Positions 1-64,000 of a stretch of DNA of 64,000 nt are shown in pieces (positions within the stretch are counted from its first letter, which is position 1; every line of letters starts with the position of its first letter). The stretch spans positions 28,394,001 to 28,458,000 of the forward strand of contig OX485803.1 in assembly GCA_950295325.1 (NCBI GenBank), in the 5' to 3' direction. The notes under the pieces are model-generated. The model was not told the origin of the DNA. It saw only the letters and a program-made list of their open reading frames with translations, and made no database searches. Both the position numbers and the translations under genes were made by a program. The DNA is from Polytrichum commune. Its lineage: Eukaryota; Streptophyta; Polytrichopsida; Polytrichales; Polytrichaceae.

Positions 1-50
1 AGTCCAAGATTCAATATCAATTGTGGATTGGACTCAACACATGTAAATGG

Positions 51-640
51 CCCGGGTACGCAACTCCCATATTATACGCAGGGGGCATCGTACTTAAAAC
101 GGCTTAGAGGACGGCTTTTGTAAAAATTATATCAAATTATATCAAATTAAAATGATCAAAAAGTTGGGTGAAGACCAAATTAAATAAAATGAGATGAAAA
201 AAAAGTTGGGTAAAGACCAAATTAAATAAAATGAGATGAAAAAAAAGTTGGGTGAAGACCAAATTAAATAAATGAGATGAAAAAAAAGTTGGGTTGCATA
301 TTTATTAAGCCTCCCATTAAAATTATAAGCCACGAATAGTTGCCTCCCATTAAAATTATAATTCATTCACAATGTTAAAATTTTATTAAAAAGTCCAAAA
401 AGTTGGGTAGTTTGACCTATGGTACCTGTATTAAAAAAAATCATATAATTAGGTTTTTAATGCAATTATATGCTTCAAAATATATTCATTTCCTATATAT
501 AATTACATTTTTGGATTCCTCGTTAGAAGGGCTACAAGGGTTTCTTACATTAAAACAAATTGTATCACTCAATATTGGACTAAAACGCATTATAAGTGAT
601 TATAATCAGGTCCATATAATACGGGAGTTGCGTACCCGGG
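51..640. mobile_element. MITE family A copy 1, 8-bp TSD
   Basis: The element begins CCCGGGTACGCAACTCCC and ends with its inverse (about 28 bp of near-perfect terminal inverted repeat). It is flanked by identical 8-bp duplications GTAAATGG at 43-50 and 641-648. The interior has three tandem copies of a ~48-bp unit (about 135-300) absent from copy 2, which explains its greater length (590 versus 463 bp). No transposase is encoded, so it is non-autonomous. An 8-bp target duplication is typical of the hAT superfamily; that assignment is inference. Confidence 0.88.
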
Positions 641-863
641 GTAAATGGGGTCATGTTACAATGACCGCCTGTATCAAATGGGAAGTGTGTTCTAAAACCA
701 CATTTTCTAATAGTGTACGCAACCGAAATCCTCAACATGGGGTGATACAAAAGATAGATGACACTAATTCTGCATCTGCATTGAATCAGGAATATCATGT
801 CTTAATTTTGCAGCTATGTACACTGCAAATCAGTGTCCGGGGAGGTTTTTGAACATAATCGGT

Positions 864-954
864 CGATATCCTACTGTTTTCAAGTCCAACTGGTTACATG
901 TTGACATCTTCCGGTTCAAGTAACCGGTTGGATTTGGAAACAGTACGATATCCC
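864..954. repeat. Fold-back repeat related to the CCGGTT family
   Basis: The two halves (864-897 and 921-954) are imperfect inverted copies: left begins cgatatcctactgttt, right ends aaacagtacgatatcc. The central text matches a dispersed repeat seen again at 38.7, 40.3, 49.7, 50.4 and 55.1 kb (ggttacatgttgacatc, ccggtt). Confidence 0.6.
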
Positions 955-1119
955 CATTCATTGCTGCAAACGTAACCAGTTACATGTTGACAATGTCCCT
1001 GTTCATTGCGTCAAATGCCCTCTCCAAGGTAATAGCTATGCATGATCCTTGCCCAAGGCACCATCATGAGGGTGCATTGAACCTGAAAAGTAGAAGACAT
1101 GATGAAGTCCCACTGTCGC

Positions 1120-1139
1120 CCCCCCCCCCCCCCCCCCCC
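1120..1139. repeat. Poly-C tract
   Basis: A run of about 18 C lies in otherwise unremarkable sequence. Similar C or G runs recur at 9797, 24607, 24935, 41600, 46640, 52208, 57361 and 59010; several mark transposon termini. No partner terminus was found for this one. Confidence 0.7.
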
Positions 1140-1315
1140 AGTATGAGTCTTCAGAAATGGGAATGAAGAAAAGACATAAAACGTCCAGATCATCTCCGTC
1201 TTTACTATATATGAAAACCCAGTATGTATTCAGGTCACCAGATATATGCACTGACTATGCTAGAATTGCTTGGGACGAAGTTCTCAAAAACTCAAAAAGG
1301 GAGGCTATTTATGAC

Positions 1316-1778
1316 CCCGGGTACGCAACTCCCATATTATACGCAGGGGCATCGTACTTAAAACGGCTTAGAGGACGGCTTTTGTAAAAATTATATCAAA
1401 TTAAAATGATCAAAAAGTTGGGTGAAGACCAAATTAAATAAAATGAGATGAAAAAAAAGTTGGGTTGCATATTTATTAAGCCTCCCATTAAAATTATAAT
1501 TCATTCGCAATGTTAAATTTTTATTAAAAAGTCCAAAAAGTTGGGTAGTTTGACCTATGGTACCTGTATTAAAAAAAATCATATAATTAGGTTTTTAATG
1601 CAATTATATGCTTCAAAATATATTCATTTCCTATATATAATTACATTTTTGGATTCCTTGTTAGAAGGGCTACAAGGGTTTTCTACATTAAAACAAATTG
1701 TATCACTCAATATTGGACTAAAACGCATTATAAGTGATTATAATCAGGACCATATAATACGGGAGTTGCGTACCCGGC
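1316..1778. mobile_element. MITE family A copy 2, 8-bp TSD
   Basis: This is the second copy of the element at 51-640, with the same termini (CCCGGGTACGCAACTCCC and inverse, last base changed). It has its own 8-bp duplication TTTATGAC at 1308-1315 and 1779-1786. Different duplications show two separate insertions rather than one tandem duplication. The two copies keep the same open frame of about 78 codons in the right half (403-640 and 1541-1775). Confidence 0.88.
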
Positions 1779-1829
1779 TTTATGACGACGACTTTGTTAA
1801 GTTCGGCGCTATGTGGGGGCAATAACAAC

Positions 1830-3142
1830 CTTCTTTATCAGAGGTCCGATTCTAAAATCTTATGGAACAACCGAGCGTCCCATGTTGGCTTAGTTAATCA
1901 TGCTTCGGTTGTTCATTCTTGGGGTTTTGTGGTTCCATCGAATACACTCAAGAGGGTTTCCCGCTCTCTTTCCTCGAGATCCGATGGCCTTGTTTATTTT
2001 TTGAAAATGAGATGAATCTTGTCTTGTTTGTTTTATTAAATATATATACAGTGACATTTGCCTAGGGTCAGAAGAGATAACACATTGACATTTGCCCGGG
2101 GTCGGAAGAGATAACACACTGAATGCAAATATGGCCAAGGAAAATCTAAATTAGAAATTGCGACAATAGCTACTAGCCACTCAAAAATCAAGAATAGACT
2201 GAACTCGAGGAATATTGATTAGTAATGCAAAACCTGCAAACCAAGGGGTTATGTTCATAACCTTTACTTAACTGATGAGTTGTGTTCAGTTGTCCTAACT
2301 TTAGATTCCGTCTAAAGCACTGAGATTCCAACATCCAAAGTCTTTATTCTCGAATCTATTGTTGGGCACATGAACACAACTCATGGGTTTAGTAATGTTA
2401 TGTTCAGAGAAGGCCGGTGCAAAAGCTACATTACCCACCTGAACACCCTAGAGATGCATGACATGACAATTACAGTGGAACTGGGAAATGGATCGACCTT
2501 GCAAGGAAACACAGTTGGATGTTACTTCTGGCCATGATCCTCTGCCGCTGTGGTTGAATTTGAGAATTTAGGTGTTGCACTCTCAACACTGATGAAATTG
2601 CACAAGACGTTGTGAAGAATTCCTTCAGACTATTACTGCGTTAATCTTTTGGCAATGGACATGTATATATATATATATATATCCCCTTGTTCAAAGCATC
2701 ATGTTTCATCTTTCCTGTCTGTGTGCATCATGTCTTGGTGATCACCTCCATCACTCGATCCTGATTCCTCACAACTCAATGCCACAACTTTAAAATTAAG
2801 ACAACTTCGTAAGACTACAACTAATTCCCCCACCACATTAGCCTTGTGGTACAATCACAAAGAGTAGATGATCTGGACCAAAACTTGCATTGGTGATTTC
2901 GTACCACCAGGATTACCCTCTAAAAAACTATAGCTCAGATCAAGGAGTAGGACAAGGTAGTTGCTCTGAGTACTCCTCAAACATCCACGTCTGCCAGTAA
3001 TTTCAAAGAGGCGATACCTATCAGTGCAGGTCTTGCTGTTAAACTACTGCATGAATTTTATCTACAAAAAAATATGCTGCATGAATTCTGACAATTCATC
3101 ATTCACAGTTCGAACCTAGCTAATGTACACTCTCAATTCGAG
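1830..3142. other. Intergenic, downstream of the ERF gene
   Basis: No credible coding region is seen. It contains a short duplicated phrase (gacatttgcc..gggtcgg/agaagagataacaca, 2049-2121) and an (AT)n microsatellite near 2668-2682. The part next to 3142 should include the 3' untranslated region of the minus-strand ERF gene; its polyadenylation site cannot be fixed by eye. Confidence 0.5.
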
Positions 3143-4273
3143 CTAGAAACTCCACAGACTGGACTCCCACCGCGAGGTGCTAATACCTTCTTCATGATCC
3201 TCGGAGGAAGATGAATACGAGTCAGCTGCAGGGACCATGGAGACGTCAGCTGGAGGTGGCAAACACATTCCGTCGTAAAGACTTGCCATCACATTTGGCA
3301 TGTTAAAAATCATATCCTCGTCGACATAATCCACCTCCTGATGATGATGATGATGATGATATTGGCCTACTTTCGAACCTCCATCATCTAGTCCATCACC
3401 TTGTTTTGAAGTGAATGAATTCTCAGCCATATGATGATGACTTCGCTGCTGCAAGCTGATACTCCTCCCGTTAATGGTACTACATTGACCGACGATATTC
3501 TTCTGTTGTATCCTCTTAGTCTCTATTTCTGGTTCTTTGCTTGCAGTTGGACCTAAGGAGCTTCCCGAAACGCTCAAACTCTTGCCAATCCGGTGAGAAG
3601 TAGTTGCGGGCAAATCAGCAAGACCGACCACTAGTGGTTTAATGTCTTGCAGTTGATCCAACATTAATGTGACTGAATTGTTACCATATTGAGCTGGACA
3701 ACTACTGGATACAGAAGAAATTACTGGCTTGCAGTCCGCCGAGGTTGAGCTGTTCCATCCGGAGGTGTATACCTGCAAAGTATCTGCATTCCGAGCTGCT
3801 GACAGATGATGACGATGATGATGATGATGATGCAAACCTGAATTAGCTCCGGTAGCTTCAGATGATGCGGAGTAGCTTCTTTGGAGGGGGTTTCCTCGTG
3901 GTGATGACGATGATGATGTGGACATCAATACCCTGTTCGCAGCTTCGGTGGCAGCAGCCTGGATGGATTTGTCTGAAAGATCTGCAGGGCGTGGCAATGA
4001 GTGAGCGTAATCGGGGAAATTCAGATTTGCATTCGAGCCACGGAGAGCGAGGGCTGCTGAATCGTACGCTCTCGCTGCCATTTCGGCTGTGGGAAATGAG
4101 CCCAGCCAGATGCGAGATTTCTTCTTAGGTCGTCGAATTTCGGTCACCCAGATGCCCCATGGCCGTCTTCGGACACCGGTGTACACTGGGTGGCGGATGT
4201 CCCCCACTGGCTCGACGCTACTCTGAGTACATTGCCCTGAAGAGTTTGATGTTGAGGAATGATCGGTACTCAT
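3143..4273 (-). CDS. AP2/ERF-domain transcription factor, DREB-like
   Basis: This is a single-exon gene of 376 codons for a nuclear DNA-binding regulator. The AP2/ERF domain covers residues 30-88 ([50 protein letters not shown]). It is followed by the [20 protein letters not shown] stretch common to DREB/TINY proteins. Near the C-terminus [15 protein letters not shown] (322-336) resembles the C-terminal motif of DREB A-4 to A-6 proteins, and the last residues are LWSF, like the LWSY end of CBF proteins. Val at the DREB-diagnostic position 14 is kept, but the usual Glu at position 19 is Arg. Two histidine runs (148-156, 306-311) come from CAT/ATG triplet repeats. Known members bind DRE/CRT-type elements in stress responses; the exact target here is inference. 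The ATG at 4273 is the first in frame, directly before a conserved-looking Ser-rich N-terminus. Confidence 0.93.
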
Positions 4274-4344
4274 GATTTTCTTTCTTCTCTTTTTTTCCCA
4301 AAAACTTATACTGTATCAATCTCTCGGATTCACTATCGATGATG

Positions 4345-4900
4345 TTGTAGTTCCATTGCGTCTCCTCCCTCGCTCCAAATAGTGTTCATGGTTATTCTTT
4401 GAAACAGGTGTACAAAACTGAGAGTAGGAGCTCCCTAGCGCTTAATCCCTGCGCTGTGATCTCGGTCCCTTTCTATTTATTTTTACATCATTATTTTAAA
4501 GCCTTGTGATGTCGGGAACTCCTGGATTCCAAGCATCGGGATTCGGGATATTCAATTCACAAGCTCCTATGCACCTATAAGCCTACACCTTCAAACGTAA
4601 AGCCTTCACAGATCCTCAGGTTCAGGCTTACAGTTGCACACTACTATTAAATCTCCTTTTACATAACTTTTGATGCTTGCATCAAAGTGCATTTGATTCC
4701 CGGCACTCCCACGGACCGCTTTTAGGATCTGAAGCTCAACAATGCTATTAAGCTCTCGAAACTATAGGTGGAAATGTTGATCGATCGCAGCTGATCCCTC
4801 GCTCCACATAAGCTTCATGGTTGTCTTTTGGGGCAGAAATAGAGACCGGAGAGTAGCTGGAGCTACGAAGCGCTCATTTCCGGCTCCTCCTCTGCTACTG
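4345..4900. repeat. Duplicated ERF 5' region
   Basis: Sequence upstream of the ERF start is partly duplicated: 4360-4460 (ccctcgctccaaatagtgttcatggtt, ending gcgctt) recurs with changes at 4785-4890 (ccctcgctccacataagcttcatggtt, ending gcgctc). An AT-rich box at about 4470-4484 (AAATAAATA on the minus strand) could be a TATA element roughly 200 bp before the start codon. These may be duplicated promoter or 5' UTR segments. Confidence 0.45.
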
Positions 4901-7900
4901 CATGGCGACGAGTGAATGGGTGTACTACTGCTCAACCAAATTGGGAAAAAAATCTCTCCAGAGGTTGAGTACAGCGGCAGAAATCTGGAGCTGAGTACCC
5001 GTCGTGATGAGAGCTCAGCGAGGCTAATTGAAGAGGAAATAATGAAGATGCAAGGAAACGTCTGCATTGAAGTCTTTCCTACCATTGTCACGATGCAGGA
5101 AAAAAAAGATGATTACTACTAATCTTTAGAATTCGATGAGCTTCGTATTAGCCGCCTAGGTACTTGGGATGCATGCGTAGTCTAATTATGAAATCCCTGA
5201 TCTTTGGATCGTCTAAAGGTCACCAGAAACTTGGAGACTGTCTCAGATCGTTCGATCGGTTCAGCAAGATTGCACGCGCAGTAATTTAGCAATCACCTCA
5301 TTCCTGCATGAATTCCAATTCCAAGTACACGCACCATACAGTGACCTAATAAAAAGCCTGCATCTGGATTGTCTTGCATCCAGGACAACCGGATCTTTAG
5401 TCCTGTGCAGTGTGAATAAGGAACCTATCTATCTATCTGTAGAAACCTTGAATAGAACGGGTGAGCGAGGAATCATTTCAACTTGAAGACACGATGAGGA
5501 GCAAATTTTCCATTCGGATCGTTCTGTTCCAGCATGAAAATTAAGCAGATCTTGGCTTCGATTGTTAGCTTTTACAATACCTGTAAAGTTCCACAATGAT
5601 GCAAGTGCAGACCAAACAAAAACATGTGCTTCTAAAGTATCCTACGTACACTGAGATTGACTGCAGGTCAACCTCTATTGTGGTTGGAAGAACAGATTGT
5701 ACAATATTTTCTGCGATTCGAGGACAAATCGCTCAAATACGGAGCTTACGATTGACGAAGACTGTTCTGTCTGGTACTTGTCTCTCTCTCTCGATCATTT
5801 GTCCGTGGATAAGACCGGTGCCCTCATCTGCAGCAGGACGGACGACCCAAAATTATACGGAACTAAAAGACTGTCCGTCTTCTCCCTCATGAAATCAGAA
5901 GGAATAAATCATCTGTGATCTACCACCAACGCAGATGTTGGGCATCATCTACATTAGACCCTCTGCATGATTATTCTTAACTGCTGGCACTGTTGTACTT
6001 AACCCTCACTACTGGGAAGGGATTTTGGGTGGATGTCAATCAGCACCACACAAGCAACATATAAGTGCCTTATAATATTCTCAACACAGCTGTTGAAATG
6101 GACTGCTTTGGGTGCTACTGGAAGCACAAGAACCCCGAATTGTTTAGCTCTATATTTGATCTCATTGACAGACACAGAGATGACTGTTGCACTAGTTAAC
6201 CCGCACTACTGGATTTTGGGTGGACATCAACACCCCCACGCAACATATAATATCAACACAGATGTTGGAATGGACTGCTTTGGGCGCTGCTGGAAGCACA
6301 AGAACCCCCAGTTTTTGGAGCTCTAAAAATTAATCTTATGGACAAAGGCACAGAGATAAATCTCGTGCACTTTTAGTCACCCACACACATCTCTCCACCT
6401 CCTGGAACATACAGTAAAAGGCGGAACTTCCCAATGTTCTCGAAGCACAGGTCATATAACACTGCACGGCTCCTAGTTCCTCATGAAATTAGAAGGAAAA
6501 CATTCAGCGCTAGCTAGCTCTAATCGACCACCATCGATGCTGATATCTACATGATTATTGCCGGTACTGTTGCACTTAGCCCTCACTACTGAGATTATTG
6601 GTTAGGTGTCAAAACTCCACAAGCAATATTTTCCCTGAAATATCAACACATGATGTGTTAAAATGGACCGCTTTGCAGGACAGTGGAAACTAATTTTGGG
6701 AGACTAAATCTCATGGACATACTGCACACAGAAGATTCAGACCCAATGTTCCTCTTTTTCTGGAGCTGCCCAGACCCATCCCTCTCTCCATGGAACCTTC
6801 CGAAGTACTCGAACTTCGAGGTACAGCTACCTACCTACCCGCCCTCATCTCTATCTCTGGATTGATGTAGTTTAGCAACTATCATGAGTCCTTTCCTTCC
6901 CTTTCCTTTGCTTTGCTTTCCCTCAAATGAGGCGCAGTCTTCTTCTTGTTCTCGTGGCATATATAGGCATTGAAGGCAACCTGGTGTGGGCTCCACTGCC
7001 CGAATAGATGACTTAAATAGAAGCTTGAAGACACATGGACCATGTTGGCACAAACGACACGATCACACACGCGTGCAAGCACTGTTGCAAAAGCCGCAGA
7101 GTCAGCGTCTTCCTGGCTGTGGACGCAACCTCCTCTTCCCCCCTGCCATGCCTTGGCCTGCCCCTCCGCTCCTGATCAAGCTGATTCAGCTGACCCCTGA
7201 ATCCTGATCAGTGCTAGTGATGAGTGAAGAAGTGCTCCGAAACGAGGCATCTGGCCGAGGACAGGAGCCCGAAAGCAGGTGCCCTTAAATCGCAGATAGC
7301 CCAACATGAGGAGCCTTCTCTTGTGTAAAAACTCTTAGGGACCAGTGCATTCTAGTCGGCGAAATGCACATTTCAGAGAACTGTGCATTTTGCAAGGTTG
7401 GAATGCACTACACCAATTATGATATTTAGTGTCACGTACACTATTTGCTAAGGGTCTAAACTAGATGCCTAGAGGTCTCACGCTGTCACGCCCGCTGCTT
7501 GCCAATGTGGTTTCATTCGTCAACATAAGTAACTCTTTAAAGTGAGAAAAATATCTACATTTTGACATTTACACTAGCACATGGAGGTACTTTACATGAT
7601 ATATTAATCTTGTGTTTAGTATGCAAGAGGAAGATTTTATTAGCGTAGTTATGGCAAGTGTCATGTGTTTATATTTCAGTATGCAAGAGGAAAATATTCT
7701 TAAGCATACTAATGGCAAGTGTCACTTGTGTACATAGGCATGCACCTCATAACACTATTGAACATACTCATGCCAAGTGTCATGAGGTGAGACTTATGGT
7801 GAAGTTATTAATCATCGGTGTAACTTAGCCTACGCCTCGAAATAAGGGTAGTGACACTATTGCGCATGTGACACTCAATACCATAACTGGTGTAGTCTTG

Positions 7901-8285
7901 TGTACAGGGCAATTATGCGCTGGAATGGGAGGGAAAATACACATGGAAATCATCGCCAGGTTTGTACGGGGAAAGGTGGTTAACTCCTCACTGGTGTTGG
8001 AATAAGTGAATTCTGGCAGCAGGCAGGGGAACATTCTCCTGCTTTGACCATAGCTAGCTAGCCATATATACTGCCCTGACACTAAGGCATACTTCCATGA
8101 GTTGGCTGTGTGGGGCACCCACCGTCCGGGCATGCAATGCCTCTTGGCCGCATGCCTCCTGGCACTAGTAGTGTGGGGGCGCTAAAGTTACCCAAAAGCT
8201 CAAGATCCAGGGAGCTGGACCATGAGAAGCTCGTGAGCCTTCAATAACCTCGGCCATCATTCCCCTGCTGCATGCCTGCCTTCCT
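4901..8285. other. Intergenic region with local duplications
   Basis: No gene is recognised. A (CTAT)n microsatellite lies near 5414-5430. A segment (5885-6340) contains two imperfect tandem copies of a ~170-bp unit (aaccc(t/g)cactactgg, tttgggtgga, atggactgctttggg, ggaagcacaagaacccc). A diverged third copy lies at 6479-6725. Short repeats built on tatgcaagaggaa and atggcaagtgtca occur at 7620-7790. Small open frames here have no recognisable domain. Confidence 0.5.
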
Positions 8286-8844
8286 GCCTGCAGGCTGCCA
8301 TGTAACTTTGGAGGCTTGAGTGCCTGTCAAATGCGAAATCGTCCTCCCAAGAAAGTTTTTTTTAATTTTTTTTAATTTTTAAGTTTTTTTAACAAAGCTC
8401 TGGCAGGATCGTTTTTTGTAAGATTGTCACATTGAAGGCCATAGGACTTCATGCCCTTCACAATTTAATAATGAGAGGAAATAGTCTCATTCAAGTTGTG
8501 TTGTACTTTGAAGGATGTTAAATAACTGTCAAATGCGGAATTGTCCTTCAAAGGTCTTTTATTTTACAAAGTTATGGCAGTAGAATTTTTCACAAGTTTG
8601 GCGTCACAGTGAAGACCAACGCAAGTCATGCCCTTCCCAATTTTACAATGAGAGGAAATTGTCTCATTCAAGTTGTGTTGTACTTTGAAGGATGTTAAAT
8701 ATCTGTCAAATGCGGAATTGTCCTTCAAAGGTCTTCTCTTTTACAAAGTCATGGCAGTAGAATTTTTCACAAGTTTGGCGTCACAGTGAAGACCAACGCA
8801 AGTCATGCCCTTCCCAATTTTACAATGAGAGGAAATTGTCTCAT
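8286..8844 (+). repeat. ~180-bp satellite-like repeats, left block
   Basis: Three tandem units of about 180 bp share landmarks (ctgtcaaatgcg, gtccttcaaaggtc, tttttcacaagtttggcgtc, atgagaggaaattgtctcat). The last unit is cut after TCAT at 8841-8844, where the giant element begins. The same family resumes in the same orientation at 23346, so the two blocks were once continuous. Confidence 0.85.
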
Positions 8845-8872
8845 AACACTATATTCGTTAAATTGAGACTTT
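8845..8872 (+). repeat. Left terminal inverted repeat of the giant element
   Basis: These 28 bases are identical to the reverse complement of 23318-23345. The next base inward differs (T at 8873 against C implied by 23317), which sets the TIR length. Confidence 0.93.
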
Positions 8873-8984
8873 TTGGGCATTTTGAGACATTCACAAAAAT
8901 AAGAACAAGGATAAATGGAACACATATTGGAGAAAGTTGTAAGATGCGAACACTTTGAAGCAGGTGTTTAGACCAAGAACCCCA

Positions 8985-9262
8985 TATATAACTCATATTT
9001 GTGATGGTTTAGGGTGGGCAACCCAAACCTTAGACCAAATTGAAGGGGAAACCTTAAAACATTCATATTATTGCACACAAAATATTAGAGCTTGTACGAA
9101 TATGGTTTAGGTAGGGCAATCCAAACCATAGATCTTATTGAAGGGTTAATATGTTAACCAATATAATATGGCATACAAAATATTCCAAACTCATATTTGT
9201 GATGGTTTAGGTAGGGCAATCCAAACCTTAGACCATATGGAAGGGGAAATCATGTGACACTT
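8985..9262 (+). repeat. Subterminal tandem repeat of the giant element
   Basis: Three units of roughly 90-100 bp share gatggtttagg, ggcaa(c/t)ccaaacc and gaaggggaaa. Each has a near-palindromic core (ggtttagg...ccaaacc). Subterminal repeats near a TIR are often transposase-binding sites in plant transposons; that role is inference. Confidence 0.6.
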
Positions 9263-9392
9263 ATATTATTGCAAATAGAACATACAAAGTATGGCATGTA
9301 AAATGCATAGCATGCTAACACCTAAACATCCATTGGATAGTGCGACCCAAAATGTTCTTGCCTATGGCCCAAAACCCTACGCCTACTATGGC

Positions 9393-9680
9393 CTATCTAG
9401 CCTCGGAGAGTGCCTCTTTTTCTTTTGCCTCTTTTTCTTTTGCTGCGGCTTCTTTTGCTCGCATTGCTTCAACATTCCTGAAAATCTCCGCCCCGCGACT
9501 ATAGCCATTCTTGGGGTGACAGCCAACAATAACACATTTTGGATTCCGTCGGCCGCCCGAATTATACGACGAAGAATTCGAATACGATGAAGTGGACTGT
9601 CTTGCATTTCCGGTCATGGAGTAGAAACGCTCCAACTCGACGGACACACTAGCCCGCATAGGTTTACGGGTGGGAGCAAC
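9393..9680 (-). CDS. Predicted terminal exon, Lys/Glu/Ala-rich C-terminus
   Basis: An open exon of 96 codons ends in TAG at 9393. A good acceptor (GCGTTGCAG) precedes 9680, and joining in phase 0 to the exon ending at 9815 keeps the frame. The product has a Ser/Tyr-rich stretch (STSSYSNSSSY), a short NPKCVIVGCHPKNGY segment with two cysteines, and a charged, probably helical tail of AKEKEAKEKEA type. No family is recognised. It lies at the left end of the giant element, downstream of the HAD-like exon on the same strand. Confidence 0.5.
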   Translation of the reverse strand, partial: VAPTRKPMRASVSVELERFYSMTGNARQSTSSYSNSSSYNSGGRRNPKCVIVGCHPKNGYSRGAEIFRNVEAMRAKEAAAKEKEAKEKEALSEAR

Positions 9681-9814
9681 CTGCAACGCGTGAATGCAAG
9701 AACACACGTGTTAGTTTAGGGAGGAAGACCCAAACGTGTCACACGTTCATTTTTTTTAAGTGCGGGATGATTGTAATGTGCGGTTAACCATGTTTTGGGG
9801 GGGGGGGGGTTCAC
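9681..9814 (-). other. Predicted 134-bp phase-0 intron
   Basis: Donor GTGAAC at 9814 follows AAG and acceptor GCAG precedes 9680. A run of about 13 C (minus strand) lies just after the donor and is a likely slippage-prone tract. Without splicing the frame continues through this tract to a stop near 9716, so intron retention would give a different short end. Confidence 0.5.
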
Positions 9815-10168
9815 CTTGTCACCGGGGGCGTTCCCGTCGGAGTTGGCGAGGAGGGGCAAGGCGTCCCGCAAAGGAATAGGAAGGGTTCCACTCTTCGTTG
9901 GCCGAGCGTCCATCCGCAGCCGCCGTTGAGGTGTAATATGGCCGCCGGGTCGAGAGGGGGACGTCCGGACGCATTTGCGATTTATGCCCTTGAGCGGCGA
10001 CGGGGACGCAGATCGCCGGAAGATTTGCTTGGGTGGGGGGCTATCGACGACGCCGGCGTCAATAGGCTCCTTGGAGTAGTCAATGGTTGACGCTGCGTCG
10101 TAAACAGTCTCGTAGAAGAAGCTCCCCAAGTTTGACTCGCTCACGATGTCAATCGAGGGCTCCAAACG
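9815..10168 (-). CDS. Predicted exon, unknown protein in giant element
   Basis: An open phase-0 exon of 118 codons lies between an acceptor (GGCTCCAG) before 10168 and the donor at 9814. The product is acidic at first (SIDIVSESNLGSFFYETVYD), then Ser/Pro/Arg-rich (FRRSASPSPLKG, TSPSRPGG). No initiating ATG is seen at its 5' end, so an upstream exon is missing from the model. It could be the 3' part of the HAD-like gene, but the HAD exon already ends in its own stop at 10306, or a separate gene. No known family was recognised. Confidence 0.45.
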
Positions 10169-10269
10169 CTGGAGCCAAAATTAAAACAAAACAAAACCCA
10201 AGGGAGGAGGGTTTGATAGAGCGCGTGAAAATCAAGATACATATGAAGCATATATTACACAAAGTGGGC

Positions 10270-10302
10270 GGGCACACACACACACATACAAACACACATA
10301 GT
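10270..10302. repeat. CA-rich microsatellite
   Basis: A (CA)n-like run with interruptions lies between the HAD-like stop codon and the next downstream exon. Confidence 0.7.
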
Positions 10303-10305
10303 GCC

Positions 10306-11118
10306 TCAAATGAGCTTGTTGAATTTCGTGTGTGAGAACAACTCTCTGTACAAATGGTCTCGTGGATCCAAGTATCTCTCGCCTATCGGATTGTTCCTAA
10401 CAAAATTGTTTACAGGTAGCCCGCTACCCCAGAGCGCCTGGAGGTATTTACTAAGGTCTAACAAAAATCGGTCCCGGACCTTCTCGACCGTCCATGTAGG
10501 GCAAACTATGAGGTTGGCCGTCGGGTTCAACATGTTCTTTGCGGCGTTGTCGTCCACCATGAGCGTGTTCTCGCGGGTGGGGCGGACGTCGTAGGGGACG
10601 CCTATCAAGGACGGACGTTGGTCCCAAAAAATGGGCTTCAAGACCTTGAGATATTGGGGGGAAGCGGGGTTGTTTGGTTTTTTGACGACTTTGCCGTCTG
10701 GTGTGTACAATATTCTACAGGCTTCTTGTGCTAGGACCATGCAGGGGGGCTCGATGCCCTTGAAGATGAACTCCACGACGGCATTGGTGTTCTCGGCCTT
10801 CATGGAGCTCCACACGACCACCCACCATCGTTGTTGGGCGATCTGGAGGAAGGTCCGAAGCCACGGGCGGAGGTGAACTAGTTTGCTCTTTATGAACGTG
10901 GGCGGCCCGTCGTAATTAGCGTCCTCGGGCTTGCAAAAGGGCACCGTGGGGGTCCTAGGGCAATGAACGCATTGGACGAGGACCCCGTTCAGGTCTAACA
11001 CCAGGAATCGTTTCTTCGGCAGCGGGGGCGGGGCGGGTAAAACCGGGGGTGCCGCCGCGCTGCCCTCTCCGCTCCTTGGAGAAGAGCGTCGGGGAGCCGC
11101 TACGCTATGCTCCGAGCC
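10306..11118 (-). CDS. FCP1/NIF-like HAD phosphatase domain exon
   Basis: The open exon has 270 sense codons. An acceptor (TCCGCAG) precedes 11118, and the stop TGA is at 10306-10308. After a Pro/Ala/Ser-rich linker comes KKRFLVLDLNGVLVQ (about residues 35-49), matching HAD motif I of FCP1/SCP phosphatases (DxDxT). The second Asp is Asn and the Thr is Val. VVVWSSM fits motif II, K in the LKPIFW region motif III, and LMVDDNAAK motif IV with both Asp kept. FCP1-family enzymes dephosphorylate protein Ser/Thr, for example the RNA polymerase II CTD. Loss of the second motif-I Asp predicts weak or no activity. Phase 0 at 11118 would allow direct splicing from the exon ending at 11622, making it the C-terminal domain of the ParB/methylase-like protein; it may equally be its own gene with an unseen 5' exon. 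Confidence 0.72.
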   Translation of the reverse strand, partial: GSEHSVAAPRRSSPRSGEGSAAAPPVLPAPPPLPKKRFLVLDLNGVLVQCVHCPRTPTVPFCKPEDANYDGPPTFIKSKLVHLRPWLRTFLQIAQQRWWVVVWSSMKAENTNAVVEFIFKGIEPPCMVLAQEACRILYTPDGKVVKKPNNPASPQYLKVLKPIFWDQRPSLIGVPYDVRPTRENTLMVDDNAAKNMLNPTANLIVCPTWTVEKVRDRFLLDLSKYLQALWGSGLPVNNFVRNNPIGERYLDPRDHLYRELFSHTKFNKLI

Positions 11119-11579
11119 CTGCGGATACGAGCGAGAGAAAACGGGGGCGACTTATGTCATGCTATGTCCAAACGAAGCATTAAGGAAACGAGCGTTCTCG
11201 GTGCAAACACAAAAGCATTTGATTCATTTTGGAGGGGGTGCAACAAGGGATACAAGGGATACAAGAGCATACAAAATACATTCAAACACAATATACAAGT
11301 ATATAGGAGTCAAAAATGGTGATTATATTAAATACAATGCTCTATGTACATCTTGATTGGGGGAGCCACGTTGAACGATGCGTTCAAACTAGCCTACTTC
11401 TACATCTAGAAAAAATTGAAGAGACGGGCCGCCGTGATGAAGACTTCGTCGCAAAGCCGGGGGTAGGTGGACGAACGAATGGTCGCTGGGGGTGACGAAG
11501 GGCGCGAGTGCCGGGGGGGGGCCTAAGTTCGTCCTAGCTAGGGGACACGACCAAGGCAAGAAGTCAAAGACCCAGGAAG

Positions 11580-11599
11580 TTTGGGTCGACCGACCCAAA
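11580..11599. repeat. 20-bp palindrome, single copy
   Basis: TTTGGGTCGACCGACCCAAA lies just 3' of the predicted donor at 11621 in transcript orientation. Its position near an intron 5' end matches the other introns of this tract. Confidence 0.85.
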
Positions 11600-11621
11600 C
11601 TGAGTGGGGTCAGTGCATTAC

Positions 11622-13100
11622 CTCGCCTTGGTCGTGCCTTGACGACGTTGATGCCGGCATCGCGTGCGCTACCCCACCTCTGTCACCGCCGCCTCCGACG
11701 ACGACGTCAGCCGCAACCTGCTCCTGCAAAGGCTGACTGTCAAGCCTTTGTCCCAACCCAACCTTCGCATGCGCATCATGCATTGGTTCATCGACTGGGT
11801 TAGGAGTAGAGGTATCACCAGGCCCTTGCGGGCCTTCAACATCTAGCATAGGCTCGTCGACCGGGGTCTGATCAGGGACGGGGTTTGGGTCGGCCGACCC
11901 AAACCCTGCTGCTTGGCGAGGCTCGCTCTGCGACGCTGCAACGTCGGCACTGTTTGGGTCGGACGACCCAAACATGTGGGGGTCGTCCCGCTGGTGGTGT
12001 GGGGGCAAGAGGATGGGAGGCCGGAGCGGCGGGGGTGCCAACGAGCTGGACGCTCCGGGGACGCGCCAAAGGTTTGGGTCATCCACCTGCTGCACAGGCG
12101 CGTAAGGACGGGCGTGCGGCTGCAGCAAATCCGCGAAGCTGAAGGAATGCTCCAACGCCGGCCGCGGGCGGATATCCTGTGGAGGGAAGCCTGCGGGCAA
12201 GTGAGGGAATGAACTCGGGGGAGCCATCACCAATCCCTGCGCCAGCATGCCCTGGATCACTTGCGTGATGAGCTCCGCTTGGGACGGAGTTTGGGACATC
12301 GCCCTTTGCCGCTCCTGCTCCAACAGGAGAGCCCTCAACTCCGCGACTTCGTTGCGGACCGAGGGTTCCTCGGCGGCAGCCCTCTGCAGTCGCACACGCT
12401 GCTCCTCGTCTCGGAGCATTTTTGCATTCGCCTCCTCCACGGTGAGGACCTCCGGTTTCACCCTCACATTCCCGGCGAACGCTTTGGGGGAGGCAGGATC
12501 AGACCTCAGCTTCTTGGCGAGTTCCATGTCGTCCTCGTCCTCGGAGCTTATTGCGATCGTCTCCTCCACCGCATAGTCCCCGTACAGCTTCTTCCCCTTC
12601 ATCCTTCTACGCTCCCTGAAGGTGGCCGTCGCGTCCCTCGAGTACATATCCTTGGCGTCGTCCACCGTCAACGCGGGCACCAGCCTGCTCTGCGGCGTGG
12701 CAGCCCGCATGGCCTTCTTCCGCTGAGGGGCCTCGGATTCTTGAGTGAATCCTGTTGCCCCTTCCTCCACCTCCCCCTCCACTTTCTCTGCTTCCTCCTC
12801 CGCCTCCTCCTCGTCTTCCTCCCCCTCCTCCCCAACCTCGCCACCTACTCCCATAGACGGATTGCCCGGATGCAACCCGATGAGCGGCTCTGGCAATTGA
12901 ACGGGGGCCCGCATGGCGAATTCACCCGGGTTGATTCGCCTCGCAATATCCAAAGGATTCTCGCCCCCCTCGACGATCTCTTCGACGTAGGATCCGGGTA
13001 TCCAGTCGAGGATGTCCATTCTCTTGGCCAGCGCCTTTTGGGTCCTGTAGAATTGAACATCGGCATCCTCCACATAGGAGTAGATGTTCAACCCAGACAT
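11622..13100 (-). CDS. Long exon: acidic linker and coiled-coil region
   Basis: This exon has 493 codons in phase 0, from an acceptor (TTGTGCAG) before 13100 to a donor GAG/GTAATG at 11622. If the donor is unused the frame stops at 11610. The start (MSGLNIYSYVEDADVQFYRTQKALAKRMDILDW) looks globular. Then come an acidic Glu/Gly tract (GEEGEEDEEEAEEE, about residues 90-115), basic segments, SSEDEDDMELA, and a probable coiled coil (EEANAKMLRDEEQRVRLQRA ... ELRALLLEQERQRA). A long Pro-rich tail carries two FGSxDPN heptapeptides (FGSSDPN, FGSADPN) encoded by the 20-bp palindrome. No catalytic domain is recognised. It links the methylase-like and HAD-like regions. Confidence 0.72.
11884..11903. repeat. 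20-bp palindrome inside an exon (FGSADPN)
   Basis: TTTGGGTCGGCCGACCCAAA, fully palindromic, is read on the minus strand as F-G-S-A-D-P-N in the long exon. Confidence 0.9.
11953..11972. repeat. 20-bp palindrome inside an exon (FGSSDPN)
   Basis: TTTGGGTCGGACGACCCAAA is read on the minus strand as F-G-S-S-D-P-N. It lies 69 bp from its neighbour at 11884, again a multiple of three. Confidence 0.9.
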
Positions 13101-13240
13101 CTGCACAATCAAAATCAATACTATTAGTAACACCAAATGAACAAATAATGGAAAATGACTTCCAAAACAAAATAAGAATAGTTAGTTTGGGTCGTTCGAC
13201 CCAAACCGTTCGTATAGGGACTTCTGGGTTTTCTGCTTAC
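13101..13240 (-). other. 140-bp phase-0 intron containing the palindrome
   Basis: Donor ATG/GTAAGC at 13240 and acceptor TTGTGCAG/ATG at 13101 flank frames that join in phase 0. A palindrome TTTGGGTCGTTCGACCCAAA lies at 13186-13205. Confidence 0.78.
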
Positions 13241-13843
13241 CATGGCTGCAAAAATCGGTTTGGACCCCCCGAAAACGTTGAAGATGCAGTCCCCTCTCTT
13301 CGTGAGGGTCCTCATCATCCGCAGGTAGAACTCCATGCGCAGCTCATCCGCGGGGTAGTTGGCGTACTTCGCCTCGTCATACAAGCTCCTGCTGGTACCC
13401 AACCCTTCTTGGACTTGGAAGAGCTTTTCCATCCTGGCTATGGGATGGTTTGGCACCTTAAGCAGCTCAGCTTTGTACACGAAGTACAAGCACAGCACGT
13501 TGACGATCTTCGTCTTCTTGTCTTTTAGCGTGCTGTACACCCCCTCCGCCGGTGCAGCAACGTAGTGAGATTTCGAGACGGCATACTCCGGCTGCAATTT
13601 GCGCACGATCTCGTAAACCTGCTCTGCCCTTCTGTCCTCGACAATCCAGAGCCAGACGTCGACCTCCCTGAATTTGGGGCTGGCGTAGTCCACGAACTTC
13701 GACAAGAAAGGATCGTAAAAATGGGTGCTCATAGTCCCCTCGAATGAGGCTCCAGGGATGTTCCTGAAGTCTATCATTCCGAAGGGGAAGCGGTCCCCGG
13801 CTCTAGTCCTGATCGCCTTCCTTGACTCAGAACCCGGCCAACC
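13241..13843 (-). CDS. DNA-methyltransferase-like domain, degenerate
   Basis: This is the 3' part of a phase-0 exon (14572-13241) after an in-frame TAG; 201 codons. Near the end, GDCIFNVFGGSKPIFAAM aligns in pattern with the AdoMet-binding motif I of N6/N4 DNA methylases (GDxVxDxFxGSGTT). Upstream, KIVNVLCLYFVYK resembles the strand segment before the target-recognition region of the same family. The key motif-I Asp is Asn and GSGT is GSKP. The catalytic DPPY/W motif that should lie near the start (RFPFGMIDFRNIPGA) is absent. I read it as a methylase fold that has lost catalysis. The order ParB-like then methylase is the order of known bacterial and phage ParB-methylase fusions. The family call rests on pattern, not alignment. 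Confidence 0.55.
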
Positions 13844-14572
13844 CTAGATCCTGAGAGATTCGACAGTGACCATGTTGAATTGCGCATCGCCTTCGAAACT
13901 GACGATCTTCTTCTCCTTTATGAAGTTGGAGAAGGCCCGCACTGAGTGTTCGGGAAGCGCCCGGTTCCTCCCCCCCTTCACGAGCTTGGATCTGAGGAAG
14001 TCGTCTCCCGCCTCCCTCATGAGTGCCGCCATGGACGCACTGGTAAACTTATATTCGGCTTTGAAGGCCCTCCAGTGCGCCTCGTCGACCTCTCCGTCCA
14101 CGATGAGCTTCTTCTCTGGCACAAGCTTGTGCAGCTCCTGGACGATGGTCGTCTTCTTCTTCCTGTTCTCCGTCCATTCCTTCATTGTGTAGCATGAAGG
14201 GACGAAGATCTTGGGTTTGGTGAAGACGATCTTAGGGTGGACCCAGCATCTCTTCGTCGTCGTCTCCACGTGTAGGATGTGGGACGCCGCTTTTCCCATC
14301 TCTGTCTCGGAGAGACCTTGAAGCGCTCTGAAGAACTCCCTCACCAGAGGCTTCATTTGCTTGAAGCGCCCAGTCTGGTTGAAGAGCATGCCGGTGTCGG
14401 GGTCGATGAGGTCACCCGTCTCGTGTTTTTCAAAAACACTCTTCCATCTTGCCCATACGGAATCGGACGTTGTGATCAAATAGATTTCTCCTCTCAGCTC
14501 GTTATACTTTTTCTGCTTGTGGCTAGCATTGTCGATCGAGGAGAATTTATTGATCATTTGATATTTGAAGTC
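13844..14572 (-). CDS. Exon part between ParB-like and methylase-like domains
   Basis: An acceptor (CTGTGCAG) before 14572 opens this phase-0 exon. 242 sense codons run to an in-frame TAG at 13844-13846, after which the same frame stays open to the donor at 13240. The product is Lys-rich and probably mostly helical (HKQKKYNEL, RWKSVFEKHETG, YTMKEWTENRKKKTT) with no recognised domain. The frame identity on both sides of the TAG suggests a nonsense change in what was one exon; a separate short protein is the alternative. Confidence 0.65.
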   Translation of the reverse strand, partial: DFKYQMINKFSSIDNASHKQKKYNELRGEIYLITTSDSVWARWKSVFEKHETGDLIDPDTGMLFNQTGRFKQMKPLVREFFRALQGLSETEMGKAASHILHVETTTKRCWVHPKIVFTKPKIFVPSCYTMKEWTENRKKKTTIVQELHKLVPEKKLIVDGEVDEAHWRAFKAEYKFTSASMAALMREAGDDFLRSKLVKGGRNRALPEHSVRAFSNFIKEKKIVSFEGDAQFNMVTVESLRI

Positions 14573-14892
14573 CTGCACAGGAAGACATTAGCACATGTTA
14601 GACAACACATAATGGAAAAACAAATGCAACAGCAGTTTGGGTCGAACGACCCAAACTATGAACCTGGCGAAAACAACATAACAATTTCAGAGTTTGGGTC
14701 GACCGACCCAAATTATGAACCTGGGGAAAATATCAAAACAATTTCAGAGTTTGGGTCGACCGACCCAAATTATGAAACTGGCGAAGACAACAAAACAATT
14801 TCAGAGTTTGGGTCGACCGACCCAAACTATGAACCTGGCGATGACAACAAAACAATGTAGGAGTTTGGGTCGATCAACCCAAACATACTCAC
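14573..14892 (-). other. 320-bp phase-0 intron filled by a palindrome array
   Basis: The donor GAG/GTGAGT at 14892 is near consensus and the acceptor CTGTGCAG ends at 14573. Both flanking exons are in phase 0 (TGG GAG / GAC TTC). Most of the intron is the five-copy 57-bp array. Confidence 0.82.
14636..14883. repeat. 57-bp-period array of five 20-bp palindromes
   Basis: Copies start at 14636, 14693, 14750, 14807 and 14864, exactly 57 bp apart. Central dinucleotides are AA, AC, AC, AC and AT; the last copy has one arm change (GATCAACC). Spacers share tatgaac(c)tggcgaa...aacaatttcagag. Fifty-seven is 19 codons, so frames stay open through it. Confidence 0.93.
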
Positions 14893-15531
14893 CTCCCATT
14901 TGGGGTTCTTGTCTTTAGCATTCTCCCTTTCCTTGGGAGGCCTTCCATAAAACTCCCACACCTCCCTCGAGGCCATGATGTTTCTGATCCACGATGCCTG
15001 ATAGGCCCTCTTTTTGTTCCCCATGTTGAAGAACCTGGAGATGTCGCTGAGGACCGTCTCGTTGTCCGACCAAACCACCAAAGCCTTCCAAACTTTTAGC
15101 TTCTCCTTCTGGTTGTTCGGGTCGTCCCACTCGGTCATCAGCTGGATTTTTTTCGAGGCCTCGACATTGTGTTGCCCGTCAATCAGCCAGAAGTCTCCTT
15201 TAGAGATTGCCAGCCACATCTCAGGCGTCGGCATTCTTTTCAGCCCTTGTGGCATGACAACAATTGTCTGCCTGTCGTCCTTGAACTGCCCGCCCAAGAT
15301 TTGAGCGACCATCCAGTCGACGTAGGCGTCCTCCTTGGCTCGGACGCACTTCTCTGGTGGCGCAAGGTGGCACTGCGCAATGTTGACCTCGAATTTGAAG
15401 TCCCTGCCCATGAAGAAGCAGTGCAGGCATTTTGTCTCGAAGTTGTTGTTTATTTTTTGTATTTCGCCTGCATCCACCTCTTGGCCAAGCTTCGGCATCC
15501 GGAGCTCCGGGGAAACAGGCTCGTCAGTCAT
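14893..15531 (-). CDS. ParB/DGQHR-like domain exon region
   Basis: The frame holds 213 codons from ATG 15531 to the splice donor at 14892. The core GDFWLIDGQHNVEASKKI (residues 112-129) matches the signature of the ParB/sulfiredoxin-like and DGQHR families (..viDGqHR..A). In bacterial ParB this region belongs to the N-terminal nucleotide-binding/nuclease-like domain. The preceding strand QTIVVMPQG fits the pattern. Arg of DGQHR is Asn. Cys-rich KCLHCFFMGRDF (34-45) lies N-terminal. No helix-turn-helix of chromosomal ParB is evident, so specific DNA binding would need another domain. The region upstream (15541-16305) is in the same frame, separated only by TAG and nine further bases. A bacterial or phage origin followed by intron gain is inference. 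Confidence 0.66.
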
Positions 15532-15540
15532 CCCCGATGA

Positions 15541-16305
15541 CTATCTTCCCCTCTTGGAAGGGGTCGTCTGACGGATTCCTGATGGCGTTGGCGTCTCGCT
15601 GTCAGCCGGCGTTGTTGTAGTGCTCGTCCGTCTCGAGTCTGCAGGGACCGCCCGCGGTTTCCTCACAGTTTGTGGTCTTGAGGACCCTGCGCCTTCTTCC
15701 GTCGTTGCCTTCCGCCTCACAGGCTGCTGCGTCTTGGGTTTGCTTTGCAGCGCCTTGTTGAGAACCGTGATAGCCTGTTTTAACTTCATGAACCTGCTCG
15801 CAACCTTCGTGTTCGTTACACTGCCATCTATGAATATGGCCTCCGGTTTTATGGTTTTAGGGTCGACGCAAGTCTCCTTGGCGTACAGGGGGTCGAAGGG
15901 CTCGGAGAACTGGTGCATGAACATGTGGACGTTCTGCACGGCGGAGTTCTCCAGTATGACATCTACGTAGTCCCCGAGAGACTGGACGGACGCAACCTCC
16001 CATCCCGTCAGCGTTGCCCAGGTGTGCTGCTCGTGGGTCCCCACCTTCACCACGAATAGCAGCTTGAACATGGATGCCTTCACCACCTGAACGGACCATG
16101 TCAGAACGACGCCATCTTTTGGGACGTAAGAATCGTCCTGTGGAGTTTCATACTCCTGCCAAAGGTGGTCTGGCGCGAGCATGAACCACCTTTCACCTGC
16201 GCTTGGCGCGGAGGAAGAGGGGAAGAAAAAGAGAGAAAGAAAAAAGAGGAGGGGAGAGAAGGAGAGAGCGGAAGGGGTCACCCTAAACCCTCGAATCCGG
16301 GCCAT
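15541..16305 (-). CDS. N-terminal region of the ParB/methylase-like gene
   Basis: An open frame of 254 codons ends in TAG, in frame with the ParB-like part that restarts at ATG 15531. The first ATG (16305) lies before a pyrimidine-rich tract that translates as a false signal-peptide-like FFLSLFFF run. The ATG at 16182 (MLAPDHLWQEYE) is a better start, or 16205 or so could be a splice acceptor after the CT tract. The body looks globular (VLTWSVQVVKASMFKLLFVVK, FMHQFSEPFDPLY) and ends in a basic Ser/Thr/Pro tail (TPSKRGR). No family is recognised. It is either the N-terminal domain of the ParB-like protein or a separate short product. Confidence 0.6.
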   Translation of the reverse strand: MARIRGFRVTPSALSFSPLLFFLSLFFFPSSSAPSAGERWFMLAPDHLWQEYETPQDDSYVPKDGVVLTWSVQVVKASMFKLLFVVKVGTHEQHTWATLTGWEVASVQSLGDYVDVILENSAVQNVHMFMHQFSEPFDPLYAKETCVDPKTIKPEAIFIDGSVTNTKVASRFMKLKQAITVLNKALQSKPKTQQPVRRKATTEEGAGSSRPQTVRKPRAVPADSRRTSTTTTPADSETPTPSGIRQTTPSKRGR

Positions 16306-16337
16306 TAGATTGCGCCGGGCCCATCAACGGCTCAGAA

Positions 16338-16420
16338 GCCTCGCGGGCCAACACCTTGCCAGGTGTCGACACCTCCTTGGTTTAGGTGGTTGCCCGCGAG
16401 GCTTGTGGTGTTGACACCTG
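16338..16420. promoter_or_regulatory. Inverted repeats upstream of the minus-strand gene
   Basis: GCCTCGCGGGC (16338-16348) is repeated inverted at 16392-16402. Between them lies the palindrome AGGTGTCGACACCT (16361-16374), and GGTGTTGACACC follows at 16409-16420. The cluster lies just upstream of the first ATG, at the GC-rich edge of the coding tract, where a promoter would be expected. A regulatory role is inference. Confidence 0.5.
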
Positions 16421-16439
16421 CCACCCTAGGGAGATTGCC

Positions 16440-18655
16440 TTCCTAGTTGTCCTTGCCCCTAGGTGCGGGACATAGGAGGGCCGGCGCCTCTCTTGGCCGC
16501 CCGGCCCCGGCCTTCTAACCCGCTATTCATTAGCGGCAATTCAATACCACTCAAAAACCTACGTGGACTAAGGTATTCCACAAAATTAACACCATCACCA
16601 ACTCATATTTTAATGGTGTTCAATTGAATGATCACCCGTTGGAATTGATAACATCGTAGAATGTAGCCATTATCGTTTTGGTGTATGAATAATGTAATTT
16701 ATGGAATCATATGAGAGTGTTACAAAGTCTAAGAGGAGTAAGTCATAATTATATTGCAATCCACAAAGGCAATTACACGGTGCAATAATATAAATATGGT
16801 AACCATTCACATGGTTAACAGTTTAGGATTATGTATTGTAATTTATATGATGGTTGTTGGTAGAGGACAATGCTCTAGTCTATAATGGATACCCTAACAA
16901 GTAGCATTAGAGTGATCATTAATATATGTACTTAGAAGTTCACATTTGAAGTACATGGGAGAAACAAATGATTACAAATGTATCTACTGCAACCCCATGG
17001 AGTTCACATATCATATGAAGTCATTTAAACATTCAGTTTGATGTTTGATGATGCCTGAACCCTAAACCCTAAACCCTAAACCTTAAACAACACAAACCAT
17101 AACTGGATGGCACATAGGTCAAATGACATGGGCCTTGGTGCTTGTAGTTTCCAATACAAATGTATATTGTCATCACAACATCCTAATTCACAAACGTGAA
17201 AGATGGATGTGTGGTTTTTCACGAATGAACGCACTAAAGGAAATAAACGATATTGTGCTCACAAGTAGGTGATACAATATTAACCTATAACCTTGTCACC
17301 TGGTAAGAAGAGCATAAGAACTAGATTATAATGGATAGGATGTTGTTCATGTTAACATGTTATTTGGAATAGTGAAATATTATATATTAATTTAAGGTAG
17401 ATTTCATGTTGTGAATGATATGAGGACATACCTTTTGAACTTTGCATGTTTTGCTCACACACATTGGTAGAGTTCAAGGGACTTCACGATAAGTTCAAAC
17501 ATCCTTGAAAGATTGAACGTGCCAAATGTCATTTGTGGTTTAGGGTTCCATTAATGACTTCCACATAGGTACTAGGTTATTGTCACACTTGGAGCCTTGA
17601 GGATGAAGCAATATTGGGTGCACACATTACAACACAACATATGTTCTTTTAATTAGCGGAAATTGAAAGTTGGCCAAATTATTCAAGTTTGTCATGGCAT
17701 TAATTATTTGTTTTCAAAATATAAGTCCTCATGTGAGAGTCTAAATAATAGCATTAACTATTATATTTAGTGACTTTTAGTATATGAAGTTTTATAATAC
17801 ATGCACATCTTTTGTCAATATATTGTTTGAAATATACCATAATGTTTGACTACAAGTAGAGTAAAACCCCTTAATAGATATAATCTTACATATTGTCATA
17901 GGATTATTGGTATTCAGTGTATGCGTTCATATGTAGTGTATCAAAATCTTTATATCCTTTTTAGTTATATGATAGTTAGTGTTTGATACACTTAAAACGA
18001 ACGCATACACTTCCTATTACTAACCCTATGAGAGTAAGTAACATTAAATGTAAACTCAAACACTAAATATCCACTATGGTGATATATGGAAGTTACATAT
18101 TATAGGGATTTAGTATTAGTAAGGATGTGAGAAAAAAATACAACAATGATAAAAGGAGAAAGGAGATGGCAATAGGGAAGGTGGTGGTGTATTCATGTAT
18201 AAAACTAATTATGAAAGAGTTGAAGAATAGTGTTGACCAAGTTAGGGTGGTAACAACTTTAAATATATGTTGAATTATTCATTTGGTGGTTGGGGCAACG
18301 AAGAGCCAAGCTAAATATACATTCTCTATTATTGACAAGAAGCGGGAAATTGAGTCAGAAGGTTTGAATTAACGTCCAAAGGAGACCAGGTGGGAAAGGC
18401 ATCCAAAGAGGATGCCCAAAGCGGAGGCGGGTAGTATAAAGAGCCCAACCCCCCCAAACGCTGGTTCTTTCTTTCATGTCCCAATCCTGAGATTGCTGCA
18501 AGCTCTCTAAGTTGGAGCTGTAATACACGGTTTGTATACGCTTCCATTCATGAGCAGCTAATTACAACAAGCATCTATGAGTTCAGTTGTCCCAAATAGG
18601 TTATAAATAGATTAATAGAGCATCACCCGAATAAATAGGCGGATTTTGCGGAATT
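16440..18655. other. AT-rich central spacer of the giant element
   Basis: No gene is seen between the divergent coding tracts. It contains a telomere-like run (cctaaaccctaaaccctaaacc, 17059-17080) and a fold-back repeat at about 17887-18036. GC content drops sharply at about 16.55 kb compared with the minus-strand coding tract. Confidence 0.55.
17887..18036. repeat. Fold-back repeat in the giant element
   Basis: agtgtatgcgttc...gtgtatcaaa (about 17928-17957) is repeated inverted as tttgatacac...gaacgcatacact (about 17982-18011), with weaker pairing outward (gtcatagg / ccctatgag). It resembles a small nested MITE; no clear target duplication was found. Confidence 0.5.
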
Positions 18656-18656
18656 G

Positions 18657-19556
18657 TTTGGGTCGGTCGACCCAAACCCAGCCTTACAGTGTGGGTGCTC
18701 TCTGTATTGAGCCAGAACCCATCCTACCTCAAGGTTTGGGTCGATCGACCCAAACCCAGCCCTACAGTGTGGGTGCTCACTGTTGTGAGCCTGAACCCAT
18801 CCTGCCTCATGGTTTGGGTCGATCAACCCAAACCCAGCCCTACAATGTGGGTGCTCACTATTGTGAGCCTGAACCCATCCTGCCTCATGGTTTGGGTCGA
18901 TCGACCCAAACCCAGCCCTACAATGTGGGTGCTCACTATTGTGAGCCTGAACCCATCCTGCCTCATGGTTTGGGTCGGTCGACCCAAACCCAGCCTTACA
19001 GTGTGGGTGCTCTCTGTTGTGAGCCTGAACCCATCCTGCCTCAAGGTTTGGATCGATCGACCCAAACCCAGCCCTACAGTGTGGGTGCTCACTGTTGTGA
19101 GCCTGAACCCATCCTGCCTCATGGTTTGGGTCGATCGACCCAAACCTAGCCCTACAGTGTGGCTGCTCACTGTTGTGAGCCTGAACCCATCCTGCAAAAA
19201 GGTTTGGGTCGCTCGACCCAAACCCAGCCCCTAAGTGTGGATGCTGTCTGTAGTGACCCTAAACCCATCCTGCCAAAAGGTTTGGGTCGCTCGACCCAAA
19301 CCCAGCCTTCTAAGTGTGGGTGCTCCCTGTCGTGACCCTAAACCCATCCTGCCAAAAGGTTTGGGTCGCTCGACCCAAACCCAGCCCCTAAGTGTGGATG
19401 TTGTCTGTAGTGAGCCTGAACCCATCCTGCCAGAAGGTTTGGGTCGCTCGACCCAAACCCAGCGCCTAAGTGTGGGTGCTCTCTGTATTGAGCCTGAACC
19501 CATCCTCCCAAAATGTTTGGGTCGCTTGACCCAAACCCAGCCTCTAAGTGTGGTTG
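18657..19556 (+). repeat. 78-bp-period array of twelve 20-bp palindromes
   Basis: Palindromes start at 18657, 18735, 18813, 18891, 18969, 19047, 19125, 19203, 19281, 19360, 19438 and 19516. The period is 78 bp (one step of 79). Copies 1-7 have GATC/GGTC centres, copies 8-12 mostly GCTC, and spacers split the same way (gcctcatgg versus gccaaaagg), so the array grew from two founder types. Spacers share cccagcc, gtgtgggtgctc and gaacccatcct. Because 78 is 26 codons, several frames are open through the array on both strands; I do not consider them genes. It ends about 190 bp before the start of the plus-strand gene. Confidence 0.94.
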
Positions 19557-19749
19557 GGATCTGGATGCCGGTGTGGCCACTGGCCTTTCGAAACCTTTAC
19601 AAATCCAATGGCATAGCAGTCATATGAACTTGTATGAGCACTGAGTATTTGCAATTTTGTTTATATATGATGGTTTTTTTGTTCTTCGATTTGAACCTAC
19701 AATTTTTGTGATTTTTTGACAATGTTCAATGTTCATGTGTGTAGGCAGA

Positions 19750-21193
19750 ATGGATGGGTTTAGTGAAATAGGGGATTGGTCATCTGATGACATGGCCACT
19801 TGGCCATCTGCATCTGATGATGACCTAGACATTGTCGGGGAGGCTACTATGGCTGACAGTGCGGATGAAGATCATTTGGATTTACCTTCGTCTTCCGTAC
19901 CGCAGTGTCCCATTGTTGAATGTACGGGACTTTCAAGGGCTTCGTGGGTGAATTTGGAGGTGATACTTCTTAACGATAGTGGAGTTGTTGTGGCGGAGGG
20001 GATTTGCCGTAACACCCATCCGCAAGATTGCATTGATGAAAACCCGCTTGGCACCGAGGACGTTGGGGTTGTCATATTGGAGTCGGTCGTTCATTCCGAG
20101 GTGGATCCCACTCATAGGTTCTCCCTCCGCAGGTGGCCATTGAGGAATGTTACAATTGATGGACTTAGCTTGCGTGAACATGAGCAACGACACATGCAAA
20201 TCGAAAATGAGGTGCAATCAAACATGCGGCCGCGCAAAGGTCAAAGAAAGTACGATACATTGGCACGTCCTGCTCCGTCTGCAACTGATTGTAAACGTCA
20301 AAGGTTGCTCGGGGAGGAGTCCATTAGAGAAGTTGCCACAAATGATTGTTATGTGCATCGTTGTTGCCAATTGTTTCCAAGGGATAAATTGAAGGCCATC
20401 CGCGAAGAAATGTGGCTTAGAGATTTCCGTCTAAGATCCACAAGAAAACTTGATGTCCATAGGGCGATACATGTGAATGGGACTGGTCACAAGGTCATCA
20501 CCATTGAAAGCATAGACGTGTGTTGTAAGGCATGGTACACCATTCACGGTGTGTCGAAAGCGGACTTTTATAGACAAGCTGCTTATGCCAAGGAAGGCCG
20601 CCGGTCCCGTCACCATGGTAACGTGGGTTTAAAGAAGCCTAGGGAAGCAACAAGGCAAGCAATGGCCACTCTAGCAACCATCATTGTCCCTCTTGCCGAT
20701 GCAATGCCGCACAAAACACGCACACTCACAACCGGTGAAAAGGTTGTGGAGAAAGTTATTCCCACAGGCACAAAATGGAAAGACATATTGTTGGACGTTA
20801 ATGCAGTTGGCGAGAAGATTGGGTTGGAGCCAATTTCATTGTCAAAATTGAGTGCAATCAAGAAACAAAACTTTAGCGAATACATTACAAAAAGACGAGG
20901 GGACAAATTTGTCAGGTGCTCTAATTGCGAGAAGTTGAAGCGCCTCCGGGATGCACACACGATGGGCACCGAGTCATATGCAGCGCATCAATTGAACTAT
21001 TTTAAGCACGTAAACATGCAAGAGGCACACCGTAATGATTACTACACAAATAGAGCTTTGTCCATCTCCAGGCCCTTGGAGGTTCTTACGGTCATCCATG
21101 ACAAAATGGACCATGCCAAAACAGCCTCCCCATGTTTTGCAAATCGAATCAAGGCCACGGATGGGTTTTTCAAGTTGCCTGTATCGGTTACAG
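19750..21193 (+). CDS. DUF7869-like transposon protein, exon 1
   Basis: ATG at 19750 is the likely start; an in-frame ATG at 19729 precedes a possible acceptor (tgtgtgtag, 19736-19744). The N-terminus is acidic (DDDLDIVGEA, DSADEDHLDL). A basic middle part (NMRPRKGQRKYD, RCCQLFPRDKLKAIREEMW) contains paired cysteines (RCSNCEKLKRLRDA), a possible zinc-binding site. The C-terminal segment (IHDKMDHAKTASPCF, DGFFKLPVSVTG) leads directly into the domain in exon 2. The donor G/GTGAAC at 21194 is in phase 1. From memory of the family this is the layout of DUF7869-type proteins, which occur in many copies in plants. As the only transposase-like gene in the element it is the best candidate for the mobilising enzyme. 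Confidence 0.75.
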
Positions 21194-21327
21194 GTGAACT
21201 TCGAAACAATGTCATAACATACCCTAAATGTTGTGGTTTTTTATTCCGTGATGTACTGGAGAACATAGATTCCTTCATAATGGTTTATTCATACATAGAT
21301 GCTAATCACGTTGGGTTGGCATTGCAG
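21194..21327 (+). other. 134-bp phase-1 intron of the DUF7869-like gene
   Basis: GTGAAC donor and GGCATTGCAG acceptor remove 134 bp. Splicing rebuilds a Gly codon (G + GA) and joins PVSVTG to MIAHGHGD, the expected uninterrupted family text. Without splicing the frame stops at 21331-21333. Confidence 0.85.
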
Positions 21328-22814
21328 GAATGATTGCACATGGACACGGTGATGTCAAATTTGCTCATTATGCTCTTGATTTGTATCCAGCGGATTCAAA
21401 CCACACGATAGGATCATTTGCAAGGCTTTTATGTGATTTAGAGAAACCACCAGCCTATTCTTCAGGATTGTTATTTGAGAACACGGGTTCAACACCTTTA
21501 TATGAAGCGGTGTTGGATGGAAAAGATGTATGCTTGCATTCGTTGCCCGAGCCACCCAATAAACCCGTGATTGCCAAGAAGTTGCCTCCAACTTTGCGTG
21601 TCCAATTGGACAATTGTGCCAAGGACAATAAAAGCAGATATGTATTTGCATATTGGTCGTTGTTGGTTGCGAAAGGCATTTTCAAGGAGGTTTTTGTGTC
21701 CTTCTTATTGGTAGGCCACACGCACGATGATATTGATGCATCTTTTGGGCGGTGGAGCATGAAGTTGCGGGAGGAGGATTTTTCTACAATCCCATTATTG
21801 ATGAAGTCGTACATAGATTTGGAGAACGTTCCCGTCATCCCCCATATGATTGAGGAGGTGTCAGACTTCAAGGCATTTATAGAACCTTATATTCGAAGTG
21901 GAGCTCACCGATTGATCGGGCATACGAAGGCACAACAATTCCGCTTCTATATGCGTGACGATGGTGTCCCGGCCATGCAATACAAGTTGTTGTGCACGTC
22001 ACAAGACTGGAGCCCGCCGGAGGGTCTTCTTGTGTGGCGCGTGGATGCGGATGGAAAGACCATGTTACCGGATGGGGAGCCTAGGCCTTGCAAGCCAATA
22101 GCCATGAAGAATTTGGAGGATATTTTGAAAGGTATATCACGCTTCATACAATATTGGGAGAGTTTGAAAATAGCGGATGTTGGCGGATCATGTTGGCATC
22201 GTTATGGGAGTTGGATACATTATTGGACACGTGTTCGTGCCGCCTTGGCAGACCTCCACCAAGATAGCCCTCATACTTTGAGGCATGGATTTTGGCCACA
22301 AACACGAGTCGATGTACAAGCTTTGGAGCCTAGTCTTTTAGGAAATGGAGAGGTTCGAGAGGAGTTTGATGTGGACGACCATTACGTGGGGCCTGCTAGT
22401 AGTCGTCCCCCACCATCTTTCCGCATTGCAGTGGATTGTCATGAAGGTTATATGCTCATTTTGCGTCCTGGAGACGAGACATATGCGAAGCCAGTGTAGG
22501 TGGCAAGAGCTTTGTCCAATCCCAATTTTGTAACTTCCAGCCCTCATTTTCGACAAATACAAGTGGAGTACTATCGACCGACAGCAAGGAATGAAGATGT
22601 GATTCGGCATTATACAGGCTGGGATACAAACCCTAACTTTCGGTGGAAGGTGGATTCTGAGCACGGTCCATCTTGGGTAGATACAGATTCCATATTCATA
22701 GCATGGAAACCACGGAAACACCATAGTGGATCAGTGTCCATCCCTCAAAAGTACATAACTTTTGCAAAAGACAACCTTGCTCGGATTGCACAAGAAGCAA
22801 CCCACGTTGAATGA
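21328..22814 (+). CDS. DUF7869-like transposon protein, exon 2, with in-frame TAG
   Basis: This exon encodes the conserved domain. Counting from Met at 21330, VQLDNCAKDNKSRYVF (91-106) and LLVGHTHDDIDASFGRWS (127-144) are the strongest family marks; their acidic residues are candidates for a nuclease-like active site, which is inference. EVSDFKAFIEPYI, GHTKAQQFRFY and MQYKLLCTSQDW follow. TAG at 22497-22499 interrupts the frame between YAKPV and VARALSNPN, after which 104 more codons continue (YYRPTARNEDVIRHYTGWD, FRWKVD, WVDTD) to a stop at 22812-22814. The family usually has a Trp or similar residue there, so TGG to TAG is the simplest explanation. As it stands the copy makes a truncated protein unless read through. 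Confidence 0.75.
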
Positions 22815-23317
22815 GAAGTTGGTAGGATTGTGTTAGCATGATTATAGTTTAATACGTAATTATAGCAATATAAATTACACATATGTGTGCTCTTCAAAAT
22901 TGGGGCAGAGTTTGGGTAGAACTTACGAATACTATATTGTTTGGAGTTGGATGAATATCCATTTACTATATTTCAAAAAAAATTGAAGTTCATCTTATTA
23001 TTATGTTTGGGACTATATTCTCGAATGAAGAAATATGCATTTATTACATGCACTTTGTATGTTGCAATGTCTATATTCTATTGAGCATGCTAATAATAGA
23101 AATCATTTTATATATATTTTTGGGTGAAACTTGTTTGGAGTGCTCTACCCAATGTGTTTTTGTTGATGAAGTTGGTGTCGAGTGCTCTACCATATGTGCT
23201 TATGTCCGCACATCATAGATTTGGGATATTAGAACATATAATATAATTGAGATTGTTGACAATATAGTTTCGGGCCTCTTCAAGTTCTTTGATCCATATA
23301 TTAATTTGAAACTAGAG
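22815..23317. other. Right subterminal region of the giant element
   Basis: No gene is seen. A duplicated phrase (gag tgctctacc..atgtg, 23137-23195) and AT-rich DNA lead to the right TIR. The tandem repeats of the left subterminal region are not obvious here. Confidence 0.5.
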
Positions 23318-23345
23318 AAAGTCTCAATTTAACGAATATAGTGTT
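23318..23345 (-). repeat. Right terminal inverted repeat of the giant element
   Basis: Exact inverse of 8845-8872, followed directly by TCAT and the resumed satellite unit (tcaagccatgttgtactttgaagg). Confidence 0.93.
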
Positions 23346-23870
23346 TCATTCAAGCCATGTTGTACTTTGAAGGCTTCAATGTCTGTCAAATGCAAAATTG
23401 TCCTTCAAAGGTCTTCTCTTTTACAAAGTTATGGCAATAGAATTTTTCACAAGTCTAGCGTCATAGTGAAGACCAAAGCAAGGCCCAATTTTACAATGAG
23501 AGGAAATTGTCACATTCTAGCCATGTTGTACTTTGAAGGCTTCAATGTCTATCAAATGCAAAGTTGTCCTTCAAAGGTCTTCTCTTTTACAAAGTTATGA
23601 CAATAGAATTTTTCACAAGTCTAGCGTCACAGTGAAGGCCAACGCAAGTCATGCCCTTCCCAATTCTATAATGAAAGGAAAATATCTTATTAAAGCCGTG
23701 TTATTACTTTGAGGGCTTCAATGCCTATCAAATGCAAATTGTCCTTCAAAGGTCTCTTTTTATAACATATGTTATTTAGGTTTCCCACAAGAGTGTCATT
23801 GTAGTGAAGTCTAACAGAATTCGTGACCTTCACAACTTTACAATGAGAGGAATTGTCGCAAACAAGCAGA
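23346..23870 (+). repeat. ~180-bp satellite-like repeats, right block
   Basis: About three diverged units in the same orientation as 8286-8844 share gtccttcaaaggtct, tttttcacaagtctagcgtc and atgagagga. The first unit completes the one cut at 8844. Confidence 0.82.
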
Positions 23871-24595
23871 ACCTCTCATCCATCTGTGTCTACAAAAATC
23901 AATATATGCTTTCTATAGGTTTATGATTTATTTATTTCAAATGTGCCCTATTCAACTTATCTGGAGTCTTTGAAACTAACGATGGCATCAAATTACAAAA
24001 AACATAACTTGAGACAATCCAACACTTGGTTTTAATCAACCTTAAGTTTTTTAAATAAATCATAATCTCATTTCAACATTCAAACTTACTTAATAACTAA
24101 TTATTTGTCATTTCATCTAATTGTCATTAAGCTTCCCCTCAAGTAATTATCCCTAGTTCGAATGTGATTCACAAGTTTTTCTACATCCTAGTTTCTAGAA
24201 TTGGATCAGATTCAATTGGGTCACAAATCTTAGTACAAGTGGGATGTCCACCACAATATGCTAGATAACTTGGTCAAGTCAACTAAGTCGAGTGGCAAAG
24301 ATTGGTAATGTTGGTAATGTTTGTCATGTTTGAATAAAGTGTTGCTAGCAAATCTCTAATAGCATGTTGACAAGTAACTATAAAGTAATAAGATTTTTGG
24401 TGAAGGGTTTTAGGAAATGAAAAAATCTTATGTGAAATGCATTTGCTTTGGTGCCCTTCAATTTGAAATGCATTTGAAGCCTTCAACCTTGAACAAATTG
24501 TAGTTACGTAGATGATCCTAAAGCCTAAAATTGTCACTTAAAGCATTGAGAATATATATTATTATTAAATATAATAAAGGTTTTAAATGATTCTT
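23871..24595. other. AT-rich DNA without recognised features
   Basis: I see no gene, RNA or complete mobile element here. Confidence 0.5.
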
Positions 24596-24603
24596 CATAG
24601 CAA

Positions 24604-24951
24604 CTCGGGGGGGGGGGGGGGCAGTGTGTTAAAAAGTTAAGGATATAGGTGCGAACAACCACTATTTTATAGGGGGGTATTACTTTCAATTCTCTTCTTT
24701 TTTTCACATGCTATCATTATGTAAATTTCTACTTTGGGTTAATAGAAAAATGGCTTGCATTACTTATAATTCCAAAGTACCTATTATTCCATACCCTATA
24801 GTACTTTAAAGATGTCCAATGCCATTTTTGATACCCTATATTACTCTTAAGTCGATTTATAATTTTTAGCTCCCATGTTTTTAAAATACCCTATCATTTG
24901 TTCGCACGTATATTGCTACTCCAACCAATGACTACCCCCCCCCCCCCCGAG
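24604..24951. mobile_element. G-rich-TIR element (CTCGGGGG), 8-bp TSD
   Basis: The ends are CTCGGGGGGG and its inverse. The 8-bp duplication CATAGCAA is at 24596-24603 and 24952-24959. Length is 348 bp with no coding capacity. A second element with the same ends is at 57359-57925. Confidence 0.85.
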
Positions 24952-24959
24952 CATAGCAA

Positions 24960-26796
24960 TTGACATATTGGGATTCCAATGCACCAAAGTATATCTTATT
25001 TGACCATTGTATGCGTAAGTTACAGGCTCACAAAGGTTCATTGGTAGATGACCGAATATCAACACAAGAACTTAATGTTAAGCTGATGGGCATTTTCATA
25101 ATAATATAAATTACCAATTGTGCAAGTTTTTTGGGTGTTGATTTTAGCTACATCTAGCTTAGGTATTGTATTTGCATATATAGATGTTGTTGTAGACCCC
25201 CATGTCATTACTTGATTCATGATTTAGAACCAACCTGATTCCATGTCAAAAGTAGATGTGCACATCCTAACCCTTTGCAAATCAAGCTTAGATCAAGGGC
25301 TATTGGTTAATATTTTTTAAAATCTTAAAATCTTTATCATAGATCTTACTACAAAATCAACTGCAAAAGGTGCTCCTACATAGTACATTACTACTTGGAA
25401 AGCCCCGATTAGGGTGCTCGTTTCCATGTTGGTATAACACAAAAGTGGGGGAGGGAGGCGGGAAGGAGCAGGATGTAGAAGAACTAGAAGAAGAACCCTA
25501 AGCAAAGGAGAAGATTGTCCTCTTGCAAAAACAAACTTGCTCTCTTGTATGTGTTCACACAACCACCTTCTATTTCTCAAGGATCTAAATGGTGGCTAAC
25601 CTACTTAAGAGTTATTTGCCACGGGATACTACCCACATGTTGGTTCATGTTCACCTACAAGCGGCACTTCCTTCCTTCCCCACATGGTTAAATGACCTAA
25701 CAACGAGCATGAGAATATTTTTTTCCCTTTACCTCTAGTCCACCCATTTAAATCCTCACATGTTGGACACATCTTTGCCAAAAAGCTAGTGCAAAAAACA
25801 AAGGCCAACTTTGGGAATCTCCTGCACTCAATTTCAAATCTCATTTCAAATCCAACTATACAAAAAGATGCTTCTTCAAATTAAAAAAAATTAATACTAT
25901 TTATTTATTTAGATGTTTGGCTTTGCCTTTTAGAATATTTTGTGGGATATGGTCATAGTGCTCCATCTAGGTAGCTTGGACGGGCCCTTGAAAAAAACAC
26001 TTATCTGCCTGCACCTTTGGCTGTGGAATGGATGACAGTAGGATGATGATCAAATGAGACACAAGTAGGTGTTTTCAAAAGAAAACTAAAATCCCTTCCA
26101 TATAGGCTTGGATTATAAACATTGCGATCCAAATGGTGAATGTATTGAACTTGTACAGTAGAATATAACGCAAATTATTGGCCCATTTGGAATGAATCAA
26201 GAATGAATCACAAATAATTTCATGTTACAAAGGATACTAGTAAGTCACAGAACAATCTCCCCCATACAATAAACATACAAAGCCCAAAAATTCCATTACG
26301 TGGAGATACTCATAAATCAACACAAATCAAAGTGCAATATAATTGAATAGCAATTCATCATTGCCATCTCAAATTTGCTAACTTTGAATTTTGGTAACAT
26401 ACCCTTTGATGGTCAAAATTCCAAATTTGTGGTCACTTTTGATCTATTTTGCATTGAGGGGTTAAATTTCAAGGAAGTAATTTTCTAATAAAACCTCCTA
26501 TAATGGAACTCCTATGGGATGAAGTCAGCTATAGGATGTATCCGATGCCTAACACCTTCAAAGCATGGGAGCAATGGAAACACGACATGCTGATGTAATG
26601 TGTCCCAAAATCAACTATGTGGATCGTATGATCTTGATCACTATCTATATCCAACGGAAGACATGCTGATGGTTGTGGTGAGGTCATTACCCCACCATTG
26701 CCCACGTTGTTCCTAATTGATATCAATTTGCTTTGCTAAAGAAATGCAAGTTGGAAGGTGGCAAAGGGTCGGGAATGGGGTAGGCAAGAGCGGCAG
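24960..26796. other. AT-rich DNA without recognised genes
   Basis: Only short open frames without domains are present; no repeat boundary could be fixed. Confidence 0.5.
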
Positions 26797-26798
26797 AG

Positions 26799-27254
26799 CT
26801 TGGGGACTGCACTAGATTTCTGTACTTGTAGCCTGTTGGCTACATGTTAGTGCATAGAAGGGGTATTGATTATGACTATGAATTACAGTATATACATAGG
26901 GATATGACATTCAATTTCTTGGCAACGTAGATATAATATACCCTATGGAACATTGGAATCCGTACATAAATTTACAACATGGGCACATACGTATGTAGGA
27001 GAATTTAAAACGTTAGGATGAATTATTGAAGTATTTTCGTCTACAAAATTTGGAAGCCTATATTTTACTAGTTTTTTTTCCTTGTATACATATGTTGTGA
27101 TGTAACTTTTTAGATAAAGCTTGTGTAGTATATATTCTTCTTCTTGCCATATTAATTATAACTTTGTATATATATCCTTTTTTGTCCACCTAAAAATTGT
27201 GAATATTAGTATAAAATGAACGTTACATACCCACATTAGATATTATGAAAGGTG
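26799..27254. mobile_element. Probable element of the GTGCAC/GGGGTATT family
   Basis: Left part (ggggactgcac ... gtgcatagaaggggtattg) and right end (aggtgcaccctcggg) match the termini and subterminal text of the elements at 39188 and 48748. No convincing 8-bp duplication was found, so the borders are approximate. Confidence 0.45.
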
Positions 27255-27363
27255 CACCCTCGGGAGCAAGACTTATATGGGGGGAGGCAACAACTTGGAT
27301 TAGGTGCTTACATGGGAGATGAGGGTACGGGTGGGGGGATGGAACATGGAGAAGGTAAGGGGA

Positions 27364-27460
27364 GAAAGGGGAGGGCAAACCAACCCATACATTGGTTCCT
27401 TGTTGGATGACTGCAACCCTGCCTTCAAGATACCAGTGTACATCTTGGTTTGCATGACCC
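27364..27460. repeat. ~94-bp element related to 60327-60420
   Basis: Contains caaaccaacccatacattgg and, inverted, cagtgtacatcttggtttgc. Related copies lie at 49545-49625 and 60327-60420; only the last has a clear target duplication. Confidence 0.5.
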
Positions 27461-27499
27461 GGAGAGGAAGGATAAGTGGGCAAGAAGGGGGAGTAACTT

Positions 27500-30400
27500 A
27501 ACCCCTTAAGGACAAAGGCCCAATAATACATGATATCACAATTTTGTTATAAAGTTTGGTTTGGTGACCTAATTGGAGTAAACATACAAAAAGTAGTTGT
27601 TGGGAGTGATGTTTAGACTACATCTATGCAATTGGAATCAAGATAACTATGAAGAATTATCAAAACATCAATTTTGCTTCCAAAATTGATATTAAATCTA
27701 TATATCATCAAAATTAGAGAAAAAAAAATTTGATTGGTTAGAATCATGGGATCTATCACATGGTGCAAAAATGGCAAGAAATATCAAGTCAATAAAACTT
27801 ATAACATTCCTTCTATGACAAATTTTATAACTGATGCTTAGCACTTTAAAATCCATAGAAAGTTGTTAGGAGTGGATTCTTTCAAAACCATTTGACCAAG
27901 GTGGCTACAAATGGAATATAAATTAAAAATAAATGTAAAGAAATTTTCAATACCTCTAAAATGGCTTCAAAAATAACATGAGAGAGAGAGAGACGTGTCT
28001 CATGATTGTTTAAACAACGCAATTATAGGTTTATTTAAGATGATTTAGGTTTTAGGCTGAAAATTCACTCATTTATACAAACAAAGGGTGTGAGAAAGCT
28101 CTCGACTTTGGTACATGCATTTGTGATTTTCACACACCACACTCTATCTACACAATCAATAGTCTGGCAATAAATATATTTTAATTGGAGCATGTGCGGT
28201 GTTCAATCATAGGCACAACCATCAGCAACAATCTTGCACAAAAATATCCCATTTTAGCCTCTTTACCAAAGCCAATAGCACTTTGGTATGGTCAATTGTC
28301 TCATACTAATTGATTATTTTTAATGTAACTTGAAATGGCATCACAGTTCTCACCCAAGAGTGATCATATTCTTTAATGAATCCTTTTAATGTGAGGATAC
28401 TATAAGGTTGTAGTCTTTTGTTGATGTCTAGCCACTTCGTCCATACATGTTCCAAGCATCACAATAATCCCACACACCAACATAATCAAAAGACCATAGA
28501 CTTACTCTAGGGTCTTACCATCTTTCTTCTTGGATTCCGACTATTATATCTCATTTTTATTTTAATAGTTAACTTGACAAGTATACCATTCATTTCCACT
28601 CATTTAGATTATTAATTTCTTAGAAGTAATTGCCCAGTCAAATTATTAACTTGAATAAAAAATATAGACACAATTAACAACTGATATTACAATTTCAACC
28701 ATTAATCCTTAAGCAATTAGCTTCCTCAAGGTACAAGTACTAGTGATTCTCCTCAAGTTTTAACCCGAACATTGTTTTACCTCAATAAGCCAATGGTCTT
28801 TCCAGTTTTAACCTTTCATCTCCCAATCATACCAAGTGTTGCAATATTTCAACTGTGCTTAACCTTTTGGCTAAGACTATAGCATGTTCAACGTCAACAT
28901 TCTACTCCCAAGGCTTCACGCATAGACTCAATTGGAATCTCTATATACTACAATGACAACTTTCTCTTCCTTCTACCAGTTTCTCCATGACCAACTTTTT
29001 CTTATTTATTAGGAGACCATTGCCTTTGCACAATTCCACTAATGATTTACACAGACTACAACCATCCATACTCATGAGTTCATGAATGGTAATCGAGATC
29101 AAATCTTCACTCGATCGTTCATGAACCCTACTTCATTCTTCTCACTTGACTCCACTCTTTAGTGGAATGACTTTCAATCTCAAGGTCATCTTAAATAGAA
29201 CTCCTTAACATGCCTTAATTTTCACTCTCTATATTAATGAGAGACTTGTCATACTAGCACAATTACTTTGGCAATTCACAATTCAATCATCCAATCAATC
29301 AACAATGTTTCAGATAACTCCCCTCACAAATTCTTCTGTTGTGACTCTCACAAGATCTCTCACAGACCATAGATTGTACCAATATAGTTGAATGTTCTAG
29401 TCCAAGTAACGCTACTACGTACCTAACCCTACGGCAAACCCTTGGGCTTAATAATGTAAGGAAATGAGGTGGTTTTTGCATAGAACTCACCTCGACTACT
29501 ACCGCCCTCGCCATTGGGCTCGCTATAGCCAACAATTGGCGCAATTGCAAAGCATCATCTCACGCCAGATTGCGCCAACTTGCTTTCGACTATAGTTTGC
29601 CAGTTACCCTTCACTCCCAAATGGATGAGCCACCAATTTCTCTCTTTGCTCTATCAACTTTGTTAAGGCCAACTGACATGGGGCTCCTTGATGTTGCTAT
29701 GTGCTTACCATTTGCCATTATTGGGTTTTGCCACTGGGGTTGAGGTTTAGTGCTAGATGTGTTCTAGGGGCAGGTTTATAGGAGTGCCAATGGTAGTTGT
29801 TTCATCATAATGGTGGGAGGCTTAGAATTTTTAATTCCTAGCATTGATTGCATAGGTTCAATAGCCTTGAGAAAGCATGATGGTGGAGTAGAAAGGTGGA
29901 GCATGCTTAATGGGGAAATGTAGCCGCTATGGGCATTTGAGATCCTCAACCCTTGCCTTATCTTTTCAATGCTTGTGCAAATTGTTGGCAATTGTGTGCA
30001 TAGGATCTTGTGTAAGCTATTGGCAAAGCTTCATTATGGGTCCCCTTGTTGTTCCTAAGGATTTTAGTTATAATTATAAATAAATAAATAAATCAAGAGA
30101 GAGACTGCTTTCAATGACCAAAACTAGTAGATGAGCAGTAAAAGGTAAGAGGATATGTGGATAAGGGGATCTAGGTGTGATTGAGGATGGTGTGGTTGCC
30201 TTTTGATCGAGGATGTTCGTACCCGGTTCATCTAGATCACCCATTTTATTTTATTTATCATAGACACTTGGGGATGGGTGCTCAAACCCTAATAGAATTG
30301 TGGAAAACCCTAAGGTTGATTATGTAGTGTTAGATCCTACCATTGCTCATGCAAAAATTGTTGCATGTAGGAAAAGGAAAAAGGAATATGAATTGGCTTG

Positions 30401-33400
30401 AAAATTTTCAGGTACTTGGGCTCAAGGATTTTACAACAGTGTCTATCACATCATGTGATAGTGACATGATGCCAGACCCAAAAATGTCATGTCAACAGGG
30501 GGTAAGTCAGACATTCTACCCAAAAGTAAAATTGACATCATCAACCCCTAATCAACAGTTTGGTCAATTGCTACTTTGCAATCAATATAGCAATTGATTG
30601 CAAAGAAACCCAAAAGAAACCCCAAAAAATCCAAAAAATTGGACTGCTAGATCTTGTTGTCTACAAAATCTAATGGTCCAAAAAATGTTTTAGATCTTTT
30701 TGGACTTTTTAGCAGCCGAGTAGTTGGTTGATTGTTGTAGGTTGAGTGGGAGTATTTTCATTAGATCGTATTGGATGTAAGGGTGTGAGGAGCTCCTGGT
30801 TCCAAAGATGGACAATTTTTGGAAGCATGTTGGTGGGAGGAAATGTGTTAGAGCCTTCCCTAGAGTAAAGGTACTATGAGATTCTACACTTTGAGGGGCA
30901 ATGAGCATGCTCTCAAAGAGAATTTTATGTACATAGAGGTAGTTCTTAAAGCCTCTGTGGTGAAAAGGTAGGATAATTTTACACTTTAAAGGCAAATGAG
31001 CATATTTTTATCGAGGAGATTTATGTCCAAAGAGGAATGGTCATTGTGGTCCAACAACTCGCACATGCTACAACCTTGTCTATGTTGTGCAATCTTGGAA
31101 GAGGGTCTCTATTTTATTAACCTTAGTGCATATAATTTAGGGGGGCACAATTGATGATATCAAAGAGGTGTGTGTTGGTGCTCTTACGATTTATGGTGGG
31201 CTACTTGGAGGGAACATCGTTGCCATGATTGTTTACATAGGTGCCAATGTTGCATCCACATTCCAAGCATGCCAAACTAGGTTGATATTGTAACTTCGGA
31301 AAATTTGGGCACCTCACCATCACTGCACTCTATTGTGTGGCAGGTAAGACTAACCTTGCTATGCATGCTTGTGTAGTCTTCCTCATGTTGTTTCAAAGTT
31401 GGAGGATCAAATATTACAATCTCTATACAATAGATGCTTTGAGCTTCTTCCTTTAAGAGGCATGTTGAATTCCAAAAACTTGCAGAGTGTACAAAATGAG
31501 GGCTTAAAGGTCTTGAGAAAACAATAAGACTAGGTGGATCAACATTCTAGAACTCTTCAAAAGAGTCGGACTGGTAATGAGTACACAATCTTGATTGCTA
31601 AGATGCATGTTGATAAAGAAGCCACTAGTGTTGCAACCATTGGTGTTTCATGCCCTTTTTGACATTGACGCTATCCTTGGTTTGCCTTGTGTGCTCCCCT
31701 CATTGGAGTGTGTCAAATCTTTGATGGGATTTGCCTAGTTTCATGATGTCTATTAAGTGGATTGCATAAAGGCAGTGAAGATCTTCCAATCTGATTATTC
31801 CAAATGTATTGTAATAGGAGCCCTCATTTGTTGTGAACAATACCTCTTGCCAAATCACTCAAGATTTGGTTGATGACTTGACCATTAATTTTGATGACCA
31901 TGTCAATATCTTCATTTTAGGATAATGGGGCATTCTCATTTCACTTACCAAACCAACCCTTATACATTTTCCAAACATAGATGACCCAAGATAGAATTAA
32001 GGAGGTCCAAGTTCGAGTGAAAGGTTTGTGTGTTATGGCCTCAATACATTAATTAGTTAGCTTGGGAGCAAGTTTCCCTCTCATGAGTTTATGAATGCAC
32101 TTAGCATTGTGTGGCTACATTATTGGTTGGTTCTAAGTTGAGAATCCATACTACCCATTCACTTGGTTGCGTTGAAGGGCTCAAAATTGTAGCTCCAAGA
32201 AGGTTGCAGATGCACCTCTTCGATGGGTTGAATGTTCCATTGAAAGACAAACCCTTGACTTGCAGATGTACCTCTTCAAGCTAACAATAAGACTCAAGCC
32301 CAAAGGCTATGACCAAACCTCATGACGAGAACCTTGTCACGAAACTATGGACCCAACTATCGTCAAATGGGTTGTTGTGCAATAGACTGAATAAATACAT
32401 GAAGCTTTGGCACCGACTTTCCCATTATGCAAGTGATTGCTAGTGTTGAAGACAAGAGGAACTTCTTTACATTATCATTCATCAAGTCTAAACTATAGAA
32501 TAGACTTTCAGGGACTTGAACACTACCATTTGCAGGTATGCACAACCACATTATGGCGTCAATACATTCCCTCTCCAAGACACAATCACAGATGGGATAG
32601 AAGCAAATTCAAGTGGGTGCAAATGAATAGGGTGACATGATGGTTTTCAGTCATTGGAGGCACGTGAGTAAGATCAAGATGAGTCTAGCTTCAATTGTGT
32701 GCAAGTTGCGTTCTTTTTACCTGAATTTTTGTGTGATTTGTTCATTTTATCAGGCAAGAAATGGAGCCACAATTTCATCTTGATGTGAACGACTTTTAAG
32801 GTTGGTTGCAACTTCCATTATTTTTTTTAAGTAATGTTTACTAATTTGTGGGTGTAGGCACTCTAGCTTGCAATAGGCAAGACTCCATTTTGTGGTTGGG
32901 ATTTGAAACCTTGCAAAGTAAAAAAATTCACAAAACATGGCAATAAGCTGGCAAAAATATGGCACAAAGTTGTTTGAAATTACATTCATCCTCTTCTTGT
33001 TCACAATTTCCATTCAACTAGTTTGCATGCACTACTAGCATATGAGTTCTACACAATCGTCCCACACCAATGAAGAAACAAAGCAAATTTGTCACTATGC
33101 TAGATTTGCAAATATTCTATTTACATAGGACAAGCTTCCAATCGCATAGGTCAATTGCTTACGATTCATATGCTTGTAGTGATGGGGGCATTAGCTAATA
33201 ACATTCTACTTATTCCTGAAAGCACTCGCCCATAATAACCTATAGTAATTTTGCAATAGCCATTTATAAATCCCTCTAGCTTAGCAAGGAAGTTGTCACA
33301 ACCCTCTCTAGCTCCCCTTAACTATATTGACCATTTTTATTTCTAACAAGGGTCACGATCGTTAACCCTTTGCATTCCACCATGCTAATAATTAGCTCCT

Positions 33401-33716
33401 TCTGCCCCGGACCTTATAGTTCATAGGAGGGGAACCAACCCTCCTACTTTGCTTTCAGGACTCACCCCTTAATTGATAACCAATTCTTAAATGTGGGCTT
33501 CCATCCATGGAAGTCCAATCTTATGTTGATCATCGCGTTGCTGGAGCAACACTACAACAACCCGAATCATACTAGGCAACTATGCCCTCACATTGGGCCA
33601 ATGCCCATGGAGGCCGTGCCGTTCGGCCTCGGGTGGGTTCGGCCACACTACCTCATCCATATAAGCCTGTGGGACATTTGGCAGGACCCCTACCCCACTG
33701 TCAAGAAATCTTTTGT
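27500..33716. other. 6-kb AT-rich region without recognised genes
   Basis: Short open frames occur on both strands, none over about 100 codons and none with a domain I recognise. A GA microsatellite lies at 27981-27992. This may be old, decayed transposon sequence; I could not identify a family. Confidence 0.45.
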
Positions 33717-33724
33717 CTCTCTAC

Positions 33725-34133
33725 CACGGGGGGTGCACTTCATTGTCAAGTTGAACACCACGTGCGATAAAACAAAATCTACTTTTTACATAAAGCATCA
33801 CCAAAATGGTTCAAAAGTTTATGATTTTTTTTCATGAGTAGATATACATGGTATCTATTACATAGTAAAAATTTGTAACCAAATTTGATGATTTGTTTTT
33901 TTAATAAAACATACCGTTTCTAACTAGAATGACGCAACATTGAACTAAAATAATTACTACAAAAAATGAAGATGACTAAAAATTTCAAAAAAATATACAA
34001 AAGATATTACCAATGGTTATGTGTATGTAGAAAAAATATCATAATTTAAAAAATGATCTATGGCATGTAATATAGGGTAGCAAACTTTTATCGCACGTGG
34101 CTATGAAATGTAAGGGGCTGTGACCCCCCCGTG
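33725..34133. mobile_element. CACGGGGGG element copy 1, 8-bp TSD
   Basis: 409 bp, beginning CACGGGGGGTGCACTTC and ending GTGACCCCCCCGTG, with an inner inverted motif ccacgtgcgataaaa. The 8-bp duplication CTCTCTAC is at 33717-33724 and 34134-34141. An inverted second copy lies at 62537-62946. Confidence 0.9.
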
Positions 34134-34141
34134 CTCTCTAC

Positions 34142-35764
34142 CAAGAGTTGGGGCCAAGTAGACATTTTCCCTTAGCCGATGGGCCTAGAAGTCCCCAACA
34201 GCTTTAGACCATCATAACCTCCTTATTTAATATCTGATGCTAATAAGCAACCACTCCATCTTCATCTACACTTCACGTAGATGCCAATGGACCCCTCACT
34301 TGCCCCATTTGGGCAAGCATTGAGAAAGTTATGCTTGTTCAACCCTTGGCAGTCCCAGGAGCCACTCCCAGGCCACCGCTGTACCAGGGCGCTGTCCTGG
34401 GACAGCGCCCCACTCAAATTGCCATAACTCCTAGCTCACACCTCCGATTGAGGTGTTCTTGAGCATTCTAGAATCTACACGCCAAAAGCTACGCATAGCT
34501 GATGGCCTTACCCTCGTGCCTCATAGTCTCCATGGGTGGGAGGCATTCCCAGCACCCGGGGCCCTCACCCACACTAGGATCACTTGGGCCCTCTCACCAA
34601 CGGCGCCACAAGTCCCGGGTGTCACTCTGGGGTCCCCTTTGTGCCCATGGTGTTTCGGGCATTCCTCATGGAGAGGTGCGCAACAAAAGCTACATATGTT
34701 GCATAAGGCCATTATCAAAAGCTACTTGTGTTTTATTTTTAATTGCTCCAAAAAAATATTGCTCAAGCCTCGGAGGGCAAGCCAATATTGAACTTAGAGG
34801 ATGATCACATGTGTTGCCTTTTAAAACGATAAATCTTACATGCTCACTAAGGTATTGAGGCCTTAAAGTAACACCTTCCTTTCAACCTTTATTTGAACAG
34901 CTAAAAATAGCCATGTGACAAAATTAGTGGATAAAATAAGGGGCTGCAAAAAAAAGCCTATTGGAAAAGAACCGCATTCACATCTCATCCTCGCCACTCT
35001 ATCCACTCCCTGGAGACACTCCTCGCTATACCATGCCATAATAACCATGCCGTGCTAGCCATGTTGTCATGCCATATCACTTCTTTATGAGATAGCTTGC
35101 CGGGGTGGAGCCACATTGCACCCCATCACTCTTCCCAATTTTCCATTCATTGCCACCTATGCAAACTCTTGGGCGAAATTACTCCACTAATTTTGTGATA
35201 AATTGCCAGTTTTGTTGCACAAATTACAACCTCCTTTTTAGTAACTTGCACTCGGGTTATTTCTTTCATTGCCCACTTGTGTAGTTAAATTGTGACCCAT
35301 AATTTTTCATTACTTGAATACGCATTTCATTCACCCTAGTTCTTGAATCTTGATCAATTGTGTCGCAATCGGTTGAGGGTTTGATTTGTGAGAGGAAAGA
35401 GGGGGAGGAGTGGAGCACGGTGAGCTTTGATTGTGTGTATATTGCACTCTCTACTCTTGTGCAAGTTGTAGCCTACAACTACAATGGACATCTATCGCGT
35501 TGTTTTTTACTGAGATGATTCTAAACCCTCCTCCCTCTTGCCTCCTTTATCAATCATGCTTGCATTTTCTGATCTTCTATCAATGCTTTTCATTTTTTAT
35601 TGCTTGTGGCACCAATCTAGATTGTGATCTTTTCTCCCTTGTTGATTCAATTCATTTACACTTGTAGGTAGCTAATGTCGGTGTTTCCTACTACCTTTCT
35701 TGCTTGATCCAAGTGTTGGGTGCAGCATGTGTGCACATGGGCGTAAAGTGGTTGGGGGATGGAG
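34142..35764. other. Intergenic; hairpin and GC-rich patch
   Basis: A perfect 10-bp-arm hairpin lies at 34387-34410 (GGGCGCTGTC/GACAGCGCCC). The segment 34460-34700 is GC-rich and open in several frames but has no recognisable domain. No gene is supported. Confidence 0.5.
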
Positions 35765-35767
35765 TAA

Positions 35768-36161
35768 GAGCATCCTCAGTCGGTCTAGGTAAAGCTCACT
35801 GCAAACCAAAACCTATCTTTTGACTGACCTAAAATTAGAAACTGAAATTACCATCATTAGAAGCACACCTAAATAAACGTGAGATATTTCTCAAGAAAAA
35901 AGAATTGTAAAAATTTGACGTAGGTGAAATCCCTCATTGAAAACACCACATTTTCAAAATTTAGAGGGAGTGCACCAAATCTTGCTTAAAAATGGAAAGA
36001 TCCTCCCACACTCCCTCCAAATTTTTGACATTTAGAGGGAGTGTGGGAGGATCTGTCCATTTTAAGCAAGATTTGGTGCACTCCCTCTAAATTTTGAGCA
36101 ATTTTAAGCAAGATAGGTCTTGCTTTGCAGTGAGCTTTACCTAGACCGACTGAGGATGCTC
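35768..36161. mobile_element. Tourist-like MITE, TAA target duplication
   Basis: Long terminal inverted repeats begin GAGCATCCTCAGTCGGTCTA and run about 45 bp (left end at 35768, right end at 36161). They are flanked by TAA at 35765-35767 and 36162-36164. A 3-bp TAA/TTA target is the mark of PIF/Harbinger-mobilised Tourist MITEs. The interior has a second inverted repeat (ggagtgtgggaggatc). Confidence 0.88.
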
Positions 36162-36539
36162 TAAGTTGCTAGGGTGAAGCAGTACATTGTTTTGGAAACA
36201 TATGCTTTGTCTTCCAAGAATGTCAGCTACTCGAGTCCATTGGAATTGCCCTCCGCAAGCAAGCATGCTAGGTTTCACTCCGAGGCATCTTCATCAAGTA
36301 GTAAGGTAAGTGACAATCCTTGTATCATTCCGCCCCATGCCAATGCCGTTGTGAAGCCAAGCTTGCCAACTCCTCACTTGCATTATATGTGGTTGAGATC
36401 ATCAATGTTTCCTCTAATGCTCCAATAGCTATCCCCAATATGGCCCAAAATTAAATAAATGAGGTATCCCAAAAGTGTCAGGATGCATGGGTCATCACCC
36501 ATCCGTGGGCTTAAATGCTTTGAGGTGGTGATGGAATTA

Positions 36540-38115
36540 TGGATAGAGTTGAATGCATAGTCTATAGTCAGGTTAGAGGTCGTGAGGTGATCATGGGACC
36601 CAAAATTAACACATTAAAGAAACATGATGGCAAGAGGCAAACAAAACTGGATTTGCCACATATTGATGTGAAAAATGATGAGTCCTATGTGAACAAAAAA
36701 TGCAGAAACCTGAGGGCTGCAACAATTTGTAATTCTCAAGCCAGGGCCACCCCACTATGTTGCAACAAGTAAGAGTATTTCATATTCCTCGTTTGCTTGC
36801 ATGTTGCCATTGTGCATTATTGCCTTTTTTGCATTGTTGTTCTCATCATAATTATTGTTGTTTCTATTGCTAGAATTTCGTCAATGTGTGGTTTGCAATG
36901 ACTAACTTGGTGGGTGCATGGCAAGTGCAAAAAGAATTTAAGGGTGATAGAACTCGGAAGATCAACCAAGTTGCAACCGTGTCTTACCTCTTGAAAATTA
37001 GGCGTCTAATGCTCGAGTATGAGAGCATGAAGAGACTTAATTTTTTTTTGAGGATGCCACATCTAAGCATCAAGCACTAGTGGGATAACATTGGTTGGAT
37101 GACCGCTGACTACTTGCATGCGCAAGTGATGAGATGAGTAAAGGAGGTTACAGTTGCAACCAAGTACATTGCGTCACATGTGATGAGATGAGTAAAGGAG
37201 GTTACATTTGCAACCAAGTACATTGCGTCACCTGTGATGAAGGCACAACAATTGACAATCAATCATGGATTTCAATCCATGCCTACTATGTCTAGGATTT
37301 CTATAGGCAGTAGATGTTTGTATCCCTCGAGTGGTTAATTGAAGGCACTTTCGCTAGTCATTTGGCAATGACACTTGTGGAGGCACTTGCCACCCATGCT
37401 AGTCTTGACATTGATGAACTTCGGAATAAATTCACGTCCTTTGGGCCAAACGGAACTTTAATATTCCAAGTGAGCCTAAACCTAGTCCTCATTTGCATTT
37501 GTAGTTTTGGTTCTTGTTACTATGTCAATTCCATTTTGCCTATGTATTAATAGGTTGCATAGGTGAGGGGTATTTTGATATCTATGTGCAATCATAATGT
37601 ACATAGAAATCAAATTGCCCCTTGTATTTTTCATTCCATATTGCACATAAATATTTGATGTATGTGTGGGTTGGGTGCATGGGTCTCGAGGGGATGCGAC
37701 AAAGCTCCTGCAGGATATATACCATCACTCCTCACATGAAAGGGGTCCATTGTGTAAGCCACATGACCAACCTCATTGTGAAGGAGTTGTCTCATTTTCC
37801 AGTAATTCAAAAAATTGAAAACTTGCTCCATGTGCTACACAAATACTTCGCTCAAAGCCCTAAATAGCATATCGAGTTCACAAAGCTAGCAGAGGTTATG
37901 GAGATCAAGGGTCTCAAGATTCTTAGATATGTGAAAACACGATTGCTAAGCATGGTTTCACCTTTGAAACATGTGATGAGCGAATACTTGACCTTAATCC
38001 AAAAAATGCAAGAAGATAGTAAGGATATCACCACCCCGCATGCATCACACAAGGTGGCAAAGGCTAATTCTTCATTGCTAGTAGATGTGTTTGTTCCCAT
38101 TGCCTTATCATGATT
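36540..38115 (+). pseudogene. Decayed hAT-type transposase
   Basis: Open fragments in shifting frames read as a plant hAT-like transposase: VTSYLLK-type text as INQVATVSYLLKIRRLMLEYESMK (36960-37035), then WDNIGWMTADYLHAQV, and GVHCVSHMTNLIVKELSHFPVIQKIENLLHVLHKYF (37740-37850). HIEFTKLAEVMEIKGLKILRYVKTRLLSM follows (37867-37955), the conserved block before the hAT dimerisation region. At least one in-frame TAG (37865-37867) and frameshifts break it. The abundance of 8-bp-TSD MITEs nearby agrees with past hAT activity. The family call is from motif memory. Confidence 0.62.
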
Positions 38116-38129
38116 TTAACCTTTGCCTG

Positions 38130-39179
38130 AGATGGTGCACTACTTGGTGAAGTTTTCCCAACAACATGATATTCTCATTTGTGACTACCTTGCCGAAATC
38201 AAGGTGTGTCGAGGTCAATTGTATACATTGTATTTGACCTCCAACCTTCATTTAGCAAAATGGCCAATCTCTGAGGGGGTCGGCATGGCACCCTCTCCAT
38301 GGTGTGGGAGACATCAGTGTTGGATTTGAATGAGCCCGATGAGCAACTTGCATTCAACTATGAGCAACACATTTACCCTGCTACTATAGTGGACACAATT
38401 GGCAAACTCAACAATATGACTATTATGTTTTTAAAATAATATTAAAAAAAAATGTAGCCACTCCAAGCTTCAAAAACATTAATATAATTTGGAAAATAAA
38501 CTCCTGGCGAATGGACATTGTAGCCAACTCCTCAACATAAACATCCAGCTTATAGACTTCCTCTCAATACATGAAGAAAGCCAAAAGAGGGCTACTTCCT
38601 TTTGGCGACACCTATTTTAAATCCTTAAGCCATTAGCGAGTGCAATGGTGCCATCAAGTAAGTCATTGTTAAAAGTGATTAATCATATGAGGTCTTATAC
38701 ACAAAATAGCGTCATTTTGGCCATTTGTGGTAGTGGTGTAAGCAATGAACTAGGAGAATCGGTAGCTAGTTTCAAATGATCCAGTCGAATTTAAGAGATA
38801 ACCGATTGGAGTTCAAGACTTCACAAAAATTTCCAATCATTTTAGAGGAATTTAGAGTTTAAAATACCTCAATTTTATAAAGAAAAATAATTTTGTCTAA
38901 TATGTATACTAATAGTTTGCTAATCTATTGAATTTTGTTTGAAAAAAAATCCAAGCTATTCAACGTGTATGGAATAACAAAAGTTTCCTAAAGTGTCACT
39001 CTAAGGTCTCAGAGCAAGTTCACGGGTTCTCAATACAATGCCATGCAATGGAACAATGCCGGGGTTAGCCCATGAGCTAGACCCATAATGCCATACACTA
39101 CACTAGATTCTTTATCGTCACACAGCCGTGTTGACACTACATACCTCCTTAATACTTGCATTTTGGCTGCCACATGCAT
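38130..39179. other. AT-rich DNA with a CCGGTT-family repeat copy
   Basis: Contains a diverged copy of the dispersed CCGGTT-family repeat (about 38745-38895: aaccgattggagttcaagac, atcattttagaggaattta). No gene is supported. Confidence 0.5.
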
Positions 39180-39187
39180 GATATTAG

Positions 39188-40121
39188 CCCGGGCGGTGCA
39201 CCTTGCATAATACGTATGAGTATACGCGAGTGCACAAAAGGGGTATTAATTTGAGCTTTCCGTACTATATATATATGAAGGATCTCTATAAAATACACAA
39301 CATTTGTACTTGTATGGTAGGGTCACTAGACTTTATGACATAGTATTTAATATTGGATGAAATTGGGATGAATATTTTTCTCATGTCCTTGACTCATCCA
39401 TGTATATATGGAGAGAGGCAGTATTAGGGATTTGGAAGGGGTGGTTGAGCTAAGAACGAGGCCACTTCTTGCTTAGGGTTGCAAGAGGAACGGCCATTGT
39501 TTCTTTGTGGTTGACGTGGGTGGTTGATGCCTTCATAAAGTCATGGGCAACATTGAAATTGCGAAGGTGCCAATTCTCGGATGGGTTGTCTCTCAATAAT
39601 TTTAGTATCATTAGTAAACCTCCAATGTTTGCAACAATCTAGATTAAGCATTTAAAGATCGCGATTGTTGCAAGTTCTAGGATTAAGCATGGAGATTGGT
39701 TTATGTTGGTATGAAAAAGGAACTAACAATAAGTGGACTCACAATCTTATGGATCACTTGATGCTAGATTTAAAAACAATGAATGCATTAGCTCCTATAT
39801 GACATATATTGTAAACTTAGATGCGTATGAGTTACATCGGGAGGATGAAAAGTCTTCAACAACTTTATTGATGAATGCTAAGGTTTTAAATTATACATAT
39901 GATAGGGGTTCATTTGTATTCAAAAGTATTTGTATACTTATATTAATGACCATATACATATGTGAGTTTCATATGTATAAATAATGTCACTTGTACTTTT
40001 AACATTGACATTGTACGTGTATTGCTTGATTTTACAAACAAATAACTTGATATAGGGGGTTTTTAGAGTATGTTGCAAATACACATGGTCCTTGGTTTCA
40101 ATAAAAGGTGCACCCCCGGGG
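39188..40121. mobile_element. GTGCAC-family element, 934 bp, 8-bp TSD
   Basis: Ends CCCGGGCGGTGCACC and, inverted, CCCCGGGGGTGCACC. The duplication GATATTAG is at 39180-39187 and 40122-40129. It shares gcacaaaaggggtatt near the left end and ttggttt(c/t)aat near the right end with the element at 48748-49242. Small open frames inside (39733-39984) have no recognised domain. Confidence 0.85.
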
Positions 40122-40324
40122 GATATTAGGGAGGTTAAAGTGTATTTCTATGTAAAGCCTTTGTGTATTGTAAGATATTAGTTTTGATCATGGGACCCAC
40201 AATTTATGAAGCTCATATAGAGTGAACGTGTGGGACATACAATGAGACTACTCCCCTCTGGAACATTGTTACCCGGTTTAGCACCCTTTCCTATCCTATT
40301 AACGTTCAATGCACAACTTGTGAT

Positions 40325-40985
40325 CATGCTCTCAATACAAACAAACAGCGAGAAACCGCCTGCTAGTTACAAATGAATTGCTGGAGTTTGAGAAATAAGT
40401 GGTTGAAGTCCAAGACTTTAGGAAAACTACTGATCATTTTAGAGGAACGTATAGAGAAGACACACCTCAAACTAGTAAAGAAGAGCCGAAAGATGTCAGC
40501 ATGTAAACAATGTTGGATTTGGAAACACTAAGATCTCCAACAATCTATGATCGAGGAGAAACCGGCAACTGGTTAGAAATGAACCGGTTGAGTTTGAGGG
40601 AAAAAAACCGGTTGAAGTTCAAGACTATAGGAAATTTATCAATCATTTTAGAGGAATTTATAAAATCTACCCCAATTTGAATAAAGGAAAACTTAAGGAT
40701 GTCTTCTTCTTTAACTTCTTGAGACAGAAGACCAACAGGCCAACGCCAAAGCACGGGAGGCAATCGACCACCTAGCAAGTAATTATGTCAAGTAGAGAGG
40801 AGATTCCGCAACCAAGAATCGAACTGCCAACGTCTTCCTTGAGATTTGGGTATCTCTCCACCATCATCCAGTAGTTTAGGGTCATCTCGGACCAAAAACC
40901 GAAGGATGTCAACATGTAAACGTGTTGGATTTTGCAAACACTGGGATCTCGACCGATTCTGCTCCAAAATCTCCCTGGGCACTGC
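40325..40985 (+). repeat. Two tandem copies of the CCGGTT-family repeat
   Basis: Copies at about 40325-40540 and 40545-40985 share aagactttaggaaa, atcattttagaggaa, gatgtcaacatgtaaac and ggatctc. The second is split by a SINE at 40704-40894. Confidence 0.7.
40704..40894 (-). mobile_element. tRNA-like SINE copy 1
   Basis: The minus-strand sequence matches the SINEs at 47142 and 49838 (gatgatggtggagagatacccaaatctc, then a degenerate B box). It interrupts a CCGGTT-family repeat with a 16-bp duplication (AAAACttAAGGATGTC at 40688-40703, AAAACcgAAGGATGTC at 40895-40910; two differences), so it is an old insertion. Confidence 0.75.
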
Positions 40986-41374
40986 TCATGACCTAATTAT
41001 GTAGCCCAGGTGGCCACTGGACTGTTTGTACTCTAGGCCGAGTACAGAAATATGTGTTCAATAAGAGGCCCTCAGGTGATGAGGTGTCCGGTAATAGGCA
41101 ATAAGTACCTTTGTGTGTGTGTGTACAATAATTCCCGGGAGCCTGGACGGACCGATATTTGGTTCTCCAGGCTTTCTCTGGTGACCATGATGACGGCCCC
41201 GCCTTCGAATCTAATCTGATGCCGCTGTAAACGCCGGTGTCGTCTGCCACCTCCCCTGCATGTTGCCACTAGAGTGTGTGTTTCTCCACCCGACCGGCTA
41301 AAGGCACCCATCAATCCACTGGCTTGCTGTCTTTATGTCAAGCTCCGCACTTCACAATGGCCCGGGAGAACCGA

Positions 41375-41615
41375 CCTTTAAGGGCGGTTTACACTATGGA
41401 CCATGACGTTGTCCCAGGGCGATGTAAGAGCGCGGATTGGCTGTTGAACTTGTCCCGGGACCACTTCGGTTTACACTAGGGGGAAAATGGCAGAGGGACC
41501 GTGAAGGACGAGGTCCCCAAAACCTAATAAATGCACTGACATGGTCCAACGGGTTTTGCGGTGAGAGAGACAAAAGAGATGGTCAAGTACGAAAAGGTAG
41601 GGGGGGGGGGCATGG
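41375..41615. repeat. Truncated end of the GGGCGGTTTACAC element
   Basis: This matches the inverted right end of the element at 53387-54530 (gggcggtttacactatggacc, ctgttgaa.ttgtcccggga, atgcactgacatggtccaac). Only one end is found here. Confidence 0.6.
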
Positions 41616-42344
41616 CAGAGGAAAACCGTTTCAATACACCTTCAATGAATTTCTTTTGGGGGTTGTGCGTGATATGGCGGCTGCCCTTCCCTTCATTATA
41701 GGAAATGTTGAAAATCAAAAAACTAGTATAACGGTATAATTGAAAAAAAACCAATATAATGTCTAAATCCCAAAAAGTAGAAAAATGTTAAATTAACTAA
41801 AATCAGTAAATCGGACAATACAACGGTAAAATATTAAATTAAAGTAAAATAGGAGAATGATTAAAAAATAGTAAATCAAAATAACAACAAATAACATGAA
41901 GACAGTACAAATACAAACTAAATTGAAAATTAAAACAAAAAAACATGAAATGTACTAAAATTTGTATGTAAAGTTATTGTATTCAGTAGGCTTTCATTTG
42001 TCTTGAGAACATATTGTGACATTCTGTAGTAGTCTGAGGATTTTGTGGGCAATAATGGAGGGATATAATGTAGATGAAGAATCACCGTTAGAGTTATAGA
42101 GTGAATGGTCAGAAAGTTCGCAATGGATAGAATATATGAAAATTCTATTTTAAAGGAGTAAACAATCGTCCATTTCCGAAATGTTGCATACTTCTAATCT
42201 ACTCTCCTCACCTTCTACTGTATTTCAACATCTACCAATGTTGGAGGGACTTTAAGGTTTATCACCTCATTGCCATTCAAAGCGAGATGAACAAAACAAT
42301 TGCCAAAACCGCAAACAAACAAGGTAATTTTTTTTAAGCTATTG

Positions 42345-42590
42345 TTCAAAAAAAAAAAAAAAAAACTAAGTTAAATGAGGTTGAATGTGGGTCGCCATAG
42401 AAGGTCTTAGCCTTAGCCTTAGCCATATAGTCACTATGGCCCCCCTCATCCCAAAACAAGGTCACTCGCTACCACGGTAGCTTCAGGTTTCATCTTCCAG
42501 CTATATGCGGGCTCGCGGGCGAGAGGTTTCGAACCCACAACCTATCCTATCCAAAATTTTACCGGCCCGACCGGTTCATCACTAATTCTT
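42345..42590 (-). mobile_element. Candidate second SINE family
   Basis: On the minus strand a tRNA B-box-like GGTTCGAAACC (about 42520-42530) lies about 60 bp inside, followed by a GC-richer body. A run of about 20 T (plus-strand A at 42350-42365) ends it. T-ended SINEs such as Au are known in plants. No target duplication was found, so this is tentative. Confidence 0.4.
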
Positions 42591-42599
42591 TATATGTAT

Positions 42600-45040
42600 T
42601 TTGCTCAATATGGTTTATGGAATGTATATTATGTGGTTACACTTTAAATATTGTATGCAAAGAAAATTTATATACAAAGGTATTTTATATGTAAAAACAT
42701 CTTTTTACAGAGCTATTGTTTCATTATTTCATGTGTATTTTTATAGTTTGTTGTTTTCATCTGCAGGTGTAAACACTTTGAATACATTGCAAATTCGCTT
42801 AGTAGATGCCATCAAACATTTTAATCATTCTTGGTTGTCTTGTAAAAAAAATTCAAAAACATTATGAAAGAATACATGTATAACAAGAGGGCAATTGAAA
42901 TTTATAGATCAAATAGAGTGCAAAAATATAAATGATTTCAAGAAATAAATGAATAACTCGAAAGTAGAACAAATACATATTACAAATTCCAACAAGTGCA
43001 ACGGAATTATTTCACAAAATGTTATTCAATATACACTTATATCATGTCAAATAACATTAATTACTACACCAACAACAGATGGATCACAATACAAAAAAAA
43101 CTCAAAAGTTTATTGAAACAGATTATCAGCAATTTCAGAGTTTTTCTTGCGTTCTTCCAACAATCTATTAATTTTTTTAAGAATAGGGACAAAAAATTTG
43201 TAGCTCTCTTAGATAAATTTTAGTTATTGTTCTACTATATCACTGTCATTATTTATATATGAATCTGGTATACCAAATCTATTTCATATTTTGTACTGCC
43301 ACAAATTTTTTGCTAGTAAATTGTGCATAACTGTAGCTTTTCATATAATATCATTTTATAAAGATTTAATTTGATTTTTTTATTGAATCAACCTAATATT
43401 AATGGTAAATAGAATATACATAATAAATAATATATCGGTTGGGTAAGTTAGAAGTTAGAAATTAGCTTAGTAAGTAAATCCTAATAGAACAAGTAGCAAC
43501 GGATTATTATAAGATTATATCAGAATTAACTTAGTTAAAGGCAATAATCGAGTGGTTGGTAAGGCTAAGGGTTTAATATATTCCCAAATTCAAAATAACT
43601 ACGCGACAATACAATTATAAGAGTGGAGTGAAACGACATTTACTAGTAAGGATATCTCTTTGACTTAGCCGATTCGCCTCGAAGAGAGAAGATCCAATTT
43701 GACAAGTATCTTTTGACATTACTAAGTCAAAATATGATGAAGTTTTTTAGATGAGAAGAATCAATGGTGGCTCAAATAATTCATTGCGAAGGTAGACGTA
43801 ACGAGGCGCAATACCACGGAAGTGTTCAACTCCATCGCGTTACACAACCCTATTTAAGGGGTGTCGAAGCTCCTTCAACATCATCATTTTGGAAATTTTG
43901 GAAATTTTTCTCGGTTTCGAGCCTTTTGAGATCCAAACCCCTTCAAGCATAATTATTTTCTTCTCCAACCCAAATGTTTCCAAGTTCAATCAACCCTTAA
44001 TCGAAAGACCCGTTATTAGTATTTAGTATTTAGAGTGTTTGTGCCCCTCGAGAGGAAGTAGGTTGTTCTTATCATTCAAATAAAATATTTTCTCATAATT
44101 AATTTAATCTTTGTGTCTTTATATTGAAGTTACATTATAATTTTATTTTCTTATTAATGAAGTATTATTTATTCATATAGAATATCATATTAGTTAGTGA
44201 CTTTGAAACAAAAAAAAACAACGTAGTTCAGAAGCTTATCACGTATGACCTTCAAATCTGATTCCAACTTATCTTATATGCATAAATAGATGTTAAAGTA
44301 TTATTCCAATAAAATTAGTTTTATTAAAATCTAAAATTTTATCTAGAAATTATGAGCGTTTCCGTGGGACAGCTTCTATTGTGGTACTGCTAACTTTGTA
44401 GCTTCCCCCGGCTGGCTGGAGAGTCCATTTTCTATCATTTTTATATTTCTAGATAAGTCTCAAAGTTATGTCTTTATTCATATTAGTTTTGTTTGATTCT
44501 AAAATTTTGACTAAAAATTATAAACATTTTCGTGAGGCAGCTCACATAACCTTATTCCTTCTCAAATAGCTATAAATTCTAAAATATTTTATTAGCATTT
44601 GGTTACCTTTGTGTTGAATTTTAGTAGTTGAACTATATTAGAAGGGTCTAGATTGCCAATTTTAAAGAAACTAAGCTTAGGTTTGGCTAATTAGATGCTT
44701 AGGAGGCTAACTACAACCTTTTCATTCAAAAAACTTTCAAACCTTAGAAAATATTATTTGTGAACTAAGGGTAAACACGAATCAATCATTTGGATTGGAA
44801 ACCAAGGGGTGCCTACTTACCTCACATATTTGCCTTGTCATTTTTTTTCAATAAAAATATTTTTTTTTCTTCATCATTTATCACGTCTGAAATTGGAGCG
44901 TTATCCTTAGCCAAAATCTTTCTTCTCACTTCAGGAAGCTTCATTTTTTTGCTCCCACAGTTCACTTCCTTCTCATAATTTTCCCTCAGTAACTCTTCTA
45001 GCTAGTTAGTTTTCTTTTTCTACAATCCAATTTTCTTCAA
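42600..45040. other. AT-rich DNA without recognised genes
   Basis: Only short open frames are present, with no domain or repeat boundary that I can define. Confidence 0.45.
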
Positions 45041-45049
45041 TCCATTCAT

Positions 45050-45915
45050 TGTTTGCAATACATAAATTATACAACACTATACACGTAGCTACAATATATG
45101 TCATACTCCTCAATAATACCTCCGATCGCTTCATTATCAACTTCCATCTACCCTTCTGTATACCAAATGCATTTTCTACACACATTCTAGTTGAAGACTG
45201 GATGAAATTCCAATTTGTTTCTTTCCCATATAATACAGTGTTCCCTTCCCTTAAATGGATAGTACATCCACGGCCTCACCGGATACGCAACGTCTCCGAC
45301 AAGTTTGTATGGTTGGAATTCTTCCTCTATACATACTCGTATAATTTTTTGTCACCTGGAATACATCCAATCGTGTAGACTTCTTGCCCAACCGAATTCA
45401 TAATTCCAAATTATATAATCAAGTGCAACAATCATTTGTAAAATTGCTGAGTGTAATGATTTCCTATAGTATTAGTTTTTTCCACCGACTACTGGAGCTA
45501 AAACAGGAATATGCGAACCATTTATTGCCCCTATGACGTACGGTATACCATGCAATTGTTTAAATCTTGTAGCTAAAATCCTAAACTGTGATTCATCCAG
45601 AGTTTGTACAAAAACAAGCTGCAAATGTTCCTAACAACCCTACAAAATTCCCTCATCATTTTTGATAATGTGCTCTTACGAACTTCATACAATCTCCTAT
45701 GTTTTACAGTTCATCGCCGCTACTTAATTTGTCCAATGACATTGCTACTCTCTCTTCCATCGGTATAGTAAATAAAACAAGTTTCTTCTTTCCTCAAATA
45801 CGGGCCCAATTTCTCACACAAAAATCTAAATGTATTATATTTCATTCGAGTTCGCTTTCTAAACTTTCTCTCCGTCCACGATCCCAATAACAATCGTTCC
45901 ACAAATCCAGACATC
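45050..45915 (-). pseudogene. Decayed PIF/Harbinger (DDE_Tnp_4) transposase
   Basis: The minus strand reads, with stops and shifts, as a PIF/Harbinger nuclease. Upstream is RTRMKYNTFRFLCEKLGPYL (about 45790-45860). The catalytic-Glu region is CVENAFGIQKGRWKL (about 45130-45175), followed by TCIVLYNLCIANNE near 45060, the usual C-terminal block. Several in-frame stops lie between (45400-45720). PIF/Harbinger enzymes mobilise Tourist MITEs such as the one at 35768, but no direct link can be shown. Confidence 0.72.
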
Positions 45916-45926
45916 CATTATTGACT

Positions 45927-47129
45927 TCATATGTTTTTCTCTCTATGCCCTATACTCTCATAAACCAAGCTCAAAATTGCAACCTTCTTCCACTCTCCTT
46001 GTAAAAGCAATGTTTGAATGTCCACAACATGCTTCACAAGCATGTACAATAACATGTATAATCCTAAAAGCAACACAAGGCTCCTCCCCCTCTCATCCAT
46101 TGCAACCATGCTTACTGAAATCCAAAGTGAAAACAAGCACAAACAAGAAATGAGGTCAAGACAAGATTATTTAAGCCAATGAATTATTTGTCGTTTCCCC
46201 ATGAATGAAATTGTCATAAACACTCCCAAAATTTATCAATGTTGATAGAAATCCTCAACTTTTGGATGAATGTGTCCATACTTGAATGAAAACACGTAAC
46301 ATCGTATATATGTGGCTTCATCACTCCCACGATTGTCGCCACATTGGTTTTCTTGAAAATGAGAAGATGAACAACACACTGCCAAGGGGGTAATATTGAA
46401 AACATGCCCCCTAAAAGTTGGTTATTAATTCATCCCAATTTAAGCTTTCTAGAGTATTATGAACATGGCATCTAGGGGTTCATTTTGCTAGAAATAAAAT
46501 TGTCCAGGTATTACAACAATGATGAGCGTTTTCACCTCCTTCTCCTCCAGTTCACCCTCCTCCCGAGTAGGTGTTATGTAAACATTGACATGTGCAAGGT
46601 GTTGGCGTTATTTTTATTTTATTTGGAGGGGGGTGGGAGGTGGGGGGGGGGGGCTAAGCTTACTAGCTTTTCACTAGAAAACATTGAGCAACAAATGACG
46701 GGTGATGAGTCTTATTTAATGCTTCAAAGTAAAAAATTGTAAAAATCTTAGAATCAAATTATGTTCATTTTGAAAAAATACTACATGTATTTCAAGAAAA
46801 TTTATCAAACATACATCACATAATTATACGCAATACTCCATTATTAATCCTAAATCCCTTTATCTCAAGTGCTTCATATCTCAACAAGGGAGTGACCCCA
46901 ACATATTTAGTACAGGCTTTTGAAATTTCATCACTAATTCAATTACCTTGATTTGATGCGGTGCACATTATAATGGACTAACAAAGTATTCTTCAAACCA
47001 TAGAAGTTAGTGTAGTATGCAAGGTGTTAGATCTTACAATGTAACACGTGCTTAAAACTTACAATACATCATTTCATGTGGACTTGCACACATGTTCTCT
47101 TTGAGAGTGGTGGCGGAACGATGTGCAAG
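45927..47129. other. Intergenic, no recognised gene
   Basis: A G-rich run lies at 46625-46655. Small open frames on both strands have no recognised domain. Confidence 0.45.
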
Positions 47130-47141
47130 GAATCTCATGAT

Positions 47142-47351
47142 TTTTTATTTTTTTATTTTTTTATTTTTTTATTTTTTTGAGACAGAAGGCCAACAGGCCA
47201 ACGCCAAAGCACAGGAGGCAGTTGACCACCTGGCAAGTTTCCGTCAAGTAGAGAAGAGATTTCACAGCCGGGATTCGAACCGCCAACCTCTTCCTTGAGA
47301 TTTGGGTATCTCTCCACCATCATCCGGTAGTTTAAGGTCATCTCGGACCAG
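47142..47351 (-). mobile_element. tRNA-like SINE copy 2, 12-bp TSD
   Basis: 210 bp on the minus strand, with a perfect pol III B-box-like GGTTCGAATCC around 47272-47282 and an A-rich (TAAAAAAA)n tail at 47142-47178. The 12-bp duplication GAATCTCATGAT is at 47130-47141 and 47352-47363. This is the best-preserved copy. An internal A-box-like segment (about gatgatggtggagag) lies some 35 bp before the B box. Confidence 0.85.
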
Positions 47352-47459
47352 AATCTCATGATCTTCACAAAGCAAAAACTTTGTAAGGCACATAATTTGC
47401 TTGCTTCGACAATGGCAACAAAATACAAAAGCTCCACCATTTAACAACAACAACTGATT

Positions 47460-48739
47460 TAGTGCATCATTGAATAGGTGTTTGATTTAGAAGGAGGAAA
47501 GGTGACCTCATAAGGCCCACATACCTTATGAAGATTCTCTCGTCGTCAAAAAAGTTAGCAACTATACAATCTATTAGTAGTTTTTTTTTTAAAAAACTTC
47601 ATTGTAAAATAAATTGTTTCAAGATTACATCATATTCTTTACCTGTGTTTACGCCCTCTCAATCTGGCAAGTTTTTGCATCACTGATTCACTGTGGGGAG
47701 TGATTCTACCATGCATCCAATATTGCCTGTAGGGCTAGATCCTCTATTTTATTGATAGGTTATTTATTACAAGATTCAACATTCTTAAGTTGTAAGTTTT
47801 TGATACAAAAATAGCCTGAAGAGGTATAGTAGCTCTGTGTCACTCAAGGCGCTTTGAATGGGGCATGTGTAGGTATGCCTTTATTTTTATTTTATTTTAA
47901 AATATGCATTTTAAAATACTCGGAACAAATTGAGGTTTTTCTATTAATTTTTTTTTTACTACTACAGTCAGTCCAGGTCAATAAGACAAAAGTATTGTAG
48001 TTCTCTAGTAGCTTGGGCACCTATCTGCTCAATAATTGATTATAGTGGGAAGGTAAGTTAGGCAACCCAAAAAACAATTTTCTAAAATTGGGCAGCTTCA
48101 AAAAGTAACTTAAATTAAGTTAGACATTCATCCAAGTCATTTCCATAATTCATGGATGGTTTTCTAGAGTTCATCTATGTTGGCAACGATTAACCAAAAC
48201 ACTTCCCTTAACCAACATGATACCTTTGTCACCCGGGAGATCGTTGGTGTTATAGATCATGATCTTGCAATGTTACATGTACCTTCGTCACCTGGGAGAG
48301 TAAAGGAACCATCCATGTAGTAATTGTGTTGTGGGGGGTATTGCAGAAGGAGTATGGTGGTAATGGAGGGTGCAAGTCCAAGTGGGATGATGGTGGGGGG
48401 AAGTGAAGGTGGGGTGAGGGTCTATATCCATGATTTGGAGGGCTTTATGGGTAATGTGGTAGAGGTGGTTGGTAGTAGGGGATGTGTGTAAGAGGGATTA
48501 AGGTAGAAATACTATAAACCGCGAACTACCCTCTACCCGTGTAGTAGACTTTCGTTAGAATAGTGAACTACCTTTTCTGAAACTAATAATTGCGAGGCTG
48601 GCAGCTTAAAATGCATGTACTATCAGTTTAGCCAAATTTAGCCATGTTTGACTATCATCAATCATAGTTTAATGTACTCATGAGTTAACCGCTTTAGGTA
48701 TTAACTGTGTGGAAATGAGCATTACCGTGTTTGGTTTAA
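47460..48739. other. Intergenic, no recognised gene
   Basis: AT-rich DNA with a G-rich stretch at 48330-48490; nothing coding is supported. Confidence 0.45.
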
Positions 48740-48747
48740 GGAGAATC

Positions 48748-49242
48748 CCCAGGGAGTGCACTGTTCAAGTACTGTATTTATACACGTGGGTGCACAAAAG
48801 GGGTATTATTTAAAACAAGCATGTACAAAATGTACGTACAAGAGACATATTGCTATTAAGCAAGAAGTAGATATACACGAGGCTATAGAAAAATATATGT
48901 AAAGTACGCATTTACGCGTTTACGCGTTCAAGTTAGACCTGGACCAAGAATCATGTGTTTTTTCATCCACTAAGTAACGACTTTATAACTAAAAATCCAT
49001 GATTTGATATTATACATATAATAGGGCCATATTTTTGCATTTCCAAACATTTGTACACATGTTATACACAATTTCTGTATTTGTTTTTGGACCCTTGTGT
49101 ATGTATGGAAATGTATTTTGAAGCAATGAGATTTGTAAGTATATTGCTTGATTTTAGCAAAAATAAAATGTATACAGGGGTATTTAATAAGGGGCATGCA
49201 CGCACGTGATGCTTGGTTTTAATGAATAGTGCACACCCTGGG
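48748..49242. mobile_element. GTGCAC-family element, 495 bp, 8-bp TSD
   Basis: Ends CCCAGGGAGTGCACTGTTCA and, inverted, CCCAGGGTGTGCACTATTCA. The duplication GGAGAATC is at 48740-48747 and 49243-49250. Related to 39188-40121. Confidence 0.9.
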
Positions 49243-49679
49243 GGAGAATCTAGTGAACAAGTAGGGGGGTTTGACAAACTTTCCACCTTGAAAAATTGTA
49301 GAATTTCTTTTACAAGGAATAAAATAATATGAAACAACTTGCATTCTTCATGAATCCTTCACTTCTATCTTGGAAAATTATCTCATAATTTAAGATCATA
49401 TCTTCAATGCGAATCACCTTATTTTCACGGTTTATGGTATCTCTACCTTATAAGGGAGGAGGCTTGTGAGAGAGATGTGATGTGGGGGGAAATGGGAATC
49501 AAGGGAATAATGGACACATACAATGGTGGTAGGGAGAGGGCTGGGGCGAACCAACCCATACACTGGTTCCTTGGAGGCAAGGGGGTTTAGGCATCCAACA
49601 AGGAACGAGTGTATGGTTTGGTTTGCCCAAATCTAGGGAGAGGCTCTTTGTGTTTGTAACAAGTGGCAGTGATCTGGAA

Positions 49680-50105
49680 ATTTTTGGGCATAACCGGTTG
49701 AGATCGTAGTGTTTGCTAGTCCAACCGGTTACATGTTGACATCCTCCGGTTCTCCTTTATTAAATTGAGGTATATTCTACAAATTCCTCTAAAATGATCG
49801 GTAATTTTCCTACAGTCTTGAACTTCAACCAATTATTGGTCCAAGACGACCCTAAACTACCGGATGATGATGGAGAGATACCCAAATCTCAAGGAAGAGG
49901 TTGGCGGTTTGATTCCCGGCTGTGAAATCTCCTCTCTACTTGACGGAAAACTTGTCAAATGGTCAACTGCCTCCTGTGCTTTGACGCTGGCCTATCAACC
50001 TTCTGTCACATCAAAAATTTAAAAAAAATTTAAAATTCAACTAGATATTTCTCAAACTCAACCGGTTCATCTATAACTAACTGCCGGTTCTCCCCGATCA
50101 TTGAT
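49680..50105 (-). repeat. CCGGTT-family repeat split by a SINE
   Basis: The minus-strand copy matches the repeat at 55060-55265. It is interrupted by the SINE at 49838-50035. Confidence 0.65.
49838..50035 (+). mobile_element. tRNA-like SINE copy 3
   Basis: Plus-strand copy with B box ggtttgattcc (one change from the 47-kb copy), the shared 3' text (cttgtcaaatggtcaactgcctcc) and an A-rich tail. The 14-bp duplication has three differences (ttcaaccaattatt 49824-49837; ttcaactagatatt 50036-50049). Confidence 0.75.
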
Positions 50106-50389
50106 AGGTGGGTAGGAATTGGGGTGGGTGGCAATTCATGAGGGGGAATAGTAGCCACGAGGTGGACTTGGGGAAGTGCCAAGTATTGAAGTGTAGTGGA
50201 AAGTCTAGTCCTCATGATTGAGTATAACTATGTTGTGTGTATTGGGACTTTGATGGGATGCCATGAGGTCATGTGACGGCAGGTGCAGTCATTTTGGAAC
50301 TCAGTAGTGGGCCCAGTGCTCAAGACCAGCTTGGAAGTTTTTCAATAGGACTATGTCGCAAGAAACAACTACCGTCTAACTTAGTGTCA

Positions 50390-50630
50390 CAAATGAACTG
50401 GGAGAACCGACCACGCGTTCCAGATGTACCAGTTGAGTTTGAGAAATAAGTGGTTGGAATTCAAGACTTCAGGAACACTACCGACCACTTTTAAAAGGAA
50501 TCTATGAAGTATACCTCAATTGTAATAAAGAAAAATTTGAAAAATGTTAACATGTAACCGGCTAGACTTGGGAACAATAGGATTTTGAGTGATTGTGTCC
50601 AACAATCTCTTTGGGCATTGCTAACATCCA
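50390..50630 (+). repeat. CCGGTT-family repeat copy
   Basis: Shares gttgagtttgagaaataagtggttg, ttcaagacttcagga, gttaacatgtaaccgg and ctttgggcattgct with the other copies. Confidence 0.65.
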
Positions 50631-50639
50631 TTGTCATTG

Positions 50640-53386
50640 CACACTTTGTCGGTATTCGGTCACTCACATCTCGCAGTGACATCGTAACCTTCTAGAGTCG
50701 AACCACATGTTCTTGATCAAGAGCCCATTGGGAATTCATAGGGTACCAAAATTTCGATGAGGTTGGGATTGATTTAGGTAATTTCTTTTCGTGGGTGGTT
50801 CAAATTAGGTTCCACGTTTCATGGCTTGGGTTTTCGTGCATAGCAAGAAATGATTGCCAATTGTCATGTTGATTAGAGCATGAGTTAGTGCGAATGTCAA
50901 AATTTTCATAACTAATCAGAAGCGACTATTTCCAAAAAGTAGGGGTGTGTAGGTCATAATCTAGACCCCATGAAGGTATTAATTTTCACTTCTATGGAAG
51001 TTTTTAGCATATGCTTACAATCCAAAGAAACTCCAAAAGAGTGTTTAATACTTAAAACGCTTCTAGGCTCAACTCCAAAATTCCAAGTAGTTGTGGGTGC
51101 TATAGGGAGGAAGACGGATTGCATGCAATTTCTAGGGTTGAAGAAGAAAGCTCACAATCCGGTCACAATGGAAGTTTTTTTTTTGGGTGTTGATCAACAA
51201 CAATGCACACCTTTCTTGCGAACTTGTACACCAACGGATCTTGGTTTCTAAGTCTCCTACTTCGGTTATGGTATCACCATGGAATCGATAGTGACACATG
51301 CCCCTGGTTTTGAGTGTTAAAGTGAGGAGGAATTCGTCTCAAAATATGCAGTTATGGCAAACTCTAGACATTGGTAATGTATTTTGGCCAATTTGTAGCT
51401 TCAATTTAAGAATAGTTTTTCAATTTAAGGAATGAAATTATTGAAAATTTTGCAATCCTCCTGACTTCTCTCTTCCTACATGGAAAAAAATTGCATTGCC
51501 TTATACTTCTCCATATATGGCGTAGAATCTCTTAAGTAATCAATTATGGGCGGCTCTACCTTATCTTACATGGTCATTGTGCATCATGGCCAACATTGCT
51601 CAGCTGATGAGATATGTTCAACTACCATGACTTCAAATTTAGTGTGAAGGAGTGAAATTATGGCATATGTAGTCTTTATTATTGAATCTACTCTTGGGCC
51701 CATGAACACACCTCATCAATTGAGTAATGTTGTGGCAAATCACGTCAAACATCTACCTGAAAAAACAATTTCAAAAAATCATGCACCGGCTGGGATTAGA
51801 CATTGTGGAGTTTTGTGACATACTCATAATGCCAATCACTTTTACATAGCACATGCCACCCTCAATAATACACAACACGTTTGATTTAGTGTGGTGCACA
51901 TTATTCATTATTGACCCATGCATATGACCTGGCATTTACTAAATGGCAACCAAAGAACACGAGCATGGGATGCATGAGAAGTCATGGATGTTGTTATGAT
52001 CAACATGGCACATCAATCTTGTGGTGTATTGGTTTCATTTGAGAATCATCATTATAATGTCTCAAATATTCTCCCTAAGTACATGATGTACGGGACTTGT
52101 TCAATTCATACCCTTTTTGTGCACCCATATGGGTAGGTACTCCAATATCGAATCATAGAGATCACCCTTGGGGGCCGGGATAATTAAAGTTTTCATCATT
52201 CTCCTAGTCCCCCCCCCCAATAATAGTTTGTTATGCAATTCACATGTATTGACAATACATAAGACTCTCTCAAATGCAATACAAATTTGGACAGTTCTTT
52301 TGTCCAAAATTACTTATATCACGAGTAAGACAATCTTGCCATTTATAGGGCTAGTGTCCCATTCCAAGAGATACATAAATTCAAGAGAAGAGTAAATGCC
52401 AAGTATGATAGCAACGAGACACCCATGTACTCAAGTTGTATATGGGCCCTATAGCCCTTTCTGCAGGCCATTTGTTCATGGACAAGAACTGAGCTCAAGG
52501 AATGCTTTCTAAATGAATAGACCAACACAAGGGAGATGCCAGAAGTGTTATCCAACTGGTTGTATAAAAACATGTGTGCTTGAATCCAACATACTTAGAT
52601 GTAACATACACTTCAATCTAGTAGTTGAGGCCACCCAAATTCCCATACACATATATAACCAAATGAGAACAATCTTACTTTACCCAAAGCATCTCCCATC
52701 CTAAAGGAACACCTAAATCAAACAGTTTTGCATAGTTCCTCTTTTGTCTGTAGCCTTATTCTCCCAAATCATCTTCACTAAGAACTCGCATATATACACC
52801 ACAAAAGCAAAATTATGAAAGGTTTTCCCCAACATTGACACTCTCAAACATGTCACACATTTAAAGCAGCGTGACATGGTAACACCTGCATCCCGAATCA
52901 GAAGCAAAACAAAGGGTGTGGGTTCAAGTGACCAATTAACACTGTCTTTTGGATCTTCAAGTAAACCTTGGACATTAATTGTAGACCTTGATAGAATATG
53001 AAGTTGTTTTACCCTAAAAACCCCAACAAAGTAAAGACAAATGTGCAATATTGTATACCTGAAGAGGCTTGAGACTCATTTACTCTGTCAGATACTCTAA
53101 ATGAGTCATTCAAACCTCTTGAAGTTGCCAGTGGCCTCCCTCTGTGTCCAATCAATGATGCTGATGAAGTGGACTTCAATGTTGCCCAATAACTTCAATT
53201 TTGGTAAGCTTGATGCCATATACATTAATCTCCCGCTTAAGTCCGCACCCGTTCAAGTACGCATCCCGGTTAAGTGCGCAAATTTTTTGGACAAAAATTA
53301 GGGTTCATACTTTATTGTTTGAACATGTCATGCAAAGTCATTTGCTGCAAAAGCATGAGTTTTTTTATGCTTGACATTCAATGTCA
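50640..53386. other. AT-rich DNA without recognised genes
   Basis: Open frames at 50970-51251 (plus, 93 codons) and 52713-53048 (minus, 111 codons) have no recognisable domain and I do not support them as genes. Confidence 0.4.
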
Positions 53387-54530
53387 GGGGCGGTTTACAC
53401 TATGGACCATGAAGTCGTCCCACGTAAGAGGCCTATTTTGCGTGGGACGACTTCATGGGACGACTTCCATGGTCCGAGTTACTAAAATATTAGTTTTCAT
53501 GGTTCATGGGCCCTTCACTAGGTGTAAACCGAATGTGGACCAAGAGGAATGACCACACACCAAAAAGTGAAGGTGCTGATTTTTTTAATACATGCCCAAA
53601 AAGGGCAATTTTGAAAAAAAATTAAGTTTGATCATTCCTTGTCTTCTCTTGGGCTTCACTTGTCTTCACTTGTCTTCACTTCTTGTTAAATGTGTCGAAG
53701 ATGTGGCTTACAAATCTTCTCATAACATTTTTTTCTAAATAAAATAAAATGAGCAATTTAATTTGTACATGCTCAATGTAATTTACATGTGACATGTACC
53801 TTGTGTTGTCACTACACTAAATAGGATATTTAGTGTTTGATTATATTTAATGTTGTTACCACCCTACCTTGCTCAACACTAATTTTCAATTCTTTGATAA
53901 TTAAGGTTAGAAGATTTCCCATTGCACTTCTTTTGACTACCCTGATCTACAATCACTAAACCACTACAGATTTTTCTTTTTTGTTTTGCAACTGCATTTT
54001 GTAAGAATATTGGGGTGTGTAATATACCGTTGGAAAGGTATTTTCAAGACCTTTCCAACGGTATATTACAAGCCCCAAAAATCCAAACATTACATTTGGT
54101 AGACCAAAAAAACAAATATGCACTTGAATTCTTGAGTTCTAGATGTCCCGCGTTGTTTGGTGAAACACGTGTGAGCCGGTTTAAGGGGTAGGGCAAGGTA
54201 GTGCTGGTATGTCTCATGGGCTATGGTATAATTAAGGTGCTTAAAAGGTAGATTCATTAAAAATTTATTGAAATGGTATTTCTTTGACATGGGCCCTTGC
54301 CTTTTCCTACCAGACCACCTCTCTTGCCTCTCTCAACGCAAAACCCGTTGGACCATGTCAGTGCATTTATTAGGCCTTAAAAATTATATTTTGGGGACCT
54401 CGACCTCCATGGTCCCTCTGCCATTTTTTCCTTAGTGTAAACCGAAGTTGTCCCGGGAGAACTTCAACAGCCAATCAGCTGCCTTGCAGAGCCCTAGTCC
54501 AACTTCATGGTCCATAGTGTAAACCGCCCC
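53387..54530. mobile_element. 1.1-kb TIR element, TCA duplication
   Basis: Inverted repeats of 29 bp (outer bases GGGGCGGTTTACACTATGG) bound 1144 bp. The 3-bp TCA is at 53384-53386 and 54531-54533. A truncated relative is at 41375. No transposase is recognised. A 3-bp target fits PIF/Harbinger or CACTA; the ends do not begin CACTA. Confidence 0.75.
54019..54069. repeat. Perfect 21-bp-arm hairpin
   Basis: The arms 54019-54039 and 54049-54069 (starting GTAATATACCGTTGG) are perfect inverses around a 9-nt loop, inside the 53387-54530 element. Confidence 0.85.
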
Positions 54531-54533
54531 TCA

Positions 54534-55059
54534 GTTTGTTAACATTTCGATGAAATGTCTCAAACGATCATCGCAGGTCATCATACATCTATCCAAATTT
54601 TGTTTGAACATTGGAGCAAAAGCAATTGCTCGTCGATGTCGAGGACAATGTTGTATAGAGCTTCAAAGCCTTTGAAGTCGGTAGCACTTTCAGATTCATC
54701 AAATGTCTCGATAGCTGGATTTCACCATCGATAGGTGGTTCTTCTTCAACTCGCATTGTTTCCATAACTTCATCAACGTCCTCCAACATAACAACACAAT
54801 ATTCTTTGTTGTTTGCGTCATCAATATTTGAAAAACCGCTCATTTCTTTTGATTTCACATTGTTGGGCTTCAGTCAAGCAGGTTGCCTCAGGTTTCATAT
54901 GTTTCTCATTGAGATTCATCGAACCAGAGGGTCTAGAAAGCAATATGAGTAAAGTATGCACCTACCAACTAAGTGCACACCAATAGCTCCAATTCAAGTG
55001 CGTACTTAAGCAGGAGATTACTGTAGGTGGTTATCTAGATTGGTCCTAAGCTATGTCTA
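54534..55059. other. Short intergenic region
   Basis: A minus-strand open frame (54589-54858, 89 codons, acidic: VMLEDVDEVMETMRVEEEPP) looks protein-like but matches no family I recognise; it may be a transposase remnant. Confidence 0.35.
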
Positions 55060-55265
55060 GGAAGAACCAACAGTTAGTTACAAATGATCCGGTTGAGTTT
55101 GAAAATTAACCGATTGAAGTCGGAGACTTTAGGAGAAATACCGATCATTTTAGAGGAATCTATAAAATATATCTCAAATGAATAAAGCAAAACCGAAAGA
55201 TGTCAACATGTAAACGACTGGATTTAAAATCACCAGGATCTTGACCAACTATGCCCAAAAACTTC
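55060..55265 (+). repeat. CCGGTT-family repeat, intact-looking copy
   Basis: An uninterrupted copy that shows the pre-insertion sequence for the SINEs at 40704 and 49838. Confidence 0.65.
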
Positions 55266-55912
55266 CCAGGCAATGGTCCTGACTCCTAAGGTTCCTTTGT
55301 GATGGGCAGTATACAAAGATTTTGCCAAAGATAGTGCATCGAACTTTATACCAAAATGACTTCAACAACTTTGAGTGTGTGTCTCCAACCACAACAAATG
55401 TAACAACAATGGATATCACTGAGTTATTCACAATTTGTGCAGTAGACCCTTCTTTAATTGCTTTGTGATTCGTAGTTGTCAAAATTAGTGTTTTTCTAGG
55501 TTTATCTTGGGCGTGATTGTCATAACTGACAGGGCGCAAGCACGGTCAAGTACACAACTTCATTACCTTGCATAAGTTTAAGTGAAAGTGATTTAAAATT
55601 ATATATTAAATTTGAATTTTGTGAAGGAAAAAATGCTAAACATTTGAAAAGCACATTGGTTTACAAAGTCAAGTAATTTATGTTGCCAAATACATATTTT
55701 AGAAGACGGTGCAAGTGGTGTGCAAGTAGATATGTTGACCACGTAATTATCTAAAATTTGTTTAAAACATGATAAAATTACATTAAATTGTTGTTTTTCT
55801 ACAAATTTTTGTAATGCTACCCTTGAACTTATCATGAATTCATGAATATGAAAAAATTCCAACTTCAAATTATTTAAGGTCATGAATCTATGTTCAAAAC
55901 CATAATTAGCCA

Positions 55913-56684
55913 CTGGGGGGGCACTAGTGGTATTTTAGAAACAACGTGCGCTAAAATGTAGAATATTTAATATTCATTCAAGGTAAAAATTTGAAGAGTT
56001 CTATATAAAATAAAAGGCACAAATTAATGTTGGAAACCTCTTATAAAAAAAACCATGCAATAAAACATGTGTAATTTTATTATATTTATTGAAAATAGCC
56101 TTGAATAAAAGAATCCTAACTTAAATAGTATGTAGGCTCAAATGGGATAGATGAAAATTACTTTTATCTAGTCTAATTATGTAGATGAATTGTGGTTTTA
56201 GGGTTTTGGGTGAGCTAAGGGGGTCGGCTATCTTGACAATGGTCTTCTCTTTCATGGAGCCTAAGCTTAGCTTTTGTTGTAGCCGTTGGCATGCTTGGTG
56301 TGCCATTCTTAGAGTCATTGCATGTCTTCTATGGTTTGGTTATGCTTTGTACCTTTGAGCTTTGTAGTTGCTCCTCAGAACACTAGTTGGCTTTTGGTTA
56401 TCTCTATGTGCCTTTTTGCTTGATAAAAAACTATCGGCTTGTCGAGGGCGAGGGCTATCAAAAATTTGTAAGAAAAATAAGGTATCTAATATTGAACGCA
56501 TTCAATTGATAAGGTATCTAGATTTCTAATTACCAATAGGGTATTAAAATTTGACACTCAATAGATTTTTTTCTACTTTAAGGACTCCTAATATTATAAT
56601 TCCCAAAGACAATACCCCTCTTGAAAATAAATGGTTATCACAGGTGGCTCTTAAAATTTACTATGAGTGTGCCCCCCCCCTGGG
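55913..56684. mobile_element. CTGGGGGGGCAC element, 772 bp, 8-bp TSD
   Basis: Ends CTGGGGGGGCAC and, inverted, CCCAGGGGGGGGGCAC. The duplication ATTAGCCA is at 55905-55912 and 56685-56692. No coding domain is recognised inside. Confidence 0.82.
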
Positions 56685-56692
56685 ATTAGCCA

Positions 56693-57350
56693 TTACCTTT
56701 TGAGCAGTACTTTTAGTGATAAATTTTGAAGATCTCATCTTGATATTTATATTTGAGTATCTAACATAACAATAAAGAGCATTGTGAAGAGAAATCTGAT
56801 TTAAACACCACTTTTCTATTATTCTTAGTCATTTGACCCAAAAAATGTATGGTTCTAGTATACTGGAGCACTTAAATGTATGGTTTTGTATACTAGACCG
56901 TGCTTCCTCCCGACACTCTTTCTTCTGCACCAAACCTTTAGATGAATTGTGGAGACAACATGCACAACACCTTGAAATTATTGAAAGAATTTTGAATGAC
57001 AGGTTTTGAGTAATCCCCACATTGTCCCCAAAATCCTTTTTCACTCCCCACAATATAACATAAACACAACGACTTGGTTGTCATCCCAAGATCGTAAAAG
57101 CCAAAAAATAACTTCCAAATTAAGGTCAGCCAACTCCTTTCTCAGCTTTCGAGCAGCCCGTACATATTTGTCTTCCACTTCTTTTCATGTAGTTACCCAA
57201 TTCATCTCATGGTGTGCAAAAATGTTTGCATTAATTTTTTTATTGATATGGTACACAGGTCAGCCTCCCCAGAATCAAGAGGTGAAGCATTTGGAAGGTT
57301 CACAACCCCCTCACAGCTTTGTCATTTGGGTGCAATATGTTAGGAATTGT
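56693..57350. other. Intergenic between two TIR elements
   Basis: No supported gene; a plus-strand open frame runs into the next element at 57359 and is not credible. Confidence 0.4.
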
Positions 57351-57358
57351 GTCAAAGA

Positions 57359-57925
57359 CTCGGGGGGGGGGGGAGTGATTGACTGAAAAGTAGAAACCAC
57401 ATGAGAACAACTATAGAGTGCTTTTTATTCATTGGCAAGAAAAATTATAGAAACTTTGGATCTACCATAGCCTACTTAAATTACAAAACATGTGATTATA
57501 GATAGTTTAGCATAATTATAGGAAAACCCCCACTTTAGGTTTGAGGTAGAACGATATTACAAAAATAGAATATATTCACATATAATACATATAAAATGGA
57601 TGAAAATTGAACAACTGGGCTATGATGTGTACACTCTTCTTTCACCAATATATAGCAACGTGGATATATGCCATGTCATATTGGAGTCTTAAATTTGCCT
57701 TCGTACGGAACGAGTAAAGCAAAATTTTACAAGTAATTTCGCATCATTTGAAATAATTTAGGTTTTCTTTTATGATTACCTATAAGGTACTATATATTTG
57801 GTGAAATTGCTTTTTTCTACTTAAAGGGTTTCTTAAAATCCAAATGAGGAAGTAAATAGCCCCCCAAAAAAATACCCTTTGTACGCACGTGGTTACATAA
57901 CCCAAGAGGGAGTGACTCCCCCGAG
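57359..57925. mobile_element. G-rich-TIR element (CTCGGGGG) copy 2, 8-bp TSD
   Basis: 567 bp with ends CTCGGGGGGG and CTCCCCCGAG. The duplication GTCAAAGA is at 57351-57358 and 57926-57933. Same terminal family as 24604-24951. Confidence 0.85.
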
Positions 57926-57933
57926 GTCAAAGA

Positions 57934-59541
57934 CTTCAACCTGCCTCAGTTTGGCACATCCTTAATCATCACCATCTTTGGCTCGAATAACATACAAATA
58001 TACTCCCACTGGTGTTGACACCCTTCATATGTGTTCTAATTCAGCAACATTCCTCAATGTCCTGAAAATCAAATGTCCACTGACAAATATAGCTTTGGCT
58101 TTCAAAGGGGGAAATGCGCACACATGGCGGTAGGTGAAATTGCTTCATGCATTGTGCTTGTTCAAGGCGCACTCTTAAATCCGTGCAATGCTCATATGGC
58201 TGACAAACCACCCTACCTAACACCTTCACATCAATACTCTCATCATCCCATGCATAAAGTTTAACCTTGTACACAATCATGTTGCTAGTGAAATAGAAAG
58301 CACCCAAACTAATATACCATAGTATTCATGAAAACATCACATTTAAATGTGATGTTTTTCTTTTTCTTTTTCTTTCAAGGCTAATTCAATTCTTAGTTTT
58401 GTGGAATACACTTGAACTTTGAGGGAAACTGCAGTTGGCAAAAACTTATGTAGTTGGCAAAAGTGTCTTCCAAAGACCAAGGCGGCCTTCCTTGCATTCA
58501 TGAATATGATATATATGACATTTTTACATGCCGTGTGATGTTTTCACAACAACCATGTTACAATACCATGAAGTACAACAAAACACACCCCACAACAACT
58601 TGTGAGACCACAACAACCGAATCTCCAATCCCTAGAAAAGGTCCATTTCATAGACCTTGCAAAGTGTGAATGTTAGGGTTACACAACCAATCCATTAAAG
58701 TCGGATGTGCAATCTCCATTGTCCATGTCATTGTATCGAATGGTGGACATTTGCCAACGTGTATATGTAGGCAATGCTTGGATTTGCAATTTGCAATGAC
58801 ATGCTATCATGCCCATTTTTTTTTTAATGCCATACTACTTACTTCTTATATCACAAATTTCCCACATCCTATACCCACACTCTTAGGTACTTCAAGTCCC
58901 TAAAATATCATTATGGGGGACCTTAATGTTAAGGAAATAATTTTCAAATGTTTTGGACCCAGATTTCTATGAGTACCTATCTTTGCACTCGCCTATATTT
59001 CTAACACTAACGATGCCCCCCCCCCCCTCTTGAGGATCCGACAAGCCTCTTTACAAACGAGCAATGTTTATAATAACAATGGTCAAGTTGTCCGAAGTAC
59101 CACCTTCCACAACTCTCTCTAGGGTAACTAAGATCGAATTTCTTTTCCCAATTAAAAACAATGTAACTATGGATTCTTTTCAAGGATTAGCAATCCAAGG
59201 AGGTTACCTCATGGCTAAACAAACTAATTTTTTTTGCATATTGCATTAACTCTCTTGTTCACTTGATCACTACTCTCTCTATGGCCTCTGCCATCACCCA
59301 ACCGATTGGTGTCACTCCAATGATGTTGTGGGTTCTTCTTTAGCATCAATGTCTCAAACAAAATGCACATCCTTTCATGGTCAGTGATGGGTCTCCAACT
59401 CTGAAGCAATTGTAGAAGGGTAGCAGACTAAATCCGTTTTTTCTTGTGATTAAATATGTTCTCGGACACATGTGATATATGTGGAGATGGTGACAAACGA
59501 CCTCTCATTCTAGTTATGAGTAGAATTATTGTTCATGTATT
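57934..59541. other. Intergenic, short palindrome
   Basis: A near-perfect palindrome (aaacatcacatttaaatgtg and inverse) lies at about 58332-58358. A C-run is at 59010-59023. No gene is supported. Confidence 0.4.
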
Positions 59542-59725
59542 TGCTCCTATAAACACCATATTCGAAATTTTGGGAAAATTCCATGATTTTGGGAAAATAC
59601 AGTTTAGGTTGAGTCGACCTAAAATGTACCTACTGGGTACATTTTAGGTCGACTCCACCTAAAATGTCATCAAATTGGGAGACTGGAAATCTCCCAAAAT
59701 TTCGAATATGGTGTTTATAGGAGCA
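59542..59725. repeat. 184-bp fold-back element, 34-bp perfect TIRs
   Basis: TGCTCCTATAAACACCATAT begins a 34-bp terminal repeat, repeated inverted at 59692-59725. Internal inverted pairs (aggttgagtcgacct / aggtcgactccacct; gtacc..gggtac) let nearly the whole element fold. No clear target duplication. Confidence 0.82.
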
Positions 59726-60046
59726 CCATGCCCTGCTCCTAGAGTGGTCTTTCTTCCAAATGTTGTCACTCTTTGCCACTAAAACAATGTGCTTCCCTTA
59801 GATTTTGGAACATATATTACATAACACCTTTAGTACCTCATTGTTGTTCATGATAAGCTTGGCCCAAGGAAAAGTGGGCAACCACATAAGCTGGAACTAC
59901 CGTGACTTATCATAAGATTTATTCTTGCACATAGACTTTGCGGCAAGTGTTGTTAGATCCATCAATCCAACTAGGGGCCACCCAATTATGTTGAATATTG
60001 AAACTAAAATGGATATCATATTTTGAACATGAAGTCCAATAATTGT

Positions 60047-60048
<2 letters not shown>

Positions 60049-60104
<56 letters not shown>
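60049..60104. repeat. (CA)n(TA)n microsatellite
   Basis: A CA run followed directly by a TA run. Confidence 0.95.
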
Positions 60105-60279
60105 TTGGTATCCATTTTGGGAGCCTCACTTGGCCACATACCGCTCAAACCAAGTGGTATGGTTAAGATCAGCAAGTGAATTAGACATGTCTACCTTATG
60201 TGAGGGAAGCTCCTACAATAAACTACGATGTTTCATTTTATCCACAATAGAGCATGCACATGTAACTATGTGCGTATAT

Positions 60280-60690
60280 GATGGAAATTTTGCTTGTCCT
60301 TCAATTAATGAGAGGATGTTCCAACAAGTTGGGGTGAAAGAACATGTGCGTTGGTACCTTAGAGGCATGGCTGCAGTCATCCAACAAGACACCAATGTAT
60401 GGGTTAGTTCACCCTCCCCGTTCCAACAACACAACCACTTTTTCAAAATATTTACACTCGACATAACAAAACAATTTTATCATCGATTGCATCGCCATAA
60501 AGGAAACTCATACACCCCCATCGAAGTCTGTACGTCAACACAAAGCTCTTGAGTGATATGGCGGCTGCTTTCTTCCATGATTTTATGTCACAACCCTCAT
60601 CATGTACTGCATGTCCTCACCACATCACTCAAGGAAAAATACACATAAGTTAAATTTAGCCCCCTTGACGGCTAAATTTCTATGCAAGCA
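60280..60690 (+). repeat. Segmental duplication, copy 1
   Basis: Matches 61880-62195 (gatggaaattt, cttgagtgatatggcggctgc, accacatcactcaagg, ggctaaatttc). Copy 1 is interrupted by the 94-bp element at 60327. The following stretch 60705-60900 is similarly repeated at 63860-64000. Confidence 0.75.
60327..60420. mobile_element. 94-bp mini-insertion with 8-bp TSD and empty site
   Basis: TTCCAACA at 60319-60326 and 60421-60428 flanks 94 bp that is absent from the duplicated copy (single ttccaaca near 61931). Ends are weakly inverted (ttggggtgaa / ttcaccctcccc). Related text is at 27364 and 49545. Confidence 0.78.
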
Positions 60691-61138
60691 AGGCCAGTAG
60701 CCAGTCAGTGCACTCTTTATGCCAGGCAAACACAGTCTATCTAACATGCAGCTTGTCCTCCAGCACACCGACTCAAATCTCGGTTTCATATGTCCCCAAG
60801 ACTTAACCCTGAAAAAAAGGTCAAAAGTAAAAAAAAGAAAAAGAAAGGCAAGCCATGATCAAAACCCCAAAGAAGCTCAATTCTCAGTATGAACTGTCTC
60901 CTCATATGTTTCACGATTTATTTCAACATGATGGATCAATATGCAACTTAAAATACTACATTGAAAAGGAACACCTCGATTATGCCATGTCTTATGCTAC
61001 TAACACATACTTATATGTAGAAAAATGTCTAATTGATCTAGATATTCATCCTGAATGGTCCAAACTCTCTTGAAACCTCCATAAAATATCTGATGCCCAG
61101 ATAGCCTAAACACTACAATTTAGATATGAAGGATATTA

Positions 61139-61386
61139 CTCCCTCCGTCCCAAAATGATTGTCCGGTTTATTTGCCCAGCTAAAAACTTGACGCTCAAAG
61201 TCAAATATTTTCACACCAGACTTTCTATAGCAAGAAGTCTTTCGACACCGCAACTTCCGGGGACGTTTCGGAGTAGTTGTTGTTCTCTAGTTCAAGAGTC
61301 ATGCTTACAACTACTCGGTCAATGATTAGTTGACCTTAATCTCGCCAAAGTTAGAAACATAGACAATCATTTTGAAACGGAGGGAG
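61139..61386. mobile_element. Stowaway-like MITE, TA duplication
   Basis: 248 bp with ends CTCCCTCCGTCCCAAAATGA and the matching inverse, flanked by TA at 61137-61138 and 61387-61388. Both features are standard for Tc1/mariner-related Stowaway MITEs of plants. Confidence 0.93.
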
Positions 61387-61879
61387 TATATGGATAAATT
61401 TTGTAAACAACATAATATTCAACTCCAACCTTTCTCCTTGTCCAACCTTTGATAACTGCCTCCACCTCCTCTTGTGTTTTACCAACAAACATTTCAACAA
61501 CTTAAGAACCAACCATCACAATAAGGTAGTTCATGCCAACATTAACACAATACTAGCTCACCCAACAACTACACAATTTACACTCATTCATATGCATGAA
61601 ACTCGAGAAGCACCAAACATCTGTCCTTTTAGATTAGTTCTAATCCTAAGTCAAGATTTTTGTCCCGGGCTCACTTATCGATGAATAAACACTACACCAC
61701 CCTCTCTTCCTTCTCCACTACAGAAATGAAACGAGATAGATTAACAGGCCATCTTCATGTCGGTTAAACTGACATGCTATTTTTTTTTTTTATTCTGTTC
61801 TTCTGAGGAAAGCTTCTATGTACACTATGCAATGATGTGTCCTCTCTTCAACAATAAAGCGTTCACATGCAACTATGGT

Positions 61880-62195
61880 ACGAATGGTATGATGGAAATT
61901 TCACTTGTCATTCAATTAATGGGAGGAGGTTCCAACAGCACAACTACTTTTCCAAAAAAACATTTGCACTTGGTGTAATAAAAACAAAGGTATGCCGATT
62001 GCATTGTCAAAACAGAAACTCACACCCCCCCCCTGGAAGTCCGTATGCCAACCCAAAGCTCTTGAGTGATATGGCGGCTGCTTTCTCCCATAAATTCATG
62101 TTGCAACTCTCATCATGTACTCTCCTCACCACATCACTCAAGGCGAAATACACACAAGTAGAAATTTAGCCCTCCTGCGGGCTAAATTTCCTAGA
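61880..62195 (+). repeat. Segmental duplication, copy 2
   Basis: Partner of 60280-60690 without the 94-bp insertion. Short telomere-like ccctaaaccctaaac follows at 62195-62210. Confidence 0.72.
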
Positions 62196-62459
62196 CCCTA
62201 AACCCTAAACTCAGTGTATTCTCTACACCATTAGCGATAAGTTTTCATCACTATTTGAGAACGTAGTTCCATGGAGTTTCAAGTCTTTCTTTCAATTAGA
62301 CCAGCAAGTTAACGTTCGCCTCTATCTCATGGAGGATATTGCAATTCGTCACTCTAGAGTATTGACTAGTTTGAAATCATCATGATGTACTCTAAGTCTT
62401 ATTATTCTTTTGGGCTTCCTAGGATTTACAACCAATTTCAATTCATTTCACACCATGGT

Positions 62460-63373
62460 AAAAATAATCTATTGGTATGCTATTTTAATAATTTTTTGCT
62501 TTTGAGATTTGAAGTGTACATTAAGGCTCATCATCCCACGGGGGGATCACACCCCCTTACATTTCATAACCACGTGCAATAAAAGTTTGCTACCCTATAT
62601 TACATGCCATAGATAATTTTTAAAATTATGATATTTTTTCTACATACACATAACCATTGATAATATCTTTTGTATATTTTTTTGAAATTTTTAGTCATCT
62701 TCATTTTTTGTAGTAATTTGTTTAGTTCAATGTTGCGTCATTCTAGTTAGAAACGGTATGTTTTATTAAAAAAAAAAATCATCAAATTTGGTTACCAATT
62801 TTTACTATGTAATAGATACTATGTATATCTACTCATGAAAAAAAAATCATAAACTTTTGAACCATTTTGGTGATGCTTTATGTAAAAAGTAGATTTTGTT
62901 TTATCGCACGTGGTGTTCAACTTGACAATGAAGTGCACCCCCCGTGCATCATCCAACTCTTGAATACATATGATTTCATCCATGTTGTTTGGTTTGCAAA
63001 CCACCACATATGATATGTTGGCAAACCACGTTACAAAGCATCATGGGCGTAGAGATTTGTAAATTATCATAGGTTTCAACTTGTTAGTGCATGTCATATT
63101 TATAGCAAGGGCAAGATTGAGATGGTCCTTTTAAATTTTGCGTCCATGAACTTTTCCTTGCAGTAGTGTCTTGTTTTGTTGGGCAAGTTAAATCAAACCA
63201 ATCTCATCCATGTTGTAAACATCTTCCGGGTGCCATAACCAATGCGGAGGAGGACAATGCTTACCAAATCGTGTGTAGATGTGGTCATCAACACCCAAAT
63301 TATCAAAATAATAACCGAAATGAAAAGCATCCGACACCTCTAGAGCCAAGAAATTGATGAGTGGCATGGGCAA
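62460..63373 (-). pseudogene. Decayed pogo/Tigger-like (DDE_1) transposase
   Basis: The minus strand reads WHPEDVYNMDEIGLI (63188-63235), then QNKTLLQGKVHGRKI, KDHLNLALAI and NKLKPMIIYKSLRP, the conserved block of pogo-like transposases around the first catalytic Asp (NMDETGL). Stops break it repeatedly. After the MITE at 62537-62946 the text resumes as SLNVHFKSQKQK (about 62480-62525), the next expected family segment, so the MITE landed in this gene. Confidence 0.72.
62537..62946. mobile_element. CACGGGGGG element copy 2, 8-bp TSD
   Basis: 410 bp, inverted relative to 33725-34133 and closely similar. The duplication CATCATCC is at 62529-62536 and 62947-62954. It interrupts a pogo-like pseudogene. 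Confidence 0.9.
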
Positions 63374-64000
63374 ATCTAGGAGTACAAGTTGGTGAGAACT
63401 GAAATTTCCAATCTAAGGAGCTGTGAGATTCAGGTGTGAGGACAAATTTGAATCAAAGAGAGAAATCAACAACTTTGAAATTCCAGTATGCAAACCCAAC
63501 AATCCTTAAACCCTTCAACCTCCATCCAAACCCAAAGACTCAAAAGTGCAACATTTTTTTTGAAACCAAGGTGTAAGATAATTAACTTTGAGTTAAGTTA
63601 AAGTTGAGTAAACTCATTACTGAATTCACCATGTACTCTATGATCCCAAGACATATCCATATTGTGGATCCCACTGCCTATGCACATTAATTACCTCTAT
63701 TATATAACAAACCGGGCCTAAAAACGTCGTATTACAAGCGACATAATTGTCATATCAAAATAAATCAACCCTCAAAATTTTGGCCAATGGGAAATGCGTC
63801 GTATAATCGAGGTGCCATATTATTGAGTGTCGTATTATTGGGGTTATACCGTATCTATCATGCAGCGTGCCCTGCAGCAGCCCCACTCAAACCTCAGTTT
63901 CATTTGTCCCCAAGACATAGCCAACTCAGAAACAAACAAACAAACAAACCAGAATGAAAAACCTAAAAAAAAATGTAGAATTCTCAGTATTAATCGTCTC
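63374..64000. other. Window end, no recognised gene
   Basis: Includes the diverged repeat 63860-64000 that matches 60705-60900. No coding region is supported. Confidence 0.45.

Follow-up and report, generated by a model that had tools for sequence, protein, structure and literature searches.

A giant terminal inverted repeat transposon family of Polytrichum commune with family-specific palindrome arrays and a putative ParB-like/methylase-like factor

We analyzed a 64,000-nucleotide stretch of Polytrichum commune DNA (the window) and found that positions 8845-23345 form a complete terminal inverted repeat (TIR) transposon of 14.5 kb, one decayed copy of a family (family A) whose elements are ~17 kb long. 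The most informative feature of the element is its arrays of a 22-bp palindrome. Our leading interpretation, which we put only slightly short of an even chance, is that family A is a giant cut-and-paste family whose arrays are read by its own ParB-like/methylase-like factor, in an anti-silencing or self-marking role like that of VANC. The features of the window copy are listed in Table 1.

Table 1. Features of the family A copy in the window (window positions)
Feature	Position	Strand	Basis
TCAT target duplication, left copy	8841..8844	.	flank sequence and empty site
Left TIR, 28 bp, perfect	8845..8872	+	inverted-repeat pairing; genome-wide TIR counts
Subterminal 98-bp tandem repeats with degenerate relative of the palindrome	8990..9249	.	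tandem and dispersed repeat analysis
Two putative exons	9393..10165 (9393-9707, 9716-10165)	-	ORFs; similar open frames in some copies
NIF/HAD-type (dullard-like) phosphatase gene, frame open	10306..11151	-	PF03031; TIGR02251; dN/dS
Palindrome just after exon 3	11579..11600	.	exact-site search
Exon 3, ParB-like/methylase-like gene; two in-frame palindromes	11610..13100	-	ORF; copies; dN/dS
Palindrome within exon 3	11883..11904	.	exact-site search; codon comparison
Palindrome within exon 3	11952..11973	.	exact-site search; codon comparison
Palindrome in inferred intron 2	13185..13206	.	exact-site search; splice sites inferred from sequence
Exon 2, methylase-like, motif GDCIFNVFGGSKP; one premature stop	13241..14569	-	ORF; copies; dN/dS
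Array of 5 palindromes, 57-bp period, inferred intron 1	14635..14884	.	tandem repeats and site search
Exon 1, ParB-like motif WLIDGQHNVEAS; one in-frame stop	14893..16197	-	ORF; dN/dS
Array of 12 palindromes, 78-bp period, between divergent genes	18656..19536	.	tandem repeats and site search
Transposase exon 1 (up to ..KLPVSVTG)	19750..21195	+	ORF; dN/dS; inferred splice junction
Transposase exon 2, DUF7869 (MIAHGHGD.. DNCAKDNKS.. GHTHDDIDASFGR)	21328..22811	+	PF25273 4.6e-41
Right TIR, 28 bp	23318..23345	-	inverted-repeat pairing
TCAT target duplication, right copy	23346..23349	.	flank sequence and empty site

The first-pass annotation had described a large plant TIR transposon with perfect 28-bp ends, a TCAT duplication and an empty site in the adjacent satellite, and our analysis confirmed each of these points. 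The two 28-nt TIRs were 100% complementary, and the TCAT target site duplication (TSD) was present on both sides. Satellite units of 177/166 bp flank the element on either side. When the flanks were joined with one copy of the TSD and aligned to the satellite, 177 of 192 columns agreed with the adjacent left unit, 153 of 196 with the next one and 170 of 199 with the unit on the right. The window also contains an AP2-domain gene, in agreement with a plant origin.

A genome-wide search with the 28-mer TIR (up to 3 mismatches) returned 2,060 matches (1029 + 1031), while the reversed control returned none. A 4-bp TSD was found in 27 of 30 paired ends and comprised 25 different sequences; mispaired ends gave one in 4 of 870 cases. 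Whether other genomic copies of the genes have these ends had been set as a test of the annotation: all five further end-to-end copies with the genes had perfect ends identical to those of the window copy, each with a 4-bp TSD (CTAT, GTAA, GAAG, ATAA and TCAT). The seven large contigs of the genome (C1-C7) suggest n = 7. On C1, 15 DUF7869 matches ended at profile position 191 (the family A type), and an exact TIR lay within 2.4 kb on the 3' side in 9 of these 15, the other 6 falling outside the comparison. Sequence comparison showed a mobile unit with TSDs, many copies and a recurrent gene set, and showed that related families have palindromes differing in sequence but not in geometry. Premature stops interrupt the window copy, including one in transposase exon 2 (22497-22499), and every one of its genes has an open frame in some other copy; in E27.5, a deletion has removed most of exon 2 and a portion of exon 3 of the ParB-like/methylase-like gene. 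Exon 2 of that gene was open in 68 of 95 scored copies. Since none of the six family A copies examined was open in every frame, an autonomous copy was not identified.

The annotated DUF7869-like gene held up well: the domain matched PF25273 with an E-value of 4.6e-41, above the Pfam cut-off, and a literature search for DUF7869 found no mention of it. Its splice junction was inferred from the E7.84 copy and from an unspliced homologue in a sister family (family B). We rejected a frameshift and read the overlap as an intron, since the joined sense of the inferred boundaries occurs unspliced in family B. The dN/dS of the transposase between subfamilies was 0.12-0.28.

The ParB-like/methylase-like gene and the phosphatase gene are transcribed opposite to the transposase, the orientation expected of a ParB-methylase accessory gene. 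Of the three domains annotated earlier (ParB-like, methylase-like and HAD-like), the HAD-like one was well supported (PF03031, E 1.2e-13, above the Pfam cut-off), and the other two stand at the level of motifs. The HAD gene was not prokaryote-like as had been described, but of the eukaryotic NIF/dullard-like type; the phosphatase of the L003 copy matched TIGR02251 at 2.1e-8, below the cut-off of that profile. Pfam, NCBIfam and PHROG gave no match better than E 0.028 to the ParB-like and methylase-like regions of families A and B, a PDB profile search gave no ParB match, and comparison with solved structures gave no useful match; a cytochrome match at 3.3e-5 in the solved-structure search had 0 passing stretches and was taken as spurious. 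The motifs of family A read WLIDGQHxVEAS and GDCIFNVFGGxKP, the ParB-like region being marked by the DGQH/NGQH motif only and the methylase-like part by a motif-I-like loop. These motifs, synteny with family B and published precedent are what suggest the two labels. When viral contigs were scanned with the methylase-like exon, 65 pattern matches came up, none of them a relative. Between subfamilies, dN/dS was 0.03-0.10 for the ParB/methylase exons (dS 1.3-3.7; undefined in two pairs) and 0.12-0.21 for the phosphatase, which as measured by these ratios shows purifying selection on the extra genes. The genes had been regarded as cargo; since the set recurs in 6/6 end-to-end copies examined and in family B, we rejected incidental capture and consider it a regular part of the family.

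The family A palindrome, GTTTGGGTCG-NN-CGACCCAAAC, consists of 20 arm bases around a free 2-bp centre. Six family A copies had 15-35 exact palindromes each, mostly mid-element in inferred introns, in exon 3 and in the space between the transcription units; a family-specific motif in arrays inside the element is what a VANC-like system would have. Sites with 0 to 7 mismatches in the six elements numbered 155, 34, 6, 2, 15, 14, 17 and 34, against 0, 0, 0, 0, 0.1, 0.3, 2.8 and 14.7 expected from a shuffle that keeps dinucleotides only roughly. Among 157 distinct sites, each arm position was 96-100% one base and the flanks at most 57%; because these sites were selected with ≤3 mismatches, the set is biased toward conserved arms, and the mismatch spectrum is the fairer comparison. 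In exon 3, third-base differences in palindrome codons were 0/12, 0/14 and 0/12 in three comparisons, relative to 132/335, 142/332 and 137/351 outside the palindromes (p 0.0028, 0.0005 and 0.003). As far as such comparisons reach, they show constraint on the palindrome at the DNA level, with arms kept while flanks drift. Gene conversion could also keep the exon palindromes alike.

Family B, the diverged sister of family A, carries the same genes: compared with A, its transposase showed 39% and 49% identity (1e-95, 2e-72), its phosphatase 31.6% (3e-20) and its methylase-like exon 25.5% (1e-13). Its palindrome is CACGGGTG-NN-CACCCGTG and that of family D is GGTGAGGCA-NN-TGCCTCACC; the palindromes of A, B and D thus differ in sequence and have one geometry (~10-bp arms, 2-bp centre). 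Exact sites numbered 9231 for A, 953 for B and 155 for D genome-wide. Family C of the same genome, a MULE with an unrelated transposase, carries the family A palindrome, and a related MULE with a ParB-like gene (C2) had neither palindrome A nor B when searched for those two. Homology between the ParB-like domains of A and MULE C was not demonstrable (hhalign probability 0.4-0.6%). Palindrome identity does not track ParB sequence neatly, A and MULE C sharing one, which weighs against our leading interpretation.

Several other explanations of the palindromes were weighed. They might be transposase binding sites used in transposition, comparable to the repeats that CACTA or hAT elements carry internally or subterminally, as the family-specific sites track the DUF7869 families A, B and D and a degenerate relative occurs in the subterminal 98-bp repeats. 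We find this improbable given the mid-element position of most sites, in inferred introns and exon 3, and the same palindrome in a MULE with an unrelated transposase; moreover, in a copy of 4.8 kb with an internal deletion the TIRs are perfect and a TSD (CACT) is present, but there is no palindrome site, although the deletion could post-date insertion. One palindrome common to family A and MULE family C would also be expected if it bound a host factor (insulator, architectural or transcription factor) that each exploited independently, the ParB-like protein serving otherwise. In the same genome, however, the palindromes of families B and D share the geometry and differ in sequence, and among 100 A-type sites listed of the 9231, 61 lay between paired exact TIRs, 23 in C-type MULE stretches and 16 no more than 16 kb from a single exact TIR (assigned by distance alone), so that none of those 100 stood out as a plain host site; we consider a host factor unlikely. 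That the palindromes are functionless minisatellites spread by slippage fits their tandem arrays with regular periods, but seems most improbable to us, because the same 20 arm bases persist across differing unit lengths (e.g. 36, 40, 57, 64, 73-85 and 78 bp) while spacers drift, some palindromes occur singly, and exon 3 showed no synonymous change in the palindromes in the three comparisons.

A further rival explanation casts the ParB-like/methylase-like protein as an active N6-adenine or N4-cytosine methylase with which the element would mark its own DNA. Such activity has been proposed for elements of Ectocarpus and of green and red algae (PMC12477816), and the version in MULE C gave matches to PHROG DNA methyltransferases (5e-5) and to adenine methylases of phages (7e-3). 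On the other hand, the glycine loop of families A and B is altered (NVFGGxKP and NICGGNK) and no DPPY/NPPY-type catalytic motif was seen by eye in either, which makes methylase activity doubtful; we rate the active-methylase explanation as rather unlikely.

Under our preferred reading, in which the arrays are read by the element's own factor, the mobility of family A would depend on a DUF7869 transposase of about 1,000 aa, encoded by a spliced gene. A dimeric DNA-binding protein would read the palindrome; the likeliest candidate is the ParB-like/methylase-like protein of the element itself. The predicted reader might load onto the arrays and either shield the element from host silencing or mark it, as VANC does on VANDAL; we infer this anti-silencing or self-marking function by analogy. 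The phosphatase may, speculatively, help transcription or chromatin opening. The arrays would expand by tandem duplication, with selection maintaining the arms. A broader and less probable extension, which we regard as possible, is self-recognition in plant giant transposons: each family would encode a ParB-like/methylase-like factor matched to a private palindrome of the shared geometry, set in introns, exons and promoters; this lock-and-key would drive escape from silencing, modules would be swapped between elements, and the unrelated MULE would have acquired the lock of A, either together with a key of its own or as a free rider.

VANDAL elements belong to the MULE type, and to our knowledge VANC is unrelated to the family A protein. 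The VANDAL/VANC system of Arabidopsis is similar in its family-specific motif arrays in introns and in an element-encoded protein, which is supposed here; our case is a sequence pattern with a putative binder. The targets of VANC are short motifs that differ from family to family and form tandem arrays within introns and upstream regions, motif and family changing together (PMC5735166, PMC10398659); whereas the family A site is a 22-bp palindrome, the VANC21 motif (YAGTATTAY; PMC5735166) is not. TET/JBP genes ride in fungal DNA transposons of several superfamilies (PMC12730594), likewise a DNA-modification gene across superfamilies, although the enzyme is another and the relevant passages of that paper do not mention cognate palindromes. 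The closest precedent is Sola1-1_Ec32 of Ectocarpus, a giant transposon of 21.5 kb in which an accessory gene for a ParB/DNA-methyltransferase protein of 1104 aa lies opposite to the transposase (PMC12477816), the orientation also seen in family A. Family A differs in its plant host, its NIF-type phosphatase and its family-specific palindrome arrays, 'palindrom' being absent from the main text of PMC12477816. That paper considers the ParB-methylase genes of algal transposons as possible self-binding, self-modifying factors, in passages that name no target site. In our literature search on ParB in moss or algal transposons and on palindromes, it was the sole paper recognized to report a ParB-methylase transposon gene. 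Giant algal transposons with ParB-methylase genes, one of them a Sola1, have thus been published before; what looks new is private family palindromes of one geometry, with arms kept and that of A also in a MULE. The question of the target is directly testable, since natural families offer matching but different palindromes, >10,000 exact sites in total and many copies with an open gene, and the findings point to a module of anti-silencing-like character that occurs in two transposon superfamilies unrelated to each other.

The ends of the element had been annotated as fitting none of the standard plant superfamilies, which is too strong since the 4-bp TSD fits Sola. Sola1 TSDs are 4-bp and AT-rich. 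The same is described for Sola2 (PMC3627910), and Sola1 of the moss Physcomitrella is named among plant superfamilies (PMC9033089, Table 1). Family A was compared with Sola by TSD and host only, and its transposase is DUF7869. CACTA/EnSpm ends begin with CACTA and have a 3-bp TSD, and MULEs have an 8-11 bp TSD and a MULE transposase. We rejected both memberships for family A on TSD length; its ends begin with AACACTATA. Family C suits MULE better, with a SWIM match below the cut-off and a 10-bp TSD in 3/3 copies with both ends determined.

The flanks of the window element, joined with one TCAT, gave a satellite unit that equalled the adjacent left unit in 177 of 192 aligned columns. TCAT adjoined both outer ends and the 28-bp inverted repeats were perfect (28/28 bp), which upholds the ends, target duplication and empty site described in the first-pass annotation. 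The genome (407.8 Mb, 64 contigs) was searched for the 28-mer at up to 3 mismatches, and 1029 forward and 1031 reverse matches were found, against none for the reversed control. A pattern exposing 11 bases of flank, the first being any base but G, identified 616 ends, and pairs were drawn from 100 listed. Among these listed ends, the 4-bp duplication was identical in 27 of 30 neighbouring +/- pairs within 60 kb (the three failing pairs being retained in the total) and extended to 5 bp in none of the 30, while only 4 of 870 mispairings agreed. The pairs carried 25 different, AT-rich duplications, and C was common immediately outside the target (50 of the 100 ends). Eighteen of the 27 duplication-bearing pairs spanned 15.5-18.4 kb, one spanned 4.8 kb, and eight, presumably containing nested insertions, spanned 22.7-42.9 kb. 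We read five further copies of this family (family A) end to end; all their ends were perfect and 5/5 were flanked by a 4-bp duplication of their own, which is the outcome that the first-pass annotation said would support it.

The transposase is, from its profile match, certainly a DUF7869 protein. Its two exons are separated by a frame break, most plausibly an intron (donor ACAG|GTGAG, acceptor TTGCAG|GA), since the same sequence runs continuously (SIAGMIAHGHSD) in family B, a second DUF7869 family. DKMD/DGMD-type, DNC..NK-type and GHxHxDxD-type motifs were present in families A, B and D (a third DUF7869 family) and appear to resemble a DDE-type active site. No copy was open in every frame (0/6), and every gene was open in at least one of the six. 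The C5 copy had one stop, in exon 1, and E7.84 one stop, in exon 3; E28.96 had stops in exons 2 and 3; E2.1 was interrupted by a stop in exon 1 and its frame was broken in both exon 2 and transposase exon 1; and E27.5 had a deletion over exons 2-3, a phosphatase break and a transposase stop. In the window copy, premature stops interrupted exon 1, exon 2 and also the transposase. This copy was 2.1 kb shorter than C5 (16,599 bp, TSD TCAT), the nearest relative among those read, and is therefore probably immobile by itself. In a protein search, exon 2 lacked a stop in 68 of 95 scored candidates (all ≥79% identical), a share biased upward because these were the best-scoring 95 of 1231 first-look candidates.

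Features of the window element, its surroundings and its relatives (window positions, the window being C1:28394001-28458000, unless a contig is named)
Feature	Position	Strand	Remarks
AP2-domain gene	3146-4270	-	outside the element; PF00847, 6e-15; in favour of a plant source
Window element	8845-23345		
Inverted repeats	8845-8872, 23318-23345		
98-bp subterminal repeats	8990-9249		hold a degenerate form related to the palindrome (e.g. GGTTTAGGTAGGGCAATCCAAACC)
Two short putative exons	9393-10165, beyond phosphatase	-	counterparts in some other copies; no known domain found in either open stretch
NIF/dullard-type phosphatase gene	after exon 3	same as ParB-like/methylase-like gene	
ParB-like/methylase-like gene	left half	opposite to transposase	three exons, inferred splice sites; ParB-like motif in exon 1, methylase-like motif at end of exon 2, exon 3 product partly acidic
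(CCTAAAC)5	17054-17088		short interstitial plant-type telomere repeat inside the element
Transposase	right half		two exons; DUF7869 (profile match)
Deleted family A copy (L031)	C1:42393157-42397936		4.8 kb, internally deleted; perfect ends, CACT duplication
Family B	C1:48.45 Mb		
Family C (L010/L017)	C1:2151.96-2164.29 kb		
Family C (L009/L016, L032)			

Between subfamilies, dN/dS was 0.03-0.10 for the ParB/methylase exons where dS was computable (exon 1 dS being undefined in two pairs); it ranged over 0.12-0.21 in the phosphatase and 0.12-0.28 in the transposase. Copies that were almost identical (most comparisons with dS <0.03) gave noisy ratios (0.10-2.1, one undefined) that were little informative. 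C5 (L019/L020) and E7.84 (L003/L004) had nearly identical element ends and transposase exon 2 sequences (dS 0.042) and were close in transposase exon 1 (0.147) and phosphatase (0.124), yet saturated in the ParB/methylase gene (2.6-3.7 in exons 2 and 3); family A elements thus look like mosaics that exchange their middle module.

Family A carried a palindrome, GTTTGGGTCG-NN-CGACCCAAAC, with 21 sites in the window at up to 2 mismatches, all within the element (0 in 100 shuffles), and 9231 exact matches genome-wide. The six elements held 155 exact sites and few at 2-3 mismatches. Among sites chosen at up to 3 mismatches the arms were 96-100% invariant, adjoining bases reached at most 57% and the centre was free; array periods varied among copies. 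Of 100 listed sites from the 9231, 61 lay between paired exact family A TIRs, another 16 had one exact TIR within 16 kb, and 23 fell in stretches of the type of family C, which we take to be a MULE. Two sites lie inside exon 3. Here, third-base differences in same-amino-acid codons numbered 0/12, 0/14 and 0/12 within the palindromes versus 132/335, 142/332 and 137/351 outside (p 0.0028, 0.0005 and 0.003), in three comparisons that share sequences and hence are not independent. Since these third bases were unchanged, yet centre changes in E2.1 altered the amino acid, the constraint looks to be at the DNA level; alternatively, gene conversion may keep these palindromes alike.

Family B shared the gene order of family A, and those protein matches that were found between the two were 25-49% identical; tblastn detected no match for exon 1, and profile comparison of the ParB-like part gave a probability of 47% (E 2e-4). 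Its TIR (ATGGGGATATTAACTAAAATGAGAC) was partly similar to that of family A, and among 32 ends listed there was one exact-ended +/- pair, 108 kb apart, with the 4-bp duplication CAAA. Its palindrome, CACGGGTG-NN-CACCCGTG, differed from that of family A and occurred 18 times in the 29.7-kb stretch that was read and 953 times genome-wide. Family D (L033, L034; DUF7869 match in L034, 8.9e-54) carried a third, GGTGAGGCA-NN-TGCCTCACC, at 90 places with up to 3 mismatches (155 exact genome-wide), in dense 59-61-bp arrays. One of its opposite-strand frames matched the combined A and B ParB-region profile (hhalign probability 89%, E 2e-6), versus 11% and 9% for the A and B profiles alone. In family C, 10-bp duplications flanked 3/3 copies for which both ends were read, and a fourth copy gave its right end only. 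The family also had a SWIM match below cut-off, a DGNHR ParB-like gene and a methylase-like gene (PHROG match 5e-5). It bore the family A palindrome, with some of the sites placed between two exon-like transposase frames. Its relative C2 (L021, L022, L023), with a ParB-like gene ~40% identical to that of family C and kilobases of tandem repeats, had neither the A nor the B palindrome in these stretches, which counts against any universal rule.

The palindromes have fixed arms around a free centre and are retained in arrays, in inferred introns and within an exon; their sequence is family-specific and their geometry constant. Selection by a dimeric, sequence-specific DNA-binding protein would be expected to leave such a pattern, and we propose a binder of this kind. 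VANC proteins are a parallel: their motifs stand in arrays, within introns and upstream, and vary from one family to the next (PMC5735166). ParB-methylase accessory genes are a class already known in algae, and the Ectocarpus authors proposed that their products bind and modify their own transposon (PMC12477816). Given the palindrome features and these two precedents, binding with an anti-silencing or self-marking role is what we tentatively favour for the ParB-like/methylase-like protein, at somewhat less than an even chance. In the portions of the literature retrieved under the terms searched, neither cognate palindromes nor the phosphatase were mentioned, and no land-plant element with ParB-methylase genes was described. 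As rivals to this reading, the protein could be a methylase writer, or the palindromes could be bound by a host factor, a view favoured by the family A sites in family C stretches and disfavoured by the different sequences of families B and D. The palindromes might also be transposase sites. The 4.8-kb deleted copy held none at up to 3 mismatches and keeps its ends and duplication, so the sites are probably dispensable for transposition.

Follow-up and report, generated by a model that had tools for sequence, protein, structure and literature searches.

A rigidly spaced 22-bp palindrome repeated inside two transposon families of Polytrichum commune is a predicted protein-binding site

Results

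A 14.5-kb DNA transposon with a probable transposase gene and an opposite-strand accessory gene

We analysed a 64,000-nucleotide stretch of the Polytrichum commune genome (GCA_950295325.1, contig OX485803.1, positions 28,394,001 to 28,458,000, forward strand), hereafter the window. It contains a whole DNA transposon, which we assign to family A, inserted within a host tandem repeat that is seen on both sides. The features of the element, in window coordinates, are:

8841..8844, +, left target site duplication (TSD), TCAT (flank comparison)
8845..23345, unstranded, whole family A transposon, 14,501 bp, with perfect 28-bp terminal inverted repeats (TIRs) and a 4-bp TSD
8845..8872, +, left TIR, 28 bp, beginning AACACTATATTCG
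9008..9225, +, three degenerate subterminal palindrome variants (TTTAGG..GGGCAA.CCAAA), carried by a 98-bp tandem repeat
9332..9351, +, degenerate variant ATTGGATAGTGCGACCCAAA (motif scan, other copies)
9393..10180, −, two ORFs (9393-9710 and 9716-10180), probably exons (ORFs, other copies)
9715..9734, +, degenerate variant TTTAGGGAGGAAGACCCAAA, missing from the short copy L026
10306..11151, −, NIF/FCP-like phosphatase ORF (PF03031, E=3.9e-15)
11579..11600, −, palindrome ~10 bp after the E5 stop codon, probable 3' UTR (motif scan, ORFs)
11610..13181, −, accessory gene exon E5, with two palindromes inside (ORFs, other copies)
11883..11904, −, palindrome in E5, read FGS-A-DPN, 69 bp from the other E5 palindrome
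11952..11973, −, palindrome in E5, read FGS-S-DPN (motif scan, ORFs)
13124..13843, −, accessory gene stretch E4 (ORFs, other copies)
13185..13206, −, intronic palindrome, in the intron that follows E4 (motif scan, copy alignment)
13844..14587, −, accessory gene stretch E3, forming one exon with E4, from which an in-frame TAG separates it here
14634..14884, −, tandem array of 57-bp units carrying 5 palindromes, within the intron that follows E2
14827..15540, −, accessory gene stretch E2, containing FWLIDGQH; its ORF continues into the intron
15541..16323, −, accessory gene stretch E1, forming one exon with E2, from which an in-frame TAG separates it here
18656..19553, +, tandem array of 78-bp units carrying 12 palindromes (18657-19535), located upstream of the gene for DUF7869
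19729..21333, +, probable transposase gene, first large exon (ORFs; identity of the main pieces to three other copies 77-97%)
21306..22499, +, DUF7869 exon, probable transposase, ending at an in-frame TAG (PF25273, E=6.3e-43)
22500..22814, +, final part of the transposase frame, downstream of the in-frame stop (ORFs, other copies)
23134..23153, +, degenerate variant close to the right end, TTTGGAGTGCTCTACCCAAT (element position 14290)
23318..23345, −, right TIR, 28 bp
23346..23349, +, right TSD, TCAT (flank comparison)

The 28-bp TIRs and the 4-bp TSD identify the element as a TIR DNA transposon. The first 24 bases of its left TIR occur, with at most 2 mismatches, at 609 places on the plus and 613 on the minus strand of the genome (control: 0), and a 4-bp TSD flanks all five copies for which both ends were read (the window copy, g605, g2110, L026 and L027; g1175, whose left flank was not included, stands outside this count), with the sequences AAGT, ATAA, ATGT and CACT in the other family A copies. 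The DUF7869 match scores 147 bits against a cut-off of 26 (142.9 bits in a diverged copy) and is one of 105 scored matches in the genome. CACTA (En/Spm) elements have termini starting CACTA, a 3-bp TSD and a transposase of the CACTA family; with termini AACACTA, a 4-bp TSD and DUF7869 as the only above-cut-off Pfam match of the transposase frame, we reject membership of that superfamily. Sola elements have a 4-bp TSD, a length that family A matches.

The accessory gene runs on the strand opposite to the transposase gene; its stretches matched no Pfam family above cut-off, the VANC domains DUF1985 and DUF287 included, and family A gave no match to a methyltransferase. The phosphatase ORF is 74.7-99.3% identical in three other copies. 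The window also holds an AP2-domain ORF, and a TTTAGGG-type repeat lies at 17054-17088, both in keeping with a plant host.

The palindrome is a 22-bp unit with a fixed spacing and a restricted centre

A sequence-only reading of the window had reported 21 copies of a 20-bp palindrome between 11580 and 19535, placed in arrays, introns and exons. Our recount reproduces both the number and the limits. When the core TTTGGGTCG-NN-CGACCCAAA is searched with up to 3 mismatches, the window yields 22 matches, comprising 17 exact copies, 4 with one mismatch (starting at 14864, 18813, 19047 and 19516) and, at 9332, a relative with three mismatches; without this relative, the 21 good copies span 11580 (first start) to 19535 (last end). 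Twelve lie in the 78-bp array and 5 in the 57-bp intron array, 1 in the other intron and 2 in an exon, the last 1 directly follows a stop codon, and all 21 are inside the one 14.5-kb transposon. A chance repeat is ruled out, as the maximum count in 100 dinucleotide shuffles was 0 and the reversed control gave 0 genome-wide. The copies are thus real, while the unit is longer than reported: since G..C flanks 116 of 124 exact core copies (window and other genome loci), we take it to be 22 bp, GTTTGGGTCG-NN-CGACCCAAAC. Scored as a 22-mer, 15 window sites have no mismatch, 6 have one and none has 2-3; relatives with 4-5 mismatches start at 9007, 9105, 9205, 9331 and 9714, all five within the element, and those with 6 at 15115, 23133 and 40181, the last alone being outside it.

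The spacing of the arms is rigid. Across 214 kb (window and other loci) the arms pair 124 times with a 2-bp gap and never with gaps of 0, 1 or 3-12 bp, and genome-wide the arms stand 3-8 bp apart at just 2 places. The centre, described earlier as varying between nearly invariant arms, is restricted: its first base is A or its second T in 117 of the 124 exact core copies. Genome-wide, TA is absent (0) and just 669 of 9,731 copies have neither the first A nor the second T, so the centre is not free.

Tandem amplification has occurred with different unit lengths: the same word sits in units of 78, about 64, 57 and 32 bp, differing between families. The 78-bp array is preceded by TATAAA at ~18435, with another at ~18602. 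The first palindrome of the 57-bp array starts 9 bp beyond the inferred splice donor, and among 162 database relatives listed the word's translation is present in 7, in 6 of them no more than ~25 residues beyond the corresponding end of exon E2. Of the degenerate forms, 2 or 3 of the 98-bp-repeat variants are retained in every other copy read, and TTTGGAGTGCTCTACCCAAT is also found in g1175, g2110, L026 and L027, and with two changes in g605.

The arms are conserved within arrays, between subfamilies and in a coding exon

Within the array, nucleotide diversity is 0.018 in the arms, ~9 times below the 0.156 of the spacers (permutation p 0.001), and 0.345 in the centre. Each palindrome has two CpGs, and 22 of the 24 CpGs of the 78-bp array fall in palindromes, the spacers holding 131 TG/CA. 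The CpG positions are not immune to change, as 15 of 50 mismatches occur there (sites with at most 2 mismatches), 13 of them CpG transitions.

An alignment of four copies from subfamilies ~30% diverged has 11 site columns, 6 with the site in all four copies and 5 not common to all. At five of the six common columns the arms are intact in 4/4 copies, and at the sixth they are one base off in 2/4 (two of the six are array units, for which the alignment pairing is uncertain). The centres differ between subfamilies at all six; the exon and 3' UTR sites have the same centres in the window and g605 and other centres in the second subfamily, and on the coding strand the intron sites have AT, GT, TT, AA, AG or AC. 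In exon E5, 12/12 motif codons are identical, against 199/341 and 202/346 elsewhere (~58%), with the middle codon changed (p ~0.0016, codons treated as independent). Since the arms stay intact or one base off across subfamilies, the exon codons are fully kept and the array arms vary ~9-fold less than their spacers, the sequence comparison indicates that the arms are kept by selection and not by copying.

Exact copies occur throughout the genome, in two transposon families

The 408-Mb genome contains 9,731 exact copies of the palindrome. All of the first 100, which come from the start of C1, are inside two element families, 81 in family A and 19 in a second family, B. A second list of 50 copies across 45 Mb of C1 places 34 within TIR pairs and 8 at most 20 kb from a correctly oriented TIR, zones that make up ~2% of those 45 Mb; the remaining 8 divide into 4 in or beside family B and 4 left unassigned. 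The earlier claim of confinement to the element accordingly holds within the window, and the genome-wide search ties the first 100 copies to elements as anticipated, but not to this family alone, as family B also has separate palindrome arrays, in which the usual spacing is 32 bp. No exact copy was found in the viral contigs searched.

Among the BLAST matches examined, the palindrome is the only part common to A and B, and the best 40 matches between their ORFs are all palindrome translations, with no other common protein among these. Between the ends of family B we found no DUF7869 match; a match to the SWIM zinc finger that accompanies MULE transposases (PF04434, E=0.076) reaches 13 bits against a cut-off of 19.6, and no MULE transposase model gave a match. 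In the accessory gene of family B, DGNHR and methyltransferase-like motifs are seen. One accessory protein each of A and B has a D-G-(Q/N)-H motif, a link that is not significant (hhalign A1 vs A3 probability 0.5%), and our searches found no reader protein common to both. Searching Pfam, NCBIfam and PDB sequences for homology of the accessory protein to ParB gave nothing above cut-off, and comparing profiles did not show it either; DUF6551 matched 1 of 32 accessory-protein family members (E=0.05), and no PDB match was to a ParB.

Discussion

What might the palindrome do? It is very probably a selected operator, the predicted binding site of a two-fold symmetric protein. As the best explanation we favour, at a probability of roughly 0.45, a 22-bp operator that is read by a probably element-encoded dimeric protein and serves self-recognition or anti-silencing. 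GTTTGGGTCG-NN-CGACCCAAAC would be bound as double-stranded DNA by the dimer, most likely a transposon-encoded one, for which the opposite-strand accessory gene is the first candidate. Bound at sites in the leader arrays, the introns, the exon and the 3' UTR, the reader would coat the element copies and mark them as self, and this marking could switch element genes on or prevent their silencing, as do the VANC proteins of VANDAL elements, which bind their motif and remove methylation. Protein binding, the reader's identity and anti-silencing are what we infer from the sequence. A more specific version strikes us as unlikely: families A and B would have converged on, or exchanged, one operator read by transposon ParB/DGQHR-like proteins, giving a parS-like self-recognition code, in the coding exon too, with escape from silencing following from a mark that elements place on themselves (for instance by spreading of the reader, or by the removal or addition of methyl groups at the two CpGs per site).

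The reader may instead be a host transcription factor or chromatin protein, exploited by both families for the right cells or chromatin, an alternative to which we give appreciable weight. Because A and B have the palindrome and, among the best 40 ORF matches, no other common protein, a common host reader would be the simplest account, and in both families TATAAA is followed ~160-420 bp downstream by a large array. Host genes would, however, be expected to retain sites, whereas the first 100 exact copies, at the start of C1, are all in elements, and promoter use would not need sites in exon, intron and 3' UTR. Most exact copies are in regions of the element that are probably transcribed (leader, introns, exon, 3' UTR), which would also suit selection on RNA, the palindrome folding into a hairpin with a role in protein binding or RNA processing. 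We consider this improbable: a loop of only two bases is a poor RNA loop, the centre preference is strand-symmetric, and the arms vary so little at common sites that there are no compensating pairs to argue for a stem.

Transposase recognition of the ends, as in CACTA/Spm, is about as improbable. Degenerate versions are retained near the left end in 4/4 long and 2/2 short copies and also occur close to the right end (with two changes in g605), but no exact window copy comes closer than 2.7 kb to the left end or ~3.9 kb to the right, and family B has the same exact word with no DUF7869 match between its ends. The deletion copies L026 and L027 have 0 exact palindromes and keep their TIRs and TSDs, for which reason we reject this role for the exact sites; unless the deletions followed insertion, these sites seem dispensable in cis for jumping. 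The sequence-only reading had proposed a protein-binding or a mobile unit. Its first half survives as a dedicated, selected site, predicted to bind protein and tied to mobile elements. The second, that the 20-22 bp unit itself moves or spreads by gene conversion, is very improbable despite the many near-identical copies and the clear tandem amplification: conversion would spread the centres too, yet exon and 3' UTR centres are subfamily-specific, and common sites hold the same positions in diverged subfamilies. With site-specific centres, intact arms and no flanking target duplications at single copies, and with deletion copies free of the motif, we reject a mobile 22-bp unit.

Few transposon self-recognition motifs are known to us, and this one is unusually clean: long, rigidly spaced, present in thousands of copies and kept in a coding exon and in two seemingly unrelated families. 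It offers a ready probe for the reader protein and makes discrimination between self and host by selfish DNA testable. If the code is common to both families, the regulator of one may be parasitised by the other, or a single host factor may be exploited by both; we know of no precedent for either. In the open-licence literature we found nothing on the palindrome (no transposon-titled paper was among the TTTGGGTCG matches listed, and CGACCCAAA with transposition and palindrome returned only mycoplasma methyltransferase work) and no mention of DUF7869.

Several known systems invite comparison. The TNPA sites of CACTA (En/Spm) elements are subterminal repeats bound by an element-encoded DNA-binding protein. 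Repeated sites for such a protein (putative here) and the subterminal weak variants are shared; the exact sites here are internal, in an element with AACACTA termini, a 4-bp TSD and a DUF7869 gene. ParB-parS of bacterial plasmids and chromosomes combines palindromic sites in clusters with a dimeric reader, as proposed here, but our setting is a eukaryotic transposon and ParB searches of the accessory protein gave no match above cut-off. The giant algal transposon Sola1-1_Ec32 encodes a ParB-like and DNA-methyltransferase accessory protein, and it has been suggested that proteins of this kind bind the transposon that encodes them and modify it (PMC12477816). The accessible text of that study names no binding site and yielded no mention of palindromic or subterminal sites. 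Its accessory protein is ParB-like; here DGQH and DGNH motifs are seen, and family A has no methyltransferase match. As far as that text goes, the resemblance lies in the large size of the DNA transposon, in an accessory gene on the opposite strand and, for family B, in the DGNHR and methyltransferase-like motifs of its accessory gene. Finally, the VANC motifs of Arabidopsis VANDAL transposons are described, in the accessible parts of the reports, as short (8-9 bases; YAGTATTAY; AGTTGTCC/AC), tandemly repeated and located in non-coding regions (PMC5735166, PMC10398659). On that description, our palindrome differs in being a rigid 22-bp unit with two CpGs, occurring in two families and, unlike VANC21 sites, partly in an exon and also a 3' UTR; anti-silencing is known there and proposed by analogy here. 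What the two systems appear to have in common is an element with transposase and accessory genes, and a short motif repeated throughout a transposon family in tandem repeats that differ between relatives.

The palindrome within a DNA transposon

The 21 copies of TTTGGGTCG-NN-CGACCCAAA that the sequence-only reading had placed at 11580–19535 of the window (64 kb, 40.7% GC) are borne out: 17 are exact and four carry one arm mismatch, while the highest count in 100 shuffles of the window was 0. Searching with the 22-mer GTTTGGGTCG-NN-CGACCCAAAC yielded 15 sites with no mismatch, six with one, none with two or three, and five with four to five mismatches, all within the same DNA transposon (family A).

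Features of the window (window positions)
8845–23345: DNA transposon, 28-bp perfect terminal inverted repeats (TIRs), target site duplication (TSD) TCAT
After a TATAAA and before the ATG of the probable transposase: 78-bp array, 12 palindromes
Intron after E2 (E1–E5 being stretches of the opposite-strand accessory gene): 57-bp array, five palindromes, the first starting 9 bp beyond the putative splice donor
Intron after E4: single palindrome
Inside exon E5: two palindromes
About 10 bp past the stop codon of E5: single palindrome
Both subterminal regions of the element: degenerate versions of the palindrome
8409–8844 and 23346–23852: host tandem repeat, 166–177 bp units
10306–11151 (−): NIF/FCP-like phosphatase ORF (PF03031, E=3.9e-15)
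17054–17088: within the element, five CCCTAAA units of telomere type
33725–34133 and 62537–62946: ~410-bp inverted repeat, 96–100% complementary, arms 28.4 kb apart

The element is inserted into the host tandem repeat, which is present on both sides, and all five family A copies whose two ends were both examined show a 4-bp TSD (TCAT, AAGT, ATAA, ATGT and CACT). Each of the five other copies examined retains the left subterminal degenerate versions; the right-hand version is unchanged in four of them and carries two changes in g605, a long copy. The rightward gene, which contains DUF7869 (PF25273, E=6.3e-43), is probably the transposase; the leftward accessory gene had no Pfam match above the cut-off. 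Three in-frame stops, all TAG, lie in the window copy (transposase frame, 22497–22499; accessory gene, 15541–15543 and 13844–13846) and are absent at the corresponding places in three other long copies. Across the genome, 11 of 105 scored matches to the DUF7869 exon have a stop inside the matched stretch. As the TIR start (24 bases, ≤2 mismatches) occurs 609 times on the plus and 613 times on the minus strand of the genome, family A likely comprises several hundred copies. An identical score, slightly below that of the window copy itself (98% identity), is common to 16 DUF7869 matches, and 14 of these have a 502-residue open frame, a pattern suggestive of recent amplification. The phosphatase ORF, also present in three other family A copies, is possibly a captured gene. 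The flanks of the first inverted-repeat arm (33.3–34.7 kb) have relatives near other palindrome loci.

Translated in three frames, the palindrome reads WVxRPK, FGSxDPN or LGRxTQ. Two database searches together listed 162 proteins, some of which may come from the same species as the window, and seven of these contain such a peptide. In six of the seven it follows the end of E2 (KWEV...) by no more than about 25 residues, and in the seventh it lies just ahead of the gene start; several other listed proteins have near versions past the E2 end, and P0128, P0130 and P0135, which continue beyond that exon end, have no palindrome peptide. Two more proteins, with different spacers between the peptides, were found with the array translation.

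Selection on the arms and a restricted centre

The sequence-only reading described near-invariant arms around a variable centre. The arms are indeed constrained; the centre is not free. The genome holds no TA centre, and 669 copies have a centre lacking both a first-position A and a second-position T, ~7% as compared to ~56% expected for a free centre. Folded centres of 124 exact copies sampled were AC (49), AG (25), AA (23), AT (20), GC (3), GA (2) and CC (2), with no CA/TG, CG or TA in this sample; CA/TG is present elsewhere in the genome. Spacing is rigid: arms 3 to 8 bp apart occur at two places only in the genome, and in 214 kb, the scope for the two shortest spacings, we counted 124 palindromes at spacing 2 and none at 0 or 1.

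Selection on the arms and copying of the arms as a unit had both been proposed, and three comparisons, all showing arms kept while centres change, argue for selection. In the 78-bp array, mean diversity is 0.018 in the arms (counting the adjoining G and C), 0.156 in the spacers and 0.345 at the centre (permutation p 0.001). The accessory gene alignment of the window, g605, and the subfamily of the long copies g1175 and g2110 (69–70% identity to the window) has 11 site columns, six with a site in all four copies, although two of these six are array units whose pairing by alignment is uncertain. At five of the six, no arm differs among the four copies; at the sixth, the window and g1175 have one arm change each. 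Centres differ between subfamilies at all six. At the other five columns, which are array units or intron sites of varying number, the unit is absent from one or more copies. Finally, all 12 motif codons of exon E5 are identical in both comparisons, as against 199/341 and 202/346 of the conserved-residue codons outside the motif; the codon spanning the palindrome centre, by contrast, has changed its amino acid. Copying or conversion would bring the centres along, and is therefore not borne out. Nearly all CpGs of the 78-bp array (22 of 24) lie in the arms; under methylation these positions would be expected to decay faster than any others. They do decay somewhat: at 165 sites with ≤2 mismatches, 15 of 50 mismatches fall at CpG positions, 13 being CpG transitions.

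A word shared by two element families

The proposed genome-wide search (407.8 Mb, 64 contigs) returned 9,731 exact copies, against 0 for a reversed control. We read the surroundings of the first 100 copies listed, all at 0.44 to 2.16 Mb of the contig C1: 81 lie in the three family A copies g605, g1175 and g2110, and 19 in a second family, B. Confinement to the window's element holds within the window for all near versions (≤5 mismatches), but family B carries the word too. A second list, of 50 copies with rarer centres, reaches 45 Mb on C1; the way in which it was chosen favours the exon pair. Of these copies, 34 fall within pairs of exact TIR starts and eight no more than 20 kb from a TIR start in the correct orientation, zones that make up 1.1% and 0.8%, respectively, of the stretch covered. 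A listed copy lies in 18 of 24 TIR pairs; two of the six pairs without one are short deletion copies. Among the remaining eight, one (2159675) is in family B, three (3445630–3445790) lie beside a family B marker, and four were placed in neither family, two of these being spaced by 69 bp like the exon pair of family A.

Family B has different ends, and its arrays have mostly 32-bp spacing. Its opposite-strand gene shows a SWIM-like segment that stays below cut-off (PF04434, E=0.076). A gene at L022:5265–8731 and L013:4511–7718 combines a DGNHR motif with a methyltransferase-like C-terminal part; PF01555 scored E=0.021, below cut-off, in the g455 copy (L013), with no match in the g2145 copy. When ORFs of the two families were compared by BLAST, the best 40 matches were all palindrome translations. 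Since family B members nest, an insertion splitting a palindrome array in g455, nesting and recombination that exchange arrays could be another route to a common word. A second perfect palindrome, ACCCTGTGCGTTAACGCACAGGGT, has 411 exact copies in the genome (control 0) and occurs at family B loci (e.g. L011:7500–7660, L013 ~3068, L022 ~5025) in arrays, often with ~64-bp spacing.

A putative reader and comparison with known systems

That the palindrome would be bound as DNA by a dimer is suggested by its fixed spacing and two-fold symmetry, by the strand-symmetric centre rule and by its occurrence in sequence contexts of different kinds. Given sites spread across much of the element, a putative element-encoded reader may recognise copies of its own element, serving expression or anti-silencing of the element. 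We favour this self-recognition for its likeness to VANC targets, tentatively and with a probability of about 0.45; a host protein as reader ranks next, as a somewhat less probable source. Against self-recognition stand two short copies of family A, 3.6 and 4.8 kb long, which keep their ends, TSDs and degenerate subterminal sites and have no exact palindrome. Unless the deletions postdate insertion, transposition therefore seems not to require exact sites in cis.

The accessory proteins contain FWLIDGQH (family A) and FIWDGNHR (family B), motifs that we take to be reminiscent of ParB/DGQHR proteins. Database searches with these proteins gave nothing above cut-off, and profile comparison of A with B gave 0.5% probability. 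The family B DGNHR gene resembles the ParB-like plus methyltransferase protein encoded opposite the transposase of an algal transposon, a kind of protein that its authors propose may bind and modify its own element (PMC12477816); by analogy, this offers a lead to the palindrome's reader. The likeness to VANC targets of VANDAL elements (PMC5735166, PMC10398659) lies in sites over much of the element and tandem re-amplification around one word; in VANDAL elements, methylation is lost across the element when the VANC protein is expressed.
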